NCBI RefSeq assembly: GCF_001598235.1
Contig: NZ_BCYO01000001.1
Location: 62,001 to 126,000 of the forward strand
Length of the DNA stretch: 64,000 nt
DNA from: Polaromonas jejuensis NBRC 106434
GTDB taxonomy: Bacteria > Pseudomonadota > Gammaproteobacteria > Burkholderiales > Burkholderiaceae_C
Direction of reading: 5' to 3'
This document shows, piece by piece, positions 1-64,000 of the stretch; position 1 is the first letter of the stretch; every line of letters starts with the position of its first letter. Under the pieces are notes generated by a model, which was given only the letters and a program-made list of their open reading frames with translations, made no database searches and had not been told where the DNA came from. The position numbers and the translations under genes are program-made.

Positions 1-2
1 GA

Positions 3-611
3 TGGATCGCACCGCCGCTTGACGGCAGTAACCCGTCGGTGTCGCGCTGGAACGCCGATTCTCTCTTTCGCTATTTGCGCACCGGTGCGGATGCCCGGCA
101 TGGCATGGCGGGCGGCCCGATGGGCCCGGTATCGCATGCGCTGGCAGGCGCATCGGAAGACGACGTGAAAGCCATTGCGGTCTACATCGACGCAGCGATG
201 CATCCTGCGGGCGGCACGCAGCCCAGGTTATCGCCTGCGGCAGGGGCACTGATCGATCACACTGAATCCGCGGCGCGAGAACAGCCCGTCGGCGCCATCC
301 TCTTCGCGGGCGCTTGTGCAGGGTGTCACGGCGATGGGGCACCCATGTCGAGGGTAGGGCGCGCGCCGCTTTCGCTCGTAACATCCGTCCAAGCGGGCGA
401 GCCGCACAACACCGTGATGGCCATCTTGCAGGGGTTGCGCACCTCCACCCCAGAACAGCGGCCCTTCATGCCCGGATTCTCCGATGCGCTGAGCGATGCG
501 CAGGTCGCAGCGCTCGCGGCCTATGTACGGGCCCGATTCACCGATCAGCCGCCATGGAGCGACCTGGAACGCAGCGTGGCAACGGCCCGCAAGGAAGGCA
601 CATCGCCATGA
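3..611 (+). CDS. cytochrome c subunit of a molybdenum hydroxylase (5' end cut)
   Basis: The reading frame is open from the window edge, so the true start lies upstream. The part seen has the end of one cytochrome c domain and one full C-terminal domain with the heme motif CAGCHG. It should be the membrane- or periplasm-side electron acceptor for the two genes that follow, as in isoquinoline 1-oxidoreductase and nicotinate dehydrogenase type enzymes that pass electrons to cytochrome c instead of NAD. Its TGA overlaps the ATG of the [2Fe-2S] gene, so the three genes are probably translated together. The substrate cannot be told from sequence. Confidence 0.8.
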   Translation, partial: WIAPPLDGSNPSVSRWNADSLFRYLRTGADARHGMAGGPMGPVSHALAGASEDDVKAIAVYIDAAMHPAGGTQPRLSPAAGALIDHTESAAREQPVGAILFAGACAGCHGDGAPMSRVGRAPLSLVTSVQAGEPHNTVMAILQGLRTSTPEQRPFMPGFSDALSDAQVAALAAYVRARFTDQPPWSDLERSVATARKEGTSP

Positions 612-1099
612 CACTCCATCTCCAAATCAATGGCGTGCGTCGCGTGGTCGCAACCGATCCATCAACACCGCTGCTGTACGTGTTGCGTAACGACCTGGCG
701 CTGAATGGCGCCAAGTACGGCTGCGGGCTTGGGCAGTGCGGCGCCTGCACCGTGCAAGTCGATGGTCGCGCGGTCTTTTCGTGCGTGACGCCCATCGCTG
801 CGCTCGAGGGGCGGACTATCCGTACTATCGAAGGGCTCGGCAATGCCGGGAAGCCGAGCGTTCTGCAGCAGGCGTTTGAACTGGAGCAAGCGGCCCAATG
901 CGGCTACTGCATCGCGGGCATGGTGATGCGTGCGCAGGCACTGCTTGACAAGAATCCACGACCCAGCGACGACGAGATCCGTGCCCACATGCAGCCGAAC
1001 CTGTGTCGCTGCGGGACGCACGTGCGCATCCTGCGCGCGATTCGTCGCGCCGTCGACATGCTGAGCGCTCGGGTGGCGACTGGAAAGGACATGCCGTGA
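608..1099 (+). CDS. [2Fe-2S]-binding subunit of xanthine dehydrogenase-family oxidoreductase
   Basis: A 163-residue small subunit carrying both iron-sulfur clusters of a molybdenum hydroxylase. The plant-ferredoxin-type cluster ligands are Cys39, Cys44, Cys47 and Cys59 (GCGLGQCGACTV). The second cluster ligands are Cys98, Cys101, Cys133 and Cys135 (QCGYC and LCRCG). The ATG at 608 is chosen because it overlaps the upstream stop and gives the usual family length; the frame is open further upstream but only as an antisense-like extension. It wires electrons from the molybdopterin subunit to the cytochrome. Confidence 0.93.
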   Translation: MTLHLQINGVRRVVATDPSTPLLYVLRNDLALNGAKYGCGLGQCGACTVQVDGRAVFSCVTPIAALEGRTIRTIEGLGNAGKPSVLQQAFELEQAAQCGYCIAGMVMRAQALLDKNPRPSDDEIRAHMQPNLCRCGTHVRILRAIRRAVDMLSARVATGKDMP

Positions 1100-3369
1100 G
1101 TACGCCGCAAAACCTTCCATTTCGGCGCCGTTCACTGCTTGCCGCCGGCGCTCTTGTCGTCGGTTTCTCCCTTTTGCAAAGAGCGCGGTCGCAATTGGCC
1201 GGCGGCGGCGAGGGGAGTGCCGCACCAGAGGTGATTGCGCCCGATTTGGCGGGCGATCTGAAGCGCACACCGCTCCTCGACGCCTGGATCCGCATCGACT
1301 CGGATGGAAAGATCACCGTGTTCACGGGAAAGGCCGAACTCGGGCAGGGCATCCGAACGGCGCTCATCCAGGTGGCCGCTGAGGAGCTGGACGTGATGCC
1401 CGCGCATATCGCGCTAGTGACCGCCGATACAGCACGAACACCGAACGAAGGACTGACCGCTGGCAGCCACTCGATGCAGGACAGCGGCACGGCGATCCAG
1501 AACGCCTCGGCAAACGTCCGCATGCTGCTGACGCGCGCAGCAGCAACACAGTGGGGAGTGAGCGAAGCGTCCGTGCAGACGACCGGCGACGGCCGGCTGC
1601 TGTCCAGCGACGGACGTTCCGCAGGCTATGGGGAAGTCGCGGCGCGGTTGTCGATGCATGTGTCGGCGCTGGCGAATGTACCGCTGCGCGAGCCTGCCCG
1701 ATTCCGCACGATGGGCAAGTCATTGCCACGCGTCGACATTCCCGCCAAGCTGAGCGGCGGCGTCGCCTACGTGCACGACATACGGCTGCCCGGCATGTTG
1801 CATGCCCGTGTGGTACGCGGGCCCAGCTACGGCACGCGTCTGACGCAGGTCGATGCAGCCGCCCTGGCTCGCCTTCCAACCGATGTCAAGGTGGTGCGGA
1901 ACGCTGGCTTCATGGCGGTCGTTTCCGAAAGCGAATGGAGCGCCATCATCGCGATGCGTCAGTTGCAGGCGGGCCGTTTCATGCGCACCGCACCGCCGTT
2001 ACCGCTCACGACGGTGACGCAGACGCTCAAAAGCCTGCCATCGCGCAATATTGTCATCCTCGACACGAACGACCGCACCGCGCCGGCGACACGCACCATC
2101 AAGGCGAGCTATGTGCGGCCTTGGCTTCACCATGGCTCGATCGGTCCGTCCTGCGCGGTGGCGTTGTTCAAAGACGATGTGATGACCGTATGGAGCCACA
2201 GCCAAGGGATTTTCGATGTCCGTCGCGTTGTGGCGGACCTTCTCGATTTGCCACTGAACAAGGTGCATGCGATCCACGCCGAGGGTGCCGGCTGCTATGG
2301 GCAGAATGGCGCCGACGATGCCGCCGCCGACGCTGCCCTCATCGCACGCGCAGTGCCGGGTCGGCCGATCCGGCTCCAGTGGATGCGCGAACAGGAGCAG
2401 GGCTGGGAGCCACTGGGCCCTGGCATGTTCACGGAGTTGGAAGCATCGCTCGATGCGGATAACCGCATCGTTGCATGGCGCCATGACGTCTGGAGCAACC
2501 CACACAACAACCGCCCGGTGGGCGCGGGCGGCGTGATTGCGGGTCAGGAAGTGAGCCCGTCCTTCCCGATGCCGGAAGGCAAGCCGATTCCAATGCCCGA
2601 AGGTGACGGCAGCCGGAATTCGAACCCGCTCTATGCGCTGGCCAACATGAAGGTCAACTACCATTTCATCAAGGATATGCCGCTGCGCGTGTCCGCGCTG
2701 CGCTCGCTCGGTGCGCACCTCAATGTGTTCTCGATCGAATGCATGTTCGACGAACTGGCCAAAGCGGCCGGCGTGGATCCGCTGACGTTGCGGCTGGCTC
2801 ATATGAAGGACGAGCGTGCGCGCACCGTGATGCAGACGGTCGCACAGCGCTTCGACTGGTCGAAACGGCCGCGCGGCGGCGCATTGAAAGGCTGCGGCAT
2901 GGCATTTGCCCGCTACAAGAACATCGGTGCGTACTGCGCCATCGCGATGGAAGTCGAGGTCGAGCAGGAGACCGGCCGCATCGCGGTGCGGCGCGTGGTC
3001 TCTGCAGTGGACAGCGGGCAGGCGGTGAACCCCGACGGAATTCGCAACCAGATCGAAGGCGCGATCGTCCAGTCGCTCAGCTGGACAACGGCCGAGCAGG
3101 CGACATTCGACTCGACGCACAGGAGCAGCTTCGACTGGAGCGCTTATCCCATCCACAGATTCTCCGACGTGCCCCATTCGATCGAGGTGCACATCGTCGA
3201 TCGGCCCGGCCTGCCTTTCCTGGGCACGGCAGAAGCCGGTCAGGGACCTGCTGCCGCGGCGCTTGCGAATGCACTGGCAGATGCCACTGGCCAGCGCCTG
3301 CGTGAGATGCCGCTGAGTCCGCAACGCGTCAAGCTCATGCTAGGCGCTTCCCCTGGGAGTGCCTCATGA
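1096..3369 (+). CDS. molybdopterin-binding subunit, isoquinoline 1-oxidoreductase/aldehyde oxidase type
   Basis: A 757-residue catalytic large subunit of the xanthine dehydrogenase family (IorB-like). The GTG start at 1096 overlaps the previous stop (GTGA). The N-terminus has FRRRSLLAAGALVVGF, a Tat-type signal, in line with export of the folded cofactor-loaded enzyme. The C-terminus contains GTAEAGQGPAAAAL, with Glu713 at the place of the family's catalytic Glu. Family members hydroxylate N-heterocycles or oxidise aldehydes using water; the substrate here is not predictable. No cofactor-insertion chaperone (XdhC) is visible downstream. Confidence 0.88.
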   Translation: MSTPQNLPFRRRSLLAAGALVVGFSLLQRARSQLAGGGEGSAAPEVIAPDLAGDLKRTPLLDAWIRIDSDGKITVFTGKAELGQGIRTALIQVAAEELDVMPAHIALVTADTARTPNEGLTAGSHSMQDSGTAIQNASANVRMLLTRAAATQWGVSEASVQTTGDGRLLSSDGRSAGYGEVAARLSMHVSALANVPLREPARFRTMGKSLPRVDIPAKLSGGVAYVHDIRLPGMLHARVVRGPSYGTRLTQVDAAALARLPTDVKVVRNAGFMAVVSESEWSAIIAMRQLQAGRFMRTAPPLPLTTVTQTLKSLPSRNIVILDTNDRTAPATRTIKASYVRPWLHHGSIGPSCAVALFKDDVMTVWSHSQGIFDVRRVVADLLDLPLNKVHAIHAEGAGCYGQNGADDAAADAALIARAVPGRPIRLQWMREQEQGWEPLGPGMFTELEASLDADNRIVAWRHDVWSNPHNNRPVGAGGVIAGQEVSPSFPMPEGKPIPMPEGDGSRNSNPLYALANMKVNYHFIKDMPLRVSALRSLGAHLNVFSIECMFDELAKAAGVDPLTLRLAHMKDERARTVMQTVAQRFDWSKRPRGGALKGCGMAFARYKNIGAYCAIAMEVEVEQETGRIAVRRVVSAVDSGQAVNPDGIRNQIEGAIVQSLSWTTAEQATFDSTHRSSFDWSAYPIHRFSDVPHSIEVHIVDRPGLPFLGTAEAGQGPAAAALANALADATGQRLREMPLSPQRVKLMLGASPGSAS

Positions 3370-3978
3370 CGACGGATATCCCTTGCACGTGTCAACATTT
3401 CCGCCAGCGGTATCGCATCGGCGGTTAGCGAGGGCGCGATGGCCATTGCCTTCGCCCATCAACATCTGGCCGGAAACCAGGGACACTCGGCCTCGACCTT
3501 GGCACCGACACCATGCCGCAGAACGGTCCCATTCCGCGCTACTACCGCGCCGCGTCCGGCGGCGGCACGGCACGCGGGGGCAGGCCTGATGCTTCACGGC
3601 ATTGCGCCTGATTTCCTTCAGGCCCTTGCGCATGTTGATGCCCATGGCGTAAAGCCCGGCCGTGCCTCCGTTGTAGCGAATCTCGAACTGGAAATTCCTA
3701 GGTGAGGCAACGTCGCCGAGCAACTCTTTGAATGTTTCTTCAGACTCACCGGTTTCGATCCAAGCGAGGCCGCTGCCCTTCGCACCCCCGGAACCAGGCA
3801 CGACGGGTAGGCTGGCCACGTGCTGGCCTGCGCCGGGTTTGAAGTACATGTTCGGCTTTCCGATGGGCCATGCAACCATCGCGCTCGGCGTCTGGAGCTC
3901 AAAGCCCCGTACCGTTCATCAGCTGTCGACCAGCGTCCTTGCCGGTCGTGCTCACGTCGACTGTCGTCTTGTGATCGG
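3370..3978. other. gene-poor stretch with a possible protein-like remnant
   Basis: No confident gene. On the minus strand, 3590-3916 is open and reads with protein-like composition (for example VAWPIGKPNMYF and NFQFEIRYNGGTAGLYAMG), then turns into Arg/Cys-rich text typical of a wrong frame below about 3590. This may be the start of a gene broken by a frameshift or deletion. I could not place it in a family; a VOC/glyoxalase-like origin is only a guess. Confidence 0.25.
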
Positions 3979-4137
3979 CGGCGAACGCGAACCGACGTCT
4001 ACCGTCCAGCGCGCGAGAGTCGGTTCCCTGTTCTGCTGACCCATGGCCCATATGCCAAGGGGCCGGCATTTCAGGATGGTTGCCGTATGCCGGAGGCAGT
4101 GATGAAGGAAGCGGCTGTCTCGCTATGCATGCACTGA
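3979..4137 (+). pseudogene. CocE/NonD-type hydrolase fragment
   Basis: A roughly 50-residue stretch, TDVYRPARESRFPVLLTHG followed by PYAKGPAFQDG, strongly resembles the N-terminal part of CocE/NonD (X-Pro dipeptidyl-peptidase-like) alpha/beta hydrolases, where ADVYRP and VLLTxGPYxKG are typical. It stops after only about 15 further residues and has no recognisable N-terminus, so it is a remnant of a gene normally above 500 residues. Recognition is from memory of family motifs. Confidence 0.5.
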
Positions 4138-4147
4138 GGGGATTGTC

Positions 4148-4597
4148 ATGGCCACTATCACGCAGCGAACCACACACTTTACGTTGCGCTTTCTCGCGCA
4201 ACCCTGCACCGTCAACTTTGGTGGCAAGGTGCATGGCGGTACCGTCATGAGCTGGATAGACCAGGCAGGATACGCATGCTCAAGCGGATGGTCGCAGCGC
4301 TACTGCGTCACCGCCTATGTCGGCGGAATCCGTTTCGTCAGACCCATCAAGATTGGTGATGTTGTCGAAGTGGAAGCGCGGCTTGCGTACACAGGGGACA
4401 CGTCCATGAATATTGCGGTCGAGGTGCGTTCGGGCGACCTTAAAGGTGGTGGACTGGAGAAGACAACGGAGTGCGCCATCGTCATGGTGCTTGTCGATGC
4501 GGACGGAAAACCGGTCGCAGTGGAGCCATTTCATCCGACCGATGATGCGGGGAAGACGCTGGCCGCTGAAGTGAAGAAACGCCTCGTTGGGCGTTGA
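4148..4597 (+). CDS. acyl-CoA thioesterase, hotdog fold
   Basis: A 149-residue single hotdog domain. The segment GGKVHGGTVMSWIDQAGYAC is the hot-dog helix of the ACOT/YciA-type thioesterases (residues about 24-45), with the usual following strand RFVRPIKIGDVVEVEARL. It should hydrolyse acyl-CoA esters in the cytoplasm. It stands alone: the hydrolase remnant lies upstream and a convergent LysR gene downstream. Physiological substrate unknown. Confidence 0.85.
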   Translation: MATITQRTTHFTLRFLAQPCTVNFGGKVHGGTVMSWIDQAGYACSSGWSQRYCVTAYVGGIRFVRPIKIGDVVEVEARLAYTGDTSMNIAVEVRSGDLKGGGLEKTTECAIVMVLVDADGKPVAVEPFHPTDDAGKTLAAEVKKRLVGR

Positions 4598-4650
4598 GAA
4601 CCAGGTCCAGTTGCAAAAGGCATCCAATGTCTGCCCTCACGGCTCGCTCT

Positions 4651-5562
4651 TCAGCCTTCGCTGGCTCGTGTGACGTGTTGCTCGAGAAACTCCAGCAGGG
4701 CCTGAACCTTTCGCGAATGCCGTCTATTGGGCAGATAGGCGGCGTACACGGAGACGGTCTCCTGCTGTGGGTTGACCTGCCAGTCCTCAAACAGCCGCTG
4801 CAGCTTGCCAGCGCGAACGTCGTTGCCGACCAGCCACTGGGGAAGCAGCGCGATGCCGACGCCGCCAAGAACCGCCTCGCGAAGCATGTCGGAGCTGTTG
4901 ACGAGGAAGCGCCCACCAATTTCGACCTGTTCGGTGTCACCGCCACGCAGGAAAGCCCAGCGCTGTCTGCCTGGCTGATACGAGAACCGCAAGCACTCAT
5001 GCGCCGCCAGGTCCTGGGGTTTCAGGGGCAAACCCGCGCGCTCAAGGTACTCCGGGCTCGCGACGACGAACCGGTGGTGCTCACCCAGCGTGCGGACGAC
5101 CAGATTGGGTTCCTGGGACCGAACGCCAATGCGGACGGCTACGTCGATGCGCTCGCTTGCGAGGTCGAGGTAGGCATCCGAAAGCACCAGGTCCAGGGAA
5201 ACGCGAGGATAGGTCTTGAGGAAGCTCGCTATATGAGGTCCCAGACACAGGCGCCCGTAAGTGACGGGCATCGACACCCGAAGCGGCCCAACCGGCTCTC
5301 CGCTGGTGTCTGCAACGCTGTCGTCTGCCTCCTCAAGTTCGGCGATGACCCGAAGGACTTGCTCAAGGTACGCGGTTCCGGTATCGGTCAGCGTGACTTG
5401 CCGGGTTGTTCGTGTGAGGAGGGCCGTGCCCAACGACTGCTCCAAGGCATCTATGAGCCGCGTCACCGAAGACGTGGCCACGCCCATGCGACGCGCCGCC
5501 TCAGAAAAGCCACGAGATTCCGCTACTTCGACGAATGCCTGCAAGGCTTGCAATTTATCCAT
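4651..5562 (-). CDS. LysR-family transcriptional regulator
   Basis: A 303-residue LTTR of the short-spacer, DsbA/quinone-type subgroup (first residues MDKLQALQAFVEVAES). The winged HTH lies at residues 1-60 (GFSEAARRMGVATSSVTRLI) and the effector domain from about 90 to 295. The ATG at 5562 is chosen over an upstream in-frame ATG because the HTH begins there and the extra 34 residues have no family counterpart. It is divergent from the DsbA-like/LLM/monooxygenase operon and is its likely regulator; the divergent gap holds a T-N11-A palindrome. Confidence 0.9.
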   Translation of the reverse strand: MDKLQALQAFVEVAESRGFSEAARRMGVATSSVTRLIDALEQSLGTALLTRTTRQVTLTDTGTAYLEQVLRVIAELEEADDSVADTSGEPVGPLRVSMPVTYGRLCLGPHIASFLKTYPRVSLDLVLSDAYLDLASERIDVAVRIGVRSQEPNLVVRTLGEHHRFVVASPEYLERAGLPLKPQDLAAHECLRFSYQPGRQRWAFLRGGDTEQVEIGGRFLVNSSDMLREAVLGGVGIALLPQWLVGNDVRAGKLQRLFEDWQVNPQQETVSVYAAYLPNRRHSRKVQALLEFLEQHVTRASEG

Positions 5563-5572
5563 ATAACATTTG

Positions 5573-5587
5573 TTGCGCAAGGCGCAA
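5573..5587. promoter_or_regulatory. candidate LysR operator (T-N11-A)
   Basis: The sequence TTGCGCAAGGCGCAA is a perfect 6-bp inverted repeat with a 3-bp centre. It fits the LTTR T-N11-A box and lies 11 bp upstream of the LysR start, in the 104-bp gap shared with the divergent operon. This is the expected place for autoregulation plus control of the operon. Confidence 0.6.
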
Positions 5588-5666
5588 AGCTGGGTTGCAT
5601 TTCTAACATATTCTCTATTCTGCCTGCAACGCTTATCTTCTATGCATCCCAACAAGGAGTTCAAAG

Positions 5667-6326
5667 ATGAAATCAGTCGAAGTAGAAGTTGTTTCCGACT
5701 TTATTTGCCCGTGGTGCTGGATTGGCCACCGGAATTTGAAGGACGGCATCGAGCGCGCCGGCCTCGATGCGGCGGCCGTTCAGTTGCGGTTCGTTCCGTA
5801 CGAGCTCAATCCCCAAATGCCCAAGGAAGGCTTGAACCGCAAGGAATACCGCAGCCGCAAGTTCGGCAGCTGGGCGCGCTCGCAAGCCATGGATGCCGAC
5901 GTCGCGATGGCTGGACAACGCGTAGGCGCACAGTTCAACTATGACCGGGTGGCGGTCACACCGAACACGCGTCAGGCGCACCGGCTGATGTACTGGGCGC
6001 AGTTGCAAGGCGACGGCGCCAAGAGTGCGGCGCTCTACGAGGCCATCTTCTCGGCGTACTTTTCCGAAGGCAAGAACATCGGCATTGTCGATGTCCTGGT
6101 GGACCTGGCAGTGGCCAATGGCTTCAATGGGGATGTCGTGCGCGCCTTCCTGGAAACCCACGAAGGGGAGCGCGAGGTTGTTGCGTCAGAGCTTCGCGCC
6201 TCGGTCGCCGGGGTGCAGTCGGTTCCCACGATTCGCATCGCAGGCGTTCAGGTCAGCGGCGCGCAGCCCTCCAACGTGATGGCACAAGCGTTGCGCGCAG
6301 CGGCGGTCGCAGAACCGGTGGCCTGA
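5667..6326 (+). CDS. DsbA-family (FrnE/2-hydroxychromene isomerase-like) oxidoreductase
   Basis: A 219-residue thioredoxin-fold protein without a signal peptide, hence cytoplasmic. The redox motif is Cys14-Pro-Trp-Cys17 (CPWCWIG) and the cis-Pro loop is SVPT near residue 190. This is the FrnE-like clade, often found beside monooxygenases. It starts the operon with the LLM oxidoreductase and flavin monooxygenase (2-bp gap, then a 4-bp overlap). A GST-like or disulfide role in the pathway is possible; the substrate is unknown. Confidence 0.85.
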   Translation: MKSVEVEVVSDFICPWCWIGHRNLKDGIERAGLDAAAVQLRFVPYELNPQMPKEGLNRKEYRSRKFGSWARSQAMDADVAMAGQRVGAQFNYDRVAVTPNTRQAHRLMYWAQLQGDGAKSAALYEAIFSAYFSEGKNIGIVDVLVDLAVANGFNGDVVRAFLETHEGEREVVASELRASVAGVQSVPTIRIAGVQVSGAQPSNVMAQALRAAAVAEPVA

Positions 6327-6328
6327 GC

Positions 6329-7324
6329 ATGAACCAAACCGGCGTCATGGGCCCAGTCAACCGGGCTTATTCAATCGCGCTGGGCGCGGGCCGGATGACC
6401 ATGGGTCTCATGACACCGGCTGCACGTCCGGCCGGGTCGATGGCCGACATGGCACTGGAGCGGAAGATTGCTGAACGAGCGGACCACCACGGCTTTGCTG
6501 CCTTGTGGGCACGCGACGTGCCGTTGATGGTCCCCCAGGGCGCTGACAACGAGTCCAGTCCCTTGGACGACCCGTTCCTGTGGCTGGCGACACTGGCTGC
6601 CGTCACGCGCAACATCGCCCTCGGCACCGCCGCCGCTGTATTGCCGCTGCGCGACCCACTGCACTTGGCCAAATCGGCCTTGACCTTGGACCGCCTGAGC
6701 GAGGGGCGTTTCATCCTGGGCCTCGGTTCGGGTGACCGGCCCGCGGAGTTTGCCGCGTTCGGGGAAACGTTCAGTGACCGCGGCGAAAGGTTTCGGAGTC
6801 AGTGGAATGTGCTGCGCTCGGCGCTGGAGCCGCGTTCGTCCGAACGCGCACCCCTGCTACAGGCCACCGGTGGGTACGACCTCATGCTTGCCCCCATCAC
6901 TCGCGTCCCGATGGTTGTGGTCGGCTCGGCACGCCAGTCCCTTCAGTGGATTGCAACCAATGCCGACGCCTGGGCAACCTATCACCGTGACGAGGTGCGC
7001 CAGCAGGGTCGAATTGGCCTGTGGCAGTCCGCGCTGCGCGACCGGGTGGGCGGCGAGCCGAAGCCGTTCGTGCAGTCCGTGCATCTGGACTTGCTGGAAT
7101 CACCTGATGCGCCGGCAGAGCCGCTGGAGCTGGGCCTGCGCGCAGGTCGTCGCGCGCTGGTCTCGTATTTGGCCCGAATGGAGCGTGCGGGCGTCGGTCA
7201 CGTCATGTTGCACCTTGCACAAGGCCCCCGGCCGGCCATGGAAGTGGTCGAAGAAATTGGATTGGACGTTCTGCCAGGCCTGGCCGCCGAATTGACGTCT
7301 CTGAAAGAGAAAGATTACTCATGA
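6329..7324 (+). CDS. LLM-class (luciferase-like) flavin-dependent oxidoreductase
   Basis: A 331-residue TIM-barrel protein of the bacterial luciferase-like family. Typical stretches are ERADHHGFAALWARDVP (residues about 49-66), NIALGTAAAVLPLRDP and LGLGSGDRPAEF. Such enzymes use FMNH2 or F420; an F420 system is unlikely in this lineage, so FMN is assumed. It probably acts on the same compound as its two operon partners. Its TGA overlaps the next ATG. Confidence 0.85.
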   Translation: MNQTGVMGPVNRAYSIALGAGRMTMGLMTPAARPAGSMADMALERKIAERADHHGFAALWARDVPLMVPQGADNESSPLDDPFLWLATLAAVTRNIALGTAAAVLPLRDPLHLAKSALTLDRLSEGRFILGLGSGDRPAEFAAFGETFSDRGERFRSQWNVLRSALEPRSSERAPLLQATGGYDLMLAPITRVPMVVVGSARQSLQWIATNADAWATYHRDEVRQQGRIGLWQSALRDRVGGEPKPFVQSVHLDLLESPDAPAEPLELGLRAGRRALVSYLARMERAGVGHVMLHLAQGPRPAMEVVEEIGLDVLPGLAAELTSLKEKDYS

Positions 7325-8487
7325 ATACCACCAAAACCCCCCGTGCCATCATCATTGGGGGGTCTCTGGGCGGCCTTTTCGCTGCCACCTCGCTGCGTGC
7401 CATCGGCTGGGACGTGGACGTCTTCGAACGCTCACCACACGAACTCGACAGCCGCGGCGGCGGGGTGGTGCTGCAGCCCGACGTCCTGGCGGCTTTCCGC
7501 TTTGCGGGCATTGTCCACTCGAGTGCGCTCGGGGTGCAGTCGGGTGACCGCATTTACCTCAACCGGGATGACCGTGTCATACAGCGGCAGTTCATGCCGC
7601 AGACGCAGACCTCCTGGAACATGCTTTATGGCGCGATGAAGCGAGCGCTGCCAGCCGAGATGGTGCATGCCGGCGAGGAATTTACCCGCTTCGAGCAGGA
7701 AGGAGACCGCATTCATGCGCATTTCGCAAGCGGTCGAGTTGAAACCGGTGACCTGCTGATTGGTGCCGACGGGGCACGGTCATCGGTTCGCAAGCAGGTG
7801 ATGCCCGGCCACGATCCGAGCTACGCCGGTTATGTTGCCTGGCGTGGGCTGGTGCCGGAATCGAGGCTGCCTGCCGATGCGGCGGCAGTACTGGGAGGTA
7901 CGTTCGCCTTTCAACAAGGGCTTGGCCATCTCATGCTCGAATACATGGTCCCGGGCGAGGACGAGTCGACCACAAAAGGCGAGCGTCGCTGGAACTGGGT
8001 CTGGTACCGCAAGGTTGGCGCAGGTGCCAACCTCTCGGATTTGCTGACTGACCGCGACGGTGTCCGCCATGCGTTCTCTCTGCCGCCCGGCGCACCCAAG
8101 GACAGCGATATAGCCGAAATGCACCAGGCATCAAGAGACTTCTTGGCCCCGACATTTCAGCGCTTGGTAGAGGCGACCGATGAACCCTTCGTTCAGGCCA
8201 TTCTGGACTTGCAGGTGCCGCAGATGGTTTACGGCCGGGTCATTTTGCTTGGGGACTCCGCGTTCGTGCCGCGGCCGCATACCGCCGGAAGTACGGCCAA
8301 AGCCGCCGCCAACGCCGTCGCTTTGGCCCAAGCGCTGCGTGCTGACGGCGCAGATGTCGACAAGAGTCTTGCCCATTGGCAGGCAGGGCAGCTTCGCCAA
8401 GGAATAGGAATGACCACATGGGGCATGTCCATCGGTGACCGGATCATGAACATTCATCCCATCGGTGCCCCGTCTGAAGAGGAGTGA
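7321..8487 (+). CDS. FAD-dependent aromatic monooxygenase (2,6-dihydroxypyridine hydroxylase-like)
   Basis: A 388-residue class A flavoprotein hydroxylase. It has the dinucleotide-binding GGSLGGLFAATSLRAIG (residues 13-29), the LIGADGARSSVRK DG-type motif, and GRVILLGDSAFVPRPHTAGS for ribityl binding. The RPHTAGSTAKAAANA block and the YVAWRGLVPE segment resemble 2,6-dihydroxypyridine 3-monooxygenase and 6-hydroxynicotinate monooxygenase. With the molybdenum hydroxylase 4 kb upstream this could point to N-heterocycle breakdown, but the two are not one operon. Start chosen by the ATGA overlap. Confidence 0.85.
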   Translation: MNTTKTPRAIIIGGSLGGLFAATSLRAIGWDVDVFERSPHELDSRGGGVVLQPDVLAAFRFAGIVHSSALGVQSGDRIYLNRDDRVIQRQFMPQTQTSWNMLYGAMKRALPAEMVHAGEEFTRFEQEGDRIHAHFASGRVETGDLLIGADGARSSVRKQVMPGHDPSYAGYVAWRGLVPESRLPADAAAVLGGTFAFQQGLGHLMLEYMVPGEDESTTKGERRWNWVWYRKVGAGANLSDLLTDRDGVRHAFSLPPGAPKDSDIAEMHQASRDFLAPTFQRLVEATDEPFVQAILDLQVPQMVYGRVILLGDSAFVPRPHTAGSTAKAAANAVALAQALRADGADVDKSLAHWQAGQLRQGIGMTTWGMSIGDRIMNIHPIGAPSEEE

Positions 8488-8521
8488 CATAAAACATGCG
8501 CGAGGACAAAACGCAGTGGCG

Positions 8522-8896
8522 CTAATGCTTGGGCAAAACGCGGAGGGTGAGGTCACTGGGGATGACCCGATTCATTGATGCAGATTGAATAGCAGCGCGA
8601 CCCAGTAGCGCGTGTACGTCGAACGCAGGTCCGACTCTTAAGGCCGGAACGCGCCAATTCATGAACTGTTCATAGGATTTGGTTGGCCTCTCCGGTTTAT
8701 TGAAGAAATGGAGAGTTACGCCCTCGGTAAGAGACTTGGTGGCGCTAAAGCGCCGTTGCATCTCTTCAGTGACCTCGACCCATTTTTTTAAGGGTTCGTT
8801 CGGCCGCAGCTCTGCTGCCGCTTGGACGCAGGACAAAATAACCGGCAGTGAGTGAGCTATCCCGGTGAGATCATCGGGCGCACTTATGACGCGCAA
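8522..8896 (-). CDS. hypothetical protein in AT-richer island
   Basis: A frame of up to 124 codons whose only plausible start here is TTG at 8896; the frame is open a little further upstream but without ATG or GTG. Composition is protein-like (for instance PLKKWVEVTEEMQRRF), but no family was recognised. An overlapping second minus frame (8884-9072) could join it through a frameshift. It sits in the anomalous stretch between two conserved operons, so it may be a leftover of an inserted element or no gene at all. Confidence 0.3.
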   Translation of the reverse strand: MRVISAPDDLTGIAHSLPVILSCVQAAAELRPNEPLKKWVEVTEEMQRRFSATKSLTEGVTLHFFNKPERPTKSYEQFMNWRVPALRVGPAFDVHALLGRAAIQSASMNRVIPSDLTLRVLPKH

Positions 8897-9345
8897 AAGC
8901 GCAGCAGCGGACGGAGTGAATAGCGGTGTTGTAGTTTCAAAAGACTTTGCACGACACGTGCATGCAGGCGCACGTGCTCCAGTTCAAAGACCAAAAGGAA
9001 GGGTGTTTTTTCGCCCGGTGTTGGGCGCTGAACTGGACGCTTTAGTCCATACTTTTTATTAAGGACGTCCAATATTTTTCAAATTCGAATTGTGATTTCT
9101 TTGTGACCCCAATGGTCGTGAATGAGTCGGATCATTGGAGGGGCAAGAAATCTGGTGTGACATCGAATCGATTCGCGGGAGATCTAAATAGGCGTCATGT
9201 CACGCCACCAGGCACTGGAGCAAAGTGCTGCAATACTGATAAAATCACGCTATAGAGTGTGAAAAAAGCATTTGGCACCGACTAAAACCTAACGAGTTAC
9301 ATATTAGTGTTTGAACTCTCATAACCCAAAGTCTAGGCTGGTAGC

Positions 9346-9375
9346 AAACGCCCACTTCATGTGGGCGTTTTGCTT
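9346..9375 (+). terminator. intrinsic terminator hairpin
   Basis: A perfect 10-bp stem AAACGCCCAC / GTGGGCGTTT with a TTCAT loop, followed by TGCTTTT. No obvious plus-strand gene precedes it within 850 bp, so it may belong to a lost gene, or serve the reverse strand (AAA tracts also flank the left arm). Confidence 0.6.
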
Positions 9376-9377
9376 TT

Positions 9378-9421
9378 GTGCCTACTCTGTGCCCATATCG
9401 TGCCCAGCCTGTGCCCACAAA
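9378..9421 (+). repeat. four tandem 11-bp units
   Basis: Four units begin GTGCC(C/T)A at 9378, 9389, 9400 and 9411, exactly 11 bp apart; the last three share GTGCCCA. Spacing of one helical turn would put the conserved heptamers on one face of the DNA, as in iterons or operator arrays. Confidence 0.7.
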
Positions 9422-9660
9422 ATTTCTCAAAATTCAGTAGTGACCATTGGGCTATTTCTGTAGGTAGCCGTGTCACTGACCGACTGATGAGCGTCTCTGG
9501 TCGTAGGGACGGCCCGGTTCAAGTTCCGACAGACCTTATTTCAAAGGCGTCTTTTTGCGGTGTCGGCGGTGGTGGTCTCGATTGGGTGCATGTTGTCGAT
9601 GACTTTGGCTACTTGTGTAGAGTCCGACTGACTTTGGTCCCACGTTGCAACGTCAAAGGA

Positions 9661-10380
9661 ATGTATTTGCGCAGGATTTTCAGCGGTTCAAGATTCGTTC
9701 GCCTGCTCAGTGATTGGGCCTCTGTGGAGGTTGATGCGTCGAGGCAGGATTTTGCGGAACGACTGGGCGAGTGGCTGGGCGTTTTCGATGCCATCACGCT
9801 CCATGCGGCGCACCAGTCGATCAATACGGTTGACGAAAAGAAACCATCGGATGCGCCGCTGGCCAGAACCTTCGCCCTGGAAGAAGAATTTCAGCGGGTG
9901 CGAACGGCCCTGGTGAAGGCCATCACGGCAGGCGGTGCAGCCCCTGCCAGCGGCAAACTTGTCAGGAACCCCGTACCCCAGCCAGAAGCCGCCACGGAAA
10001 CGGACGCTGGCTATGCACCGTATCACCAGCGTTATCTCGATCAGCAACGCCAGATGGCATTGAGGATTGATGCCTTGCGTGCCTATGTCCGGCAAGCCCT
10101 CACGAAGCTCTCTCCCCAACTCGGGCAGCTGGCAAGCTTCGATACCGTGATGGAGCAGATGCTCGGTGGTCGGGAGCAAAAACTGCTGTCAAGCGTGCCC
10201 GTGCTGCTTGAACGGCGTTTCGAGCACTTGCGCAAAACCCACCAGCTCGGGCTGGACGCTGCGCAGCAACAGGACGTCTTCGGCAAGGAGATGCAGGAAG
10301 TCTTGCTGGCGGAACTGGAGGTCCGGTTGCAGCCGGTCGTAGGATTGATTGAAGCATTCAGCAAAGAGGTTAAGAAGTAG
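9661..10380 (+). CDS. DUF3348 family protein
   Basis: A 239-residue protein of unknown function restricted largely to Burkholderiales. The diagnostic N-terminal block is FSGSRFVRLLSDW followed by SRQDFAERLGEWLGVFDAI. The ATG at 9661 is preferred because family members start just before this block; the frame runs open 300 bp further upstream through the anomalous stretch. An AAAGGA directly abuts the ATG, so translation initiation may be weak or the start slightly different. The C-terminal half is helical and charged, cytoplasmic. First gene of a four-gene operon. Confidence 0.82.
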   Translation: MYLRRIFSGSRFVRLLSDWASVEVDASRQDFAERLGEWLGVFDAITLHAAHQSINTVDEKKPSDAPLARTFALEEEFQRVRTALVKAITAGGAAPASGKLVRNPVPQPEAATETDAGYAPYHQRYLDQQRQMALRIDALRAYVRQALTKLSPQLGQLASFDTVMEQMLGGREQKLLSSVPVLLERRFEHLRKTHQLGLDAAQQQDVFGKEMQEVLLAELEVRLQPVVGLIEAFSKEVKK

Positions 10381-10382
10381 CC

Positions 10383-12554
10383 ATGAACAGGATTTTTTTT
10401 GCAGTCGCCTTCGCTATCGGTCTGATCACCGTGGCCTGGGTGGGCTCGGGGTTTGTCGGCTCGAGCTGGATGGCCCTGGTCATGACGGCGGTGATTGCCG
10501 GCGTGTATTTGCTGGGCGCGTTTGAACTCAGGCAGTTTCGAGTTGCCACGTCCTCGCTGGCGGCGGCGCTGGCCGACATTGCGCCGCCGCTGCCGGACAT
10601 GAGCGTCTGGCTAGGTGGCGTTCACCCCTCTCTGCAAAACGCCGTGCGTTTGCGAATCGAGGGTGAACGGGTCGCCTTGCCGGGTCCCGCGCTGACACCG
10701 TACCTGGTGGGGCTGCTGGTGATGCTGGGGATGCTCGGCACCTTCCTGGGCATGGTCGTGACCTTCAAGGGGGCCGTGTTTGCTCTGGAGGGTTCGACCG
10801 ATCTTCACGCTATCCGGTCGGCGCTCGCTGCACCTATCAAGGGCCTGGGGCTTGCATTTGGCACCTCGGTGGCCGGGGTGGCCGCGTCGGCCATGCTGGG
10901 CCTGCTGTCGGCCATCAGCCGCCGCGAGAGGGTGGACGTCGCGCGGCAGCTGGACTCCCGTATTGCGACCGTCTTTCGGCCGTTTTCGCTCGCCCATCAA
11001 CGCCAGGAAACCTTCAAAGCGCTGCAGGTGCAGGCGAATGCCTTGCCCGACGTGGTCGACAAGTTGCAGGCCATGATGGAGGGCATGGAACGCCGGAGCC
11101 AGCAGTTGAACGAGCAACTGCTGGGCAGCCAGGCGCAGTTCCACCGCGAGGTGAGCGTTGCCTACACCGGTCTGGCCGACACCGTCGGGCAGTCCCTGAA
11201 AGACAGCCTGACGGCCAGCGCAAGGGTGGCGGGCGAGAGCATCAAGCCCGTGGTCGAGGCGGCGATGACGGAAATTGCGCAGGAATCGAAGCGCCTGCAC
11301 GAGCGCGTGAGCGACGCAGCGCAGACGCAGTTGACGGGCCTCTCGGCCCAGTTCAGCGCCACCGCCCGCACCGTGTCCGAGACCTGGACGACGGCTCTCC
11401 AGAACCATGCGCGGACCAGCGAAAGCCAGGTCAATGGCCTGGACCGGGCACTGGCTGCCTTCACGGACACCTTCGAGCAGCGCGCCAGTGCCTTGCTGGC
11501 CACGGTCAACGAGGCCGTGTCCAGGTCGCAATCGGACCAGGCCTCGGCGGATCGGCAGAGGCTGGAGGCCTGGACGCAGGCGCTGGAGTCCATGGCGGCC
11601 ACGCTGCACGGCGAATGGCAGCGTGTCGGGGCGCAGACGCTCGCCCAGCAGCAGGCCGTCTGCCAGACACTGGAGAAGACCGCCGGCGAGATCACCCAGC
11701 GCAGCAGCGATCAGGCAAGCCGGACACTCGCCGACATGACGCGGCTGTTGGCCCAGTCCGAAGCGCTCATTCGTTCGCGCGTGGACTCGGAGGCCGACTG
11801 GGTGAAGCAGCACGGCGACCGCATGGAACAGCTGGCCAGTTTGTGGCGCACGGAACTCGGTGCGCTCAGGCAAGAAGAGGCAACGCGCGGCAACGCCGCC
11901 GTCGAGCGGCTGGGCGAACTGCAGGCTGCGCTGGCCGGTCATCTGGCCACGCTGGGCGCCGCGCTGGAAACACCCATGACCCGGCTCCTGCAAACGGCCT
12001 CTGAAGTGCCCCAGGCCGCTGCCGAAGTGATTGCGCAGTTGCGGCAGGAAATGACCCGGCTCACCGAGCGGGACAACCTCGCGCTTGAAGAGCGCACCGG
12101 CCTGGTGGAACAAATCAGGGCGCTGCTTCAGACCATCAACCAGGCCTCGGGCGAACAACGTGCGGCCATTGAGTCGCTGGCCGCCTCTGCGGCGGCGGTG
12201 ATGGACCAGGCCAGCCAGCAGTTTGCCGACACGCTGGGCGCGCAGGCGGGCAAGTCCGCGGAAGTGGCGGCGCAGGTGGTCGGCAGCGCGGTCGAGCTGG
12301 CTAGCCTGGGCGAATCCTTCAAGCATGGCGTCCAGCTTTTCAACGCGACCAATGAGAAGCTGATTGAAAGCCTGCAGCGCATGGAGGGCACCATGAACCA
12401 GTCCATGGCGCGAAGTGACGAACAACTCGCCTACTACGTGGCGCAGGCGCGCGAGGTCATCGACCTCAGCATCACGTCGCAGCAGGGCATTGTCGAAGAC
12501 CTGCGCCAGCTCCACAGCAAGCAAGCCGCGCAGTCCGTGGGAGTCGCCGGATGA
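10383..12554 (+). CDS. DUF802 protein: MotA/TolQ/ExbB-like channel with long helical tail
   Basis: A 723-residue protein. Hydrophobic segments at about 3-22, 28-46, 105-126 and 152-177 form a MotA/TolQ-type four-helix unit, with LGMLGTFLGMVVTF in the third and GLAFGTSVAGVAASAMLG in the fourth, the usual ion-channel helices. Residues about 190-690 are a long Ala/Gln/Glu-rich coiled-coil-like cytoplasmic tail without transmembrane segments. This layout matches ZorA-type stators more than flagellar MotA, which lacks such a tail. It begins 2 bp after the DUF3348 stop. The function of the family is not established. Confidence 0.85.
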   Translation: MNRIFFAVAFAIGLITVAWVGSGFVGSSWMALVMTAVIAGVYLLGAFELRQFRVATSSLAAALADIAPPLPDMSVWLGGVHPSLQNAVRLRIEGERVALPGPALTPYLVGLLVMLGMLGTFLGMVVTFKGAVFALEGSTDLHAIRSALAAPIKGLGLAFGTSVAGVAASAMLGLLSAISRRERVDVARQLDSRIATVFRPFSLAHQRQETFKALQVQANALPDVVDKLQAMMEGMERRSQQLNEQLLGSQAQFHREVSVAYTGLADTVGQSLKDSLTASARVAGESIKPVVEAAMTEIAQESKRLHERVSDAAQTQLTGLSAQFSATARTVSETWTTALQNHARTSESQVNGLDRALAAFTDTFEQRASALLATVNEAVSRSQSDQASADRQRLEAWTQALESMAATLHGEWQRVGAQTLAQQQAVCQTLEKTAGEITQRSSDQASRTLADMTRLLAQSEALIRSRVDSEADWVKQHGDRMEQLASLWRTELGALRQEEATRGNAAVERLGELQAALAGHLATLGAALETPMTRLLQTASEVPQAAAEVIAQLRQEMTRLTERDNLALEERTGLVEQIRALLQTINQASGEQRAAIESLAASAAAVMDQASQQFADTLGAQAGKSAEVAAQVVGSAVELASLGESFKHGVQLFNATNEKLIESLQRMEGTMNQSMARSDEQLAYYVAQAREVIDLSITSQQGIVEDLRQLHSKQAAQSVGVAG

Positions 12555-13204
12555 TCGACCTTGACGAAAGGGGCGACGGCATGGAGCAGACCGCGCCGGT
12601 CTGGGCCGTTTTCGGGGACCTGATGTCGGGCTTGCTGGGCGCCTTCGTGCTGATTCTGGTCGGGGTGCTGGTGGTCCAGATGGACCTGATGGCCAACCTG
12701 GAGGCGGAGGTGCAAAAGCGCCGGGTGGAGGAGCAGCGCCGTATCGCCCTGGAAAAGGCTCTGGCCATTCCGCTGGCAACGGGCCGGGTCACGCTGAACA
12801 ACGGACGCATTGGCATCAGTGGCAGCGTGTTGTTTCCCCTGAACTCGGATCAGTTGCGTCCCGAAGGCCGGCTGCTGTTGAAGAGTCTCGTGCCCCCGTT
12901 GCAGGTGTACCTGGGTGAGCGCGATGAACTGTTGATGGTGAGCGGTTTTACCGACGACAAGCCCATCCAGGAAGGCAACCAGCGCTTTGCGGACAACCTG
13001 CAGCTGTCGGCCCAGCGCGCCCTGACGGTGACCCGTGCCCTGATCGAGGAAGGCATGCCGTCGTCCCGGGCCTTTGCCGCGGCGTTTGGCGCAGAGCAGC
13101 CGGTAGCCTCCAATACGGATGAAAAGGGGCGCGCGCTGAACCGGCGCGTGGAAATGGCGCCGGTGCCCAAGTCCGCCAATGTGAAACCTTCCACCCATGA
13201 GTGA
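12551..13204 (+). CDS. OmpA/MotB-like peptidoglycan-binding protein
   Basis: A 217-residue partner of the DUF802 protein; its ATG overlaps that gene's stop. One transmembrane helix near residues 18-42 begins with VFGDLMSGLLGAFVLILVG. Asp23 in this helix sits where MotB and ZorB have their ion-carrying Asp. A coiled region follows, then an OmpA-like domain from about 80 to 205 (SGSVLFPLNSDQL, GFTDDKP, LNRRVEM) that should grip peptidoglycan. An alternative start at Met11 would shorten only the cytoplasmic tip. Together with DUF802 it forms a plausible 5:2 stator. Confidence 0.88.
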   Translation: MIDLDERGDGMEQTAPVWAVFGDLMSGLLGAFVLILVGVLVVQMDLMANLEAEVQKRRVEEQRRIALEKALAIPLATGRVTLNNGRIGISGSVLFPLNSDQLRPEGRLLLKSLVPPLQVYLGERDELLMVSGFTDDKPIQEGNQRFADNLQLSAQRALTVTRALIEEGMPSSRAFAAAFGAEQPVASNTDEKGRALNRRVEMAPVPKSANVKPSTHE

Positions 13205-13964
13205 GTCGGGGCTCGCCGAAATGCCGCATTCGCAGCGGGATGGAGAAAAGTCGCTTCTGTCGTGGCATGCGTCCTTGCGAAACGAAGGAGCCCAGCGCCT
13301 CGATCCCGCGCGCTTTCATTACCTGGAGGTGCTGTCGCAGCGCATGGACACAGCGCCAGGCGAGGTGCGACGCATCCTGGAAGGCAAGTTCAAAGTTGCA
13401 CTGGCGGACTATGGCGAACGCTTCAGGCAGGCGCAGAAGGCGGCCAGCGACGAGTTGGCGAGCCTGTCAGCCAGGCATCCGGACCTGGCTAGTGAACTGC
13501 ACCGGCTTTTCGCGGCAGGCGATTACGGGGGCATGCGCCGGCTGGGCGCGCAATCGGCGTTCAACAGACCCTGCGCGCCGCTGGCCCAGCTGAACCAGTA
13601 CATCCAGAACGTGAAGCAGGACGGCATTGATCACCGCCTGGGGAGTGGTCTTGGGTGCAGTCTGGTCAGCGACATGGAGGCCAGTTCTGAAATGGCGAGC
13701 GTGCGTCGCTTCAGGGAGGCGTGGTCCAGGATTGCTGCCGAGGACCAGGTGGACCAGGCCGTCGAGCGAGGGCCTGTCAACGCCGGCCCGCTGAATTCGC
13801 ACATGCTTGTGCTTCGTTCCCTTGCGCTGATGCGCAAGCTGTCACCCGACTACCTGCGGCGCTTTCTGTCGCATGTGGATACCTTGCTGTGGCTCGATCA
13901 GGCGAACCAGAAATACACGCCAGTGACGGCGAAACCGGCGCGTCGAAGCCGGCAGAAGAAATGA
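13197..13964 (+). CDS. DUF2894 family protein
   Basis: A 255-residue soluble, helical, basic-tailed protein matching the DUF2894 family that follows OmpA genes in Burkholderiales. Visible blocks are FHYLEVLSQRMDTAPGEVRR (residues about 41-60) and LNSHMLVLRSLALMRKLSPD near the C-terminus; the last 15 residues are Lys/Arg-rich. The ATG overlaps the OmpA stop by 8 bp. No enzymatic motif seen. Likely a cytoplasmic accessory of the stator pair. Confidence 0.8.
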   Translation: MSESGLAEMPHSQRDGEKSLLSWHASLRNEGAQRLDPARFHYLEVLSQRMDTAPGEVRRILEGKFKVALADYGERFRQAQKAASDELASLSARHPDLASELHRLFAAGDYGGMRRLGAQSAFNRPCAPLAQLNQYIQNVKQDGIDHRLGSGLGCSLVSDMEASSEMASVRRFREAWSRIAAEDQVDQAVERGPVNAGPLNSHMLVLRSLALMRKLSPDYLRRFLSHVDTLLWLDQANQKYTPVTAKPARRSRQKK

Positions 13965-14631
13965 AGGCGAGTTGCGTGTGATTTGAGTCCTGCTATCTGC
14001 TATCTGCGATGTGCTCATGCAGATCAAGCGCCACCTCGATCTCTGCTGGATCGAAAGCGGTGATCAGCAGATAAGCGCCGGCATCCTGCGTATCAAGGCG
14101 CTTAAGCAGTGGTGGATTATTGAGAATCTTGCTCCCCGCCTGGTGCTCACCACCCATGAGCTGTGGGCCCTGAAGACCGGTCAACCCCCAGCAAGCCGGG
14201 CAGTGCATCGCAAGCCTTCACTCCGCTGGTCACACTCATCCGCTACGCAGGCGATGAACCCAACGATCTGGAACTGGTGTGCAACGCCATGGACCGGATC
14301 AGGAAGCTGCCTGCGGGCGCTGCGATCGCGCGCCGCTGGGCCGCGTTTGGGAAGTCATCACATCATGAACATCTACCCGCTGCAATTTGAAGTTCTGCAA
14401 ATCAATGCCCAGTTGGAAAAGTCCACATTGACGGCTGGCGTCTGAGAGTTCCATGTCGCCGAACTTGATGAACCACTGGCAAGATGCGGCATGGCCAAGC
14501 TAAAACAGCCCAAGCGCATGATTCATCCATTGGAAATTCTCGTCTTAGCCAGATTGGGGGCGCTGATGGTCTGCTCTTTTTTACGCCCGTTATTTCTGCT
14601 GGAGCAGATTGGAATTTAGAAGTGAATTTCT
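13965..14631. other. 667 bp without a supported gene
   Basis: Several short plus-strand frames overlap (14011-14445, 14163-14390). One reads LVTLIRYAGDEPNDLELV and looks protein-like, but neither frame continues or matches a family I know. This looks like a decayed gene. No clear terminator for the DUF operon was found. Confidence 0.3.
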
Positions 14632-16833
14632 TTACGTGTTGGGCGGTCGCAGGACCTGGTTGGCATCATCGCGCAGTTGCATTGCAATGCTGGCCGCCAG
14701 GTGGAGGCGGCGCAGCACCCACGGGCTGAGGTCGCTTTCAAAAGGGTCTGGCAACGCCACTGGGCCTGGTGAAGCATCGGTGCAAGGCGCGTCAGCGGCC
14801 GTTGCTGGCGGGTTGGCAATCAGGGTGGCTTCGATGATTTCGGCTGTCTGCATCAGTGGTGCGCGAATCTGCTCGGCATTGAGGCGTCCGCGACGCAGCA
14901 GCAGCATCGTTTTGACTGAGGTGAGTTGCGCGAGCAACTGGTAGCTGTGCGCGAGCAGCCTCCCAAGAGGCTCCAGCGGTGGGCGGACCGCGCGCGGCTC
15001 GGAGAGTGAGCGCTGGGTGGCCTGGACCAATGCCGAGAGGCTGTCATAGGCTTCACGCCGTGCGAGCCGCCATTCGAGTTCCGGCTCGTTGTCGACCGCC
15101 TGCAATTGACCCAGGCCCAGCGAGACGCGTGCATGGCGCACCTGGGCCGACAGCGTGCGAGCCACCAGCGCGGGGATCTGCGTGCGCTCCCATGAAGGCA
15201 GCACATAGCTGAAAGCCCAGGCGATGGCGACGCCTATCAGCGTGTCGGCCATGCGTTCGATCACGTCGAAGGCGGGACTCAGCTCCGCATTGAGCATGTG
15301 CGCCTGTACAAGGCCGAGCACTGTGGCCGCGACCGCCGTGACCAGATAGCGCCTGATGGCGAGGGCGTGCGCCACCGCCTGCGCGAGTGTCACGACCCCG
15401 AGCAGCACGGCCACCGGGGCATGCATGGACAGCAAGGCCGCGGCCAGAATACAGCCGATCAGCGTGCCTGCCACGCGGCTGTTGCGCCGTTCCAGCGTCT
15501 GGGCAAGGCTGCCGCGCAGAACCACCACAATGGTCAGCAAAATCCAGTAGTCGTGCGTGCCCCAGGGCAGCCCGAGTGAAAGGAGATAGGCGCTGCCGAC
15601 GGCCAGCGCGGCGCGGATGGCGTGGCGCAGCGGCGGCGCATCCCAGCGCCACAGGGCGAAGAAAGGCCGCCAGGACCAGGCGGTTGGGCTCACAAACATT
15701 TGCCAGGCGGCGCGCACCACGGCCAGGTCGGGCTTGGCCTCGCCGCGCGCCAGTGCGATCAGGCGCAGGGTTTCATCATTGATGTTGCCGACGCGATTGG
15801 CCAGCCCGCGCGCCAGCATGGCTGGCGAGGGTGTGGCCTTATTGCCAGACGGCGGTGCATCTTCGCCCCAGTACAGCACCGCCAGTTGGGGGCGGCGGCT
15901 TTCAACGGGAGGCGGCTTGCGGCCGGCCAGCAGGGCGTCGGCCAACTGCTCGATCTCGTCGGCCAGGGCATCAAGAACCTCGCGCAGGGCATCCAGCACC
16001 GGTGCATGGCCGGGATGGGCCTTCAGCGTGTCGAGGTCGAGCTCGCAGGCCAGCAAGTGGTCGCGCATCTCCAGCACCTGGATCAGCATGCCGGCCAGCT
16101 GCTGCCGGCGCGGGGTGCGCGGCGATTCAAGCAGGATGTTTCGGGCCATTTGAAGTTGGTCGGTCAGTGCCGCCTGTTGTTTCAGCAATTGGCCAATCAG
16201 GGGTGCGTGGCGGCCGCGCTCCTCCGCGGCTGCCGGTGTGAACTGGCGCGACTGCGTGCGCATGAGACTGGTCAGCGATAGCAGCGTGTCCGCGAGCATC
16301 TGGACACGGTAACGCGCGTTGAGAGCCGCATTGGCGAGCGTCGCCCAAACCAGATAGCAGCCCGCGCCGAGCGCGAAATACAGGCTGCTGGACAGCGCGG
16401 ATCCACCCGTGGAGTGCCCCGGCATGGCCATAGAGAAGATCATCGCGAACATGATGGACACCGCGATCGGCAGGCCGCGCTTGCCCCAGGCGCCCGCCAG
16501 GAAGGCGATAAAGGTGGCCGGCACCAGCAGCAGCCCCAGGTGAACAGGGGTGGCGTGCAGCACTTGGACGCCGAAGAAAAGTGGCAGACCGATCAGCGCC
16601 GCCGGCAGCAACTGCCAGAACTTCCCGCGCCTGGGAGCCGGCTGGTCGGGCGGAATGCACACGATGACGCCTACCGAGGCGGCTGAGGCGGCGAAAGCGC
16701 CCACAAACAGGTGCACGGCACTCGATATCAGCAACAGGCCGAGCGCAGCCGACAGACCAATCGTGATGTAGTAGCTCAGCGCGAAACGCAGGGCCGCCCG
16801 GGCGCGGCGTTGGGTGAAACGGGGGATCTGCAT
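14632..16833 (-). CDS. FUSC-family inner-membrane protein
   Basis: A 733-residue protein with the double layout of FUSC/YccS proteins. A first cluster of transmembrane helices lies at about 15-200, a cytoplasmic helical stretch to about 390, a second cluster at about 395-560 (WGTHDYWILLTIVVVLRGSLAQ and TVLGLVQA), and a soluble C-terminus. Family members are linked to efflux of aromatic acids or fusaric acid, but YccS types have no proven substrate. The ATG at 16833 is chosen at MQIPRFTQRR; an upstream extension of 65 codons has no family counterpart. No HlyD or outer-membrane partner is adjacent. Confidence 0.85.
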   Translation of the reverse strand: MQIPRFTQRRARAALRFALSYYITIGLSAALGLLLISSAVHLFVGAFAASAASVGVIVCIPPDQPAPRRGKFWQLLPAALIGLPLFFGVQVLHATPVHLGLLLVPATFIAFLAGAWGKRGLPIAVSIMFAMIFSMAMPGHSTGGSALSSSLYFALGAGCYLVWATLANAALNARYRVQMLADTLLSLTSLMRTQSRQFTPAAAEERGRHAPLIGQLLKQQAALTDQLQMARNILLESPRTPRRQQLAGMLIQVLEMRDHLLACELDLDTLKAHPGHAPVLDALREVLDALADEIEQLADALLAGRKPPPVESRRPQLAVLYWGEDAPPSGNKATPSPAMLARGLANRVGNINDETLRLIALARGEAKPDLAVVRAAWQMFVSPTAWSWRPFFALWRWDAPPLRHAIRAALAVGSAYLLSLGLPWGTHDYWILLTIVVVLRGSLAQTLERRNSRVAGTLIGCILAAALLSMHAPVAVLLGVVTLAQAVAHALAIRRYLVTAVAATVLGLVQAHMLNAELSPAFDVIERMADTLIGVAIAWAFSYVLPSWERTQIPALVARTLSAQVRHARVSLGLGQLQAVDNEPELEWRLARREAYDSLSALVQATQRSLSEPRAVRPPLEPLGRLLAHSYQLLAQLTSVKTMLLLRRGRLNAEQIRAPLMQTAEIIEATLIANPPATAADAPCTDASPGPVALPDPFESDLSPWVLRRLHLAASIAMQLRDDANQVLRPPNT

Positions 16834-17014
16834 GGTGAATGGATTGAATGGCAAATCGGTATGAAAAGCAATTAGAGCGCAATTGTCTCGTCCGACCTGC
16901 ATGGCCCGCTCGCCCCGTGCGGGTGATCGACATGGCGGATTCAAATTTGAAGTGCAACACCTTAACCAGGTAAGAAGGTGTCTCGCTGATAGACCGATGG
17001 AACCGGGGCCAGGG

Positions 17015-17040
17015 GCTTGACCAGACAATGTCGGTCAAGC
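17015..17040 (-). terminator. hairpin after the RidA gene
   Basis: Inverted repeat GCTTGACC / GGTCAAGC with a 10-bp loop, just beyond the stop of the last gene of the minus-strand aromatic operon. There is no T tract, so intrinsic termination is uncertain. Confidence 0.3.
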
Positions 17041-17046
17041 CTCGGT

Positions 17047-17454
17047 TCAGTTTGGCGCTGAATCGGGGAGTACGGCTGTGACTTCAATCTCGATCTTCGC
17101 GCGCTCTTCCACCAGGGCGGCCACCTCTATGCAGGTCATGGCCGGGAAGTTTTTTCCCATGACTTCGCGGTAGACACCGCCCAACTCCTTGAGCCTGGCG
17201 ACATATTCAGCCCGGTCCACGATGTACCAGGTCATGCGCACCATGTGCTCCGGCCCGGCGCCGCCGGCCTTGAGTACGGCCGCGATATTTTGCAGCGTCT
17301 GCCGGGTCTGCGCGATGAAATCATCGCTTTCAAACTGCTGCCGGGCATTCCAGCCGATTTGTCCGCCCACGAACAGCATGCTTCCGCGTGCGAGGATGCC
17401 GTTGGCGTAGCCCTTGGGTTCTGCCCAGTCGGGAGGTTGAATTTTTTTGATCAT
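17047..17454 (-). CDS. RidA/YjgF-family deaminase-like protein
   Basis: A 135-residue chorismate-mutase-like trimer protein of the Rid family, which hydrolyses enamine/imine intermediates to ketones and ammonia. Characteristic stretches are VGGQIGWNARQQF and the C-terminal EIEVTAVLP; the IEVAALVE segment replaces the RidA Arg105 region (no clear Arg in the classic R-V-E context), suggesting another Rid subgroup. It ends the operon and overlaps the thioesterase gene by 4 bp. Removal of the amino group from a non-aromatic 2-amino-CoA product is an attractive role (inference). Confidence 0.85.
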   Translation of the reverse strand: MIKKIQPPDWAEPKGYANGILARGSMLFVGGQIGWNARQQFESDDFIAQTRQTLQNIAAVLKAGGAGPEHMVRMTWYIVDRAEYVARLKELGGVYREVMGKNFPAMTCIEVAALVEERAKIEIEVTAVLPDSAPN

Positions 17455-17891
17455 GATGCTTGCGGGATTCGTTGGAGGTAGGGTAAAAGCGCGCTGCGCA
17501 GTTCATCGGGAATGCACACGGGTTTTCCGTGGGGGATCTCCGAATAAACCACCACGCCATGGGCTCTCAGCTTGAGGGTGGCCGTGCTGCCCGGCGTCTT
17601 GGGTGGGCCATGAATTTCATACTGCATCCCTATGCTTGCGTTGCCCACTTTGGTCAATTCAAGCGTCATCGTGAGTTCGTCGCCATGGCGGCACATGCCC
17701 ATGAATTCGGTTTTCAGGTCCACGATGGGAACGCCCGTCCCGCTTGCGATCAAGGCATGTTCGGGAAAGCCGATGTGAGTCAGAAAATCTTCCTGCACCT
17801 CATGCAGCAGGTAAAAAAATTGCGGATAGAAAACAATGCCGGCTGGGTCGCAGTGATGAAAGCGCACCTGTTTGTAGGTCGTGAATTTCAT
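17451..17891 (-). CDS. acyl-CoA thioesterase of the 4-hydroxybenzoyl-CoA thioesterase family
   Basis: A 146-residue hotdog protein. The N-terminal VRFHHCDPAGIVFYPQFFYLLHEV is split by the catalytic Asp in CDPAGIVFYP (Asp15), the signature of 4-hydroxybenzoyl-CoA thioesterases. It may recycle CoA from dead-end aryl-CoA esters in the pathway encoded upstream. Its start overlaps the ligase stop (4 bp). Confidence 0.87.
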   Translation of the reverse strand: MKFTTYKQVRFHHCDPAGIVFYPQFFYLLHEVQEDFLTHIGFPEHALIASGTGVPIVDLKTEFMGMCRHGDELTMTLELTKVGNASIGMQYEIHGPPKTPGSTATLKLRAHGVVVYSEIPHGKPVCIPDELRSALLPYLQRIPQAS

Positions 17892-19522
17892 GATTGCCGC
17901 AGTTTGAAGCGTTGCAGCTTGCCGGTTTCGGTGCGCGGCAGTTTGGGCACAAATTCAATTTTTCGCGGGTATTTGAAGGGCGCCAATGTGGCCTTCACAT
18001 GGTCTTGCAGTGTTTTCGCCAGGCTGTCGCTGGCCAGCTGATCGGGTTTGAGCACCACGAAGGCCTTGACGATCATGCCGCGCTCGTCGTCGGGCACCCC
18101 CACCACGCCGCATTCGGCCACCGCCGGGTGTTTGAGCAGCGCATCTTCCACCTCCGGGCCGGCGACGTTGTAGCCCGCCGTGATGATCATGTCGTCGGCG
18201 CGCGCCTGGTAGAAGAAATAGCCATCGGCGTCCTGCATGAAGGCATCGCCCGGGTAGTTCCAGCCGTCCTTGACGTAGTTGCGCTGCCGCGCATCGTCAA
18301 GGTAGCGGCACCCGGTAGGGCCCATCACCGCCAGCTTGCCAATGGTGCCGCGCGGCACTTCCACGCCATCGTCATCCACCACCCTGGCGGAGTAGCCCGG
18401 TACGACCCTGCCAATCGCGCCGCGGCGAACATCGCCTCCCGCCGATGAAATGAAAATATGGAACATCTCGGTGGCGCCAATGCCATCAATGATTTCAATG
18501 CCGGTGGCGTCTTTCCAGAGCTGCCGCGTCGCATCGGGCAGTCCTTCGCCGGCGCTCACGCAGAGCCGCAGGCTGGGCACGCCATGCTGCCTGGAAAAGG
18601 CGGCCATCTGGCGATAAAACGTGGGTGCGGTGTAGCAGATCGTGGCGCCCACCTGCCTGATGAGCTTGACCATCGCCTCGGGGGTGTAGGGGATGGATGG
18701 GTAGTAGACAGACGCCCCGGCCCACATGGGAAAAATCAGCATGCCGCCCAGTCCGAAGGTGAAGGCCAGTGGCGGTGAGCCCATCACGATGTCTTGCGGC
18801 CCGGCCTGGAGCACATGGCGTGGCCAGGTTTCGCAGGCGGCAAGTATGTCGCGGTGCGTGTGCACCGCCGCTTTGGGTTTGCCGGTGGTGCCCGAGGTGA
18901 AGGCCATCATGGCGATGTCGTCGGCCGCAACCGGGCAGGGCGTGAACTGGCTGTCCTTTTGCGCCGAGAGCACCGCCAGGGAACCCGGCTCGTTCATGAG
19001 GTTGAACGGGACGATGGTCTGCAGCGTGGCGCTTTGGTCTTTGGCGATTTTCAACTCTTCCAGCAGGCTGGCATCGCACAGCGCCAGCACCGGCTGCGCT
19101 TTCTCAATGATCTCGCCCAACTCCTTGGCGCGCAGCAGCGGCATGGTGGCCACCGCCACCAGACCGGCCTGGACCACGCCCAGCCAGGCCAGCGCCATGC
19201 CTATGGAGTTGCCACCCCGCAGCAAGACCCGGTTGCCCGGCACCAGCTTGAAGTCTTCGGTCAGCACCTGGGCAATCCGGTTGACGCGGGCCAGCGCGTC
19301 GGCATAACTCAGTGTGATCCTGTCCGAGCGCAGAAAGGGCCTGTCGCTGTGCCCCTCCCGAGCGGCCTTGGCGAACAAGACCTCCACCAGATTGGCCCGG
19401 GCCGGTATGCGCAGCTCGGGCAGCGCATAGACCAGGGTCGGGCATTGGTCCTGCGGCGGCAGGCGGTCGTGCACGAATCGGTCGGTTTGCGCCGAAGGCG
19501 CGGGAGAGCTTGAAGCGTTCAT
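17888..19522 (-). CDS. 2-aminobenzoate/benzoate-CoA ligase family protein
   Basis: A 544-residue AMP-forming aryl-CoA ligase. The P-loop is TSGTTGKPK at 209-217 and the C-terminal catalytic Lys lies in TETGKLQRF near 537. Length and the MMAFTSGTTGKPKAAVHTHR block fit benzoate/2-aminobenzoate-CoA ligases. The ATG at 19522 (MNASSSPAPS) overlaps the dehydrogenase stop; the long upstream extension is in another gene. It should form the CoA thioester that feeds the bifunctional monooxygenase/reductase of this operon. Confidence 0.88.
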   Translation of the reverse strand: MNASSSPAPSAQTDRFVHDRLPPQDQCPTLVYALPELRIPARANLVEVLFAKAAREGHSDRPFLRSDRITLSYADALARVNRIAQVLTEDFKLVPGNRVLLRGGNSIGMALAWLGVVQAGLVAVATMPLLRAKELGEIIEKAQPVLALCDASLLEELKIAKDQSATLQTIVPFNLMNEPGSLAVLSAQKDSQFTPCPVAADDIAMMAFTSGTTGKPKAAVHTHRDILAACETWPRHVLQAGPQDIVMGSPPLAFTFGLGGMLIFPMWAGASVYYPSIPYTPEAMVKLIRQVGATICYTAPTFYRQMAAFSRQHGVPSLRLCVSAGEGLPDATRQLWKDATGIEIIDGIGATEMFHIFISSAGGDVRRGAIGRVVPGYSARVVDDDGVEVPRGTIGKLAVMGPTGCRYLDDARQRNYVKDGWNYPGDAFMQDADGYFFYQARADDMIITAGYNVAGPEVEDALLKHPAVAECGVVGVPDDERGMIVKAFVVLKPDQLASDSLAKTLQDHVKATLAPFKYPRKIEFVPKLPRTETGKLQRFKLRQS

Positions 19523-20742
19523 GATTGCAATACCGCCTTGCCAATGATGAGTTGCTGAACTTCGGTCGCGCCTTCGTAAATGCGCAGCGAACGGATGTCG
19601 CGGTACAGGCTTTCCACCTTGGTGCCGACCTTGACCCCCAGGCCGCCATGCATCTGCAGCGCCATGTCGATCACGCGCTGGGCGTTTTCGGTGGCCGTCA
19701 TCTTGGCCATCGCGGCGGCCACGGTGCGGTCTCTGCGGCCTTCGGCCTCTGCCGTGGTGCCTGCGGGGCTGCCGACGCGCTCGCCTTGTTCGTTGTGATG
19801 GTCGCGCATCCAGGCGGCGCGGTAGGTCAGCAGCGCCGCCGCATCCACCAGGGCTGCCATGTCCCCGAGTTTGGCCTGCGTCAGTTGAAAGTCCGCCAGC
19901 GTCTGGCCGAACATCTTGCGTTCCTTCGCGAAACTCACGGCCTCTGCGAGGGCGCGGCGTGCCATGCCCAGTGCGGCACCGGCCACCGAGGCGCGGAAAA
20001 TGTCCAGCGTCTGCATGGCCAGCTTGAAGCCGCCGTGCAGCGTGCCCAGCTGGGCGGCGCCTGCCAGTTGGCAGTGGACAAATTTCAATGTGGCCAGCGG
20101 GTGCGGCGCCATCACGGCGATGTGTTCGCTGCTGTCCAGGCCCTTGGTGGAGGCGTCCACGATGAAGGCCGTGATGCCGCGCGTGCCGGCGTCGGGGTCG
20201 GTTTTGGCAAAGGTGACGTAAAAATCGGCAATGCCGCCATTGCTGATCCAGGTCTTGCACCCGTTGAGGGCCCATCCGGCCTCCAGAGCGGTGGCGCTTG
20301 TGCTCATGGCGCCCGCGTCGGAGCCCGCGTCCGGCTCGCTCAGCGCGAAGGCGGCGATTTTTTCACCACGGGCTACTGCCGGCAGGTAAGCCGCTTGCTG
20401 CGCAGGTGTGCCTGCCAGGGTGATGGCGCCGCTGCCCAGTCCCTGCATGGCAAAGGCGAAATCGGCCAGCGGGGAGTGAAAGGCCAGGGTCTCGCGCAGA
20501 ATCACCAGCGCCCGGGAGTCCAGCTTGTCGAGTGCGCCGCCCAGCGTCCCCTCCTTGCCGGCTGGCACGCAGTAGCGCAGCCAGCCCTGGTCGCCCAGCA
20601 AGCTGACCCATTCCCTGCAGGCCCGGCGGTCATCGCTTTCGTCGACATGCTGCTGCGGCATCCAGTCGGCCAGCCGGTGGCCGAGGTCGCGGTGCACGTC
20701 GTCAAAAAATGGCAGCGTCAGGTGGGTAGTGCTTGATCTCAT
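19519..20742 (-). CDS. acyl-CoA dehydrogenase
   Basis: A 407-residue flavoprotein. FALSEPDAGSDAGAM and WISNGG mark the FAD/substrate region, and the catalytic-base segment is YEGATEVQQ with Glu390. It probably desaturates or aromatises an alicyclic CoA intermediate. The ATG at 20742 (MRSSTTHLTL) is taken; an in-frame ATG 27 codons upstream overlaps the gap before the crotonase gene. Middle gene of a compact operon. Confidence 0.87.
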   Translation of the reverse strand: MRSSTTHLTLPFFDDVHRDLGHRLADWMPQQHVDESDDRRACREWVSLLGDQGWLRYCVPAGKEGTLGGALDKLDSRALVILRETLAFHSPLADFAFAMQGLGSGAITLAGTPAQQAAYLPAVARGEKIAAFALSEPDAGSDAGAMSTSATALEAGWALNGCKTWISNGGIADFYVTFAKTDPDAGTRGITAFIVDASTKGLDSSEHIAVMAPHPLATLKFVHCQLAGAAQLGTLHGGFKLAMQTLDIFRASVAGAALGMARRALAEAVSFAKERKMFGQTLADFQLTQAKLGDMAALVDAAALLTYRAAWMRDHHNEQGERVGSPAGTTAEAEGRRDRTVAAAMAKMTATENAQRVIDMALQMHGGLGVKVGTKVESLYRDIRSLRIYEGATEVQQLIIGKAVLQS

Positions 20743-20776
20743 GCGTGGAATATCCTTGCTGATTGGTTTGCTTGAC

Positions 20777-21631
20777 TCAATCCCCGCGGAACACGGGTTT
20801 TTGCCTGGCCGCAAACGCTTCATAGGCGCGTGTGAAGTCCTGGGTCTGCATGCAGATGGCCTGGGCCTGGGCTTCGGCTTCTATCGCCTGGTCCAGCGTC
20901 ATGGCCCACTCCTGGTGCAGCATGGTTTTGGTCATGCCGTGCGCAAACGTCGGGCCGCTGGCAAGCTCATGCGCCAGCTTGTGGGCCGCACCCAGCAGTT
21001 CGGGCGGCTCATGCAGCGCGTTGAAAAACCCCCATTGCAGGCCTTCCTGGGCGTTCATGGCGCGGCCGGTAAACAGCAGCTCCGAGGCGCGGCCCTGGCC
21101 GATCAGGCGCGGCAGCAGTGCGCAGGCGCCCATGTCGGCACCGGCCAGGCCGACGCGCGTGAACAGGAAGGCGGTTTTGGCCTGGGCCGTGCCCAGCCGC
21201 AGGTCGGCGGCCAGCGCCATCATGGCGCCGGCACCGGCGCAGATGCCGTCGATGGCCGCCACGATGGGTTGCGGGCACAGGCGCATGGCCTTGATCAGGT
21301 CGCCGGTCATGCGGGTGAACTCCAGCAGTTCGGGCATGCGCATCTTCGTCAGCGGGCCAATGATTTCGTGCACATCGCCGCCCGAGCAGAAGTTGCCGCC
21401 CGCGCCCGTCAACACCACCGCCTTCACATCGGTGGCGCTGTTCAGTGCGCGAAACAGGTCGCGCAGCTCGGCATAGGAGTCAAAGGTCAGCGGGTTCTTG
21501 CGCTCGGGGCGGTTCAGGGTCAGCGTGGCCACGCCGCCCTCGAAGGCGTAGGCGAAATGTTGCGCCTGGTAGCCGGCCAGCGCGTCGAATTGCGCGTGCA
21601 TGGGGTTGGTGGGGCCTATGTAGTGCTTCAT
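20777..21631 (-). CDS. enoyl-CoA hydratase/isomerase (crotonase) family protein
   Basis: A 284-residue crotonase. Oxyanion-hole segments GNFCSGGDV (about residues 84-92) and [18 protein letters not shown] (about 125-142) are clear. The two Glu residues of classic hydratases are not visible: the first position reads AMM, and the second falls in [14 protein letters not shown], which offers an Asp. So it may be a ring hydrolase or hydratase working on alicyclic CoA esters. The start overlaps the MarR stop. Confidence 0.85.
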
Positions 21632-22128
21632 GCGGTTTCCAGTTTGTGGTTGCTGTGTTGGTTGCCTGATGGGGCGCTGTGGTGCTGCTTGACCTTGCCG
21701 AGCAGCTTGTGCAGGGATTCCACTTCGCGCGGCGACAGGGCTTCAAAGGCCGCCACAATCCAGGCCTCGTGCTGGCGCGCCATCTCGTCAAACAGCTTGC
21801 GTCCGCGCGCCGTCAGGCGCACGCGGTAGGCGCGGCGGTCACCCTCCACCTCCATGCGTTCCACCAGCCCTTCGGCGACCAGCTGGTCGGTGATGCCGGT
21901 GACATTGCCGCCGGTCACCATCATGCGGCGCGACAGCTCGTTCATCTTCAGGCCGTCGGGGCTGCGCTCCAGTTGGGCCATCAGGTCGAAGCGGGGCAGG
22001 GTGGTGTCGAACTGCTCGCGCAGCTGGCTGCGCACCTGCTTTTCCACCAGTTGGGTGCAGGTCAGCAGCCGCAGCCAAAGCCGCAGGGCTTCGGGGTGCT
22101 CGCTATGGCCTCGTGCTTCCAGGTCCAT
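21628..22128 (-). CDS. MarR-family transcriptional regulator
   Basis: A 166-residue winged-helix regulator; [19 protein letters not shown] is the recognition helix and [18 protein letters not shown] the wing. The ATG at 22128 is chosen; a longer frame upstream merely overlaps the monooxygenase gene end. It is embedded in the aromatic-CoA operon and probably represses it until an aryl-CoA ligand binds, as known for BadR and HcaR-type relatives. A palindrome upstream of the operon is a candidate operator. Confidence 0.88.
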
Positions 22129-22149
22129 GGGATTCCTTGTGTTGATTTT

Positions 22150-22208
22150 GCTATCTATTTGGTAGCTTCTTGCGCCCGTCCTGCCTGGGCTGCAAGCTCT
22201 TTTTGCTT
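22150..22208 (+). repeat. 59-bp repeat, copy 1 (inside the 3' end of a gene)
   Basis: Begins GCTATCTATTTGGTAGC and continues TTCTTGCGCCCGTC, aligning without gaps with copies at 54426 and 58164. It has a 5' mini-hairpin and a second GC-rich inverted part. The minus strand of this copy encodes the last 17 or so residues and the stop codon of the monooxygenase/reductase. Confidence 0.85.
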
Positions 22209-24572
22209 GGAAATTTCGCGGTAGAGCTGGTCCCTGCCGCTCAAATACTGTTTGGGCCAGTCCACGGCCCGGCTTTGCAGCTTGGCGGCCTCGTGCAGCG
22301 TCCAGGCCGGATCGGCCAGGTGCGGGCGGGCCAGCGCGCACAGGTCGGCGCGGCCGGCGGCAATGATGCTGTTGACATGGTCGACTTCGGAAATCGCGCC
22401 GACGGCGATGGTCTGTATGCCGACCTCGTTGCGGATGCGGTCGGCAAACGGCGTCTGGTACATGCGGCCGTAAACCGGCCGGGCCTGGCGCGTGGTCTGG
22501 CCCGAGGACACGTCGATCACATCGCAGCCGGCCTCCTTGAACAGCCGGGCCACCACGATCGCGTCGTCGGGCGTGTTGCCGCCCGGTGCCCAGTCGTGCG
22601 CGGAAATGCGCACGCTCATGGGCAGGTGCGCGGGCCAGACCGCGCGCATGGCGCGAAACACCTCCAGCGGGTAGCGGCAGCGGTTTTCGATGCTGCCGCC
22701 GTACCCGTCGCTGCGCACGTTGGTCAGCGGCGAGATGAAGGCCGACAGCAGGTAGCCGTGCGCGCAGTGCAGCTCCAGCCAGTCGAAGCCGGCGGCCGCG
22801 GCGCGCCGGGTGGCGTCCACAAACTGCTGCTTGAGCGCTTCCATGTGCGTCTGCGTCATGGCCTGCGGCGTCTGGTTGCGCTCACCATAGGGCACGGCGC
22901 TGGCCGACATCACCGGCCAGTTTTCATGGGGCCCACCGTCGGGTAGCGGTTCGTCCATCTCTTCCCAGCCCACCTGTGTCGAGCCCTTGGGGCCGCTGTG
23001 GCCGAGCTGCATGCCGATCTTGGCCGTGCTCTGGCCGTGCACGAAATCCACGATCCGCTTGAAGGCCGCCGTTTGCTCGTCGTTCCACAGTCCGGTGCAG
23101 GCCGGCGTAATGCGGCCCTCGGGGTTCGGGCTGGTCATCTCCACCATCACCATGGCGGCGCCGCCGAGCGCGCGCGCGCCCAGGTGCACCAGGTGGAAGT
23201 CCTGCGGCACGCCGTCGATGGCGCTGTAGGTCGCCATCGGCGAGCAGACAATGCGGTTCTTCAGCTCGGTGCCGCGCACCTTGAACGGGGTCAGCATGGG
23301 CGGCACGGGATGGCCCCCACGCTTCGCGGCGTTGCCTGCTGCGCTGCCCCCCGAGGGGGCTGCCCCGCTTTGGGGCGGCCCGGCGTCGGTGCGCCCGCCC
23401 GCCAGCCAGGCTTCGTAGCCTTCCAGCCATTTCGCATCGCGCAGCCGCAGGTTCTCGTGGCTGATGCGCTGCGAACGCGTCAGCAGCGAGTAGGCGAACT
23501 GCTCGATCTCCATGCCGCTGTAGCGGTTCACGTTCTCGAACCACTCGGTGGAGTTGCGCGCCGCGTTCTGGATCTTCAGCACCTCGACCGAGCGCACCGC
23601 CTCGTAGGCCTGCAGCGCTGCATCGGCGTTCGCATGCTGCGCAAAACAGCGGCTCAGTTCGATCGCATCTTCCAGCGCCAGCTTGGTGCCGCTGCCGATG
23701 GAGAAATGCGCGGTGTGCGCGGCGTCGCCCATGAGCGCGATGGGCACGCGCTTGCCTTCAACCGTTTCGTGATGCACCCAGCGCTCGCAGACCACGCGCG
23801 GAAAGCGGATCCAGATCGCCGAGCCGCGCACATGCGTGGCGTTGTTCATCAGGGCGTTGCCGTCCAGGTATCTGGCAAACAGCCGCTCGCAAAAGGCGAT
23901 GCCGTCTTCCTGGCTCATCTGGTCCAGGCCATGCGCCTTCCAGACGGCTTCCGGGGTCTCGACGATGAAGGTCGAGGTGTTGTCGTCGAACTTGTAGGCG
24001 TGCGCGGCGAACCAGCCGTGCTCGGTCTGCTCGAACGCAAAAGTGAACGCGTCGAAGGTCTTGCGCGTGCCCAGCCAGACAAAGCGGCAGGCGCGCAGCT
24101 CGACATCGGGCTTGAAGGTTTCGGCGTAACGGTTGCGGATGCGGCTGTTCAGGCCGTCGCTGGCCACCACCAGGTCGGCCTGGTACTGCGCGGCGATGGC
24201 CTGGTCGTCTGTGACGTCGGTTTCAAACACCAGCTCGACACCCAGCGCCATGCAGCGCTCCTGCAGGATGTTGAGCAGGCGCTTGCGGCCTATGCCGCAA
24301 AAACCATGGCCGCCCGAGCGCACGCTGCGGCCCTTGAAAAACACCTCGACGTCGTCCCAGTGGTTGAAGGCATCGCCAATCAGCTGCGCGCTGACCGGGT
24401 CGGCCGCGCGCAGATTGCCCAGGGTCTGGTCGGACAGCACCACGCCCCAGCCGAAGGTGTCGAAGGGACGGTTGCGCTCGACCACCGTGACCTGATGCGC
24501 CGGGTTCTGCAGCTTCATCAGCAGGGCGAAATACAAACCTGCGGGACCACCGCCCAGACAAAGGATGTGCAT
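22155..24572 (-). CDS. bifunctional 2-aminobenzoyl-CoA (or salicylyl-CoA) monooxygenase/reductase
   Basis: An 805-residue fusion. Residues 1-385 are a class A flavin monooxygenase ([16 protein letters not shown] near residue 5, [32 protein letters not shown]). Residues about 425-790 are an Old Yellow Enzyme-type FMN reductase ([38 protein letters not shown]). This architecture is that of 2-aminobenzoyl-CoA monooxygenase/reductase and SdgC-type salicylyl-CoA 5-hydroxylase. It starts the operon. The linker (about residues 393-421) and the C-terminal tail are encoded by repeat elements. Confidence 0.92.
23311..23395 (-). repeat. GC-rich palindromic element inside a coding linker
   Basis: The stretch, read on the minus strand, shares GCCGGGCCGC, CCCCCTCGGGGGG and AGCGTGGGGGCC in the same order with the intergenic element at 29741. 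Here it is in frame and encodes a Gly/Ala/Ser/Pro-rich linker between the two enzyme domains. Confidence 0.75.
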
Positions 24573-24585
24573 GAATGCGTGCTCT

Positions 24586-24599
24586 CTAGATTAATCTAG
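24586..24599. promoter_or_regulatory. perfect palindrome, candidate MarR operator
   Basis: CTAGATTAATCTAG is a perfect 14-bp palindrome 14 bp upstream of the monooxygenase/reductase ATG, in an AT-rich promoter-like stretch. Size and symmetry suit a MarR dimer; the MarR gene is the second gene of the operon. Confidence 0.55.
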
Positions 24600-24721
24600 C
24601 TTTAATTATTTAGGTTTAAAGCAAATTCGTCAAGTGCGTGTTTCCCCATGCCGAAAGGGCGGGCTTTCCGGGGGCGGGATCAGGGGTTGAAGAAGGGGGG
24701 CGGCGCGTCCGGCCGCGATGC

Positions 24722-25471
24722 TCAGGGCGCCTGAAAGCCTGCTGCGCGGTAAGTGAGCACCAGGGTGTCCCGAAAGCCGCTTCCGCTGTGGCCGTCGGCC
24801 GGAAGAATGGGCGTGGTTTCGTGAATCAGGCGGGCGTCGTCCAGCAGCAGGGCGGTCAAGGGCTCCTGCATCAAAAAACGCACGCCCTGCGGCCCAAAAG
24901 CGTCAAACACCCGGGTTTCACCGCCCTTCACGCCCTGGCGTGCGACCATCAGCACCACCACAAAGTCCACGCCGTCGCGGTGCGCGCCTTCAGGCGTAGG
25001 CCGGCCCACGCCGCCTGCGGTATCGATGCGGAACTGGTGGGCTTCGATGTGCCAGCGCGGCACGGCCCGAACCTGGGCAAACAGCTTGCCGAAGCTGGCC
25101 AGCAAGTCGGTCCAGGCGGGCGCCTGGGCCACGGCCGGCTCTATGGGGTCAAACCAGCGTTCAAAGCCGCCATGCAGGGCGTTGTATTCGGTGGGTTGCC
25201 AGTGGGCGCGGTGCGGGGTCTGGGTCAGCGTCCCGCCGGGAAACTCCTGCACGTAGCAGGCATGACGGCGCTTGCGGTAACCCCCGCCATCCTTGAGGTG
25301 GGCGTCGGGCGGCAGCCGGTTCCAGGAGTCGGTCAGCTGCATCCAGCCTTCCGTCCATTGCGGCGTCGGGAGCTGAAGGCTGGCCGTCAGGTCGGCCGGG
25401 TAAAGCAGGCTCAGGCCGTCCTGGCGAAGCGCCTGGTCGGCGGGTTTTTGAGCAGTGGCAATATTGAACAT
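24722..25471 (-). CDS. 2OG-Fe dioxygenase family protein
   Basis: A 249-residue protein of the 2OG-Fe dioxygenase family that includes amino-acid hydroxylases such as L-isoleucine dioxygenase. The iron triad is His164-x-Asp166 (GAHRDGVDFV) and His217 (RLIHETTPI), with a later Arg in GFRDTLVLTYR for 2-oxoglutarate. It stands alone between the aromatic operon and the DUF1840 gene. A free amino acid is the likely class of substrate (inference from family). Confidence 0.82.
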   Translation of the reverse strand: MFNIATAQKPADQALRQDGLSLLYPADLTASLQLPTPQWTEGWMQLTDSWNRLPPDAHLKDGGGYRKRRHACYVQEFPGGTLTQTPHRAHWQPTEYNALHGGFERWFDPIEPAVAQAPAWTDLLASFGKLFAQVRAVPRWHIEAHQFRIDTAGGVGRPTPEGAHRDGVDFVVVLMVARQGVKGGETRVFDAFGPQGVRFLMQEPLTALLLDDARLIHETTPILPADGHSGSGFRDTLVLTYRAAGFQAP

Positions 25472-25699
25472 GCATCTATTTTGCTTTACCCCGCCGCCGT
25501 CCGCCCGGCCCGGTGAAGTCCGCAGAAATGGCGGCCACGGGAAGTCAGCCCGAGGCGGCGAAAAAGGAGGGAGGCCTGAGGGGCTATGGGTGAGTCATCA
25601 GCGGAAAATGACGGGTAAAAAGAAGTGAACCCGGCCTATGTACATGCCTCTAACAGCTGCTCATAATGAAATCGCTGTTTTAACCGAGAGGAAACCGCA

Positions 25700-26032
25700 A
25701 TGCTTTACAAATTCAAATCAAAAGATATTGGCGACGTCATCATGCTGGAACCCAATGGCCGCCAGATGCTGGAAATCATCGGCAAGGAGGCCGGGCCCAG
25801 GGGCATCATCCTGCCCGAACAGATGGCCGCCGCGATTGCGGCGCTGAAAGCCGCCATTGCCGACGAGGAGGCCAGGGACAAGGTGCGCTATGCCGAACCG
25901 GCCGGCGCCGCACGCGAGGATGAGTTGCCCAGCCATGGCGATCCCGTGGCGCTGCGCCAGCGCGCGCAGCCCTTTATCGAGATGCTGCAGCACAACCTGG
26001 AGGCCGGCCACCAAGTCGTGTGGGGCGTTTAG
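25700..26032 (+). CDS. DUF1840 family protein
   Basis: A 110-residue cytoplasmic protein; start MLYKFKSKDIGDVIMLEPNG and the end FIEMLQHNLEAGHQVVWGV are characteristic of DUF1840, a small betaproteobacterial family of unknown function. GAGAGGAAACC provides a ribosome site. It is monocistronic, followed by a strong terminator. Confidence 0.85.
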   Translation: MLYKFKSKDIGDVIMLEPNGRQMLEIIGKEAGPRGIILPEQMAAAIAALKAAIADEEARDKVRYAEPAGAAREDELPSHGDPVALRQRAQPFIEMLQHNLEAGHQVVWGV

Positions 26033-26081
26033 CCTGGCCGCTTTTCAGCTGACCGGCTGACGCCCGCGCCACGAATCAGAC

Positions 26082-26104
26082 GCCCCGGCCCCCGGGGCTT
26101 TTTT
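26082..26104 (+). terminator. intrinsic terminator after DUF1840 gene
   Basis: Stem GCCCCGG / CCGGGGC with a CCC loop followed by six T residues, 50 bp after the DUF1840 stop. Confidence 0.85.
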
Positions 26105-26143
26105 GTGGCCGGCTGCGGGCCATGCGGCATGGCCGCAAGAAGA

Positions 26144-27160
26144 TCAGTCCACCTTGGCGCCGGAGGCTTTCACCACCTGGGACCATTTTTTGTGCTCGGC
26201 GTTGATGAAGGCGCTGAACTGCTGGGGCGTATTGCCACTGGGGATGGCGCCCTGCGCCAGCAGCTTTTCCTTGATCGCCGGCGTGTTCAGTGACTTGGCG
26301 ACTTCCTGCTGGATGCGGCTGACGATGTCGGGCGGCGTGCCGGCAGGCGCCAGCAGGCCAAACCAGGAGCTGGCCTCAAAGCCCTTGAGCGCGGGGCCGC
26401 CCGCCTGCTCGACCGTCGGCACCTCGGGCAAGACCGCTGAGCGCTGCGAGCTGGTCACGGCCAGGGCCTTGAGCTTGCCCGATTTAATCAGCGCCATCGA
26501 CGAGGGCAGGTTGTCGAACATCACATCCATGTCGCCGCCCAGCAGCGCCAACAGGGCAGGGCCCGAGCCGCCATAGGGAAAGTGGATCATGAAGGTGCCG
26601 CTCATGGTCTTGAAGAGTTCCCCGGCCAGATGAATCGAGGTGCCGTTGCCGCTGGACGCCATGTTGAACTTGCCCGGATTGGCCTTGGCCACGCGGATGA
26701 AGTCGGCCACATTGTTGATGCCGGCGGCCCGGGCTTTTTCGGTGTTGACGACCATCACATTGGGCACGCCCGCCACCAGGGTGATGGGGGCGAAGTCTTT
26801 TTGCGGGTCGTAGGTCATCTTGCTGTAGAGCGACTTGTTGATGCCGTGCGTTCCGACGGTTCCCATCAGCAGGGTGTAGCCGTCGGGCGCCGACTTGGCC
26901 ACCACGTCGGCGCCAATGTTGCCGCCGGCCCCGGCGCGGTTCTCGACCAAAAAGGGCTGGCCGAAGGCCTTGGTGAGTTCGGGCGCCATCGCGCGAGCCA
27001 GGATGTCGGTGGTGCCGCCGGGTGCGAAGGGCACCACGATCTTGACCGGCCTGGCGGGCCAGGGGCTTTGGGCTGCGGCCGGATTTGCTGCAAAAATAAT
27101 AGCTGCCAGCGCAGAGTAGACGAGGGCTAGGCGGCGATTTTGTTTGAAATTGAGCGTCAA
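26144..27160 (-). CDS. BUG/TctC-family tripartite tricarboxylate binding protein
   Basis: A 338-residue periplasmic binding protein. Signal peptide to about residue 30 ([10 protein letters not shown]), then the Bug signature [18 protein letters not shown] and [24 protein letters not shown]. No TctA/TctB membrane genes are adjacent, as is common for the expanded Bug family in Burkholderiales. Ligand probably a carboxylate. Within the signal peptide the DNA (near 27091) resembles the start of the 59-bp repeat. Confidence 0.88.
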
Positions 27161-27244
27161 GGTGGTCTCCGGTGGGTGATGGGCGCTGCGGCAGCAAAAC
27201 GATAGCCCTGGCCAAACCGCTCTTCAAGAGGGTTAATCCGGGCA

Positions 27245-27276
27245 TAAAAAAGCCGCCCGGCAATCACCGGGCGGCT
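27245..27276 (-). terminator. intrinsic terminator between the two BUG genes
   Basis: Stem AGCCGCCCGG / CCGGGCGGCT, loop CAATCA; on the minus strand it is followed by six T residues, so it ends the transcript of the second BUG gene. Confidence 0.85.
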
Positions 27277-27298
27277 TTGGCGGTCAAGGCCGGGCTGG

Positions 27299-28285
27299 TC
27301 AGTCGGCGAATTTGCCGGCGGCTTCAATCACCGGCTTGAGCTTGGCGATCTCGGCCGCCACAAAAGCCTTGTGGGCCGCCGGCTCGACGCGATTGTCAGT
27401 GACTACCACGGCGCCCAGGCCTTCCTGCCGCTTGATGAAGTCGGGGTCCTTCAGTGCCAGCTTGAGCGCCGCATTGATCTGGGCCAGGGCGGCGGGCGGC
27501 GTGCCCTTGGGGGCATACAGGCCGTGCCAGATCGTCAGGTTGAAGCTCTTCAGGCCCATTTCCTGCAGCGAGGGGTAGTCCTTGAGCAGCTTGTTGCCGC
27601 TCAGCGGCCTGGCGGTCGTCACCGCATAGGCCTTGACGCGGCCGGCTTCAATCTGGCCGGTGGTGTTGGTGGTCTGGTCGCACATCATGTCGACCTGGCC
27701 GCCCATCAGCGCGTTCATGGCCGGTGCCGTGCCGCCAAACGGAATGGTGGTCATGGCATCTTTGGCATTGATGGCCGCCTGCCACATCAGCCCGCACAGA
27801 TGCGAGGCTGAACCCAGGCCGGCGTGGGCGATGTTGAGTTTGCCGGAGTTGTTGCGAATGTAGTTTTCAAGATCGCGGTAGTTGTTGGCGGCCAGCTGGG
27901 GTTTGCCAATGATGGTCATCGGCACTTCATTGATCATGCCCAGGTAGTCGAAGTCCTCGAGGGGCTTGTAGGGCAGCTTGCGGTACAGGCCGGGTGCGGC
28001 CGCCATGCCGATGTGGTGCAGCAGCAGCGTGTGGCCGTCAGGCGCCGCCTTGGCGACCTTGTTGGCGCCTATGGTGCCACCGGCGCCGTTGACGTTTTCC
28101 ACCACGAAATTGGCGCCACCCATGGATTTGCGCATGGCTTCGGCCAGGTCGCGCGCCACGCGGTCGGTGGGGCCACCGGCCGCAAACGGCACCACCAACG
28201 TGATGGGCCTGGAGCCCGGGAAGGTTTGGGCGCTGGCGGCGAAGAGGGCCGTGGCTGCGGCAGCCAGGACTAGCAGGCGTTTCAT
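27299..28285 (-). CDS. BUG/TctC-family tripartite tricarboxylate binding protein
   Basis: A 328-residue second Bug protein, only distantly like its neighbour. Signal peptide MKRLLVLAAAATALFAASAQ, then ITLVVPFAAGGPTDRVARDL and ENVNGAGGTIGANKVAKAAPDGHT. The ATG at 28285 is preferred to one 6 bp upstream because AAGGAG then lies at a normal 6-bp distance. Ligand unknown. Confidence 0.88.
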   Translation of the reverse strand: MKRLLVLAAAATALFAASAQTFPGSRPITLVVPFAAGGPTDRVARDLAEAMRKSMGGANFVVENVNGAGGTIGANKVAKAAPDGHTLLLHHIGMAAAPGLYRKLPYKPLEDFDYLGMINEVPMTIIGKPQLAANNYRDLENYIRNNSGKLNIAHAGLGSASHLCGLMWQAAINAKDAMTTIPFGGTAPAMNALMGGQVDMMCDQTTNTTGQIEAGRVKAYAVTTARPLSGNKLLKDYPSLQEMGLKSFNLTIWHGLYAPKGTPPAALAQINAALKLALKDPDFIKRQEGLGAVVVTDNRVEPAAHKAFVAAEIAKLKPVIEAAGKFAD

Positions 28286-28404
28286 GAGCATCTCCTTGTA
28301 TTGAAGCCGCGAAGTTTAAGGGCGGTCCTCTGCGCTCGCATCGCGGGAACTACTTAGGGGCAATCCCGTCCATGGGGACCTGGCTGCGCTTTCTTATTTC
28401 TTTC

Positions 28405-29658
28405 TTATTGGTAGCTGCGGGCATCCTCTATCACCTTGCCATCGTTGGGCAGGCTGCCCGGCGCCAGCAGCTCCACCGTGCCGCGCAGCTTGGTGACATC
28501 GCGAATGGCTTCGCCGATGCGCTGCGCCATTCCGGCCGGTGCAGAGGCCGCCTCGACCTGGAGCGTCATGCTGTCGTTGGCCATCTCGCCGCTGACGACC
28601 AGCCGCGCCTTGATGACTTCGGGGAAACGCCGGGCGATGTCTGCCACCTGGGCCGGATGCACGAACATGCCGCGCACCTTGGTGGTCTGGTCGGCCCGGC
28701 CCATCCAGCCCTTGATGCGGGTATTGGTGCGTCCGCTCGGGCAGGCGCCGGGCAACACGGCCGACAGGTCGCCGGTGCCAAAACGGATTAGCGGGTAGTC
28801 GGGGTTGAGCGTGGTCACGACGAGTTCACCCACCTCGCCCTCGGCGACCGGGTCGCCGGTGCCGGGGCGGACAATTTCCACGATCACGCCTTCATCGAGC
28901 ACCAGCCCTTCGCGGGCTTCGGTCTCGTAGGCTATCAGGCCCAGGTCGGCCGACGCATAACACTGGTAGCCGGCGATGCCGCGCTCGGCCAGCCAGTCGC
29001 GCAGGCTGGGCGGAAAGGCCTCGCCCGAGACCAGCGCCCGGGTGACGGTGGGCAACGCCACCTTCATCTCGGCGGCTTTCTCGACAATGATCTTCAGGAA
29101 GCTCGGCGTGCCGATATAGCCGGCGGGCCTGAGTTCGGCCATGGCCTGCACCTGCTGCTCGGTCTGCCCGGTGCCGCCGGGAAACACGGTGCAACCCAGG
29201 GCATGCGCGCCGGTTTCCATCATGGAGCCGGCCGGCACGAAGTGATAGCTGAAGCTGTTGTGGATCAGCTGGCCGGGGCGAAAACCCGCGGCATGCATGG
29301 CCCGGGCCATGCGCCAGTAGTCCTTGCGCGTGCCTTCGGGCTCGTAAATCGTGCCGGGGCTGGCAAACACGTGCGGCATCAGAGCGCCGTAGCGCAGCGC
29401 GCTGAAACCGCCAAACGGGTCGCCGCCCGCCCGGCGTTCGGCCTGCTGGCGTGCCAGCAATTCGTGCTTGCGGGTGACCGGCAGGCGTGCCAGCGCCGTG
29501 CGTGAGTGGATGGTGCTGCCGTCGACCCCTTGCAAGATGGCGGCAAAGGCCGGCGCATGCGCCTGCGCGTGGGCGATCTGCTGCGGCAGGGCGGCGAGCT
29601 GGCTGGCCTCGCGTTGCGCAGGGCTTCGCACTTCCAGTGCGTCGTAATGTGTTGTCAT
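28405..29658 (-). CDS. phenylacetate-CoA ligase-like (PaaK family) protein with divergent P-loop
   Basis: A 417-residue PaaK-like adenylate-forming protein; LVSGEAFPPSLRDWL, YASADLGLIAYE and the C-terminal KGWMGRADQTTKVRGMFVHP are clear family segments. The usual SSGTTG-type P-loop is replaced by VFASPGTIYEPEG, so ATP handling may differ. It is the last gene after LivF, which suggests activation of the acid imported by the Liv system. The stop codon lies in sequence resembling the 59-bp repeat. Start MTTHYDALEV chosen by family start. Confidence 0.82.
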   Translation of the reverse strand: MTTHYDALEVRSPAQREASQLAALPQQIAHAQAHAPAFAAILQGVDGSTIHSRTALARLPVTRKHELLARQQAERRAGGDPFGGFSALRYGALMPHVFASPGTIYEPEGTRKDYWRMARAMHAAGFRPGQLIHNSFSYHFVPAGSMMETGAHALGCTVFPGGTGQTEQQVQAMAELRPAGYIGTPSFLKIIVEKAAEMKVALPTVTRALVSGEAFPPSLRDWLAERGIAGYQCYASADLGLIAYETEAREGLVLDEGVIVEIVRPGTGDPVAEGEVGELVVTTLNPDYPLIRFGTGDLSAVLPGACPSGRTNTRIKGWMGRADQTTKVRGMFVHPAQVADIARRFPEVIKARLVVSGEMANDSMTLQVEAASAPAGMAQRIGEAIRDVTKLRGTVELLAPGSLPNDGKVIEDARSYQ

Positions 29659-29740
29659 TTGAGATCTTCCAAATCTTGTCAATACCTCAGTGCGATCAGA
29701 TTGCAGTGGCGGACCAGGCGCGATGAATTTCAAACCAGCA

Positions 29741-29826
29741 GGGGCCGCGGAACCGGCTTTGCCGGGCCGCAGGCGCAGCGCCCCCTCGGGGGGAAGCGAC
29801 CCGCGCAGCGGCGGAGCGTGGGGGCC
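29741..29826 (-). repeat. GC-rich palindromic intergenic element
   Basis: Contains AACCGGCTTTGCCGG and CCCCCTCGGGGGG inverted cores. It ends exactly at the LivF stop codon and separates LivF from the PaaK-like gene. Related elements lie at 30681, 34345 and, inside a gene, 23311. Confidence 0.75.
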
Positions 29827-30642
29827 CTATGCCAGCCAGCGCTTGCGTCGCTTGTAACTCTTGACGTCCTTGAAGCTCTTGCGTTCACCGCCGCCCACGC
29901 CGAGGTAGAACTCCTTCACGTCCTCGTTGCTGGCCAGATCGCTGGCGGCGCCGTCCATCACGACCCGGCCGCTTTCCATGATGTAGCCATAGTCGGCGTA
30001 TTTCAGCGCCATGTTGGTGTTCTGCTCGGCCAGCAGGAAGGTGACTTTTTCTTTCTGGTTCAGGTCCTGCACGATGTTGAAAACCTCTTCCACAATCTGC
30101 GGCGCCAGGCCCATGGAGGGTTCGTCCAGCAGCACCATGGAGGGATTGGCCATGAGCGCCCGGCCAATCGCGCACATCTGCTGCTCGCCACCCGAGGTGT
30201 AGGCCGCCTGCGAGCTGCGCCGGGTTTTCAGGCGCGGAAAATAGGTATAGACCTTTTCCAGGTTGGCGGCAATTTCGCTTTTGCTGTGGCGGGTGTAGGA
30301 CCCTGTGAACAGGTTTTCTTCAATGGTCAGGTGGGCAAAGCAGTGCCGTCCTTCCATCACCTGCACCACGCCGCGCTGCACCAGGTCGGCCGGCGACAGG
30401 TTTTCGATGCGCTCGCCGCGCAACTCGATGGAGCCCTTGGTAACCTCGCCGCGTTCGCCCTTGAGCAGGTTGGAGATGGCGCGCAAGGTGGTGGTCTTGC
30501 CCGCGCCGTTGCCGCCCAGGATGGCGACGATGCGGCCTTCAGGCACCTGCAGGGATACGCCCTTGAGCACGAGGATCACATGGTTGTAGATGACCTCGAT
30601 GCCGTTGACGTTTAAGACGATGGGGCTGGAGTCGTGTGTCAT
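29827..30642 (-). CDS. livF: branched-chain-type ABC transporter ATPase LivF
   Basis: A 271-residue ABC ATPase: Walker A GGNGAGKT at 43-50, signature SGGEQQM, Walker B MVLLDEPSMGL. It has a basic C-terminal tail (SYKRRKRWLA) longer than in typical LivF (about 235 residues). The ATG at 30642 precedes VLNVNGIEVIYNHVILVLKG. Part of the LivFGHMK set; the neighbouring acyl-CoA ligases make an aromatic or long-chain acid a more likely cargo than leucine (inference). Confidence 0.9.
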   Translation of the reverse strand: MTHDSSPIVLNVNGIEVIYNHVILVLKGVSLQVPEGRIVAILGGNGAGKTTTLRAISNLLKGERGEVTKGSIELRGERIENLSPADLVQRGVVQVMEGRHCFAHLTIEENLFTGSYTRHSKSEIAANLEKVYTYFPRLKTRRSSQAAYTSGGEQQMCAIGRALMANPSMVLLDEPSMGLAPQIVEEVFNIVQDLNQKEKVTFLLAEQNTNMALKYADYGYIMESGRVVMDGAASDLASNEDVKEFYLGVGGGERKSFKDVKSYKRRKRWLA

Positions 30643-30680
30643 GGTTGCGATGAGCGGTGGAGGGTTTTCAAGGCCAGGAC

Positions 30681-30757
30681 ACCGCGCACCCGGCTTTGCC
30701 GGTGCGCCAGTGTCGCCCCTTGAGGGGGCGGCGGCGCTGAGCGCCGCCACGGGGGGA
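30681..30757 (-). repeat. GC-rich palindromic intergenic element
   Basis: Cores CCCGGCTTTGCCGG, CCCCTTGAGGGGG and GGCGGCGCTGAGCGCCGCC form three hairpins in the gap between the binding-protein gene and LivF, just behind the binding-protein stop. Confidence 0.75.
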
Positions 30758-30758
30758 G

Positions 30759-32090
30759 TCAGCTTTGGCAGTCGGCCGCGTTGCGGCGGGTCATCTTCTT
30801 GTCGGCCATGTACTTTTCGGCACCGGCCTTGACCATGGGCTTGAGGATTTGCTCGTCCGCCTGAATGAAGTCGGAGCTGAACTCCCACTTGCTGCCGTTC
30901 CAGGTCTGCACGCGTGCCCAGGTCGAGCCCATGTGGTCAGAGCAGGATGTGGACAGCGGGCGCATGATGCCCGCGAAGCCCAGCGCGTCCAACCGCTTCT
31001 GGTCCAGCGCCAGGTTTTCCATGCCCCAGCGAACCTGCTCGCCGGTCATGACCTTGCCCTTGCCAAAGCGTTCCTGGGCCCGGCGCACGGCCTCGATGCT
31101 CAGCATCTGGATGATCACGCCGCGGGTGTACAGCACCTGGCCGACTTCATCCTTGGGGCCGGTGCCCTGGCCCTTTTCGTGCACATATTTCAGGATGTCC
31201 TGAATGACCTTGGGCTGCTGGCCGGAGGTGTTGAGCGCCAGGGCGTGGTAACCCTTGGCGCCTTCGCCCACGTCCTTGACGTCGGGCTCGGCACCGGCCC
31301 ACCACACGCCATACATCTTGTCGCGCGGATAGCCGGTGGCCTGCGCTTCCTTGAGCGCCGTCGAATTCATCACGCCCCAGCCCCACAGCAGCACGTAGTC
31401 CGGCCGGGTCTGGCGCACCTGCAGCCAGGCCGATTTCTGCTCGACACCGGGCGCCGTGACGGGAATCAGCTGCAGGTCAAAGCCATGCATCCTGGCGCGC
31501 TCCTGCAGCAGCGGGATGGGCTCCTTGCCAAAGGGGGAGTCGTGGTAGACCAGCGTGATCTTCTTGCCCTTGAGCTTGTCGAGGCCGCCTTCCTTCTGGC
31601 CGATGTGCTGGATCAGGATGTCGGCGCCGGTCCAGTAACTGCCCATCAGCGGGAAGTTCCATTTGAAGGCCTGGCCGTCCTGCGAAACGGAGAGGCCATA
31701 GCCCAGCGTGATCAGGGGGACTTTGTCCGTGGGTACTTTTTCGGTCAGCGCAAAGGTGATGCCGGTGGCCTGCGGGTCGAAAATCGCAACGCCCGGGCGG
31801 CCCTTCAGGCGCTCGTAGCATTCCACGCCTCGGTCGGTGGCGTAGCCGGTTTCGCATTCCTCGTAGGTCAGCTTCACACCGTTGATGCCGCCGTCGCGAG
31901 CATTGACCATCTTGAGGTAGTCCTGCTTGCCGTTGGCCCAGGGCACGCCGTTGGGCGCATAGGGGCCGGTGCGGTAAGACAGCAGTGGGAAGAACTGCTC
32001 CTTGGCCTGCGCCCAGGCGCTGGTCGTCAGCATGGCCGAAGCGCCGGCGGCGATGGCAGCCACGGCCAGAATCAAATCTCGAATCTTCAT
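30759..32090 (-). CDS. ABC transporter substrate-binding protein, LivK/branched-chain type
   Basis: A 443-residue periplasmic binding protein. Signal peptide MKIRDLILAVAAIAAGASA with cleavage near AWAQA (residue 28). Type I fold features: PYAPNGVPWANGKQDYLKM and YHDSPFGKEPIPLLQ. It is longer than LivK (about 370 residues), like the aromatic-compound binders of this family. Followed by a hairpin element that could protect its message from decay and boost its level over the other subunits. Confidence 0.88.
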   Translation of the reverse strand: MKIRDLILAVAAIAAGASAMLTTSAWAQAKEQFFPLLSYRTGPYAPNGVPWANGKQDYLKMVNARDGGINGVKLTYEECETGYATDRGVECYERLKGRPGVAIFDPQATGITFALTEKVPTDKVPLITLGYGLSVSQDGQAFKWNFPLMGSYWTGADILIQHIGQKEGGLDKLKGKKITLVYHDSPFGKEPIPLLQERARMHGFDLQLIPVTAPGVEQKSAWLQVRQTRPDYVLLWGWGVMNSTALKEAQATGYPRDKMYGVWWAGAEPDVKDVGEGAKGYHALALNTSGQQPKVIQDILKYVHEKGQGTGPKDEVGQVLYTRGVIIQMLSIEAVRRAQERFGKGKVMTGEQVRWGMENLALDQKRLDALGFAGIMRPLSTSCSDHMGSTWARVQTWNGSKWEFSSDFIQADEQILKPMVKAGAEKYMADKKMTRRNAADCQS

Positions 32091-32186
32091 GGTTGTCTCC
32101 TGAAAGTTAAAAGCAAAGCACCTGAAAAACCGATCTCGAAAACAGACACCTGAATCAGCGCGCAAGCCCCGGGACGCGCCTGGGCT

Positions 32187-33263
32187 TCAATGAGGAAAGG
32201 GCCACAGGCGCAGCTTCTGCTTGGCCGTGGACCACAGCTTGGCCAGACCGTGTGGTTCCACGATCAGGAACCAGACAATCAGGCCGCCAAAAATCATCAG
32301 CTCGGCATGGGAGACCCCCGCCGTTGAAATCTCTATGCCGGCCAGGCCCGCCAGCGCGGGCAGTGCCTGGCTCAGCGCAATCGGCAGCACGGTGATGAAG
32401 GCCGCACCGAGAAATCCACCCAGGATTGAGCCCAGCCCGCCTATGATCACCATGAACAGCAGGCGGAAGGAGAAGTCCACCGAAAAGGCCGCGGGCTCCC
32501 AGGCGCCCAGATGCACAAAGCCCCAGAGCGCGCCGGCCATGCCGATGATGAAGGAGCTGACCGCAAAGGCGCTGAGTTTGGCGTACATGGGCCGGATGCC
32601 AATGACGGCGGCGGCCACGTCCATGTCGCGAATCGCCATCCACTCGCGGCCGATCGCGCCGCGCACCAGGTTCTTGGCCAGCAGCGCTATCACCACCAGA
32701 ATCGACAGGCACAGCCAGTACTTGCTGTGCGCGCCTTCAATCGGCAAGCCAAACACCTGCAGCCCGGTCACCGAGATGGAGCCCGATGGCGAGTCGTTGG
32801 TGAACCACTTGATGCGAAGAAACATCCAGTCGCTGAAAAATTGTGCGGCCAGTGTTGCCACCGCCAGGTACAGGCCCTTGACGCGCAGGCTGGGCAGGCC
32901 AAACAGGATGCCGAAGAAGGTGGCGCACAGCCCGCCCAGAATCAGCGCCGGAATCAGCGGCAGGCCGGGCATGCGCACGAAGAAGTTGTAGGCGCCATAG
33001 GCCCCCACGGCCATGAAGGCCCCCGAGCCCAACGAGATCTGGCCGCAATAGCCGACCAGGATATTCACGCCCAGTGCGGCCAGTGAAATGATCAGGAAGG
33101 GAATCAGGATGGCGCGAAAGAGGTAGTCGCTGGCCAGCAGCGGCACCGCCACAAATGCGAAAAGCAGAAGCAGACCGATGACGATGCGGTCCTGCAGGAT
33201 GGGGAATATCTGCTGGTCGGCCCGGTAGGTGGTCTTGAACTGGCCGTTTTCTCTGTAAAGCAT
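32187..33263 (-). CDS. livM: branched-chain-type ABC transporter permease LivM
   Basis: A 358-residue permease with about nine hydrophobic segments; the loop EWMAIRDMDVAAAVIGI is the cytoplasmic coupling motif and GYCGQISLGSGAFMAVGAYG the typical LivM N-terminal signature. Works with LivH in the membrane channel. Confidence 0.9.
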   Translation of the reverse strand: MLYRENGQFKTTYRADQQIFPILQDRIVIGLLLLFAFVAVPLLASDYLFRAILIPFLIISLAALGVNILVGYCGQISLGSGAFMAVGAYGAYNFFVRMPGLPLIPALILGGLCATFFGILFGLPSLRVKGLYLAVATLAAQFFSDWMFLRIKWFTNDSPSGSISVTGLQVFGLPIEGAHSKYWLCLSILVVIALLAKNLVRGAIGREWMAIRDMDVAAAVIGIRPMYAKLSAFAVSSFIIGMAGALWGFVHLGAWEPAAFSVDFSFRLLFMVIIGGLGSILGGFLGAAFITVLPIALSQALPALAGLAGIEISTAGVSHAELMIFGGLIVWFLIVEPHGLAKLWSTAKQKLRLWPFPH

Positions 33264-33343
33264 GTTGGATGTTCCGTTGATCTTTTAGCTACGACGCGCT
33301 GCGCTTAACTTGCTGCGCAAGCTGGCCTGCACTGAAAAATCAT

Positions 33344-33365
33344 CCTTCGCCGTATCCGGCGAAGG
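33344..33365. repeat. perfect hairpin in the LivM-LivH gap
   Basis: CCTTCGCCG / CGGCGAAGG, 9-bp stem, 4-bp loop, in the 128-bp gap between livH and livM. Without a T tract, so more likely an mRNA stability or pausing element than a terminator. Confidence 0.6.
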
Positions 33366-33391
33366 ACCCGCCCGCGGGTTGATCTCGTATT

Positions 33392-34321
33392 TCATACGCG
33401 GTCGATTATTTTTTCGCCGAAGAGGCCTTGCGGCCTGAACAGCAGGAAGCCCAGCGCCAGCACATAGGCAAACCAGATCTCGATGCCACCGCCGACAAAG
33501 GGGCCGAGGTAGACCTCGGAGAGTTTTTCGCCCACGCCGATGATGAGGCCGCCAATGATGGCGCCCGGTACCGAGGTCAGGCCACCCAGAATCACCACCG
33601 GCAGGGCGCGCAGGGCCACGGTCGCCAGTGAAAACTGCACGCCCAGCTTGCTGCCCCAGATCATTCCGGCGACCAGCGCGACAACACCTGCCACGCACCA
33701 GACGATGACCCAGATGCGGTTCAGCGGAATGCCTATGGACTGCGCGGCCTGGTGGTCATCGGCCACGGCGCGCAAGGCCCGGCCGGTGGAGGTCTTCTGG
33801 AAAAAAAGGCTCAGCAGGGCGACCAGCAGCGCTGCGATCAGGGCCGCGTAGAGATCTTCCTTGTTGATCAGGATGCCGCCCTGGAATGCCGACTCCAGCA
33901 CAAAGATGGGTTCTTTGGGCATGCCGATATCGATCTTGTAAATGCTGCTGCCAAAAAGGGTCTGGCCCAGGCCTTCCAGGAAATAGGCAATACCCAGGGT
34001 TGCCATCAGCAGCGTTGCGCCTTCCTGGTTGACCAGGTGGCTCAGCACCAGGCGCTCGATCAGCCAGGCCACCGCAAACATGATGGCGCCCGCCACCGCA
34101 AAGGCGGCCACGTTGGCCAAGAGCAGGCTGTTGATGCCCGTCCACTGCGGAATCCACTCAGAGAACCTGGCCATGGCCAGTGCGGCAAACAGCACCATTG
34201 CACCCTGGGCGAAGTTGAAAACGCCCGAGGCCTTGAAGATCAGCACAAAGCCCAGTGCCACCAGTGAATACAGCATGCCGGCCATCAGGCCGCCTAGCAA
34301 AGTTTCCAAAAAAAATGCCAT
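33392..34321 (-). CDS. livH: branched-chain-type ABC transporter permease LivH
   Basis: A 309-residue permease. YSLVALGFVLIFKASGVFNFAQG is the LivH start signature, here residues about 18-40, and TGRALRAVADDHQAAQSIGI is the coupling loop. Start MAFFLETLLGG at 34321; an upstream frame extension lies in the repeat element. Confidence 0.9.
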   Translation of the reverse strand: MAFFLETLLGGLMAGMLYSLVALGFVLIFKASGVFNFAQGAMVLFAALAMARFSEWIPQWTGINSLLLANVAAFAVAGAIMFAVAWLIERLVLSHLVNQEGATLLMATLGIAYFLEGLGQTLFGSSIYKIDIGMPKEPIFVLESAFQGGILINKEDLYAALIAALLVALLSLFFQKTSTGRALRAVADDHQAAQSIGIPLNRIWVIVWCVAGVVALVAGMIWGSKLGVQFSLATVALRALPVVILGGLTSVPGAIIGGLIIGVGEKLSEVYLGPFVGGGIEIWFAYVLALGFLLFRPQGLFGEKIIDRV

Positions 34322-34344
34322 CAGATGCTCCAATTTCCAGCAGC

Positions 34345-34435
34345 GGCCGCAGAACCGGCTTCGCCGGGCTGCAGGCGGCGTCCCCTGCAAGGGGAGAGGC
34401 GGCTACGCGAAGCGAGTCCGCAACAGGGGTGTGTC
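34345..34435 (-). repeat. GC-rich palindromic intergenic element
   Basis: Core AACCGGCTTCGCCGG and CCCCTGCAAGGGG hairpins between LivG and LivH. The left part is nearly the same as in the element at 29741. Confidence 0.7.
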
Positions 34436-34442
34436 ATATTCA

Positions 34443-35324
34443 TTAGTGACTGGTGCCGAGGTAAGCCCGGATCACGTCTTCGTTGTTGCGTACTTCGTCA
34501 GGGGTGCCGTCGCCTATCTTTTTGCCGTAGTCCAGCACCACCACGCGGTCTGAAATGTCCATGACCACGCCCATGTCGTGCTCGATCAAGACCACCGTCG
34601 TTCCGAACTCGTCGTTCACGTCGAGCACAAAGCGGCACATGTCTTGTTTTTCCTCCACGTTCATGCCGGCCATGGGCTCGTCGAGCAGCAGCACCTGCGG
34701 CTCCATGGCGAGCGCCCGGCCCAGGTCCACGCGCTTTTGCAGGCCGTAGGGCAGCTGCCCCACAGGCGTCTTGCGATAGGCCTGGATTTCGAGGAAGTCG
34801 ATGATGCGTTCCACCGCTTCGCGGTGTTTGATTTCCTCTTTTTCGGCGGGGCCGATGCGCAGCGCCTGCAGCAGCAGATTGCTTTTGATCTTGAGGTTGC
34901 GGCCCGACATGATGTTGTCGAGCACGCTCATGCCCTTGAACAGCGCCAGGTTCTGGAAGGTGCGGGCCACACCCATCACGGCCACCTGGTGGCTGTTCAT
35001 GTGCTTGAAGGTCTGGCCGCGGAAGGTAATCGAGCCCTGCTGCGGTGAGTAGACGCCGTTGATGCAGTTGAGCATGGAGCTCTTGCCGGCGCCGTTGGGG
35101 CCGATGATGGCGCGGATCTCGTGTTCCTTGACATTGAAGGAGATATCCGTCAGCGCCTTCACGCCGCCGAAGCTCAAGGAGATATTGCTGATATCCAGGA
35201 TGACCTCGCCGATTTTCTTGGCCGTGACTATCGGCTGGTTGGCGCTGGTCTGTTCGACCAGCCGCGCCGCAGTGGCCGGTTCGATGATTTCAGCGGGCTC
35301 GGTCCGCAGGGGAATGGTGCTCAT
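34443..35324 (-). CDS. livG: branched-chain-type ABC transporter ATPase LivG
   Basis: A 293-residue ABC ATPase: Walker A GPNGAGKS at 75-82, a LivG-type signature LPYGLQKRV, Walker B VLLLDEPMAGM. It has an N-terminal extension of about 38 residues before the ABC fold. The start overlaps the stop of the acyl-CoA ligase gene (4 bp), so ligase and transporter are co-translated. Confidence 0.9.
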   Translation of the reverse strand: MSTIPLRTEPAEIIEPATAARLVEQTSANQPIVTAKKIGEVILDISNISLSFGGVKALTDISFNVKEHEIRAIIGPNGAGKSSMLNCINGVYSPQQGSITFRGQTFKHMNSHQVAVMGVARTFQNLALFKGMSVLDNIMSGRNLKIKSNLLLQALRIGPAEKEEIKHREAVERIIDFLEIQAYRKTPVGQLPYGLQKRVDLGRALAMEPQVLLLDEPMAGMNVEEKQDMCRFVLDVNDEFGTTVVLIEHDMGVVMDISDRVVVLDYGKKIGDGTPDEVRNNEDVIRAYLGTSH

Positions 35325-37267
35325 GCTACCGCCTTCACAGGTGCAAATGTTTTCGTGTCCGCAATCTTCAGGGTCGCGCTCACGCTGCCGCTGCGCCCGT
35401 CTTCAAACTTCACCACGGTTTCAATGAACTGCTCGGTCTTGCCGCCGTACAAAGCGTCAATCAGCGGCTGGTATTTCTCGGCGATGAAACCGCGGCGCAC
35501 CTTGTTGGTCCGGGTCAGTTCGCCGTCATCGGCGTCCAGCTCCTTGTGCAGCACCAGGAAGCGGCTGATCTGCGAGCCGGCCAGCAAGGCATCGGCGCTC
35601 AGGTCGGCGTTGACCTTTTCGACGCACTCCTTGACGAGCTGGTAGACCTCGGGCTTTTGCGCCAGGTCGGTGTAGCCGGCATAAGGCAGGTTGCGCCTTT
35701 CGGCCCAATTGCCCACCGCGTCAAAGTCGATGTTGATGAAGACGCAGACTTTCTCGCGGCCATCGCCGTAGGCCACGACTTCCTTGATGTGCGGGAAGAA
35801 CTTGAGCTTGTTCTCGACATATTTGGGCGCAAACAGGGCGCCGTCGTTGGCGCCGCCCTTGATGCGGCCCACGTCCTTCACCCGGTCAATGATCTTGAGG
35901 TGGCCGCTGGCGTCCAGAAAGCCCGCGTCGCTGGTGTGGTACCAGCCGTCGGCGGTCAGCACTTCCGCGGTGGCGGCAGGGTTTTTGTAATATTCCTTGA
36001 GCAGTCCGGCGGACTTGACCAGGATTTCACCGTTGTCGGCGACCTTGATTTCCACCCCCCGACAGGGCACGCCCACGGTGTCGGCGCGCGCCTGGTTGTC
36101 GGGCTGCAGGCAGACAAATACGGCGGTTTCGGTGGAGCCGTAAAGCTGCTTGAGGTTGATGCCGATGGAGCGGTAAAACGTAAAGAGGTCCGGGCCAATG
36201 GCCTCGCCGGCGGTGTAGGCCACGCGCACGCGCGAAAAGCCCAGATTGTTGCGCAGCGGGCCATATACCAGCAGGTTGCCTACGCTGTACAGCAGGGCCT
36301 GCAGGGCGCCCACCGGCTTGCCGTCCATGCGGGCTGGCCCCACGCGCTTGGCCACCGCCATGAAATAGTTGAACATGCCGCGCTTGACGCGCCCGGCGTC
36401 CTCCATGCGGATCATCACGCTGGTCAGCAGGCCTTCAAAGATGCGCGGCGGCGCAAAGTAATAGGTCGGGCCGACCTCCTTGAGGTCAATCGTCACCGTG
36501 CTGGCGCTTTCGGGGCAGTTCACCACGTAGCCGCAGCACAGCCACTGCGCGTAGCTGAAGATGTTCTGGCCTATCCAGGCCGGCGGGAGGTAGGCCAGCA
36601 CTTCTTCGTTGGCCGTGAGCTGGTCAAAGTCGGCACCGGCTTGCGCACGGTCCAGCAGGGTCGCATGCGTGTGCACCACGCCCTTGGGGTTGCCGGTGGT
36701 GCCGGAGGTGAAAAACATCGCGGCCACGTCGTCGGGGCTGGCCTTGTCGACCTCCGCCTTGAACAGGGCGGGCTGGCTTGCTGCCAAGGCCTGGCCGGCT
36801 TCGAGCAGCCGGTCCAGCGACATCAGGCCGGGTTCGTCGTAGTTGCGAAGGCCGCGCGGGTCGTCAAAAATGATGTGAGCCAGGTCCGGGCAGCGATCGC
36901 GGATTTCCAGCAGCTTGTCGACCTGCTCCTGGTCTTCCACCATGGCAAAGCGCACGTCGGCATTGGTGATGGGAAACACGCATTCGGCGCCCACGGCATC
37001 CTGGTACAGCGGAATCGGAATGGCGCCCAGCGACTGCGCGGCCAGCATGGTGGCATAAAGGCGCGGGCGGTTGGCGCCTATCACCGCCATGTGCTCGCCA
37101 CGCTGCAGGCCGGCCTGGTGCAGGCCGCAGGCAATGTGCTCGACCAGCGTGGCCATGCCGGCCCAGCTGTGCGCCTGCCAGATGCCGTATTCTTTCTCGC
37201 GCATGGCCGCGGCGTCCGGGCGCTCGGCCGCATGTTTGAGCAGCAATCGGGGGAAAGTGGTCTGCAT
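35321..37267 (-). CDS. AMP-binding long-chain-type acyl-CoA ligase
   Basis: A 648-residue ANL ligase with P-loop FTSGTTGNPKG and the long-chain synthetase segment YGSTETAVFVC, LSxA-type C-terminus with TRTNKVRRGFIAEKY. The start MQTTFPRLLLKHAAERPDA at 37267 matches family starts. First gene of the transporter operon, divergent from the Crp/Fnr regulator. It presumably traps the imported acid as CoA ester. Confidence 0.88.
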   Translation of the reverse strand: MQTTFPRLLLKHAAERPDAAAMREKEYGIWQAHSWAGMATLVEHIACGLHQAGLQRGEHMAVIGANRPRLYATMLAAQSLGAIPIPLYQDAVGAECVFPITNADVRFAMVEDQEQVDKLLEIRDRCPDLAHIIFDDPRGLRNYDEPGLMSLDRLLEAGQALAASQPALFKAEVDKASPDDVAAMFFTSGTTGNPKGVVHTHATLLDRAQAGADFDQLTANEEVLAYLPPAWIGQNIFSYAQWLCCGYVVNCPESASTVTIDLKEVGPTYYFAPPRIFEGLLTSVMIRMEDAGRVKRGMFNYFMAVAKRVGPARMDGKPVGALQALLYSVGNLLVYGPLRNNLGFSRVRVAYTAGEAIGPDLFTFYRSIGINLKQLYGSTETAVFVCLQPDNQARADTVGVPCRGVEIKVADNGEILVKSAGLLKEYYKNPAATAEVLTADGWYHTSDAGFLDASGHLKIIDRVKDVGRIKGGANDGALFAPKYVENKLKFFPHIKEVVAYGDGREKVCVFINIDFDAVGNWAERRNLPYAGYTDLAQKPEVYQLVKECVEKVNADLSADALLAGSQISRFLVLHKELDADDGELTRTNKVRRGFIAEKYQPLIDALYGGKTEQFIETVVKFEDGRSGSVSATLKIADTKTFAPVKAVA

Positions 37268-37357
37268 TCCGCGTCCTTGTCTCGAGTTTTGGTGCGGCCT
37301 TCTTTCAGAAAAAGCCGCTGGTATGCGCCGCATGGTAAGACCGCATTTGACGTTATC

Positions 37358-37375
37358 TTGTCATTGCAACGACAA
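37358..37375. promoter_or_regulatory. palindrome in the divergent ligase / Crp-Fnr promoter
   Basis: TTGTCATTGCAACGACAA is symmetric at 16 of 18 positions and lies in the 194-bp gap between the ligase/Liv operon and the Crp/Fnr-type regulator. It is a good candidate for that regulator's site. Confidence 0.55.
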
Positions 37376-37461
37376 TTTCGGGGTAAGTCCTACTGGGGTG
37401 TGCCCGGAGTTGGACCTGTTTATCGGATAGGGCGCCCTTTCTTCCATTCCTTTGAGACCCC

Positions 37462-38187
37462 ATGTCCACTGACCTGACCCTCCACCAGCGCCGCCGAAAG
37501 CCCACGCCTGATGAGCTGCAAGGCATTCCGTGGCTGCGCCTGCTGCGCCCCGATGAGCGCGCATTTGCGGTGGCTGAGTTGCTGGTGGGCGATGCCGCGC
37601 CCGGCGACTATGTCTGCCGTGTCGGCAAACCGGTGACCTACTGGTTCGGCGTGATCGAGGGGCTGCTCAAGATGAGTTCCGACAATGCCCAGGGCATGAC
37701 CATGACCTTCGCCGGCCTGCCGCCTGGCGGCTGGTTTGGCGAAGGCACGACGCTCAAGCGCGAGCCCTACCGCTACAACATCCAGGCGCTGCGCAAAAGC
37801 GTGGTGGCCGGTTTGCCGGTCGACAGCTTTCACTGGCTGCTGGATCACTCGATCGGCTTTAACCGCTTTGTGATGAACCAGCTCAATGAGCGCCTGGGGC
37901 AGTTTATTTCCGCGCGCGAGATTGACCGCATGAACGATCCGGATCTGCGCGTAGCGCGCAGCCTGGCCGCGCTGTTCAATCCGGTGCTGTACCCGGGCGT
38001 GGGCGATGTGTTGCGCATCACCCAGCAGGAACTCGCCTATCTGGTGGGGCTGTCACGCCAGCGTGTCAATGAGGCGCTGGCTTCACTGGAGGCGCAGGGC
38101 ATGATACGGGTGGAATACGGCGGGCTGCGCGTGCTTGTGCCCGAGGCCTTGCGCTCGCAGGTATTTGCCAGGGGGCCACAGCCCTGA
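37462..38187 (+). CDS. Crp/Fnr-family transcriptional regulator
   Basis: A 241-residue regulator: cyclic-nucleotide-binding-type barrel at about 25-145 and HTH at about 185-220 (RITQQELAYLVGLSRQRVNEAL). No Fnr-type Cys cluster is present, so it does not sense oxygen via iron-sulfur. Divergent from the ligase/Liv operon, hence the likely controller; an acyl-CoA or nucleotide ligand is possible. Confidence 0.88.
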   Translation: MSTDLTLHQRRRKPTPDELQGIPWLRLLRPDERAFAVAELLVGDAAPGDYVCRVGKPVTYWFGVIEGLLKMSSDNAQGMTMTFAGLPPGGWFGEGTTLKREPYRYNIQALRKSVVAGLPVDSFHWLLDHSIGFNRFVMNQLNERLGQFISAREIDRMNDPDLRVARSLAALFNPVLYPGVGDVLRITQQELAYLVGLSRQRVNEALASLEAQGMIRVEYGGLRVLVPEALRSQVFARGPQP

Positions 38188-38200
38188 CAGCCCCTGGTTG

Positions 38201-38337
38201 TTAAAGCGGCAGTGTGAGCTGCAGCCCTGGCGACCAGGCGCGGCCGGGCGCAGGCTAGTAATTCTGGCTTTGCGCCCGGCCGCGCCCGAAAGCCAGTCCC
38301 CCGCAACAAGCGCCAGCAGCAGTCGGGCTGATTTCAT
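38201..38337 (-). pseudogene. outer-membrane protein remnant (start and end joined)
   Basis: A very good ribosome site (GAGGAGG) and ATG at 38337 start a signal-like MKSARLLLALVAG. In another frame the far end reads WSPGLQLTLPL and TAA, typical of a beta-barrel C-terminus. Only about 45 codons separate the two, so the middle is missing. A 15-bp inverted repeat occupies the junction. Confidence 0.4.
38238..38285. repeat. 15-bp perfect inverted repeat
   Basis: GCGCGGCCGGGCGCA and TGCGCCCGGCCGCGC flank 18 bp, between the Crp/Fnr gene and rluF. May act as a bidirectional transcription barrier, or mark the deletion that made the remnant described here. Confidence 0.75.
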
Positions 38338-38529
38338 GAGTCCTCCTCTGTCAATGGACAGTTATCAGGGAACGCCGGATTTTCATGAGGCGCACCGGCG
38401 GCGAAAAAGCAAGGGGCCGGCGCCCCGAAAACGGGTCATTGGAGGGCAAATGCCGGCCGCCAGGATCACCGACAATCAAGGCTGGCACCACGCCGTCTCA
38501 CAACGCTACACACTGGAATCTGAATCGGC

Positions 38530-39360
38530 ATGACTTCTCCGTCGTCCCCTCCCCGTTACAAGGCCACGCCTTCGCAGGCAGCTGCCGCGCCCGCCGGCCA
38601 ACCTGCCGCCACCATCCGCCTGAACAAACGCATGGCGGAACTCGGGCTGTGTTCGCGCCGCGAAGCCGACGACTGGATCGCCCGTGGCTGGGTGCGCGTG
38701 AATGGCGCCCCGGCCGTGATGGGTCAGCCCGTGGCGGCCGATGCGCGCATCGAGGTGGACCGCCAGGCCGAGCAGCAGCAGCGCCAGCAGGTCACCATTC
38801 TGATCAACAAGCCGGTCGGCTACGTCAGCGGCCAGGCCGAAGACGGGCATGAACCCGCCGTGGCGCTGGTGCAGCCGCAAAACCGTTGGCGCGAATGCAA
38901 CAGCCGCATGCGCTGGGGCCATGAGCAGCTGCGCGGCCTGGCGCCGGCCGGCCGCCTCGACATCGACTCCATTGGCTTGCTGGTGCTGACGCAGGACGGC
39001 CGCGTGGCGCGGCAACTGATAGGCGAAGACTCCGAAATTGAAAAAGAGTACCTGGTGCGCGTCAGCTATGGCCCGGAAACCGTGAATGTGCAGGCCATTT
39101 TCCCGCGCGAAAAACTGGCCCTGCTGCGCCACGGCCTGAGCCTGGACGGGCAGGCGCTGCGGCCCGCGCAGGTGGACTGGCAAAACCCTGAGCAACTGCG
39201 CTTTGTGCTGAAAGAAGGCAAAAAACGCCAGATCCGCCGCATGTGCGAGCAGGTGGGCCTGTTTGTGACCGGGCTCAAGCGTGTGCGGATCGGCCGCGTC
39301 AACCTCGGCCACCTGCCGGTTGGCCAGTGGCGCTACCTGGCGCCGCACGAGCGGTTTTAA
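38530..39360 (+). CDS. rluF: RluF/RsuA-family rRNA pseudouridine synthase
   Basis: A 276-residue protein: S4 RNA-binding domain at about 28-80 ([20 protein letters not shown]), catalytic loop [18 protein letters not shown] with the nucleophile Asp near residue 141, and a C-terminal [14 protein letters not shown] block. Best fit is RluF (23S rRNA U2604), less likely another RsuA/RluB/E member. Acts on ribosomal RNA in the cytoplasm. Confidence 0.82.
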
Positions 39361-39450
39361 CGCCCGCAAGCGACAGCGCTGGCTATTTAATTCCCGTCAC
39401 AGTTTCTGAACGTCTGAAATGGCGCTGGATTCAAGCCATTCAGAGCGGCG

Positions 39451-39822
39451 TCACCATGAAATGGTCAGCTCAATGGGGTCCGCAGAGTTCATGGGCTGAC
39501 CCGCCATCACGGCAAGATGGCTGTGATCAGGCTTACCAGCCACGCCATTCACCATGCGCTGGTATTGCCCGGTTTTGCCGGCAAAAGCGCTGGCAATCGC
39601 CTGCACGTCCACCGTCGCCGGGCAGCTGATGCTCAGCGTGCCGGCCTGCCCTTCGGCTTGCCTGCGGTGGGTGCACCGGTGATCGGCCGTGGCTGCTTCG
39701 CTGAAAGTGCGCAGCACAATGGTGACGCCAAAAGAGCCCGAAGTGCTTTCCGCGTGGGCCAGTCCGCCAACCCCCAGCAACTGGGCGAGAAGAATGACCA
39801 TGGCGGTTTTGAAGGCTTGCAT
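39451..39822 (-). CDS. secreted protein related to the pilus-cluster protein at 44857
   Basis: A 123-residue exported protein (signal peptide MQAFKTAMVILLAQLLGVGG to HAES). The mature start GSFGVTIVLRTFSEAA resembles GQFSVQITLNSAGTSN of the protein at 44857-45402; both then have a Cys pair and end in a short beta strand. It is therefore likely an outlying member of the Csu-like cluster. Exact role unknown. Confidence 0.6.
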   Translation of the reverse strand: MQAFKTAMVILLAQLLGVGGLAHAESTSGSFGVTIVLRTFSEAATADHRCTHRRQAEGQAGTLSISCPATVDVQAIASAFAGKTGQYQRMVNGVAGKPDHSHLAVMAGQPMNSADPIELTISW

Positions 39823-40472
39823 GGCGCTGGCTCCTTGTGGTCATCACTACATGAAAAAAATGGTAGTTAAATTGATAAGGCAGTGCAATATCAAATAAGT
39901 ATGTGTTTTGTTCTTTTGTTGAGATTTAGTAATGAATCAGGGTTAATTTAAGAAGTAAATTATTTTTGATTGATAAAAATGAAAGACGTGGCGTGCTTCT
40001 ATCCGCCTGGAAGGCAATTCGGCCCGTCTTGGGTGCTTGGCGGGCGCGGGTGCGATCCAGCACGGGGCTGCCGGGGCCGCTCTCTTTTCTGTTACGCCGT
40101 GTGGTAAATCGGGCGCGTGTTTGGGCCTGCGGGCGCTTGTTGACGATTTACTGAGGTCCGCGCCGGATGCGCGTCAAGGTTTGCCGCGTCGCTTGCCCGC
40201 AGGAGCCGCGGCACCTTGGTTACCCCACCCATTGCAGCGCCTGCCAACAAAGGCAGGCGGCCACTGGCGGCCGGGATGGTCAATCAGAAATCGTTGCGGA
40301 GGGCGCCTGGCTTGGCTGGAACGCGTCAAGCTTCAGCATGATCTTCCACATGGGCGGGTGATGACGTCTGAGATCCAGCCGACCGCCTGAGGCATGAACC
40401 ATATGGAGTTGCTCAGTCGTCAGAGGTGGCGCAGCAACTGGCGCGGCTGACGACATGGAAGGTGCTGCCGGT
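39823..40472. other. 650 bp without a supported gene
   Basis: The part near 39830-40000 is AT-rich and probably the promoter of the minus-strand gene before it. The rest is GC-rich, with an 8-bp hairpin CGCCTGCC / GGCAGGCG at 40238-40259. No recognisable protein. Confidence 0.4.
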
Positions 40473-41378
40473 TTAGTAGGTGACGGTGAGCGTTACCCCA
40501 GTCTTGGTCGCGGTGCAGGTGCCTGTCGCGCAAGTGCCGGCCTGCCCGGCCGCAATGGTGCCCGTGACCGTGTAGGGCTGGGCCAGACCGGAGCCGACAA
40601 TGGCGGGTGGGCCGCCTGATGGGGACAAGGCCAATGTGTAGTTCAAGCCCAGCAGCGTGCCGGAGGTCAGCGAGAGTGCCAGTGTGTAGGTGGTGTTGCG
40701 CGTGCAGTCCACCGTGAAATTCATGGTCGCGGTCTGGTTTGTTGGCGCAAACGAGGTGTAGGCCAGCGTCAGTGTTGATGGCGAAATAGCCCCGGGTGCC
40801 GTGTTGCCGCTGGCGACCTGGCCCACGAAACACGCGGCGGTAATGCTGACGGTGGGCGCGAAGATCGCCGTTGCGACATTGGCGCCGGCTGTAGTCAGCT
40901 GCAGGTTTGCGGTAAATATTTCATCGTAAATGCCCGCCGTTTTACTGCTTTGCCCCGCCGCCACGAGAAAGTCATAGGTCAGCGGCGCGCTCGCACTCAG
41001 TGCCCCGCCGAAAGACAGCGTCCCGTTCGCGCGCCCGCTTCCGACGGTGGTCCAGTTGTTCCCGTCGCTGTTCCGGAGGACGCTGACATTGAGCCGGTCG
41101 GGGCTGGTCGCTCCGCCGCCGTGGCGAAAGACGCGCAAGGCCCCGGCTGAGCCACGGTTAACACCTACCCAGTAAGTCTGCGTGTTCGGGTCGGTCGACA
41201 AGCGCGTGCAGTTCACTGTGATCGTGCCGCTGGCAGTCGCATCGGAGCCCTGGCCGTTGACGTAGTTGAGGTTGACCGATGTTGCCGTGAGCGTGCAGGT
41301 GATGGCTGCGTTGGCCTGCAGCGCCCAACTGCACAGCAAGGCGGCTGCCACAAGGCGTAATGCGTAAGAAACAGTCAT
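40473..41378 (-). CDS. spore coat U (SCPU) domain protein, CsuE-like tip subunit
   Basis: A 301-residue exported protein with two SCPU domains (about 25-165 and 175-300), each with a conserved Cys pair and ending in a beta strand (GVTLTVTY). Signal peptide to ANAA (residue 25). In Csu pili the two-domain CsuE is the tip adhesin, and it is the last gene of the cluster, as here. Start MTVSYALRLV taken for its signal peptide. Confidence 0.82.
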   Translation of the reverse strand: MTVSYALRLVAAALLCSWALQANAAITCTLTATSVNLNYVNGQGSDATASGTITVNCTRLSTDPNTQTYWVGVNRGSAGALRVFRHGGGATSPDRLNVSVLRNSDGNNWTTVGSGRANGTLSFGGALSASAPLTYDFLVAAGQSSKTAGIYDEIFTANLQLTTAGANVATAIFAPTVSITAACFVGQVASGNTAPGAISPSTLTLAYTSFAPTNQTATMNFTVDCTRNTTYTLALSLTSGTLLGLNYTLALSPSGGPPAIVGSGLAQPYTVTGTIAAGQAGTCATGTCTATKTGVTLTVTY

Positions 41379-41544
41379 CGGGTTACTCCGTTGCATCGCA
41401 CAGGCCGCGCATGTGTGATGGCTTTTAGATGATGGCGGTAACGTCTTGTAACGGTATCGTGAACGCTGCGATTTTTCAATCCCTGCAAGTGGCTCAGCGC
41501 CCGCCAACTCGTGACAAAAGCCTCAACGTGCCGCGCCCTATAGA

Positions 41545-41706
41545 TCAAGAGGCGGCTCCAATCGGATCATGGACTGATTTTGGCCGCACTGGGTGGCGCA
41601 GATGCCGTTGAGCGTGAAGTTTGGCGGAAAACCCGTGTCCGTCTGGCGCGGTACACAAGTGAAGGAATACCGCTGCGGCAAGACGCCATGGCTTCATAGG
41701 GATCAT
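41545..41706 (-). CDS. small ORF coupled to the usher, possibly frameshifted
   Basis: Its ATG overlaps the usher stop (ATGA) and it opens with a signal-like MIPMKPWRLAAAVFLHLC. After that the frame gives a His/Arg-rich text. A second frame over the same DNA reads RYSFTCVPRQTDTGFPPNF and ends ICATQCGQNQSM..., which looks more protein-like. Either a frameshift broke a small secreted Cys protein, or the second frame is chance. Confidence 0.35.
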   Translation of the reverse strand: MIPMKPWRLAAAVFLHLCTAPDGHGFSAKLHAQRHLRHPVRPKSVHDPIGAAS

Positions 41707-44105
41707 TGCTTGACCCCTTGGCAGCGGACCGGGCCCACCCGCGTGATGTCTTCCAGGTTCCCGGGTGGCAGTTCCACGTTGAACATGCAGCTTGCCCCGT
41801 TCCACTTCAGGCGCAGGCGGTTCACGGTTTGCAGGCCCGTAACGAAAGCCTCGCCACGCCGGGCGACGAAAAACTCTTTCTTGTCGCCTACCAGTTCGAT
41901 TTCTGCGCCGGCGGGCGCGGGCTCGCCGTCATCGAACACAATGCGGATCAGGGCGCCACGGCCCGAGCGAACCGGGAAGGTGATCTTGACCGCGCTACGC
42001 TGGGCCGGAACGGCTTCCTGTTCAATTGAATCGAGCTCGGCGCTGATGGGCAGCTCGGTCGGGTCCAGCCGCACGCTGTTGCGCTGGAACGGCAGCAAAC
42101 GCGGCAGCAGGGCCACGCCGTCGGCGTTGGTGCGGGTCAGCGTGCTGCCCTGGAAGCCCACGCCTACATTGGCATAACCCGGCACCTCCACAATCGCGAA
42201 GCTGTCCTGCACCCGGCGTGTGGCAAATACCTGCCCTTCGGCCGCCACCAGGCCACCAATCAAACCCAGCCGCACATTCTGCTGGCTTTTTGTATCGCTG
42301 ACGTCTGCGGAGAAAAGTCCTTTGGTGCCCTGGTAATAAGCGCCACCCTCTGCGTAGGCACTTTCCGCGCGTGAGCCCAGCGCCGTTCGCCAGCCCCAGC
42401 CGGTTTCCGCGCTCAGGGCTCGGCTGGCGTTCACGTAACTCTCGGTAGTGCCACTTCGGGTGGTTACTCCCGAAGCCACCGTGATGCGGTTTTCCAGGGG
42501 CACGATCAAAAACGCGCCTATGGATGTGCCGGAGGTCGTACCGCTGAGCCTGGTAGCGCTCAGGGTCAGGGCGCTGCGGACACCCAGACGCACGGTGTAG
42601 CTCAGGTTCAGGGTGTTGAGTCGGCCGGTGTCGTAGTTGTCAAAACTGGCATGGCTCAGGTTGAATGCCCCAAAATCGTCGCTGCTGTAACTGTAGCTGG
42701 CTGTGGTTTGCAGGCGCGGCAGGGGCGATTGGGTGTCGATGCCGAGTTGCCGGTAGCCGCGCGACGCGCCTTGGGCGCTGAACGAAACGCCATGGCGCAT
42801 GCCGCTGCGCTCGACCCCGACCAGCCAGTTGCCGCCGCTGCCACCGGTGTCGCTATGGCTCACTGACAGCGCGGTTTGCCCCAGCATCTGTAAGGGCAGC
42901 CCGTAGCTGGCCCCCAGTCCTCCACGTTTCAGGGTCTTTGACCATTCGCCGTTGACCTCGGCGGTCAGGCTTTGGCTCAGGCCCTTGCGCCAGAGGCCTG
43001 AGACAAACCGGGGGCCGTAGTTGGCGTTGTCAGTGCCCAGGTTGTTGCGTATGGCTCCCAGTTCAAAGCTCCAGTCGTTCAGATTGGCTTCCAGCAGATT
43101 GGCGTTGCTGAAAAACGGCTGGGTGATGATGGTCTCGCGGCCCAGGATGTCGCGCACCACCACCCGGGCTTCGCCGGACCCGGTCAATGCCGGAAAGTTG
43201 TCAATGCTGAAGGGCCCAGAGGGCACCTTGGAGGTTTGCCGCAGCGCGTCATTGACATACAGCTCCACCGTGCTGGGCGCGGCAGACAAGCCAGTCACCG
43301 TGGGAATCGGCCGGGTGATGAAGCCAGGCTGCAGGGAAAAGTTCTTGGCGAACTGCACCCCGCCGAAGTAAACCGAGCGCCCCGAGATGCCGGTGCGTGT
43401 GGTGCTGTCCCCCAGGCGCAGCGTGCTGGTAGTGTCCAGAAAATTCCGGGTGTAGGTGGTTTCAAGCCGCCGCCAGGAGGCGCTGAGGCTGGGGTCCTGG
43501 CTGATCAGGTTGCGGCCCACATAGCTGCTGGTCAGCAAACCCCATTGCCCCGACAAGCCCAACTCGGTCAGCGCGCCCAGGTCCCGGGCATCCGCCACGC
43601 CGCCGGGGTTGCGGCTGCGGCTGATGGTGTAGTTCAGGTCGTAGTTGGCAAATGCCGCCGGAATCGTGGGCGACAGCGGGGGACGCAAGGTGGCTTCCTG
43701 TGTCAGGCGCACCGCGTTGAAGGCCGACGGAGAAAACACCAGGTCCACCGACTGGTTGGCAAAATTGAGCCTGGCCTCAAATCCGGGAATGGCCGACAGC
43801 GGGTACCACGGCTGCCCCTGAAACTGGATGTCCTGCGCACTGGGCTGGTGGTTCAGGCGCCACTCTTCAAAAGCGTCGGCTGGCGCATACAAAACGCCGT
43901 TGCGCTCCAGCAGGGTCCAGACGCCACCCTTGGTGCTGTTGATGAACACATCCAGCGGCAGCAGGCGGTCATTCGCCCCGCGGGCCGGGGCCGGCGGGCT
44001 AGAGGCAGGCGCGGTCTGGGCTTGTGCCACCGTACCGCAGCCCAAGCCTGCAATGGCAAGGGCCAGGAGATGCTTTTGTAGCGTCCATCCACACCTCCGC
44101 GTCAT
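41703..44105 (-). CDS. fimbrial outer-membrane usher (CsuD/FimD-like)
   Basis: An 800-residue usher. Signal peptide to about VAQAQT; N-terminal domain with LPLDVFINSTKGGVWTLL; plug/barrel region with FGGVQFAKNFSLQPGF; C-terminal domain ending KWNGASCMFNVELP with a Cys pair. It forms the pore through which SCPU subunits are assembled. Shorter N-terminus than FimD, as in gamma-type/archaic Csu ushers. Confidence 0.9.
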   Translation of the reverse strand: MTRRCGWTLQKHLLALAIAGLGCGTVAQAQTAPASSPPAPARGANDRLLPLDVFINSTKGGVWTLLERNGVLYAPADAFEEWRLNHQPSAQDIQFQGQPWYPLSAIPGFEARLNFANQSVDLVFSPSAFNAVRLTQEATLRPPLSPTIPAAFANYDLNYTISRSRNPGGVADARDLGALTELGLSGQWGLLTSSYVGRNLISQDPSLSASWRRLETTYTRNFLDTTSTLRLGDSTTRTGISGRSVYFGGVQFAKNFSLQPGFITRPIPTVTGLSAAPSTVELYVNDALRQTSKVPSGPFSIDNFPALTGSGEARVVVRDILGRETIITQPFFSNANLLEANLNDWSFELGAIRNNLGTDNANYGPRFVSGLWRKGLSQSLTAEVNGEWSKTLKRGGLGASYGLPLQMLGQTALSVSHSDTGGSGGNWLVGVERSGMRHGVSFSAQGASRGYRQLGIDTQSPLPRLQTTASYSYSSDDFGAFNLSHASFDNYDTGRLNTLNLSYTVRLGVRSALTLSATRLSGTTSGTSIGAFLIVPLENRITVASGVTTRSGTTESYVNASRALSAETGWGWRTALGSRAESAYAEGGAYYQGTKGLFSADVSDTKSQQNVRLGLIGGLVAAEGQVFATRRVQDSFAIVEVPGYANVGVGFQGSTLTRTNADGVALLPRLLPFQRNSVRLDPTELPISAELDSIEQEAVPAQRSAVKITFPVRSGRGALIRIVFDDGEPAPAGAEIELVGDKKEFFVARRGEAFVTGLQTVNRLRLKWNGASCMFNVELPPGNLEDITRVGPVRCQGVKQ

Positions 44106-44122
44106 AAGTCGCTAGTGCCAGT

Positions 44123-44854
44123 TCAAGGCAGGGTGATGCTGGTGGTCAGGCTTTGTCCGTCGTCAAAGGTCACAACCAGTTGCGCGTCACCGGCCGCGAC
44201 GGCTTTCTCGCCCATGAGGCTGACGGTTTTGCTGGCGCCCGGCAGGATGTAGCTGCCGCCCTCAAAGCGGGCCAGCGGCTGCTTGTCACGCAAAAGGGAC
44301 GCTTCACGAATCTGGGCGTAGGCCGTGCCGGTGTTGCTGCACTGCAGATTGACGGTCTTGGTATCTGCCCGCTGGGCGGCGCAGTTCATTTCGCGTTTGG
44401 CTGCCGGGGGGGTGATAAAAACCGGCATGCTCAGGGCCAGGGCAATCGGCACCTGGATGCCCGAGGCCGGCTGGGCTTCCGGCACTTCGCGAATGATCAT
44501 GCGGTAGGTCAGCTGACGGCTGGCATCGGCCGGCTTGAGCAGCGCCAGCCGCACCACCTGGCGCGCCTTGGGCGCGAGTTTGATGATGGGGGGAGCCAGA
44601 ATCAGGTCTTCGGTCAGCACCAGTTCATCGGTCCCGTCCGGCTTTTGGTTCCAGGTGTTGATGTCGGCTTGCAACACCACTTCGGTCTCGGCTTCGTTGG
44701 TCAGCGTCACGGCAATCGCGCGGTCGCGTGGCGACATGTACAGCCGCACGGGCGTCACGGAAAAAACACCGGCTGTAGTTATTTGCCAGGGCGCCAGGAG
44801 TCCCAGCAGAAGGACGCAGGTGACGAGGTGGCGGTGGCGCTGTGGAGTGTTCAT
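44123..44854 (-). CDS. periplasmic pilus chaperone (CsuC-like)
   Basis: A 243-residue Ig-fold chaperone with signal peptide to about residue 28 (ITTAG). VFSVTPVRLYMSPRDRAIAV is the G1-type start strand, and LAPKARQVVRLALLKP the subunit-binding F1-G1 region. It is 17 bp upstream of the usher. Archaic chaperones have the long, Pro-poor hydrophobic motif seen here. Confidence 0.87.
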   Translation of the reverse strand: MNTPQRHRHLVTCVLLLGLLAPWQITTAGVFSVTPVRLYMSPRDRAIAVTLTNEAETEVVLQADINTWNQKPDGTDELVLTEDLILAPPIIKLAPKARQVVRLALLKPADASRQLTYRMIIREVPEAQPASGIQVPIALALSMPVFITPPAAKREMNCAAQRADTKTVNLQCSNTGTAYAQIREASLLRDKQPLARFEGGSYILPGASKTVSLMGEKAVAAGDAQLVVTFDDGQSLTTSITLP

Positions 44855-44856
44855 CC

Positions 44857-45402
44857 TTAAAAGGATACCAGCATCTCTACCGGCCCCGACCGGCCGTCGA
44901 CCCGGGCAATCCGCAGGGCCGTCAGCAAGCCGCGGTCATCCTGCTGGCGCAACCGGGCCTGGGTTTGCGCGGCTTCGCCGTCCGTGTTCACGGCGTACAG
45001 CCGGCTCTCAACTTTCCACCCGTCGCCGGCTTCATTGCTGGCGCTCAAGGCCTGCTGGTCATCCAGACGGCAGGCCATGCTTGCCGCCCGGTCGTCACGT
45101 GAAATTTCACTGCGGCAGTAGTCAGGCAGCAAGGAGTCCCTGGCCGGCCGAAAACCCGACAGGAATCTGACAGAGCCCAGGGTATCGACCGGCGCAATAT
45201 TGACAAAGACATTGGCCGAGCAGCGCACCTGCACCGAAGAACTGCCGGTGGCTGAACTGGTGGCGCTGACACAGCTGTCGTTGTTGGAGGTACCCGCGCT
45301 GTTCAGCGTGATTTGCACGCTGAATTGTCCGTTCGCACTGCCCGCAAAGCTGGCCGCAGCCACAAGCAGCAAAGAAACGCCTAGGACGAGGTTGCGGCGC
45401 AT
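44857..45402 (-). CDS. secreted pilus-cluster protein of unknown class
   Basis: A 181-residue exported protein. The signal peptide runs to ASFAGS; the mature start GQFSVQITLNSAGTSN has the look of a SCPU beta strand, then a Cys pair, then a long charged C-terminal half (RSEISRDDRAASMACRLDD) not seen in simple SCPU subunits. It is two bases upstream of the chaperone gene and probably a minor subunit. Confidence 0.7.
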   Translation of the reverse strand: MRRNLVLGVSLLLVAAASFAGSANGQFSVQITLNSAGTSNNDSCVSATSSATGSSSVQVRCSANVFVNIAPVDTLGSVRFLSGFRPARDSLLPDYCRSEISRDDRAASMACRLDDQQALSASNEAGDGWKVESRLYAVNTDGEAAQTQARLRQQDDRGLLTALRIARVDGRSGPVEMLVSF

Positions 45403-45426
45403 GGGTGTGGGCCAACAGCGAGTCGA

Positions 45427-45894
45427 TTAGTACGTGATGGTCAGCGTGCGAGCGGAGTCGGTGGCGGTACAAACGGTTGGGGAGGTTTGTGCCGTGCTGC
45501 AGGTGCCAGACTGGTCCTTGGCCACTGTAGCCTTGATTTTATAGCTGGTCGCGGTAGTTCCCGCGCCTGTTCCAGTGCTGGCATTGGCCGTATCTCCAGC
45601 GTTACGAATAGCCAGGGTGTAGTCGAGGCCCACCAGTGTGCCCGAAGTCGAGCTCAGTGCCATTGAGTAGCCAAGGGTGTTGGTGCAACGTACCGCGAAA
45701 TCGGTGGAGTTGGTCGCATCGGTGGTCTGAAAAGACGTGTAATTGACCGACAAATTGCCTGGCGTCGTGGTGATCTCGCATTTCGGCGTCAAGTTGACGG
45801 TAACGTCGAAGTTGCCAGTCGCAGTAGCGGCCTGGACGGGCAGGGTGGCAACGCTAATCAGTGCCAGGGCCAGAAGGGTAAGTAGTTTTTTCAT
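45427..45894 (-). CDS. SCPU domain pilin (CsuA/B-like major subunit)
   Basis: A 155-residue single SCPU domain: signal peptide MKKLLTLLALALISVATLPV to QAATA, mature start TGNFDVTVNLTPKCEITTTP, C-terminal SARTLTITY. Good ribosome site (GGAG, 6 bp). First gene of the cluster and most likely the major shaft pilin. The AT-rich upstream zone likely carries the promoter. Confidence 0.87.
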   Translation of the reverse strand: MKKLLTLLALALISVATLPVQAATATGNFDVTVNLTPKCEITTTPGNLSVNYTSFQTTDATNSTDFAVRCTNTLGYSMALSSTSGTLVGLDYTLAIRNAGDTANASTGTGAGTTATSYKIKATVAKDQSGTCSTAQTSPTVCTATDSARTLTITY

Positions 45895-46578
45895 GATGAT
45901 CTCCAGGTGAGTTGAGGAGGAAATGTAAGTAATCGATTTATGTGTGATTTGAATGTAACCAAGAGTTGCGGGATTGAACAGTAGTCGGGCACTCCAAGGT
46001 TTGAGAAGTCGGTAATTTGTCACGACTTGCCATTGAAATCATTGATTTTTTTCAAATCAAGGCGAGGCGGCTGAAGGTGTTGAATTGTAAATGAGCTTTT
46101 CTTTTTGGCTCGCTCTTTTGGGTTTTGTAACTTCATTGATACATATTTGTTGCAACCTTGCAAAAACAAACCCTGTTCTTTTGGGCCGAAGGCGTCCGCC
46201 AACTGCGCCGGCACTCGCGCGGTGAAGGTGTTTTGAGGTCATTCGGCCACTGAGCTGCAGCTTGGTTGCTATGCTTGTGATAGCTTGTTGGCGCCGTATT
46301 TATTGGGTCTTTGGCTGTTTTATCAAAACCCCAGGGCCGGCCGGCGCGACGCTCCGCGCTCCACGCTGCCGTGGTGGCGACCGGCCCGGCCTTAACAGCC
46401 CCTCATCGGCCACACCGGCAAGGGCCCGCACCAGCGCCATGGGCGCCCTTCAAGGCGGGGGGCGTCAAACGGCAGGCGCCTGTTGCGCATAATCCAGCCT
46501 TGACAAGTTGCGGCACTGTCCCTATTTCGGGTGGGTTCCGCTCTTTGAAAAACTTATCCCCTCCACATTCCGTACTCC
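45895..46578. other. 684-bp gap between the pilus cluster and htpG
   Basis: 45900-46180 is AT-rich, presumably the pilus promoter. A repeat-like hairpin GCTATGCTTGTGATAGC lies at 46268-46284, similar to the 5' hairpin of the 59-bp repeat. The remaining GC-rich part has no supported gene. Confidence 0.45.
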
Positions 46579-48468
46579 ATGCAAAAACAAACCCTCGCTT
46601 TCCAGGCCGAAGTCGCCCAGCTGCTGAAGCTGGTCACCCATTCGCTGTACTCCAACCCCGAAATCTTCCTGCGCGAGCTGATCTCCAATGCCTCGGATGC
46701 CTGCGACAAGCTGCGTTTTGAGTCGCTCAATGACGCCGGCCTGTATGAAGGCGATGCCGAGCTCAAGGTGCGCGTGAGCTTTGACAAGGCCGCCCGTACC
46801 CTGACCATCACCGACAACGGCATCGGCATGTCGCAGCAGGAAGCGATTGAGCACCTCGGCACGATTGCCAAGAGCGGCACGCGCGACTTCATGGCCAAGC
46901 TGTCGGGCGACCAGAAGAATGACGCGCAGCTGATTGGCCAGTTCGGCGTGGGTTTCTATTCGGGCTTCATCGTCGCCGACAAGATCACCGTGGAAAGCCG
47001 GCGCGCCGGCCTGCCTGCCGCCCAGGGCGTGCGCTGGGTCAGCGATGGCACGGGAGAGTTTGAGGTCGGCGAGATCGAGCGCGCCGAGCGCGGCACCAGC
47101 ATCATCCTGCACCTGAAGGACGACGCCACCGAGTACCTGAATGCCTGGAAGCTCAAGGGCATCATCAACAAATACTCCGACCACATCTCGCTGCCCATCC
47201 TGATGCCCAAGGAGGAGTGGAAAGAGGGCGAGAACGACCAGCCCGGCGAGATGGTCACCACCGGCGAGTGGGAAACCGTGAACCAGGCGGCGGCCCTCTG
47301 GACGCGGTCCAAAAAAGACATCACGCAGGAACACTACGACGAGTTCTACAAGCAGATCAGCTACGACAGCGAAGCGCCGCTGGCGACTACCCACAACCGG
47401 GTGGAAGGCGCCACCGAGTACACGCAGCTGCTGTTCATCCCGGCCAAGGCGCCCATGGACATGTTCAACCGCGACAAGGCGGCGGGCGTGAAGCTCTACG
47501 TCAAGCGCGTCTTCATCATGGACGATGCGCAGGCACTGATGCCGACCTATCTTCGATTTGTGAAGGGTGTGGTGGATTCGGCCGACCTGCCGCTGAATGT
47601 GTCGCGCGAGCTGCTGCAGGAAAGCCGCGCCGTGAAGGCGATTCGCGAAGGCAATACGCGCCGCGTGCTGTCCATGATCGAAGACCTGGCCGCCAACGAC
47701 GCCGGGAAGTTCAAAACCTTTTACGCCGAATTTGGCGCCGTGCTCAAGGAAGGCCTGGGCGAGGACTTTGCCAACCGCGAGCGCCTGGCCAAGCTGCTGC
47801 GCTTTGCCAGCTCGACCACCGACACGACCACGGTGAGCCTTGCCGATTACAAGGCCCGCATGAAGGAAGGCCAGGACGCGATTTACTACATCACCGCGGA
47901 TACCCTGGCCGCCGCCAAAAACAGCCCGCAGCTGGAGATCTTCCGCAAGAAGGGCATCGAAGTGCTGCTGATGGCCGACCGCGTGGACGAGTGGGCGCTG
48001 AATTATCTGAACGAATTCGACGGCACGCCGCTGCAGTCCGTCGCCAAGGGCGCTGTGGATCTGGGCAAGCTGCAGGACGAGGACGAGAAAAAGGCCGCCG
48101 AAGAAGCGCAGACCCAGTTCAAGCCCATTCTCGACAAGCTGAAGGAAGTCCTCAAGGACAAGGCCAAGGATGTGCGCGCGACGACGCGCCTGGTGGACTC
48201 CGCGGCCTGCCTGGTGGTGCAGGACGGCGACATGTCGACCCAGCTGGCCCGCCTGCTGAAACAGGCCGGCCAGGCCGTGCCCGAAGTCAAGCCCATCCTG
48301 GAAGTGAATGCCCAGCATCCGCTGGTCAAGAAGCTGGAAGCCAGCGCCGAATCCGCGAATTTTGACGACCTGGCCCACATCCTGTTTGATCAGGCCTTGC
48401 TGGCCGAAGGCGGCATGCCGCAAGACCCGGCGGCTTACGTCAGGCGAGTGAACGCCTTGCTGCTGTAG
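46579..48468 (+). CDS. htpG: molecular chaperone HtpG (Hsp90)
   Basis: A 629-residue Hsp90. GHKL ATP-binding motifs [14 protein letters not shown] (about residues 34-47) and [13 protein letters not shown], then [11 protein letters not shown] lid-end. Middle domain and C-terminal dimerisation domain follow; length is normal. Assists folding under heat and other stress. Confidence 0.97.
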
Positions 48469-48499
48469 TTTTTAGCCGGTCGGCAGGCACACAATCACC

Positions 48500-48523
48500 A
48501 GGGCCCTTCGGGGCCCTTTTTTA
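48500..48523 (+). terminator. intrinsic terminator after htpG
   Basis: Stem AGGGCCC / GGGCCCT with TTCG-type loop followed by six T residues, about 30 bp after the stop. Confidence 0.85.
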
Positions 48524-48565
48524 TGACAAAAAGTGGCTCAAGCCGGCGTCAGGTATGCGTTGTCA

Positions 48566-48582
48566 GCTATTGATTGAATAGC
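48566..48582 (+). repeat. 17-bp hairpin half of the 59-bp repeat
   Basis: GCTATTGATTGAATAGC matches the 5' hairpin of the 59-bp repeats but the rest of the unit is missing. It lies between htpG and the end of the convergent srkA. Confidence 0.7.
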
Positions 48583-48604
48583 GTTTGACGGGCCGCCCTG
48601 CGCG

Positions 48605-49660
48605 TTAGCAGATCAGCGGCGCTTCCTGCATGGCCTCGATCTGCTCTTCCAGCATGTCGACCTGGCCTTTCCAGTAGTCGCTGGAGCCAAACCACGGAAA
48701 GTTGATCGGGAAGATCGGGTCGTGCCAGCGCTGCGCCAGCCAGGCGCTGTAATGCACCAGGCGCAGCGTGCGCAGGGGCTCGATCAGGGCCAGCTCGCGC
48801 CGGTCGAACTCGCCAAACTCGTCGTAGCCGTCCACCAGCGCGCCGAGTTGCCGCGTGCACTGCGCGCGGTCGCCCGACAGCAGCATCCACAAGTCCTGCA
48901 CGGCCGGTCCGCTGCGGGCGTCGTCCAGGTCGACAAAATGCGGGCCGGCCAGCGGCAAACCTTCGGGCGTCCACAGGATGTTGCCGGGGTGGCAGTCGCC
49001 ATGCAGGCGCAGCTGCCGGACCTCGCCCACGCTTTCAAACACGGTCTGTGCCACGCGCATCGCTTCTTCAAAGGCCTTGTGCCAGCGTGACTCCATGTCC
49101 AGCGGCAAATATCCGTGGGAGCCGCCCGCCAGCAGGATGTCGCGCGAGGTGTAGCCAAAGGTTTGCAGGTTCAGCGCGGGGCGGTGCGTGAAGGGCCTGG
49201 CCGCGCCCACCGTATGGATGCGTGCCAGAAAACGGCCTATCCACTCCAGCACGTCGAGGTTGTCCAGTTCGGGACGGCGCCCGCCCCGGTAGGGCGACAC
49301 GCTGAAGCTGAAGCCGCCGAAATGGTGCAGGGTGGCGCCGCCCAGTTCCAGAGCGCCCACCACCGGGATTTCGGCCTCCATCAGCTCGGCGGCAAAGGCG
49401 TGTTCCTCGATGATTTGGGCATCGCTCCAGCGCCCAGGCCGGTAAAACTTGGCGACCACCACATTGCTCGCCAGGTCGCCCGAGCCCACCGGGCTGTCCA
49501 GATGGACCTGGTAGACCCGGTTCTCGTAGCTGGACAGCGCCATCAGGCGGCCATCGCCCAGCAAGCCCACGCTGGCCAGTGCGTCCAGCACCAGGTCAGG
49601 CGTCAGGGGCTCATAGGCATGCGCGGCTGCGGGGGCCGTGGCCGGGGTTTTTTCAGTCAT
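48605..49660 (-). CDS. srkA: SrkA/RdoA-like stress response kinase
   Basis: A 351-residue kinase of the APH/YihE family: catalytic loop LHGDCHPGNILW (HGDCHPGN at 220-227), metal-binding DLDD at 244-247, ATP-binding Lys71. In E. coli it protects cells from stress-induced death and is usually in operon with dsbA; here it stands alone. Length normal. Confidence 0.9.
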   Translation of the reverse strand: MTEKTPATAPAAAHAYEPLTPDLVLDALASVGLLGDGRLMALSSYENRVYQVHLDSPVGSGDLASNVVVAKFYRPGRWSDAQIIEEHAFAAELMEAEIPVVGALELGGATLHHFGGFSFSVSPYRGGRRPELDNLDVLEWIGRFLARIHTVGAARPFTHRPALNLQTFGYTSRDILLAGGSHGYLPLDMESRWHKAFEEAMRVAQTVFESVGEVRQLRLHGDCHPGNILWTPEGLPLAGPHFVDLDDARSGPAVQDLWMLLSGDRAQCTRQLGALVDGYDEFGEFDRRELALIEPLRTLRLVHYSAWLAQRWHDPIFPINFPWFGSSDYWKGQVDMLEEQIEAMQEAPLIC

Positions 49661-49862
49661 GCCCTATTGTCTGCGCAGATGGCTTTGCGTTGTGCGGCTG
49701 GGGGCGGTCTTTTGCCCGGTGGCCCGTGCCGCGGGCCGGACCTTTTGGCCGCAGGATTGAAGGTTAAAAGTTCTTTTCACCCAGGATTGGCGGGCACTGT
49801 GAGCTATGAAAAGAGTAGCGATTCCCTGCGTGGGTGAGCGTGTTGACGGCGCTGCCGGCGCC

Positions 49863-49891
49863 AAAAAAACAGCCCCTGGGAAGAGGGGCTG
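49863..49891 (-). terminator. intrinsic terminator after ohr
   Basis: On the minus strand CAGCCCCT / AGGGGCTG stem, 6-bp loop, followed by seven T residues, some 30 bp beyond the ohr stop. Confidence 0.85.
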
Positions 49892-49922
49892 GGCGGGATA
49901 GGAAATGGGCGAACCTGGGGAC

Positions 49923-50342
49923 TTACTTGAGCGTGATCGTGACGTCAATATTGCCGCGCGTGGCGTTGGAATAGGGGCAGACCTGGTGGGCGGCATCGAC
50001 CAGCGCCTGGGCGGCGGTGCGGTCCATGCCGGGGAGGGACACGTCCAGGCGGGCGGCAATGCCGTAGCCGTTGGGGATCTTGCCCAGATCCACGCTGGCG
50101 TCGATGGCGAGATCGGCCGGCAAGGTGATTTTCTGCATACCGGCCACAGCCTTGATGGCGCCAATGAAGCAGGCCGAGTAGCCGGCGGCAAACAGCTGCT
50201 CGGGGTTGGTGCCGGTGCCCGGGGTGCCGGGCGAGCTCAGGGTCACGTCCAGCCGGCCGTCGTCGGTTCTGGATTGGCCATCGCGGCCGCCGGTGGTGTG
50301 GGCATGGGCGGTGTACAGCACTTTGTCGAGTTTCGTGGTCAT
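49923..50342 (-). CDS. ohr: organic hydroperoxide resistance protein Ohr
   Basis: A 139-residue OsmC/Ohr peroxidase with reactive Cys58 (SACFIGA) and resolving Cys122 (QVCPYSNATRGN), and Glu48 next to the active site. Reduces organic and fatty-acid hydroperoxides. Downstream of ohrR on the same strand. ATG at 50342 (MTTKLDKVLY) fits the family. Confidence 0.95.
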   Translation of the reverse strand: MTTKLDKVLYTAHAHTTGGRDGQSRTDDGRLDVTLSSPGTPGTGTNPEQLFAAGYSACFIGAIKAVAGMQKITLPADLAIDASVDLGKIPNGYGIAARLDVSLPGMDRTAAQALVDAAHQVCPYSNATRGNIDVTITLK

Positions 50343-50422
50343 GATGCTTCCTTGGAAAAATGCCTCGGGCGTGAGGCGGGTTGAGAAATCTGAAAGGGCG
50401 GTGTGGGGCGCATGAAGGCCGC

Positions 50423-50881
50423 TCAAGCCACCAGTTGCCGGCGCAAGGCCTGCACTTGCTGGGTCAGTGCCACCAGTTCCGGAATACTGCACCGGGTGGC
50501 GCTGAGCACGCAAGCGGGGATGCCGGCGGCCCGGGTCTTGAGGGCGCGGCCCTCGGGCGTGAGGGTGATGTGAACGCGGCGCTCGTCTTCCACGGCGCGC
50601 AGGCGGGAAATCAGGCCGGCCGATTCCAGCCGTTTGAGCAGGGGCGTGAGCGTGCCCGAATCCAGGTACAGGCGCTCGCCGAGTTGCGACACCGTCAGGC
50701 CATCGCGCTCCCACAGCACCAGCATGGCCAGGTACTGCGGGTAGGTGAGCCCCAACTCATCGAGCAGCGGCTTGTAGATCTTGGTCATGGCCAGCGAGGT
50801 CGAGTACAGCGCAAAGCAGAGCTGGTTGTCCAGCCGCAGCATGGCGTCGGCCTTGGCGGACAAGGGTTTGGGGGTTGGCAT
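50423..50881 (-). CDS. ohrR: organic peroxide sensor OhrR (2-Cys type)
   Basis: A 152-residue MarR protein with the sensing Cys22 (NQLCFALYS) and further Cys124 and Cys131. The latter suggests a 2-Cys OhrR as in Xanthomonas, with an intersubunit disulfide upon oxidation. HTH wing segment [14 protein letters not shown]. It represses itself and ohr. Confidence 0.93.
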
Positions 50882-50898
50882 GGGTGAATTATAGCGCG

Positions 50899-50909
50899 CA
50901 ATTAAATTG
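50899..50909. promoter_or_regulatory. candidate OhrR operator
   Basis: CAATTAAATTG, a perfect palindrome around one A, 17 bp upstream of the ohrR start; similar AATT-rich palindromes are known OhrR boxes. Confidence 0.6.
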
Positions 50910-50998
50910 TGTGCAATACAACTGCAAGATGCTGCCCGGGCAGGGCCTTTGCCTGCTAGCGGCCCCGGGGCGGTAGGGCGGCACTAAACTCAAGGGCC

Positions 50999-51952
50999 AT
51001 GCAAAAAACCAGTCCCCCACGCGAGAGCCAGCCGTCGCGCAAATCGCCAGGCGCCGCGCCGCAAGCCACCGGCAAGACCGCACAGGTCATTGAAGAAATC
51101 CGCCCCGGCCAGTCCATAGAACTGCTCAAGGAGCTGCACATCCTCACGCGCGAGGGCCGGCTCAACCAGGACACGCGGCGCAAGCTCAAGCAGGTTTACC
51201 ACCTGTATCGCTTCATTGAGCCCCTGCTCGAGGAAATGGCCGAAGTGGCCGGCAAGGAGCGCGGCTTCACACTGGCCGACCACGGCGCCGGCAAGTCCTA
51301 CCTGGGCTTTATTCTTTACGACCTGTTTTTCAATGTCGCGCATGCCGGGCAGCCCGTCGCCGGCCACATCTACGGCATAGAAACCCGTGCCGAACTGGTC
51401 GAAAAATCGCGCGAACTGGCCGCCCGGCTGGGCTTTGCGAACATGTCCTTCCTGAACCTGTTGGTCGCAGAGGCCACCACCTCCAGCGAGCTGCCGCCGA
51501 CGGTGGACATCGTCACCGCGCTGCATGCCTGCGACACGGCCACCGACGATGCGATTGCCTTCGGGCTGGCCAAGCAGGCGCGCCACATGGTGCTGGTGCC
51601 CTGCTGCCAGGCCGAAGTGGCCGGCGTGCTGAAACGAAACAAGGTGCTGGCCATGGGCAAAACGCCGCTGGCCGAACTCTGGCGCCATCCGCTGCACACG
51701 CGCGAATTCGGCAGCCAGATCACCAATGTGCTGCGCTGCCTGCAGCTGGAGGCCAGCGGCTACCAGGTCACCGTGACCGAACTGGTGGGCTGGGAGCATT
51801 CGATGAAAAACGAACTCATTCTGGCCAGCCGGCCGGCCATGCCCAGCGCCGGCAAAACCCGCGCCGCACAGCAGCGCTTGCAGCAGGTGATCGAGCAGCT
51901 GGGCCTGGGCGACCTGACGGCGCGGTTTGCGGTGACGGCCGATGCCGTGTAG
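50999..51952 (+). CDS. class I SAM-dependent methyltransferase
   Basis: A 317-residue protein. The SAM-binding loop is FTLADHGAGKSYLGFILYD (about residues 90-108), followed by GIETRAEL and VDIVTALHACDTATDDAI. The HACDTATDDAI and PCCQAE blocks fit the Methyltransf_32-type group known from eukaryotic METTL25/tRNA-related enzymes. Target unknown. The N-terminus is Lys/Pro-rich and likely disordered. Confidence 0.8.
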   Translation: MQKTSPPRESQPSRKSPGAAPQATGKTAQVIEEIRPGQSIELLKELHILTREGRLNQDTRRKLKQVYHLYRFIEPLLEEMAEVAGKERGFTLADHGAGKSYLGFILYDLFFNVAHAGQPVAGHIYGIETRAELVEKSRELAARLGFANMSFLNLLVAEATTSSELPPTVDIVTALHACDTATDDAIAFGLAKQARHMVLVPCCQAEVAGVLKRNKVLAMGKTPLAELWRHPLHTREFGSQITNVLRCLQLEASGYQVTVTELVGWEHSMKNELILASRPAMPSAGKTRAAQQRLQQVIEQLGLGDLTARFAVTADAV

Positions 51953-51962
51953 AAAAGCAGGC

Positions 51963-52901
51963 TCAGGCGCTTGTCAATCCTTGCTTTGATGCTATCAATC
52001 GAATAGCGCTCAGCACTTCGCCCTGGGCTTGGGTGGGGCTCATGTCGGCCCGCAGCGTCAGGCCCACGAGCTCCTCGGTTCCGGCCATGCTGACCGGCAG
52101 GCTCACCAGCGCCCCGCTGTCCAGCTCGGGCCGCACGGCGCCCAGCGGGAAAAACCATACCGCATCGCTGCCGGCGGTGTAGTGGCGGGCGACGGTCACC
52201 GACAGGGTTTCCAGGGTGCGCGCCGGCGGGCCCAGGCCGCGGGCCAGCAAAAAGCTGTCGACCGTGTGGCGTATCGCCGTGCCCTGGCTGGGCAGTATCA
52301 GCGTGAACGCCGGCAGGTGCGCCAGCGGATTGGCCCGCAGGACCGGGTCGCTCAGCAGGGGGTGGCCCGCACGCACGGCCAGCACCAGCGGGTCGGCATA
52401 CAGGTGCTCAAACGTCAGGCCCAGCATGTGGGCGGGTTCGGCAAAGCGGCCAATCACCAGGTCCAGCTCGCGCTGGCGCAGCTGCGCCAGCAACTCGGGG
52501 TTGGCGCCGGTGTGGATGCGCAGGCTGGTGTTCAGGCCTGCCTGTTCCAGCTGCCGCAGCAGCTGCGGCATCAGCCAGGGCGCCACCGTCGGCAGCACGC
52601 CCACGGTGACCACGGCGCGGCCCTGGCGGCGGGTTTGGTCCACGCTGGCCACGGCTTCACGCAGGGCGCTGACGCTGGCGCCGGCGTGGCGCATGAAGGC
52701 TTCGCCCTCGCGCGTCAAAACGGCCCCCTTGCGGCCGCGCTCGAACAGCCGCACCGCCAGCATCTCTTCAAGCTCCTTGAGGGTTTTTGAGACCGCCGGC
52801 TGGGTGATGGACAAGACACCGGCGGCTTTCTGCAGGCTGCCATGCTGCGCCACGGCCAGAAAACACTGCAAATGCCGGAATTTGATGCGGTCTTCGATCA
52901 T
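51963..52901 (-). CDS. pcaQ: LysR-family activator PcaQ
   Basis: A 312-residue LTTR; HTH in HGSLQKAAGVLSITQPAVSK (about residues 20-39), effector domain with VTVGVLPTVAPWLMP. It is divergent from pcaHG, the classical arrangement for PcaQ, which activates in response to beta-carboxy-cis,cis-muconate. A piece of the 59-bp repeat overlaps codons near its C-terminus. Confidence 0.88.
   Translation of the reverse strand: MIEDRIKFRHLQCFLAVAQHGSLQKAAGVLSITQPAVSKTLKELEEMLAVRLFERGRKGAVLTREGEAFMRHAGASVSALREAVASVDQTRRQGRAVVTVGVLPTVAPWLMPQLLRQLEQAGLNTSLRIHTGANPELLAQLRQRELDLVIGRFAEPAHMLGLTFEHLYADPLVLAVRAGHPLLSDPVLRANPLAHLPAFTLILPSQGTAIRHTVDSFLLARGLGPPARTLETLSVTVARHYTAGSDAVWFFPLGAVRPELDSGALVSLPVSMAGTEELVGLTLRADMSPTQAQGEVLSAIRLIASKQGLTSA
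51991..52007 (+). repeat. 17-bp hairpin half of the 59-bp repeat within pcaQ
   Basis: GCTATCAATCGAATAGC, the 5' hairpin of the repeat, lies in the 3' end of pcaQ, where its minus strand encodes AIRLIAS. Confidence 0.65.
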
Positions 52902-52914
52902 GCGTAACTATATC

Positions 52915-52961
52915 CAATGGTTATAAATGCCTGCAGAAAATGTCAATATACATAACCATTG
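52915..52961. promoter_or_regulatory. inverted ATAACC sites in the pcaQ-pcaH gap
   Basis: CAATGGTTAT at 52915-52924 and its exact inverse ATAACCATTG at 52952-52961. ATAACC/GGTTAT half sites are the PcaQ recognition element; the pair spans the divergent promoter. Confidence 0.65.
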
Positions 52962-53042
52962 ATGTCGAATACAGTCCCTTCATTCCTCGTCGAGGTGCCT
53001 GAACGCACCCCGCGGATCGTTCCAACATCCCATGGAGACCTT

Positions 53043-53756
53043 ATGAAACCGGACCTCAGTGACAGCTACCTCGCGCCCCGCGACTGGACCAGCCACCCCG
53101 CCCACATTGACCCTTTGTACAAGTCGACGGCGCTGCGCGGCCCGACCAGACCGCTGCTGCCCATCAAGCAGGCCCTGTCGCAGCTCAATGCCCCGGTGTA
53201 TGGCAGCGACAGCCTCGGCCCGCTGGACAACGACCTGACCAAAAACGCCGTGAAGAACGGCGAGCCTTTGGGCGAGCGCATCATCGTCACCGGCCGGGTG
53301 ACGGACGAAGACGGCCGGCCGGTGCGCAACACGCTGGTCGAGGTGTGGCAGGCCAATGCGGCCGGCCGCTACGTGCACAAGGCCGACCAGCACGATGCGC
53401 CGCTGGACCCCAACTTCCTGGGCGCCGGCCGCTGCATGACGGACGACCAGGGCCGCTACAGCTTCAAGAGCATCAAGCCCGGCGCCTACCCCTGGGGCAA
53501 CCACCCCAATGCCTGGCGGCCCAACCACATCCATTTCTCGCTGTTCGGCGACTACTTTGCCAGCCGCCTGGTGACGCAGATGTACTTCCCCGGCGACCCG
53601 CTGCTGCAGTACGACCCGATGTACATCGGCGCGCCCGAGCACCTGCGCGACGTGATGGTGGCCAGGTTCAGCCTGGACGTGACCCAGCCCGACTATGCGC
53701 TGGGCTATGTGTTCGACATCGTGCTGCGGGGCCCCAAGGCAACGCGTTTTGAATAA
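53043..53756 (+). CDS. pcaH: protocatechuate 3,4-dioxygenase beta subunit
   Basis: A 237-residue intradiol dioxygenase subunit. Iron ligands line up by spacing with Pseudomonas PcaH: Tyr110, Tyr149 (GAYPW), His162 and His164 (NHIHF). It cleaves protocatechuate between the hydroxyls to beta-carboxy-cis,cis-muconate. The ATG at 53043 has GGAG at a normal distance; the longer frame upstream crosses the PcaQ site. Confidence 0.95.
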   Translation: MKPDLSDSYLAPRDWTSHPAHIDPLYKSTALRGPTRPLLPIKQALSQLNAPVYGSDSLGPLDNDLTKNAVKNGEPLGERIIVTGRVTDEDGRPVRNTLVEVWQANAAGRYVHKADQHDAPLDPNFLGAGRCMTDDQGRYSFKSIKPGAYPWGNHPNAWRPNHIHFSLFGDYFASRLVTQMYFPGDPLLQYDPMYIGAPEHLRDVMVARFSLDVTQPDYALGYVFDIVLRGPKATRFE

Positions 53757-53772
53757 GCCGCCAGGAGACATC

Positions 53773-54384
53773 ATGAGCCAACTCAAACAGACCCCTTCGC
53801 AAACCGTGGGACCCTACTTCGCCTACGGTCTGGCACCCAGCCAGTATGGCTACGACCTGAAGAGCCTGTTCACCCCCGTGCTGGCCCAGCCGCACGCCGC
53901 GGGCGAGCACATCCGCATCACCGGCCAGGTGTTTGACGGCGCCGGCAATCCCGTCAACGATGCGCTGGTCGAGATCAGCCAGCCCGATGCGAACGGCCAG
54001 CCGGTCGCCTCCGTCGCCGATGCCGAGGCCAGGGGCTTTGCCGGCTTCGGCCGCTGCGGCACGGGCACGCTGGCGCAAAACCACTATGTGTTTGACACCG
54101 TCAAGCCCGGCGTCGCCGAAGGTTTCGAAAACAAGGGCCAGGCGCCCTTCATCAACGTCTGCGTGACCATGCGCGGCCTGCTGGTGCACACCTTCACGCG
54201 GATCTATTTTGATGACGAGGCCGCGGCGAACAGCCAGGACGCGGTGCTGGCCAGCGTGCCCGCGGAGCGGCGCGCCACCCTGATCGCCAAACGCCAGATG
54301 ACGGGCGCCGGACCGGTGTACCGCTTTGACATCCACATGCAGGACAGCGCCAGGGGCAAGGAAACGGTGTTCTTCGATTTGTGA
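53773..54384 (+). CDS. pcaG: protocatechuate 3,4-dioxygenase alpha subunit
   Basis: A 203-residue partner of PcaH lacking the iron ligands. TPSQTVGPYFAYGL at the start and HTFTRIYFDDE near the end are family features. AGGAGACATC gives the ribosome site. The remaining pca genes (pcaB, pcaC, pcaD, pcaIJ) are not in this window. Confidence 0.95.
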   Translation: MSQLKQTPSQTVGPYFAYGLAPSQYGYDLKSLFTPVLAQPHAAGEHIRITGQVFDGAGNPVNDALVEISQPDANGQPVASVADAEARGFAGFGRCGTGTLAQNHYVFDTVKPGVAEGFENKGQAPFINVCVTMRGLLVHTFTRIYFDDEAAANSQDAVLASVPAERRATLIAKRQMTGAGPVYRFDIHMQDSARGKETVFFDL

Positions 54385-54425
54385 AGGTGCAGTGCCGGGC
54401 CGCAGCGCGCGGACGGCCAGCATTC

Positions 54426-54484
54426 GCTATTAAAACAATAGCTGTTTGCGCCCGAGTCTCCTGGGCGCGGGCGCTATTTTTCTT
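54426..54484 (+). repeat. 59-bp repeat, copy 2
   Basis: Begins GCTATTAAAACAATAGC, then TGTTTGCGCCCGAG and ends CTATTTTTCTT. Located 42 bp after pcaG. The second hairpin with trailing T residues may act as terminator of pcaHG. Confidence 0.85.
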
Positions 54485-54695
54485 GTGAAATGGGGCAAAG
54501 ACAGCCGTCCGGCGCGCTGGCCCGGCACGGGCTGCCTGGGCCGGATTAAGGTTTCTTTAGGGTTGGCGTAAGCAATTTTTAGCAACGCCGGCAGGTGCAT
54601 CTTTCTAGACTTTGGCCATGGTTTTTCGGTCCTGCTGGCGCGTGGCGCCACGCCGGGAAACCTCCAAGCAGGCGCTCGCCTGAGAAAGAAGCCCC

Positions 54696-55430
54696 ATGAA
54701 TATCCATCCCCAAGAAATGCAACAGGTCGCTGCACAAGACGCACCGCGCCTGGACCTGTACGCCGGCATTCACAAGGCGCTGCGCGCACTGATGGCCGAC
54801 ACCCTGCTGGCGCTGGGCCGCATGGACGCCGACGATGCGCTGGAGCTGGCCCAGACCAGCCAGCGCGTGCTCGAACTGCTGGATTTTTGCGCCTCGCACC
54901 TCCAGCACGAGAACGAGTTCATTCACGCGGCCATGGAGGCCCGCGCCCCCGGTGCCAGCGAGGCCATCGCCCACGAGCACGAGGAGCACGAACAGCACAT
55001 CGCCGAACTGGGCGGGCTGGTGGGCGCCCTGCTCAAGGTGCCTGCGACGCAGCGCGCCGGCGCCGCGCTGGAGCTTTACAGGCAGCTGGCCCTGTTCATT
55101 GCCGACAACTTCCAGCACATGCATGTGGAGGAAACTGCGCATAACGCGGTCCTCTGGTCGCGCTACACCGATGCCGAACTGGCTGAGCTCCACGCCGCGC
55201 TGGTGGCCTCCATCCCGCCCGACGAAATGATGTACGTCGTGCGCTGGATGGTGCCCTTCATGAACCCGGCCGAGCGCATCGCCATGCTCGCTGACATGCA
55301 GGCCCATGCACCCGCGCCGGCCTTCGCCGCGGCCCTGGATCTGGTGCGCCCGCACCTGAGCGATGTCGAATGGGCCAAGCTCACGCGCGGCCTCGGGCTG
55401 CCAGCCGTACCGGGGCTGGTCCAGGCCTGA
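54696..55430 (+). CDS. hemerythrin-domain protein
   Basis: A 244-residue all-helical protein. Candidate iron ligands are His26, His71/Glu72 (HLQHENEF), His93-98 (HEHEEH) and HMHVEE near residue 138. The first ~150 residues form the four-helix bundle; the rest is a helical C-terminal domain (WMVPFMNPAERIAML). Binds oxygen, nitric oxide or peroxide and may serve as reservoir or sensor. Adjacent to the flavin-split-barrel genes transcribed convergently. Confidence 0.85.
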   Translation: MNIHPQEMQQVAAQDAPRLDLYAGIHKALRALMADTLLALGRMDADDALELAQTSQRVLELLDFCASHLQHENEFIHAAMEARAPGASEAIAHEHEEHEQHIAELGGLVGALLKVPATQRAGAALELYRQLALFIADNFQHMHVEETAHNAVLWSRYTDAELAELHAALVASIPPDEMMYVVRWMVPFMNPAERIAMLADMQAHAPAPAFAAALDLVRPHLSDVEWAKLTRGLGLPAVPGLVQA

Positions 55431-55454
55431 ATACGGCCGGAAAGCGCCGCCGGC

Positions 55455-56834
55455 TCAGGCCGCCACGTCTGCGAGGGCCAGCGGGCGCTGCACGGCCAGC
55501 CTGAAGCGGCCGCGCCCGGTCTTCTCGATGCGGATATGCGGGCCATGTTCTGCCAGGCGCCGCTGCAGCAGCAACAGACGGGCTTCCAGGTTGTCGGTCA
55601 CATCGGGCAGGCGGATGGCCGGATCCAGCCGCAATTCACGGTTGGAAAATTCGGTCCGTCCCTGCCGGACATAGTCCGTCACCAGTTTCCAGAAGATCGC
55701 GCCCGCCACGCCCTTGATGAGGTAGCTGTCGTTGACAAACACGCTGTCGTTGCTGTTGAAGCGCCGCAACTGCAGGGCGGAACCACCGGCCTTTCGCGCA
55801 GCCCCTTCAACCCCTTTTGCCGGCGCTGCATCCGGCAACTCGGCCGCTTCCGGGCCGGCCTGCATCAGGTCGATGGCCGCACCCAGATGCCCGGCCAGCG
55901 TGACCAGCACGTCTTCCTCCTCAAAGCCGAACTGCAGGTCGTGGGGGCTTTCGGCAAACAGCACCCCCAGCAGCCGCCCGGCCGAGACGATGGGAACGGC
56001 CAGCTGGCTGTGCGGCTCGGCCAGGCCGGGGTAGGGAATGTCGGTGTCCAGCATCAGCTCAGGCATATCGGCGCGCAGGCCGCTTTTAATCGCCCGGCTG
56101 TAGGCGTAGGCGCTGCTCATGTGCACGATGCGAACGGGGGTGTGTTCCCGCGCGGCCACGCCAATCACGCCTTCGCCCATTTCAATTTCCGAGCCCACCC
56201 CCGAGGTGGCATAACCGCAGCTGGCCACGGTGTACAGCCGCTGGGTGGCCGCATCCAGCATCAGCACCATGGCGTGCCGGATGTCCAGGAAATCGGTCAG
56301 CGTCGCCAGGGTCGCGTTGAGCAATTCCCCCAGCCCGGTGCAGTGCGACAGCCGTTCACTGCCGCGGCGCAGCACCGTCAGCATGCTGGTGCGCGGTGAG
56401 GGCGCGGGCAGCGGCTCGCCGGCAACGCATTCAATCGCCTGCACTTCGTAAATGTCGGAGCCCAGCAGCCGGAACACCCCCGCCATGCCGCTGTGCGACG
56501 CGATGCCGGCCAGCTGGGCCTTCATGCCCTCGAACACCGGCCCCTGTGTTTCGGTGCGCAGGTAGCGGATATGCATGCGAAAAAATGCCGCCGTGACCGG
56601 ATGCAGCACCAGCACGGTGGCATGCGGATTGGCCAGGATGTTCTTTCGCGTTTTGTTGAAGAACTGGAAGGACAGCGCGACATGGCGCTCGTCCACATAA
56701 AACACCTGCGAGATGTAGGCCACATTGGGCGTTCCGTCCAGGGCGCAGGTGGCCATGACGGCCGGGATGGCGCCCTCCAGGCAGGGGCGTATTTCCGCCA
56801 GGGTGGGCTCCGGGGCCAGCGGCGCCGCGTTCAT
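55455..56834 (-). CDS. PNPOx-like / GAF / winged-helix-like three-domain protein
   Basis: A 459-residue protein. Residues about 10-130 form a flavin-binding split barrel (PAVMATCALDGTPNVAYIS); residues about 170-325 a GAF domain (LNATLATLTDFLDIRH, GEGVIGVAAREHTPVRI, PIVSAGRLLGVLFAES); residues about 350-455 a winged-helix-like domain (FVNDSYLIKGVAGAIFWKL, RTEFSNRELRLD). The layout suggests a flavin-linked sensor that acts on transcription, but no ligand is known. It overlaps the upstream gene by 4 bp. Confidence 0.8.
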   Translation of the reverse strand: MNAAPLAPEPTLAEIRPCLEGAIPAVMATCALDGTPNVAYISQVFYVDERHVALSFQFFNKTRKNILANPHATVLVLHPVTAAFFRMHIRYLRTETQGPVFEGMKAQLAGIASHSGMAGVFRLLGSDIYEVQAIECVAGEPLPAPSPRTSMLTVLRRGSERLSHCTGLGELLNATLATLTDFLDIRHAMVLMLDAATQRLYTVASCGYATSGVGSEIEMGEGVIGVAAREHTPVRIVHMSSAYAYSRAIKSGLRADMPELMLDTDIPYPGLAEPHSQLAVPIVSAGRLLGVLFAESPHDLQFGFEEEDVLVTLAGHLGAAIDLMQAGPEAAELPDAAPAKGVEGAARKAGGSALQLRRFNSNDSVFVNDSYLIKGVAGAIFWKLVTDYVRQGRTEFSNRELRLDPAIRLPDVTDNLEARLLLLQRRLAEHGPHIRIEKTGRGRFRLAVQRPLALADVAA

Positions 56835-57349
56835 GGCGGGCTCCCTGGCCCATGGGGCAGCGGCGCACCGGCTTTGGGGCCAGGCGTCTGGTCAAACGCC
56901 TGCGCGGGTTCAAAGCTGATGGCCACCAGGTCATCAAGCCGCCCTGCCAGCATGGCGCGGGTAAACGCCGGCGCGTAACCGACCCGTTCGATTTCCTTTT
57001 CCATGGACGCCAGATAGCGCTCCAGCGCCGGCTCGTCCGATGCCTCGGCGCAGCGGATGCGTGCGCCCCCGGCCTTGACCTGAACCGTGCGGTGCGAATC
57101 CGGCTCGGAAAACACCACGGCGATGCGGCCGGTGCTGGCAATGTCCTGGATCAGCTGCCGCGACTGCTGCCTCGACACATAGACCGTGATGCTCCGGCCA
57201 TCCGGCGCAATGGCGCTGCCCATCGCGCGCATGATGCTGGGACGCATCTCGAGGCTGCAGGCGCTCACGATGACGGACACGCCCTTGTCCATCATGGCGA
57301 TGAGATCTGGCGGCAGCAGGGCAGGGAGAACGGGCGCGGCGGCGTTCAT
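56831..57349 (-). CDS. pyridoxamine 5'-phosphate oxidase-like flavin protein
   Basis: A 172-residue single split-barrel domain (VSVIVSACSLEMRPSIMRAMG, TVYVSRQQSRQLIQDIAS). Coupled by ATGA to the three-domain protein that has the same type of barrel, so the two probably work together, possibly as heteromers. Start at 57349 matches the barrel's beginning. Confidence 0.75.
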   Translation of the reverse strand: MNAAAPVLPALLPPDLIAMMDKGVSVIVSACSLEMRPSIMRAMGSAIAPDGRSITVYVSRQQSRQLIQDIASTGRIAVVFSEPDSHRTVQVKAGGARIRCAEASDEPALERYLASMEKEIERVGYAPAFTRAMLAGRLDDLVAISFEPAQAFDQTPGPKAGAPLPHGPGSPP

Positions 57350-57485
57350 GCGGCGAGTATAAAAGTGTCGGGTTGGCGTTGCCGCCCCGGCGGCCCGAGG
57401 CAGGGGCGCTTGAATCGCACTGGCGGCCGGAGTACCCTGCTTTGTTGCAAGCATTTTTGCAACTTCGCCACTCAAGGAGACAGCC

Positions 57486-58148
57486 ATGCACCCACGTATG
57501 AAACTCGCCCTTTTGGCCTCGACCGTCGCCGCGCTGGGCGCCTGCGCATCCATGTCCTCGATGTCGCAAAACCCGATGAGCTTTTTTGTGACCAGCGTCA
57601 ACCCGGGCAAGGGCGCCGATCTCGGGGGGCTTGCCGGCGCCGATGCCTACTGCAAGCAGCTCGCCAGCACGGTCAATGCCGGCCGCAAGAACTGGCGCGC
57701 CTACCTCAGCACCACGGCCAGCGGCGCCAGCCCGGCCGTCAATGCGCGCGAGCGCATAGGCCGCGGCCCCTGGCAAAACGCCAAGGGCGTGGTGGTGGCG
57801 GCCAATGTGGAGGAACTGCATGGCGCCAACATGGTGAACAAGCAGACGGCGCTGACCGAAAAGGGCGAGGTGGTCAGCGGCCGCGGTGACCCGGTCAATA
57901 TGCACGACATGCTGACCGGCTCCACGCCCGACGGCCGCGTCGCCGTGGCGGCCGGCGACACGACCTGCGGCAACTGGACCCAGAGCGGCGAAGGCTCGGC
58001 CATCGTCGGCCATCACGACCGCACCGGCCTGGACGACTCCGCTGCGGCCCATTCCTGGAACGCCTCCCATGCCACGCGCGGCTGCAGCATGGAAGGGCTC
58101 AAGACCACCGGCAGCGCCGGGCTGTTCTACTGTTTTGCCGCGAATTGA
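57486..58148 (+). CDS. secreted lipoprotein, lectin-like family
   Basis: A 220-residue lipoprotein with lipobox LGAC at 17-20. FFVTSVNPGKGADLGGLAGA, then DAYCKQLA and NWRAYLSTTA place it in a family often annotated lectin-like, with conserved Cys pairs (TTCGNW, RGCSMEG, FYCF). Anchored to a membrane facing the periplasm or outside; ligand unknown. CAAGGAGA provides the ribosome site. Confidence 0.72.
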   Translation: MHPRMKLALLASTVAALGACASMSSMSQNPMSFFVTSVNPGKGADLGGLAGADAYCKQLASTVNAGRKNWRAYLSTTASGASPAVNARERIGRGPWQNAKGVVVAANVEELHGANMVNKQTALTEKGEVVSGRGDPVNMHDMLTGSTPDGRVAVAAGDTTCGNWTQSGEGSAIVGHHDRTGLDDSAAAHSWNASHATRGCSMEGLKTTGSAGLFYCFAAN

Positions 58149-58163
58149 GCGGCGGGCGATGGC

Positions 58164-58222
58164 GCTACTGTTTTAGTAGCTGCTTGCGCCCGTGTTGATT
58201 GGGCTGGAGCCCTGTTTTTCTT
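58164..58222 (+). repeat. 59-bp repeat, copy 3
   Basis: Begins GCTACTGTTTTAGTAGC, continues TGCTTGCGCCCGTG, ends CTGTTTTTCTT. It is 15 bp after the lipoprotein stop and before the convergent ABC permease. Confidence 0.85.
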
Positions 58223-58253
58223 AAGAATTTAGTGCCGACGCTGGTGGGCGGCT

Positions 58254-59090
58254 CTAGCTCCGAAAACGCCGGCGCGTCAGCGCCAGCGCCACCCAGAAGG
58301 CCAGCGCGGTGTAGACCACCAGCACCAGGCCGTGCCGCAGCGGCGCTTGCGGCCACTGGTCCATGAACAGCGGGCGGATGATCTCCACCGCGTTGGTCAG
58401 CGGCAGCCAGTCGGAAATGACGCGAACCACCGTGGGCAGCTGCTCGCGCGGGAAAAACACGCCGCTCAGAAACATCATGGGCGTCAGCACCAGCGTGAAG
58501 TAGTAGGTGAAAAAATCGTAACCCTTGGCCAGCGCGTTGAAGATCAGCGCAATGCAGGAAAACATCATGCCGACCAGCAGCAGGATAGGCCAGGCCAGCA
58601 GCAGCTTGGGGCTGTGGCTGATGCCCAGGGCCAGCATCACGCCCAGGATGGCCGTCACGGTAAACAGCGCCTTGAAGGCCGCCCACAGCATCTCGGCCAG
58701 CAGCACGCTGTCCAGGCTGACCGGCGCGTTCATGATGCCGTCCCAGGTTTTTTGCACATGCATGCGCGAAAACGCCGAATACAAGGCTTCGAAGGACGCG
58801 GCGTTCATCGCGCTCATGCAAATCGAGCCGCTGGCCAGAAACAGGATGTAGGGGACTCTGGCGGCATCGCCGCCCACGCTGACCTCGCCGACCAGCGCGC
58901 CCATGCCGTAACCAAAGGCCACCAGCCACATCAGCGGCTCGGCGATGTTGCCGACCAGGCTGGGAATGGCCAGCTTGCGCCAGACCAGCAGGTTGCGCAT
59001 GAACACCGGCCACCAGCGGCCCGACAAGTCAGGCGCACGCCAGACCGATTGCTTTTTCATGCTTGCCACCACTTGATGATTTGCCATCAC
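58254..59090 (-). CDS. ABC-2 type exporter permease, NodJ-like
   Basis: A 278-residue permease with six hydrophobic segments; [15 protein letters not shown] and [19 protein letters not shown] are typical of NodJ-type proteins. Overlaps the ATPase gene by 4 bp. Exports a lipid-linked saccharide in rhizobia; here likely a general exporter. Confidence 0.85.
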
Positions 59091-60040
59091 GCATCCTCCC
59101 TGATTTGGCGGCCGGTCAGCTTGAGAAACAGGTCTTCCAGGTTGGCGGGGCGGTGCAGCGTGCGCAAGTGGCTGCTGGAAGCCAGACTGGCCAGCAGCGG
59201 GCGCGCGTCCTGGGTGTAGAAAAACACGGTTTCACCGCTGACCTCCACGCGCGAGGCCAATGCCCGCAGTGCGGCGTGCTCGGCGGCTCCGGCCAGTGCC
59301 AGCGCACCCGCGCCGTAGACCTCCACCACATCGGGCTCCAGATACTCGGCGATCAGCGCCTTGGGCCGGCCTTCGGCGATCTTCCTGCCGTGGTCCAGCA
59401 CCAGCAGGCGCGAGCACAGGCGTTCGGCCTCGTCCATGAAGTGCGTGGTCAAAAGGATCGACTTGCCCTGTTGCAGCAGCAGCTGCAGGCGCTCCCACAT
59501 CAGGTGGCGCGCCTGTGGGTCCAGCCCGGTGGTGGGTTCATCGAGCAACAGCAGCTGCGGGTCATTGACCAGTGCTCGCGCCAGGCTCAGGCGGCGGCGC
59601 ATGCCGCCCGACAGCTCGCCGGGCTTGCTGCGGGCCTTGTGCGACAGCGAGGCAAATTCCAGCAGCTCCGGCACGCGCGCGCGCACCTGCGCCGCCGTCA
59701 TGCCGAAATAGCGGCCGTAGACCTGCAGGTTTTCGGCGCAGCTGAAGTCCGGGTCCAGGGTGTCGAACTGGGTGACCACCCCGAGTTTGGCCTTGATCGC
59801 CAGCGCGTCTTCGGGCATGCGCCGCCCGGCATCTTCGCCGTTCAGATGGAAGGAGATGCGGCCCGCGTCGGGCACGGTCAGGCCCAGGCACATGCGTATG
59901 GTGGTGGTTTTGCCGGCACCGTTGGGGCCTATCACGCCCAGGCATTCACCGGGGGCAATCTCAAACGACAGGTCATTGACCACCACGGCGTTGCCATAGT
60001 GTTTGCTCAGGCCTTGGACATGGACGAGGGGATGGCGCAT
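59087..60040 (-). CDS. ABC exporter ATPase, NodI-like
   Basis: A 317-residue ATPase: Walker A GPNGAGKT at 38-45, signature LSGGMRRRL, Walker [15 protein letters not shown]-loop [11 protein letters not shown]. It has an extra C-terminal domain of about 90 residues as in NodI. Forms the exporter with the NodJ-like permease. Confidence 0.88.
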
Positions 60041-60090
60041 GCGGCTATTGTTGCCTATCGAAGGCCATCCATGGCTTGCCTGCGGCCGGC

Positions 60091-60909
60091 TCAGGCATCT
60101 TCGCCGTAGTCGTGGTCAGGGTGATTGACCGTGCCCAGCTTCCAGTAGCCGCGCCCGACAATCCGGCTGCGGTCCACGCCAAGCTCATCGATCAGCAGCC
60201 GGCGAATGCGGCGCATGGCGGCGGCCTCGCAGGCCAGGTAGATGCGTGCGTCGGCGGCCGGCGGGCCGGCCAGGCGCAGCGCCGCTTCCAGGGCGCGGCC
60301 GGCCTGGGCGTTGTCGGCCCCCCGGGCGACCCACTGCGCATCGACTTGCGCGGCACCGGGCAGCGCGCGCTCTTCCGCGCCGTCCACCACCTCCACCAGC
60401 AGGCGCGCATGTGCCGTGGCGGGCAGCCTGGCCAGAATGGTTTCCAGGGCCGGCAGGGCGCTGTCGTCGCCTATCAGCAGGTGCTCGGGCGCTTGCGCCG
60501 GCAGCGGGTAGCCGGGGCCCGGCCCCATCAGGTACAGCACCTGGCCGGTCTGGGCCTGTGCCGCCCAGGTCGATGCCGGGCCATCGCCGTGCAGCACAAA
60601 GTCCACATCGACTTCCAGCACCTCGGGGCGTACCGCCAGCGGCGTGTAGGTGCGCATCGCGGTGGGGCGGGGGCCGTCGGGCAGTGGACGGTCGGGTTCG
60701 GACTGCCCGGGCTCGGGAAAAATCAGCTTCATGTAGCCGGCCGGGTCCTTGACCTCGAAACCCTCCAGTTCCGCCCCCTGGAGCGTGATGCGGCGCATCA
60801 GCGGGCTCAGGGTCTGCACGCGGGTGACTTCCACCCGCCGGGGCGGCCGGCGTTTGCGCGGGGGCGGGGCGATGTCGGTGGATGGGCTGGTGTCGGGGGT
60901 TTCGGACAT
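60091..60909 (-). CDS. siderophore-interacting protein (ferric-siderophore reductase type)
   Basis: A 272-residue FAD-type ferric reductase (ViuB/YqjH family). [20 protein letters not shown] then [12 protein letters not shown] gives the FAD-binding RxYTxR-like motif; the NADP-type half is [16 protein letters not shown]. It removes iron from ferric siderophores in the cytoplasm. Start at 60909 ([10 protein letters not shown]) chosen; a Fur-like box is 60-80 bp upstream. Confidence 0.85.
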
Positions 60910-60970
60910 GGTGACTTTCGGACGGGCTCCCCATGGGGAACGGGACAGGGCGCTTAAAGGCGGGTTTTGT

Positions 60971-60988
60971 TGAGAATGATTTTCATGT
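60971..60988. promoter_or_regulatory. Fur box
   Basis: TGAGAATGATTTTCATG matches the Fur consensus (GATAATGATwATCATTATC) at most positions in its left and central part, upstream of the siderophore-interacting protein gene. Confidence 0.65.
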
Positions 60989-61160
60989 AAAAGCATTGAC
61001 CGCTGGCCGGCAGGGGCAAAATGCCGTGTTTGCGGCCCGGCAAGCGCCGTTTCGTTGTGCAGTAAAGTAGCCGGGACTGGACGCCATGCCCGCTGTGCCA
61101 TGGCCCCATCCGGCGCCGCTTTCCTGGCGCATTTTTTCTTCTCTATTCTCCTCGGCGTAT

Positions 61161-62363
61161 ATGACCACCTTCGGTACCCCCTTGTCCCCCCACGCAACCA
61201 AAGTCATGCTGCTCGGCTCCGGCGAACTGGGCAAGGAGGTGCTGATTGCGCTGCAGCGCCTGGGCGTGGAAACCATCGCCGTTGACCGCTACGCCAACGC
61301 GCCGGGCCAGCAGGTGGCGCACCACGCGCGCACCATCACCATGAGCGACCCCGCGCAGCTCAAGGCCTTGATTGAAAAAGAGCGGCCCCATCTGGTCGTG
61401 CCCGAAATCGAGGCGATCGCCACGCCCATGCTGGAGGAACTCGAAGCTCTAGGGGTGGTGCGGGTGATTCCCACGGCACGTGCCGCGCGCCTGACCATGG
61501 ACCGCGAAGGCATACGCCGCCTCGCCGCGGAAACGCTGAGGCTGCCGACCAGCCCCTATGTGTTCTGCGATTCGCTGCAGGAGCTGCAGGCCGCCATTGA
61601 TTCCAAAATCGGCTACCCCTGCATCGTCAAACCGGTCATGAGCTCGTCGGGCAAGGGCCAGAGCAAGATTGCCGGACCGGCCGACGTGAAAGCCGCCTGG
61701 GATTACGCCATGGCCGGTGGCCGCGTGAGCCATGGCCGCGTGATTGTCGAAGGCTTCATCGATTTTGACTACGAGATCACGCAGCTCACCGTGCGTGCCG
61801 TGGGTGAGGGCGGCCACATCGAAACCCATTTTTGCGACCCGATAGGCCACATCCAGGTCAGCGGCGACTATGTGGAAAGCTGGCAGCCGCACCCCATGCG
61901 CCCGGCCGCCTTGCAAAAGAGCCGAGAGATCGCCAGGGCCGTGACCGACAACCTCGGCGGCCAGGGTCTGTTTGGCGTCGAGCTGTTTGTCAAGGGCGAC
62001 GACGTGTGGTTCAGCGAAGTGAGCCCGCGCCCTCACGACACCGGCCTGGTGACCCTGTGCACGCAGTGGCAAAACGAGTTCGAGCTGCATGCGCGCGCCA
62101 TTCTGGGCCTGCCGGTCAACACCGCGCTAAAGAGCTCGGGCGCCAGCGCCGTGATTTATGGCGGCGTGGACGCCCAGGGCATCGTGTTTGACGGCGTGGC
62201 CGAGGCCCTGCAAGTGCCCAATACCGACATTCGCCTGTTCGGCAAGCCCGAGAGCTTCGTCAAGCGCCGCATGGGCGTGGCGCTGGCCTTTGATGCCGAT
62301 GTCGAGGTGGCGCGCACCCGGGCCAAACTGGCGGCGGCAAAAGTCAGGCCCCGGGTGGCCTGA
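61161..62363 (+). CDS. purT: formate-dependent phosphoribosylglycinamide formyltransferase PurT
   Basis: A 400-residue ATP-grasp enzyme for purine synthesis from formate. [20 protein letters not shown] at about residue 15, [15 protein letters not shown] in the ATP-grasp loop, and [14 protein letters not shown] near residue 290. The ATG at 61161 ([11 protein letters not shown]) fits the family start, 25 codons after an in-frame ATG. Confidence 0.95.
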
Positions 62364-62588
62364 CCTCAGGCCGCCGGACCCAGGATTCATCCCGTCTGCC
62401 GCCTGAAGGCCAAGTGGCGAGGCAGCTCAACTGAAAGTGACATCAAGTGCCCTTCAAATCGGGGAAAAATCGTCCTGACTCAAGGGCGCACTTTTTCACA
62501 GTACCCCTTAAGCGACAGCGACCTGCCCTATATTGGCCGGTTAAATTGAATAAACTCATCTCAACCCATTTCAAACCAGAGGATCGCA

Positions 62589-64000
62589 ATGACAACCGGA
62601 AAATCGAAAATCATTTACACGCTCACTGACGAGGCGCCGCTGCTGGCGACCCATTCCCTGCTGCCCGTCATCCGCACGTTCGCGGCACCGGCCGGCATTG
62701 ACATCGTCGAGAGCGACATCTCGGTTGCGGCGCGGGTTCTGGCCGAATTCCCCGAGTTCCTCACCGATGCGCAGAAAGTGCCCGACACGCTGGCCGAGCT
62801 GGGCCGCCTGACGCAGGACCCCGACACCAACATCATCAAGCTGCCCAACATCAGCGCCTCGGTGGGCCAGCTTGTGAGCGCCATCAAAGAGCTGCAGTCC
62901 AAGGGTTTCAACATTCCCGACTACCCCGAAAGCCCCAAGACCGACGAGGAAAAGGCCATTCGCGCGCGCTATGCCCGGTGCATCGGCAGCGCCGTCAACC
63001 CGGTGCTGCGCGAAGGCAACTCGGATCGCCGCGCGCCCAAGGCCGTCAAGGAATACGCCCGCAAGAACCCGCACTCGATGGCCGAGTGGAGCCAGGCCTC
63101 GCGCACGCACGTCTCGCACATGCACCACGGCGACTTCTACCACGGCGAAAAGTCGCTGACGCTGGACAAGGCCCGCGATGTGAAGATGGAGCTGAGCACC
63201 AAGAGCGGCAAGACCATCGTGCTCAAGCCCAAGGTCTCGCTGCTGGCCGGCGAGATCATCGACAGCATGTTCATGAGCAAGAAGGCGCTGCTCGAGTTCT
63301 ACGAAAAGGAAATCGACGACGCCTTCAAGACCGGCGTGATGTTCTCGCTGCACGTCAAGGCCACGATGATGAAGGTCTCGCACCCCATCGTGTTCGGCCA
63401 CTGCGTGAAGATTTTCTACAAGGATGCCTTTGCCAAGCACGGCCAGTTGTTTGACGAGCTGGGCGTGAACGTGAACAACGGCATGGCCAACCTGTACGAG
63501 CGTATCTCCACCCTGCCGCAAAGCAAGCAGGACGAGATCAAGCGCGACCTGCATGCCTGCCACGAACACCGCCCGGAGCTCGCCATGGTGGACTCGGCCA
63601 AGGGCATCACCAACTTCCACTCGCCCAACGACATCATCGTGGACGCCTCCATGCCCGCGATGATCCGCAACGGCGGCAAGATGTGGGGCGCCGATGGACG
63701 CCTGAAGGACGTCAAGGCCGTGATGCCCGAATCGACCTTTGCCCGCATCTACCAGGAGATCATCAACTTCTGCAAGTGGCACGGCAACTTCGACCCCAAG
63801 ACCATGGGCACCGTGCCTAACGTGGGCCTGATGGCTCAGCAGGCCGAGGAATACGGCTCGCACGACAAGACCTTCGAGATCGCCGAAGACGGCGTGGCCA
63901 GCATCGTGGACATCGCCACCGGCGAAGTGCTGTTTTCCCAGAACGTCGAAGCCGGCGACATCTGGCGCATGTGCCAGGTCAAGGACGCACCGGTGCGCGA
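62589..64000 (+). CDS. icd: NADP-dependent isocitrate dehydrogenase, monomeric type (3' end cut)
   Basis: The first 470 residues of a protein that is usually about 740 long; the frame is open to the window edge. [20 protein letters not shown] is the usual start, and [38 protein letters not shown] and [18 protein letters not shown] are typical of the monomeric IDH class. It converts isocitrate to 2-oxoglutarate in the TCA cycle and makes NADPH. An upstream AGAGGATCGCA serves as ribosome site. Confidence 0.95.

What the first reader, a model, noticed from the sequence alone, without database searches (positions are those of the whole stretch)
9661..13964. DUF3348-DUF802-OmpA-DUF2894: a ZorAB/MotAB-like stator operon of unknown use
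Seen: four tightly coupled genes; a four-helix channel protein with a very long helical tail, and a single-pass protein with Asp23 in the helix start (FGDLMSG) and an OmpA domain. Known: MotAB, ExbBD/TolQR and Zorya ZorAB are 5:2 ion-driven rotors with this build, and ZorA has a long cytoplasmic tail. Inference: this is an ion-powered envelope machine, perhaps for defence or cell-envelope sensing, with DUF3348 and DUF2894 as cytoplasmic effectors in place of ZorC/D/E. No nuclease or helicase motif was seen in the two flanking proteins, which argues against a copy of classical Zorya.
Basis: partly seen in the sequence, partly recalled or inferred. Interest (0 to 1): 0.8.

Follow-up and report, generated by a model that had tools for sequence, protein, structure and literature searches.

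The report
Zorya type III anti-phage motor operon
These four genes are a copy of an already described bacterial anti-virus system, Zorya type III, built around an ion-driven membrane motor; the copy is ordinary, but comparing its relatives suggests where its two unexplained partner proteins attach.

Summary
In detail: four overlapping or touching genes, DUF3348 - long-tailed MotA-like ZorA - OmpA-domain ZorB - DUF2894, lie at 9661-13964. The operon is not of unknown use. It matches PADLOC's Zorya type III models very strongly (ZorA3 2.7e-273, ZorB3 1e-108, DUF3348 6.9e-75, DUF2894 4.2e-61). That system was named in 2021, and a Stenotrophomonas copy reduced phage plating in E. coli (PMC8565338). 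Comparison with relatives adds details not seen in the papers found: Asp23 is invariant (97/97 rows); the operon is a 4.4 kb cassette whose surroundings change; the ZorA tail varies from 274 to 842 residues, yet its tip is about as conserved as the channel helices and was seen only with DUF3348/DUF2894; both partners are predicted all-helical with no recognised enzyme family; DUF2894 is basic with a positive C-terminal tail. Likeliest mechanism: a wall-anchored ion motor whose tail tip signals to two helical adaptors. How those stop phage is open. Interest 0.3.

The parts
9623..13994 (+). Exchangeable cassette holding the operon (about 4.37 kb)
9661..10380 (+). DUF3348 protein, 239 aa (ZorF in the papers, ZorG in PADLOC-DB)
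   Evidence: PF11828 1.4e-73; PDLC00658 6.9e-75; AF2 all-helical, pLDDT 84.6, pTM 0.81
10383..12554 (+). ZorA, type III: MotA/TolQ/ExbB-like channel subunit with 516-aa tail, 723 aa
   Evidence: PDLC00648 2.7e-273; PF05650; one relevant solved chain, 8vvn_C
10740..10742 (+). ZorA Thr120, putative ion-path ring threonine
   Evidence: 93/93 rows; in register with a GTF motif of 8vvn_C; role by analogy with ExbB/TolQ, recalled
10863..10868 (+). ZorA Thr161-Ser162, putative ion-path ring
   Evidence: 92/93 and 93/93 rows; in register with a TSV motif of 8vvn_C
12408..12482 (+). ZorA tail tip, residues 676-700, ARSDEQLAYYVAQAREVIDLSITSQ: putative docking site
   Evidence: mean top-residue frequency 0.90; seen only in loci with DUF3348 and/or DUF2894
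12551..13204 (+). ZorB, type III: single membrane helix plus OmpA-like peptidoglycan-binding domain, 217 aa
   Evidence: PDLC00651 1e-108; PF00691; NCBIfam equivalog NF006547 360.7 bits, cut-off 194, named 'hypothetical protein'
12617..12619 (+). ZorB Asp23, putative ion-carrying aspartate
   Evidence: 97/97 rows
13197..13964 (+). DUF2894 protein, 255 aa, basic, pI 9.6 (ZorG in the papers, ZorF in PADLOC-DB)
   Evidence: PF11445 4.5e-64; PDLC00652 4.2e-61; AF2 all-helical, pLDDT 81.6, pTM 0.50; pI
13896..13961 (+). Positive C-terminal tail of DUF2894 (last 22 aa)
   Evidence: net charge at least +5 in 70 of 79 relatives against 18 of 535 flanking protein families

Best explanation
This is a Zorya type III anti-phage operon. 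Shown by sequence: the type III gene set, conserved ion-path residues, a wall-binding-type domain, a long ZorA tail with a conserved tip, and two partner proteins predicted all-helical. Shown by others: types I and II ZorAB are 5:2 ion motors whose Asp, wall-binding domain and tail are needed for defence, and a type III operon from Stenotrophomonas reduces phage plating in E. coli. Inferred: ZorA5B2 sits idle in the inner membrane; when phage entry disturbs the wall, ZorB binds peptidoglycan, ions flow past Asp23, and ZorA with its tail turns; the conserved tail tip passes this to DUF3348 and DUF2894, which act as helical adaptors rather than enzymes. The confidence given covers the identity and this chain from motor to tip to adaptors. 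The last step, for which I commit only at about 0.3, is that basic DUF2894 binds DNA (incoming phage DNA) or the inner membrane surface and so blocks phage without a nuclease encoded in the operon.
For: Family: PADLOC type III models for all four proteins; same gene order in 75 of 80 kept relatives, the other 5 cut. Motor: Asp23 97/97, OmpA-type Asp135 and Arg156 97/97, ZorA Thr120 93/93, Thr161 92/93, Ser162 93/93; profile match to the solved ZorA chain 8vvn_C, 4.6e-6. Tip: tail length 274-842 aa in 92 of 97 rows, but tip frequency 0.90, against 0.95 and 0.91 in the two channel-helix bins and 0.33-0.66 in the 25-residue bins of residues 301-675. In 6 of 6 class-level loci with DUF3348 and DUF2894 the tip reads RSDEQL.YYV.QARE..D; in the 2 without them it is absent. 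Over the loci held, 101 with the tip carry DUF3348 and/or DUF2894; 8 ZorA cores without the tip carry neither, 7 of them long enough to show a tail end. Partners: no strand in either model; only the DUF families in Pfam at E 0.1. Basic DUF2894: median pI 10.3 (n=76), tail charge at least +5 in 70/79, flanking families 18/535. Patchy spread: 3 of 61 relatives and 17 of 300 genomes of the order over the DUF3348 cut-off (one of the 17, G178, has no ZorA/ZorB beside it). Published activity: PMC8565338; motor mechanism of types I/II: PMC11890865.
Against: No sign of a defence island: of 98 first-neighbour proteins scanned (of 142), the 25 listed PADLOC families name one protein each for RmrA, mad3, GajB-like helicase, capP and RTasHel at 1e-10, so at most 5 proteins on a list that is capped. 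Several genera form one clade each in the operon tree (Curvibacter, Acidovorax, Zoogloea), and a type III Zorya is listed among the conserved defence systems of R. solanacearum (PMC13064858, one figure-legend passage), which a housekeeping machine would also show. In an infected Burkholderia only the first one or two Zorya III genes changed, and the authors did not list Zorya III among the systems they call transcriptionally active (PMC12584637, one passage). No binding partner was tested; tip-partner coupling is correlation, most loci were found by ZorB or DUF3348 similarity, and the type I-like control loci are short. The wall-binding motif reads GFT where type I has His186-Thr187, a His needed for wall binding there (motif compared by eye). 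DUF2894 pTM is only 0.50.
Confidence: 0.75

Rival explanations
1. ZorAB of type III is a gated ion leak: DUF3348 and DUF2894 hold the channel shut or open it, and activation depolarises and kills or stalls the infected cell (abortive infection). The partners are regulators, not carriers of the blow.
For: Payne et al. propose that ZorF and ZorG regulate ZorAB in place of ZorC/D/E, and report protection of liquid cultures at MOI below 0.1 (PMC8565338). No enzyme family is found in the operon's partners. PMC11890865 finds impaired fitness of infected cells in types I and II.
Against: The conserved stretch is at the far end of a tail of hundreds of residues, not near the channel, an odd place for a gate. 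Types I and II use DNA-acting partners.
Confidence: 0.3
2. The activated tail recruits a host nuclease or repair complex through DUF3348/DUF2894, so the end result is DNA cleavage as in types I and II. (This shares the motor-tip-adaptor chain of the best explanation and differs in the last step.)
For: [quoted passage not shown] Helical, enzyme-free partners fit a recruiting role.
Against: The tested Stenotrophomonas operon worked in E. coli, a distant host, so a recruited factor would have to be widely conserved. Nothing here points to one.
Confidence: 0.25
3. The operon's main job is cell-envelope upkeep or sensing, and phage protection is a side effect of expression from a plasmid.
For: Few defence genes among the neighbours scanned; genus-level clades; listed as conserved in R. 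solanacearum; gyrB-like or GroEL-like neighbours in some clades (names by eye).
Against: Patchy in its own genus (2 of 36 other same-genus genomes); the same cassette sits in unrelated surroundings within one genus; 546 families among 777 flanking proteins; reported phage protection.
Confidence: 0.12

Closest known systems
Zorya type III (Payne et al. 2021, PADLOC)
   Same: All four genes, their order and profiles
   Different: Nothing of substance found. ZorA at 723 aa lies within the range of relatives; activity of this copy untested.
Zorya type I (ZorABCD)
   Same: ZorA/ZorB build, channel motifs, long tail
   Different: No ZorC or ZorD in the operon; the type III tail tip is absent from 5 type I-like ZorA frames with a tail end (a sixth, L174, is cut)
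Zorya type II (ZorABE)
   Same: ZorA/ZorB build
   Different: No ZorE; only weak ZorA2/ZorB2 scores, 6.1e-7 and 1.7e-7
MotAB flagellar stator, TolQR, ExbBD
   Same: Predicted four-helix A subunit, one-helix B subunit with Asp; OmpA-type wall domain as in MotB
   Different: Below the curated cut-offs of the flagellar MotB/MotD/MotS models among the 25 of 40 matches shown; long tail and DUF partners
Two-gene ZorA3/ZorB3-like pair in one unnamed order of the same class (L160, L163)
   Same: ZorA3 3.6e-62 and ZorB3 2.7e-77 for L160
   Different: No DUF3348, no DUF2894, a different tail end

Membership tests
Zorya type III | ZorA and ZorB homologues of the type III kind | tested here: met
   PDLC00648 2.7e-273; PDLC00651 1e-108
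Zorya type III | Flanking DUF3348 and DUF2894 genes in one operon | tested here: met
   PF11828, PF11445; order kept in 75 of 80 relatives, 5 cut
Zorya type III | Ion-path aspartate in the ZorB helix | tested here: met
   Asp23 97/97
Zorya type III | Peptidoglycan-binding-type domain on ZorB | tested here: met
   PF00691 8.3e-15; Asp135, Arg156 97/97. Binding itself not tested; His186 of type I appears as Phe133 by eye
Zorya type III | Long cytoplasmic ZorA tail | tested here: met
   516 residues after residue 207; 274-842 between fixed points in 92 of 97 rows
Zorya type III | 5:2 ZorA:ZorB assembly | not testable with these tools
   Only single chains can be predicted here; shown for types I/II in PMC11890865
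Zorya type III | Protection against phage | not testable with these tools
   Shown for another member in PMC8565338
Zorya type I | ZorC and ZorD (helicase) genes with ZorAB | tested here: not met
   The two partner proteins match only the type III DUF3348/DUF2894 models in PADLOC at E up to 1
Zorya type II | ZorE HNH nickase with ZorAB | tested here: not met
   As above; no HNH family at E 0.1
Flagellar MotAB stator | Curated MotB family score reached | tested here: not met
   MotB/MotD/MotS models shown: 41-75 bits against cut-offs of 250-301 (25 of 40 matches shown)
Known fold class for DUF3348 or DUF2894 | Clear structural match in the PDB | tested here: inconclusive

The most novel reading that the evidence does not exclude
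Zorya type III is a nuclease-free branch of the Zorya family: a rotating ZorA tail of freely variable length drives a fixed tip module to which DUF3348 and the basic DUF2894 dock, and these bind DNA or the inner membrane directly to stop phage DNA entering. Defence would be mechanical or by blocking, not by cutting. The two-gene ZorAB pair with another tail tip (L160, L163) would then be a further branch of the same swap-the-tip design.
Probability: 0.3. Interest if true: 0.65.

Novelty: already known. Interest (0 to 1): 0.3.

Why it matters
The identity is settled in print, so the find itself is ordinary. What would matter is the mechanism: types I and II are explained by recruited DNA-cutting partners, and no enzyme was recognised in type III. 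The tip-partner rule found here gives a short, testable target (residues 676-700 of ZorA) and a clear prediction of which parts meet, and the positive DUF2894 tail gives a second one. Both could be checked in a laboratory E. coli strain. The cassette behaviour (same operon, changing surroundings, few defence genes among the neighbours scanned) also suggests that searches guided by defence-gene neighbourhoods could miss this system.

Tried and rejected
Nuclease or helicase in the partners: none in Pfam at E 0.1, only the type III models in PADLOC at E 1. Solved-structure sequence search with both partner profiles: best E 0.63 for DUF3348 and 0.0076 for DUF2894, the latter a 47-residue stretch of PscE. 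Fold searches: Foldseek gave 0 PDB matches at E 0.001 for either model; VIA-align gave only helical-bundle resemblances; no fold named. Paralogy of DUF3348 and DUF2894: hhalign probability 0.7%. Phage or viral carriage: no DUF3348 match in 50,697 phage records; the 10 ZorB matches there cover 35-57% of the query, in its OmpA part; no relative among 28 viral-contig candidates for the ZorB alignment. Recombination footprints: no tRNA in the window; a script looking for shared words of 11 to 14 bases, direct or inverted, between the two cassette flanks printed none. Foreign base composition: cassette 63.8% G+C, window 63.4%. Empty site: the FUSC-side relative diverges straight after the FUSC gene, and the upstream FAD monooxygenase has no close copy in the genus sample (41% at best), so no clean empty site was found. 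Wide defence-island claim: not supported. DUF3348 matches in G045 (E 4e-5, under the cut-off) and G178 (E 5e-6, just over it) have no ZorA/ZorB beside them and were not pursued. Controls with type I ZorA: none reached the cut-off of NF033914 in 274 genomes, so the 8 best loci were taken as type I-like; 2 of the 8 did not match the type III core at 1e-3 and drop out of the tip count, one more (L174) is cut to 224 aa, and 3 were checked as ZorA1 by PADLOC. These loci are 2-4.7 kb, so partner genes further out would be missed.

Rows dropped before counts: 5 of 97 ZorA rows under 500 aa in the tail-length count; 3 repeat loci remain in the 97-row conservation counts; 16 repeat loci were left out, and 36 other held stretches there match nothing; of 142 first neighbours of the 80 named loci, 28 of already-taken families and 16 over 700 aa were left out of the 98 scanned; alignments for folding used 74 of 75 DUF3348 and 76 of 80 DUF2894 relatives; the tree used 76 of 81 possible rows.

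Full report
What is there. Four same-strand genes overlap or nearly touch at 9661-13964: DUF3348, a 723-aa channel-type protein with a long tail, a 217-aa one-helix OmpA-domain protein, and DUF2894.

What it is. PADLOC-DB models for Zorya type III match all four proteins: ZorA3 2.7e-273, ZorB3 1e-108, DUF3348 6.9e-75, DUF2894 4.2e-61. Zorya type III was defined in 2021 as a ZorAB-type pair flanked by DUF3348 and DUF2894, with 6,401 loci counted; a Stenotrophomonas nitritireducens copy in E. coli lowered plating of at least one tested phage (PMC8565338; passages, section 15). The 2025 Zorya structure paper cites it as the third subtype (PMC11890865; passages). Searches for the DUF names and for type III Zorya found no mechanistic study of type III (listings, with passages read where stated); most subscription journals are not held, and Hu et al. 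2025 could not be read. Names are swapped between sources: both papers call DUF3348 ZorF and DUF2894 ZorG, while PADLOC-DB 2.0.0 labels DUF3348 ZorG and DUF2894 ZorF.

Motor features. OmpA-type Asp135 and Arg156 are also 97/97, ZorA Thr120 and Ser162 93/93, Thr161 92/93. A profile of the ZorA core finds one relevant solved chain, 8vvn_C, at 4.6e-6, with GTF and TSV motifs in register; two further matches at E above 0.7 look like chance. 8vvn_C is 696 residues long, the length that PMC11890865 gives for its type I Shewanella ZorA, and the entry code occurs twice in that paper (counted; those passages were not displayed). That these are ion-path residues is by analogy with ExbB and TolQ (recalled) and with the serine/threonine ring described in PMC11890865.

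The tail and its tip. Between two fixed points the tail measures 274 to 842 residues in 92 of 97 rows, yet residues 676-700 (ARSDEQLAYYVAQAREVIDLSITSQ) have a mean top-residue frequency of 0.90, beside 0.95 and 0.91 in the two channel-helix bins and 0.33-0.66 in the 25-residue bins of residues 301-675. Tail hydrophobicity repeats every 3.65 residues over 93 tails, nearer to an 11-residue than a 7-residue coiled-coil repeat, though a plain helix (3.6) is close too. In a class-wide ZorB search (10 of 369 genomes at 1e-30, own genome included), eight new loci were fetched: six have DUF3348, DUF2894 and the tip (five read RSDEQLAYYV, one RSDEQLKYYV); two have neither DUF gene and no tip. Over the loci held, after leaving out 16 known repeats, 101 with the tip carry DUF3348 and/or DUF2894 as far as the contig reaches, and 8 ZorA cores without the tip carry neither. 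Of these 8 one is cut short of a tail, and six are type I-like loci of 2-4.7 kb. This fits the tip being the docking site of the type III partners. It is correlation, and the sampling leans towards type III.

The partners. AlphaFold2 gives models without a strand: DUF3348 pLDDT 84.6, pTM 0.81; DUF2894 pLDDT 81.6, pTM 0.50, so its domain arrangement is unsure. Fold comparison was inconclusive. Pfam at E 0.1 names only the two DUF families. DUF2894 is strongly basic: median pI 10.3 in 76 relatives, and the last 22 residues carry a net charge of at least +5 in 70 of 79 relatives, against 18 of 535 flanking protein families. DNA or membrane binding is my inference.

Spread. DUF3348 is over cut-off in 3 of 61 relatives (own genome and 2 of 36 other same-genus genomes) and in 17 of 300 genomes of the order, own genome included; one of the 17 (G178) has no ZorA or ZorB beside it. 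Against the nearest relative, a Polaromonas MAG, homology runs 9623-13994 at 88.6% and stops at both ends, while a same-genus genome shares only the downstream FUSC gene. Up to five genes each side of 96 loci give 777 proteins in 546 families by my own simple gene caller; the recurring ones look by eye like transport, metabolic and housekeeping genes. Twenty-seven of 72,556 plasmid records carry DUF3348, in Caballeronia, Paraburkholderia, Burkholderia, Cupriavidus, Aquabacterium, Azoarcus and Variovorax; 20 of the 27 are over one megabase; two 18.7 kb stretches viewed show the same four genes. No phage record carries DUF3348. The ZorA-ZorB tree (quick method, 76 rows) keeps several genera together (Curvibacter, Acidovorax, Zoogloea) but splits Rhodoferax and Polaromonas; more than one change is no proof of transfer, as MAG bins can hold stray contigs. 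So the cassette looks patchy and movable, with vertical stretches. PMC13064858 lists type III Zorya in R. solanacearum as an example of conserved defence systems (one figure-legend passage). PMC12584637 reports expression changes of only the first one or two Zorya III genes in an infected Burkholderia, and does not list Zorya III among the systems it calls transcriptionally active (one passage).

How it most likely works. Steps shown for types I and II by others: 5:2 ion motor, wall binding by ZorB, tail and Asp needed for defence. Steps inferred for type III: the same motor senses wall disturbance and turns; the tail is a spacer whose length hardly matters; the tip carries the output to DUF3348 and DUF2894. 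The last step, that these block phage DNA or alter the membrane without a nuclease of their own, is a guess at about 0.3. The rivals are a gated ion leak, recruitment of a host nuclease, and an envelope-upkeep role.

Verdict. New here, as far as the searches named show, are the tip-partner rule, the strand-free partner models without a recognised enzyme family, and the basic DUF2894 tail. Interest 0.3 as found.

Noticed in passing
Possibly a further Zorya branch with a partner elsewhere.
   Followed up: partly
PADLOC-DB PDLC00652-00658 against PMC8565338 and PMC11890865: ZorF and ZorG labels for DUF3348 and DUF2894 are swapped between the model library and the papers.
   Followed up: no
window 17047-24536: Minus-strand cluster with RidA-like, thioesterase, acyl-CoA dehydrogenase and a protein fusing FAD_binding_3 with Oxidored_FMN, which looks like a 2-aminobenzoyl-CoA type aromatic degradation cluster (recalled).
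   Followed up: no
window 1195-8487: Molybdopterin-binding enzyme, LysR regulator, DsbA-like protein, luciferase-like monooxygenase and FAD monooxygenase: another likely aromatic or heterocycle catabolic cluster beside the cassette.
   Followed up: no
window 8490-9620 and 13995-14630: Stretches beside the cassette; the two ORFs tested there have no Pfam family at 0.001, and the upstream stretch has low G+C (0.46 at about 9000-9500); possibly scars of earlier insertions.
   Followed up: partly
L086:7841-9998: ZorA core and tail tip lie in two overlapping frames, a frameshift or assembly error in a Rhodoferax MAG.
   Followed up: no
L098, L103, L112, L123: In one Rhodoferax-type clade the operon sits directly after a gyrB-like gene, with dnaN-like and dnaA-like genes further upstream in three of the four (names by eye from the sequences), an unusual fixed place near the replication origin.
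   Followed up: no
NCBIfam NF006547 (PRK09040.1): NCBI's equivalog model for this ZorB family (360.7 bits, cut-off 194) still carries the name 'hypothetical protein', so annotated genomes would not show the Zorya link.
   Followed up: no
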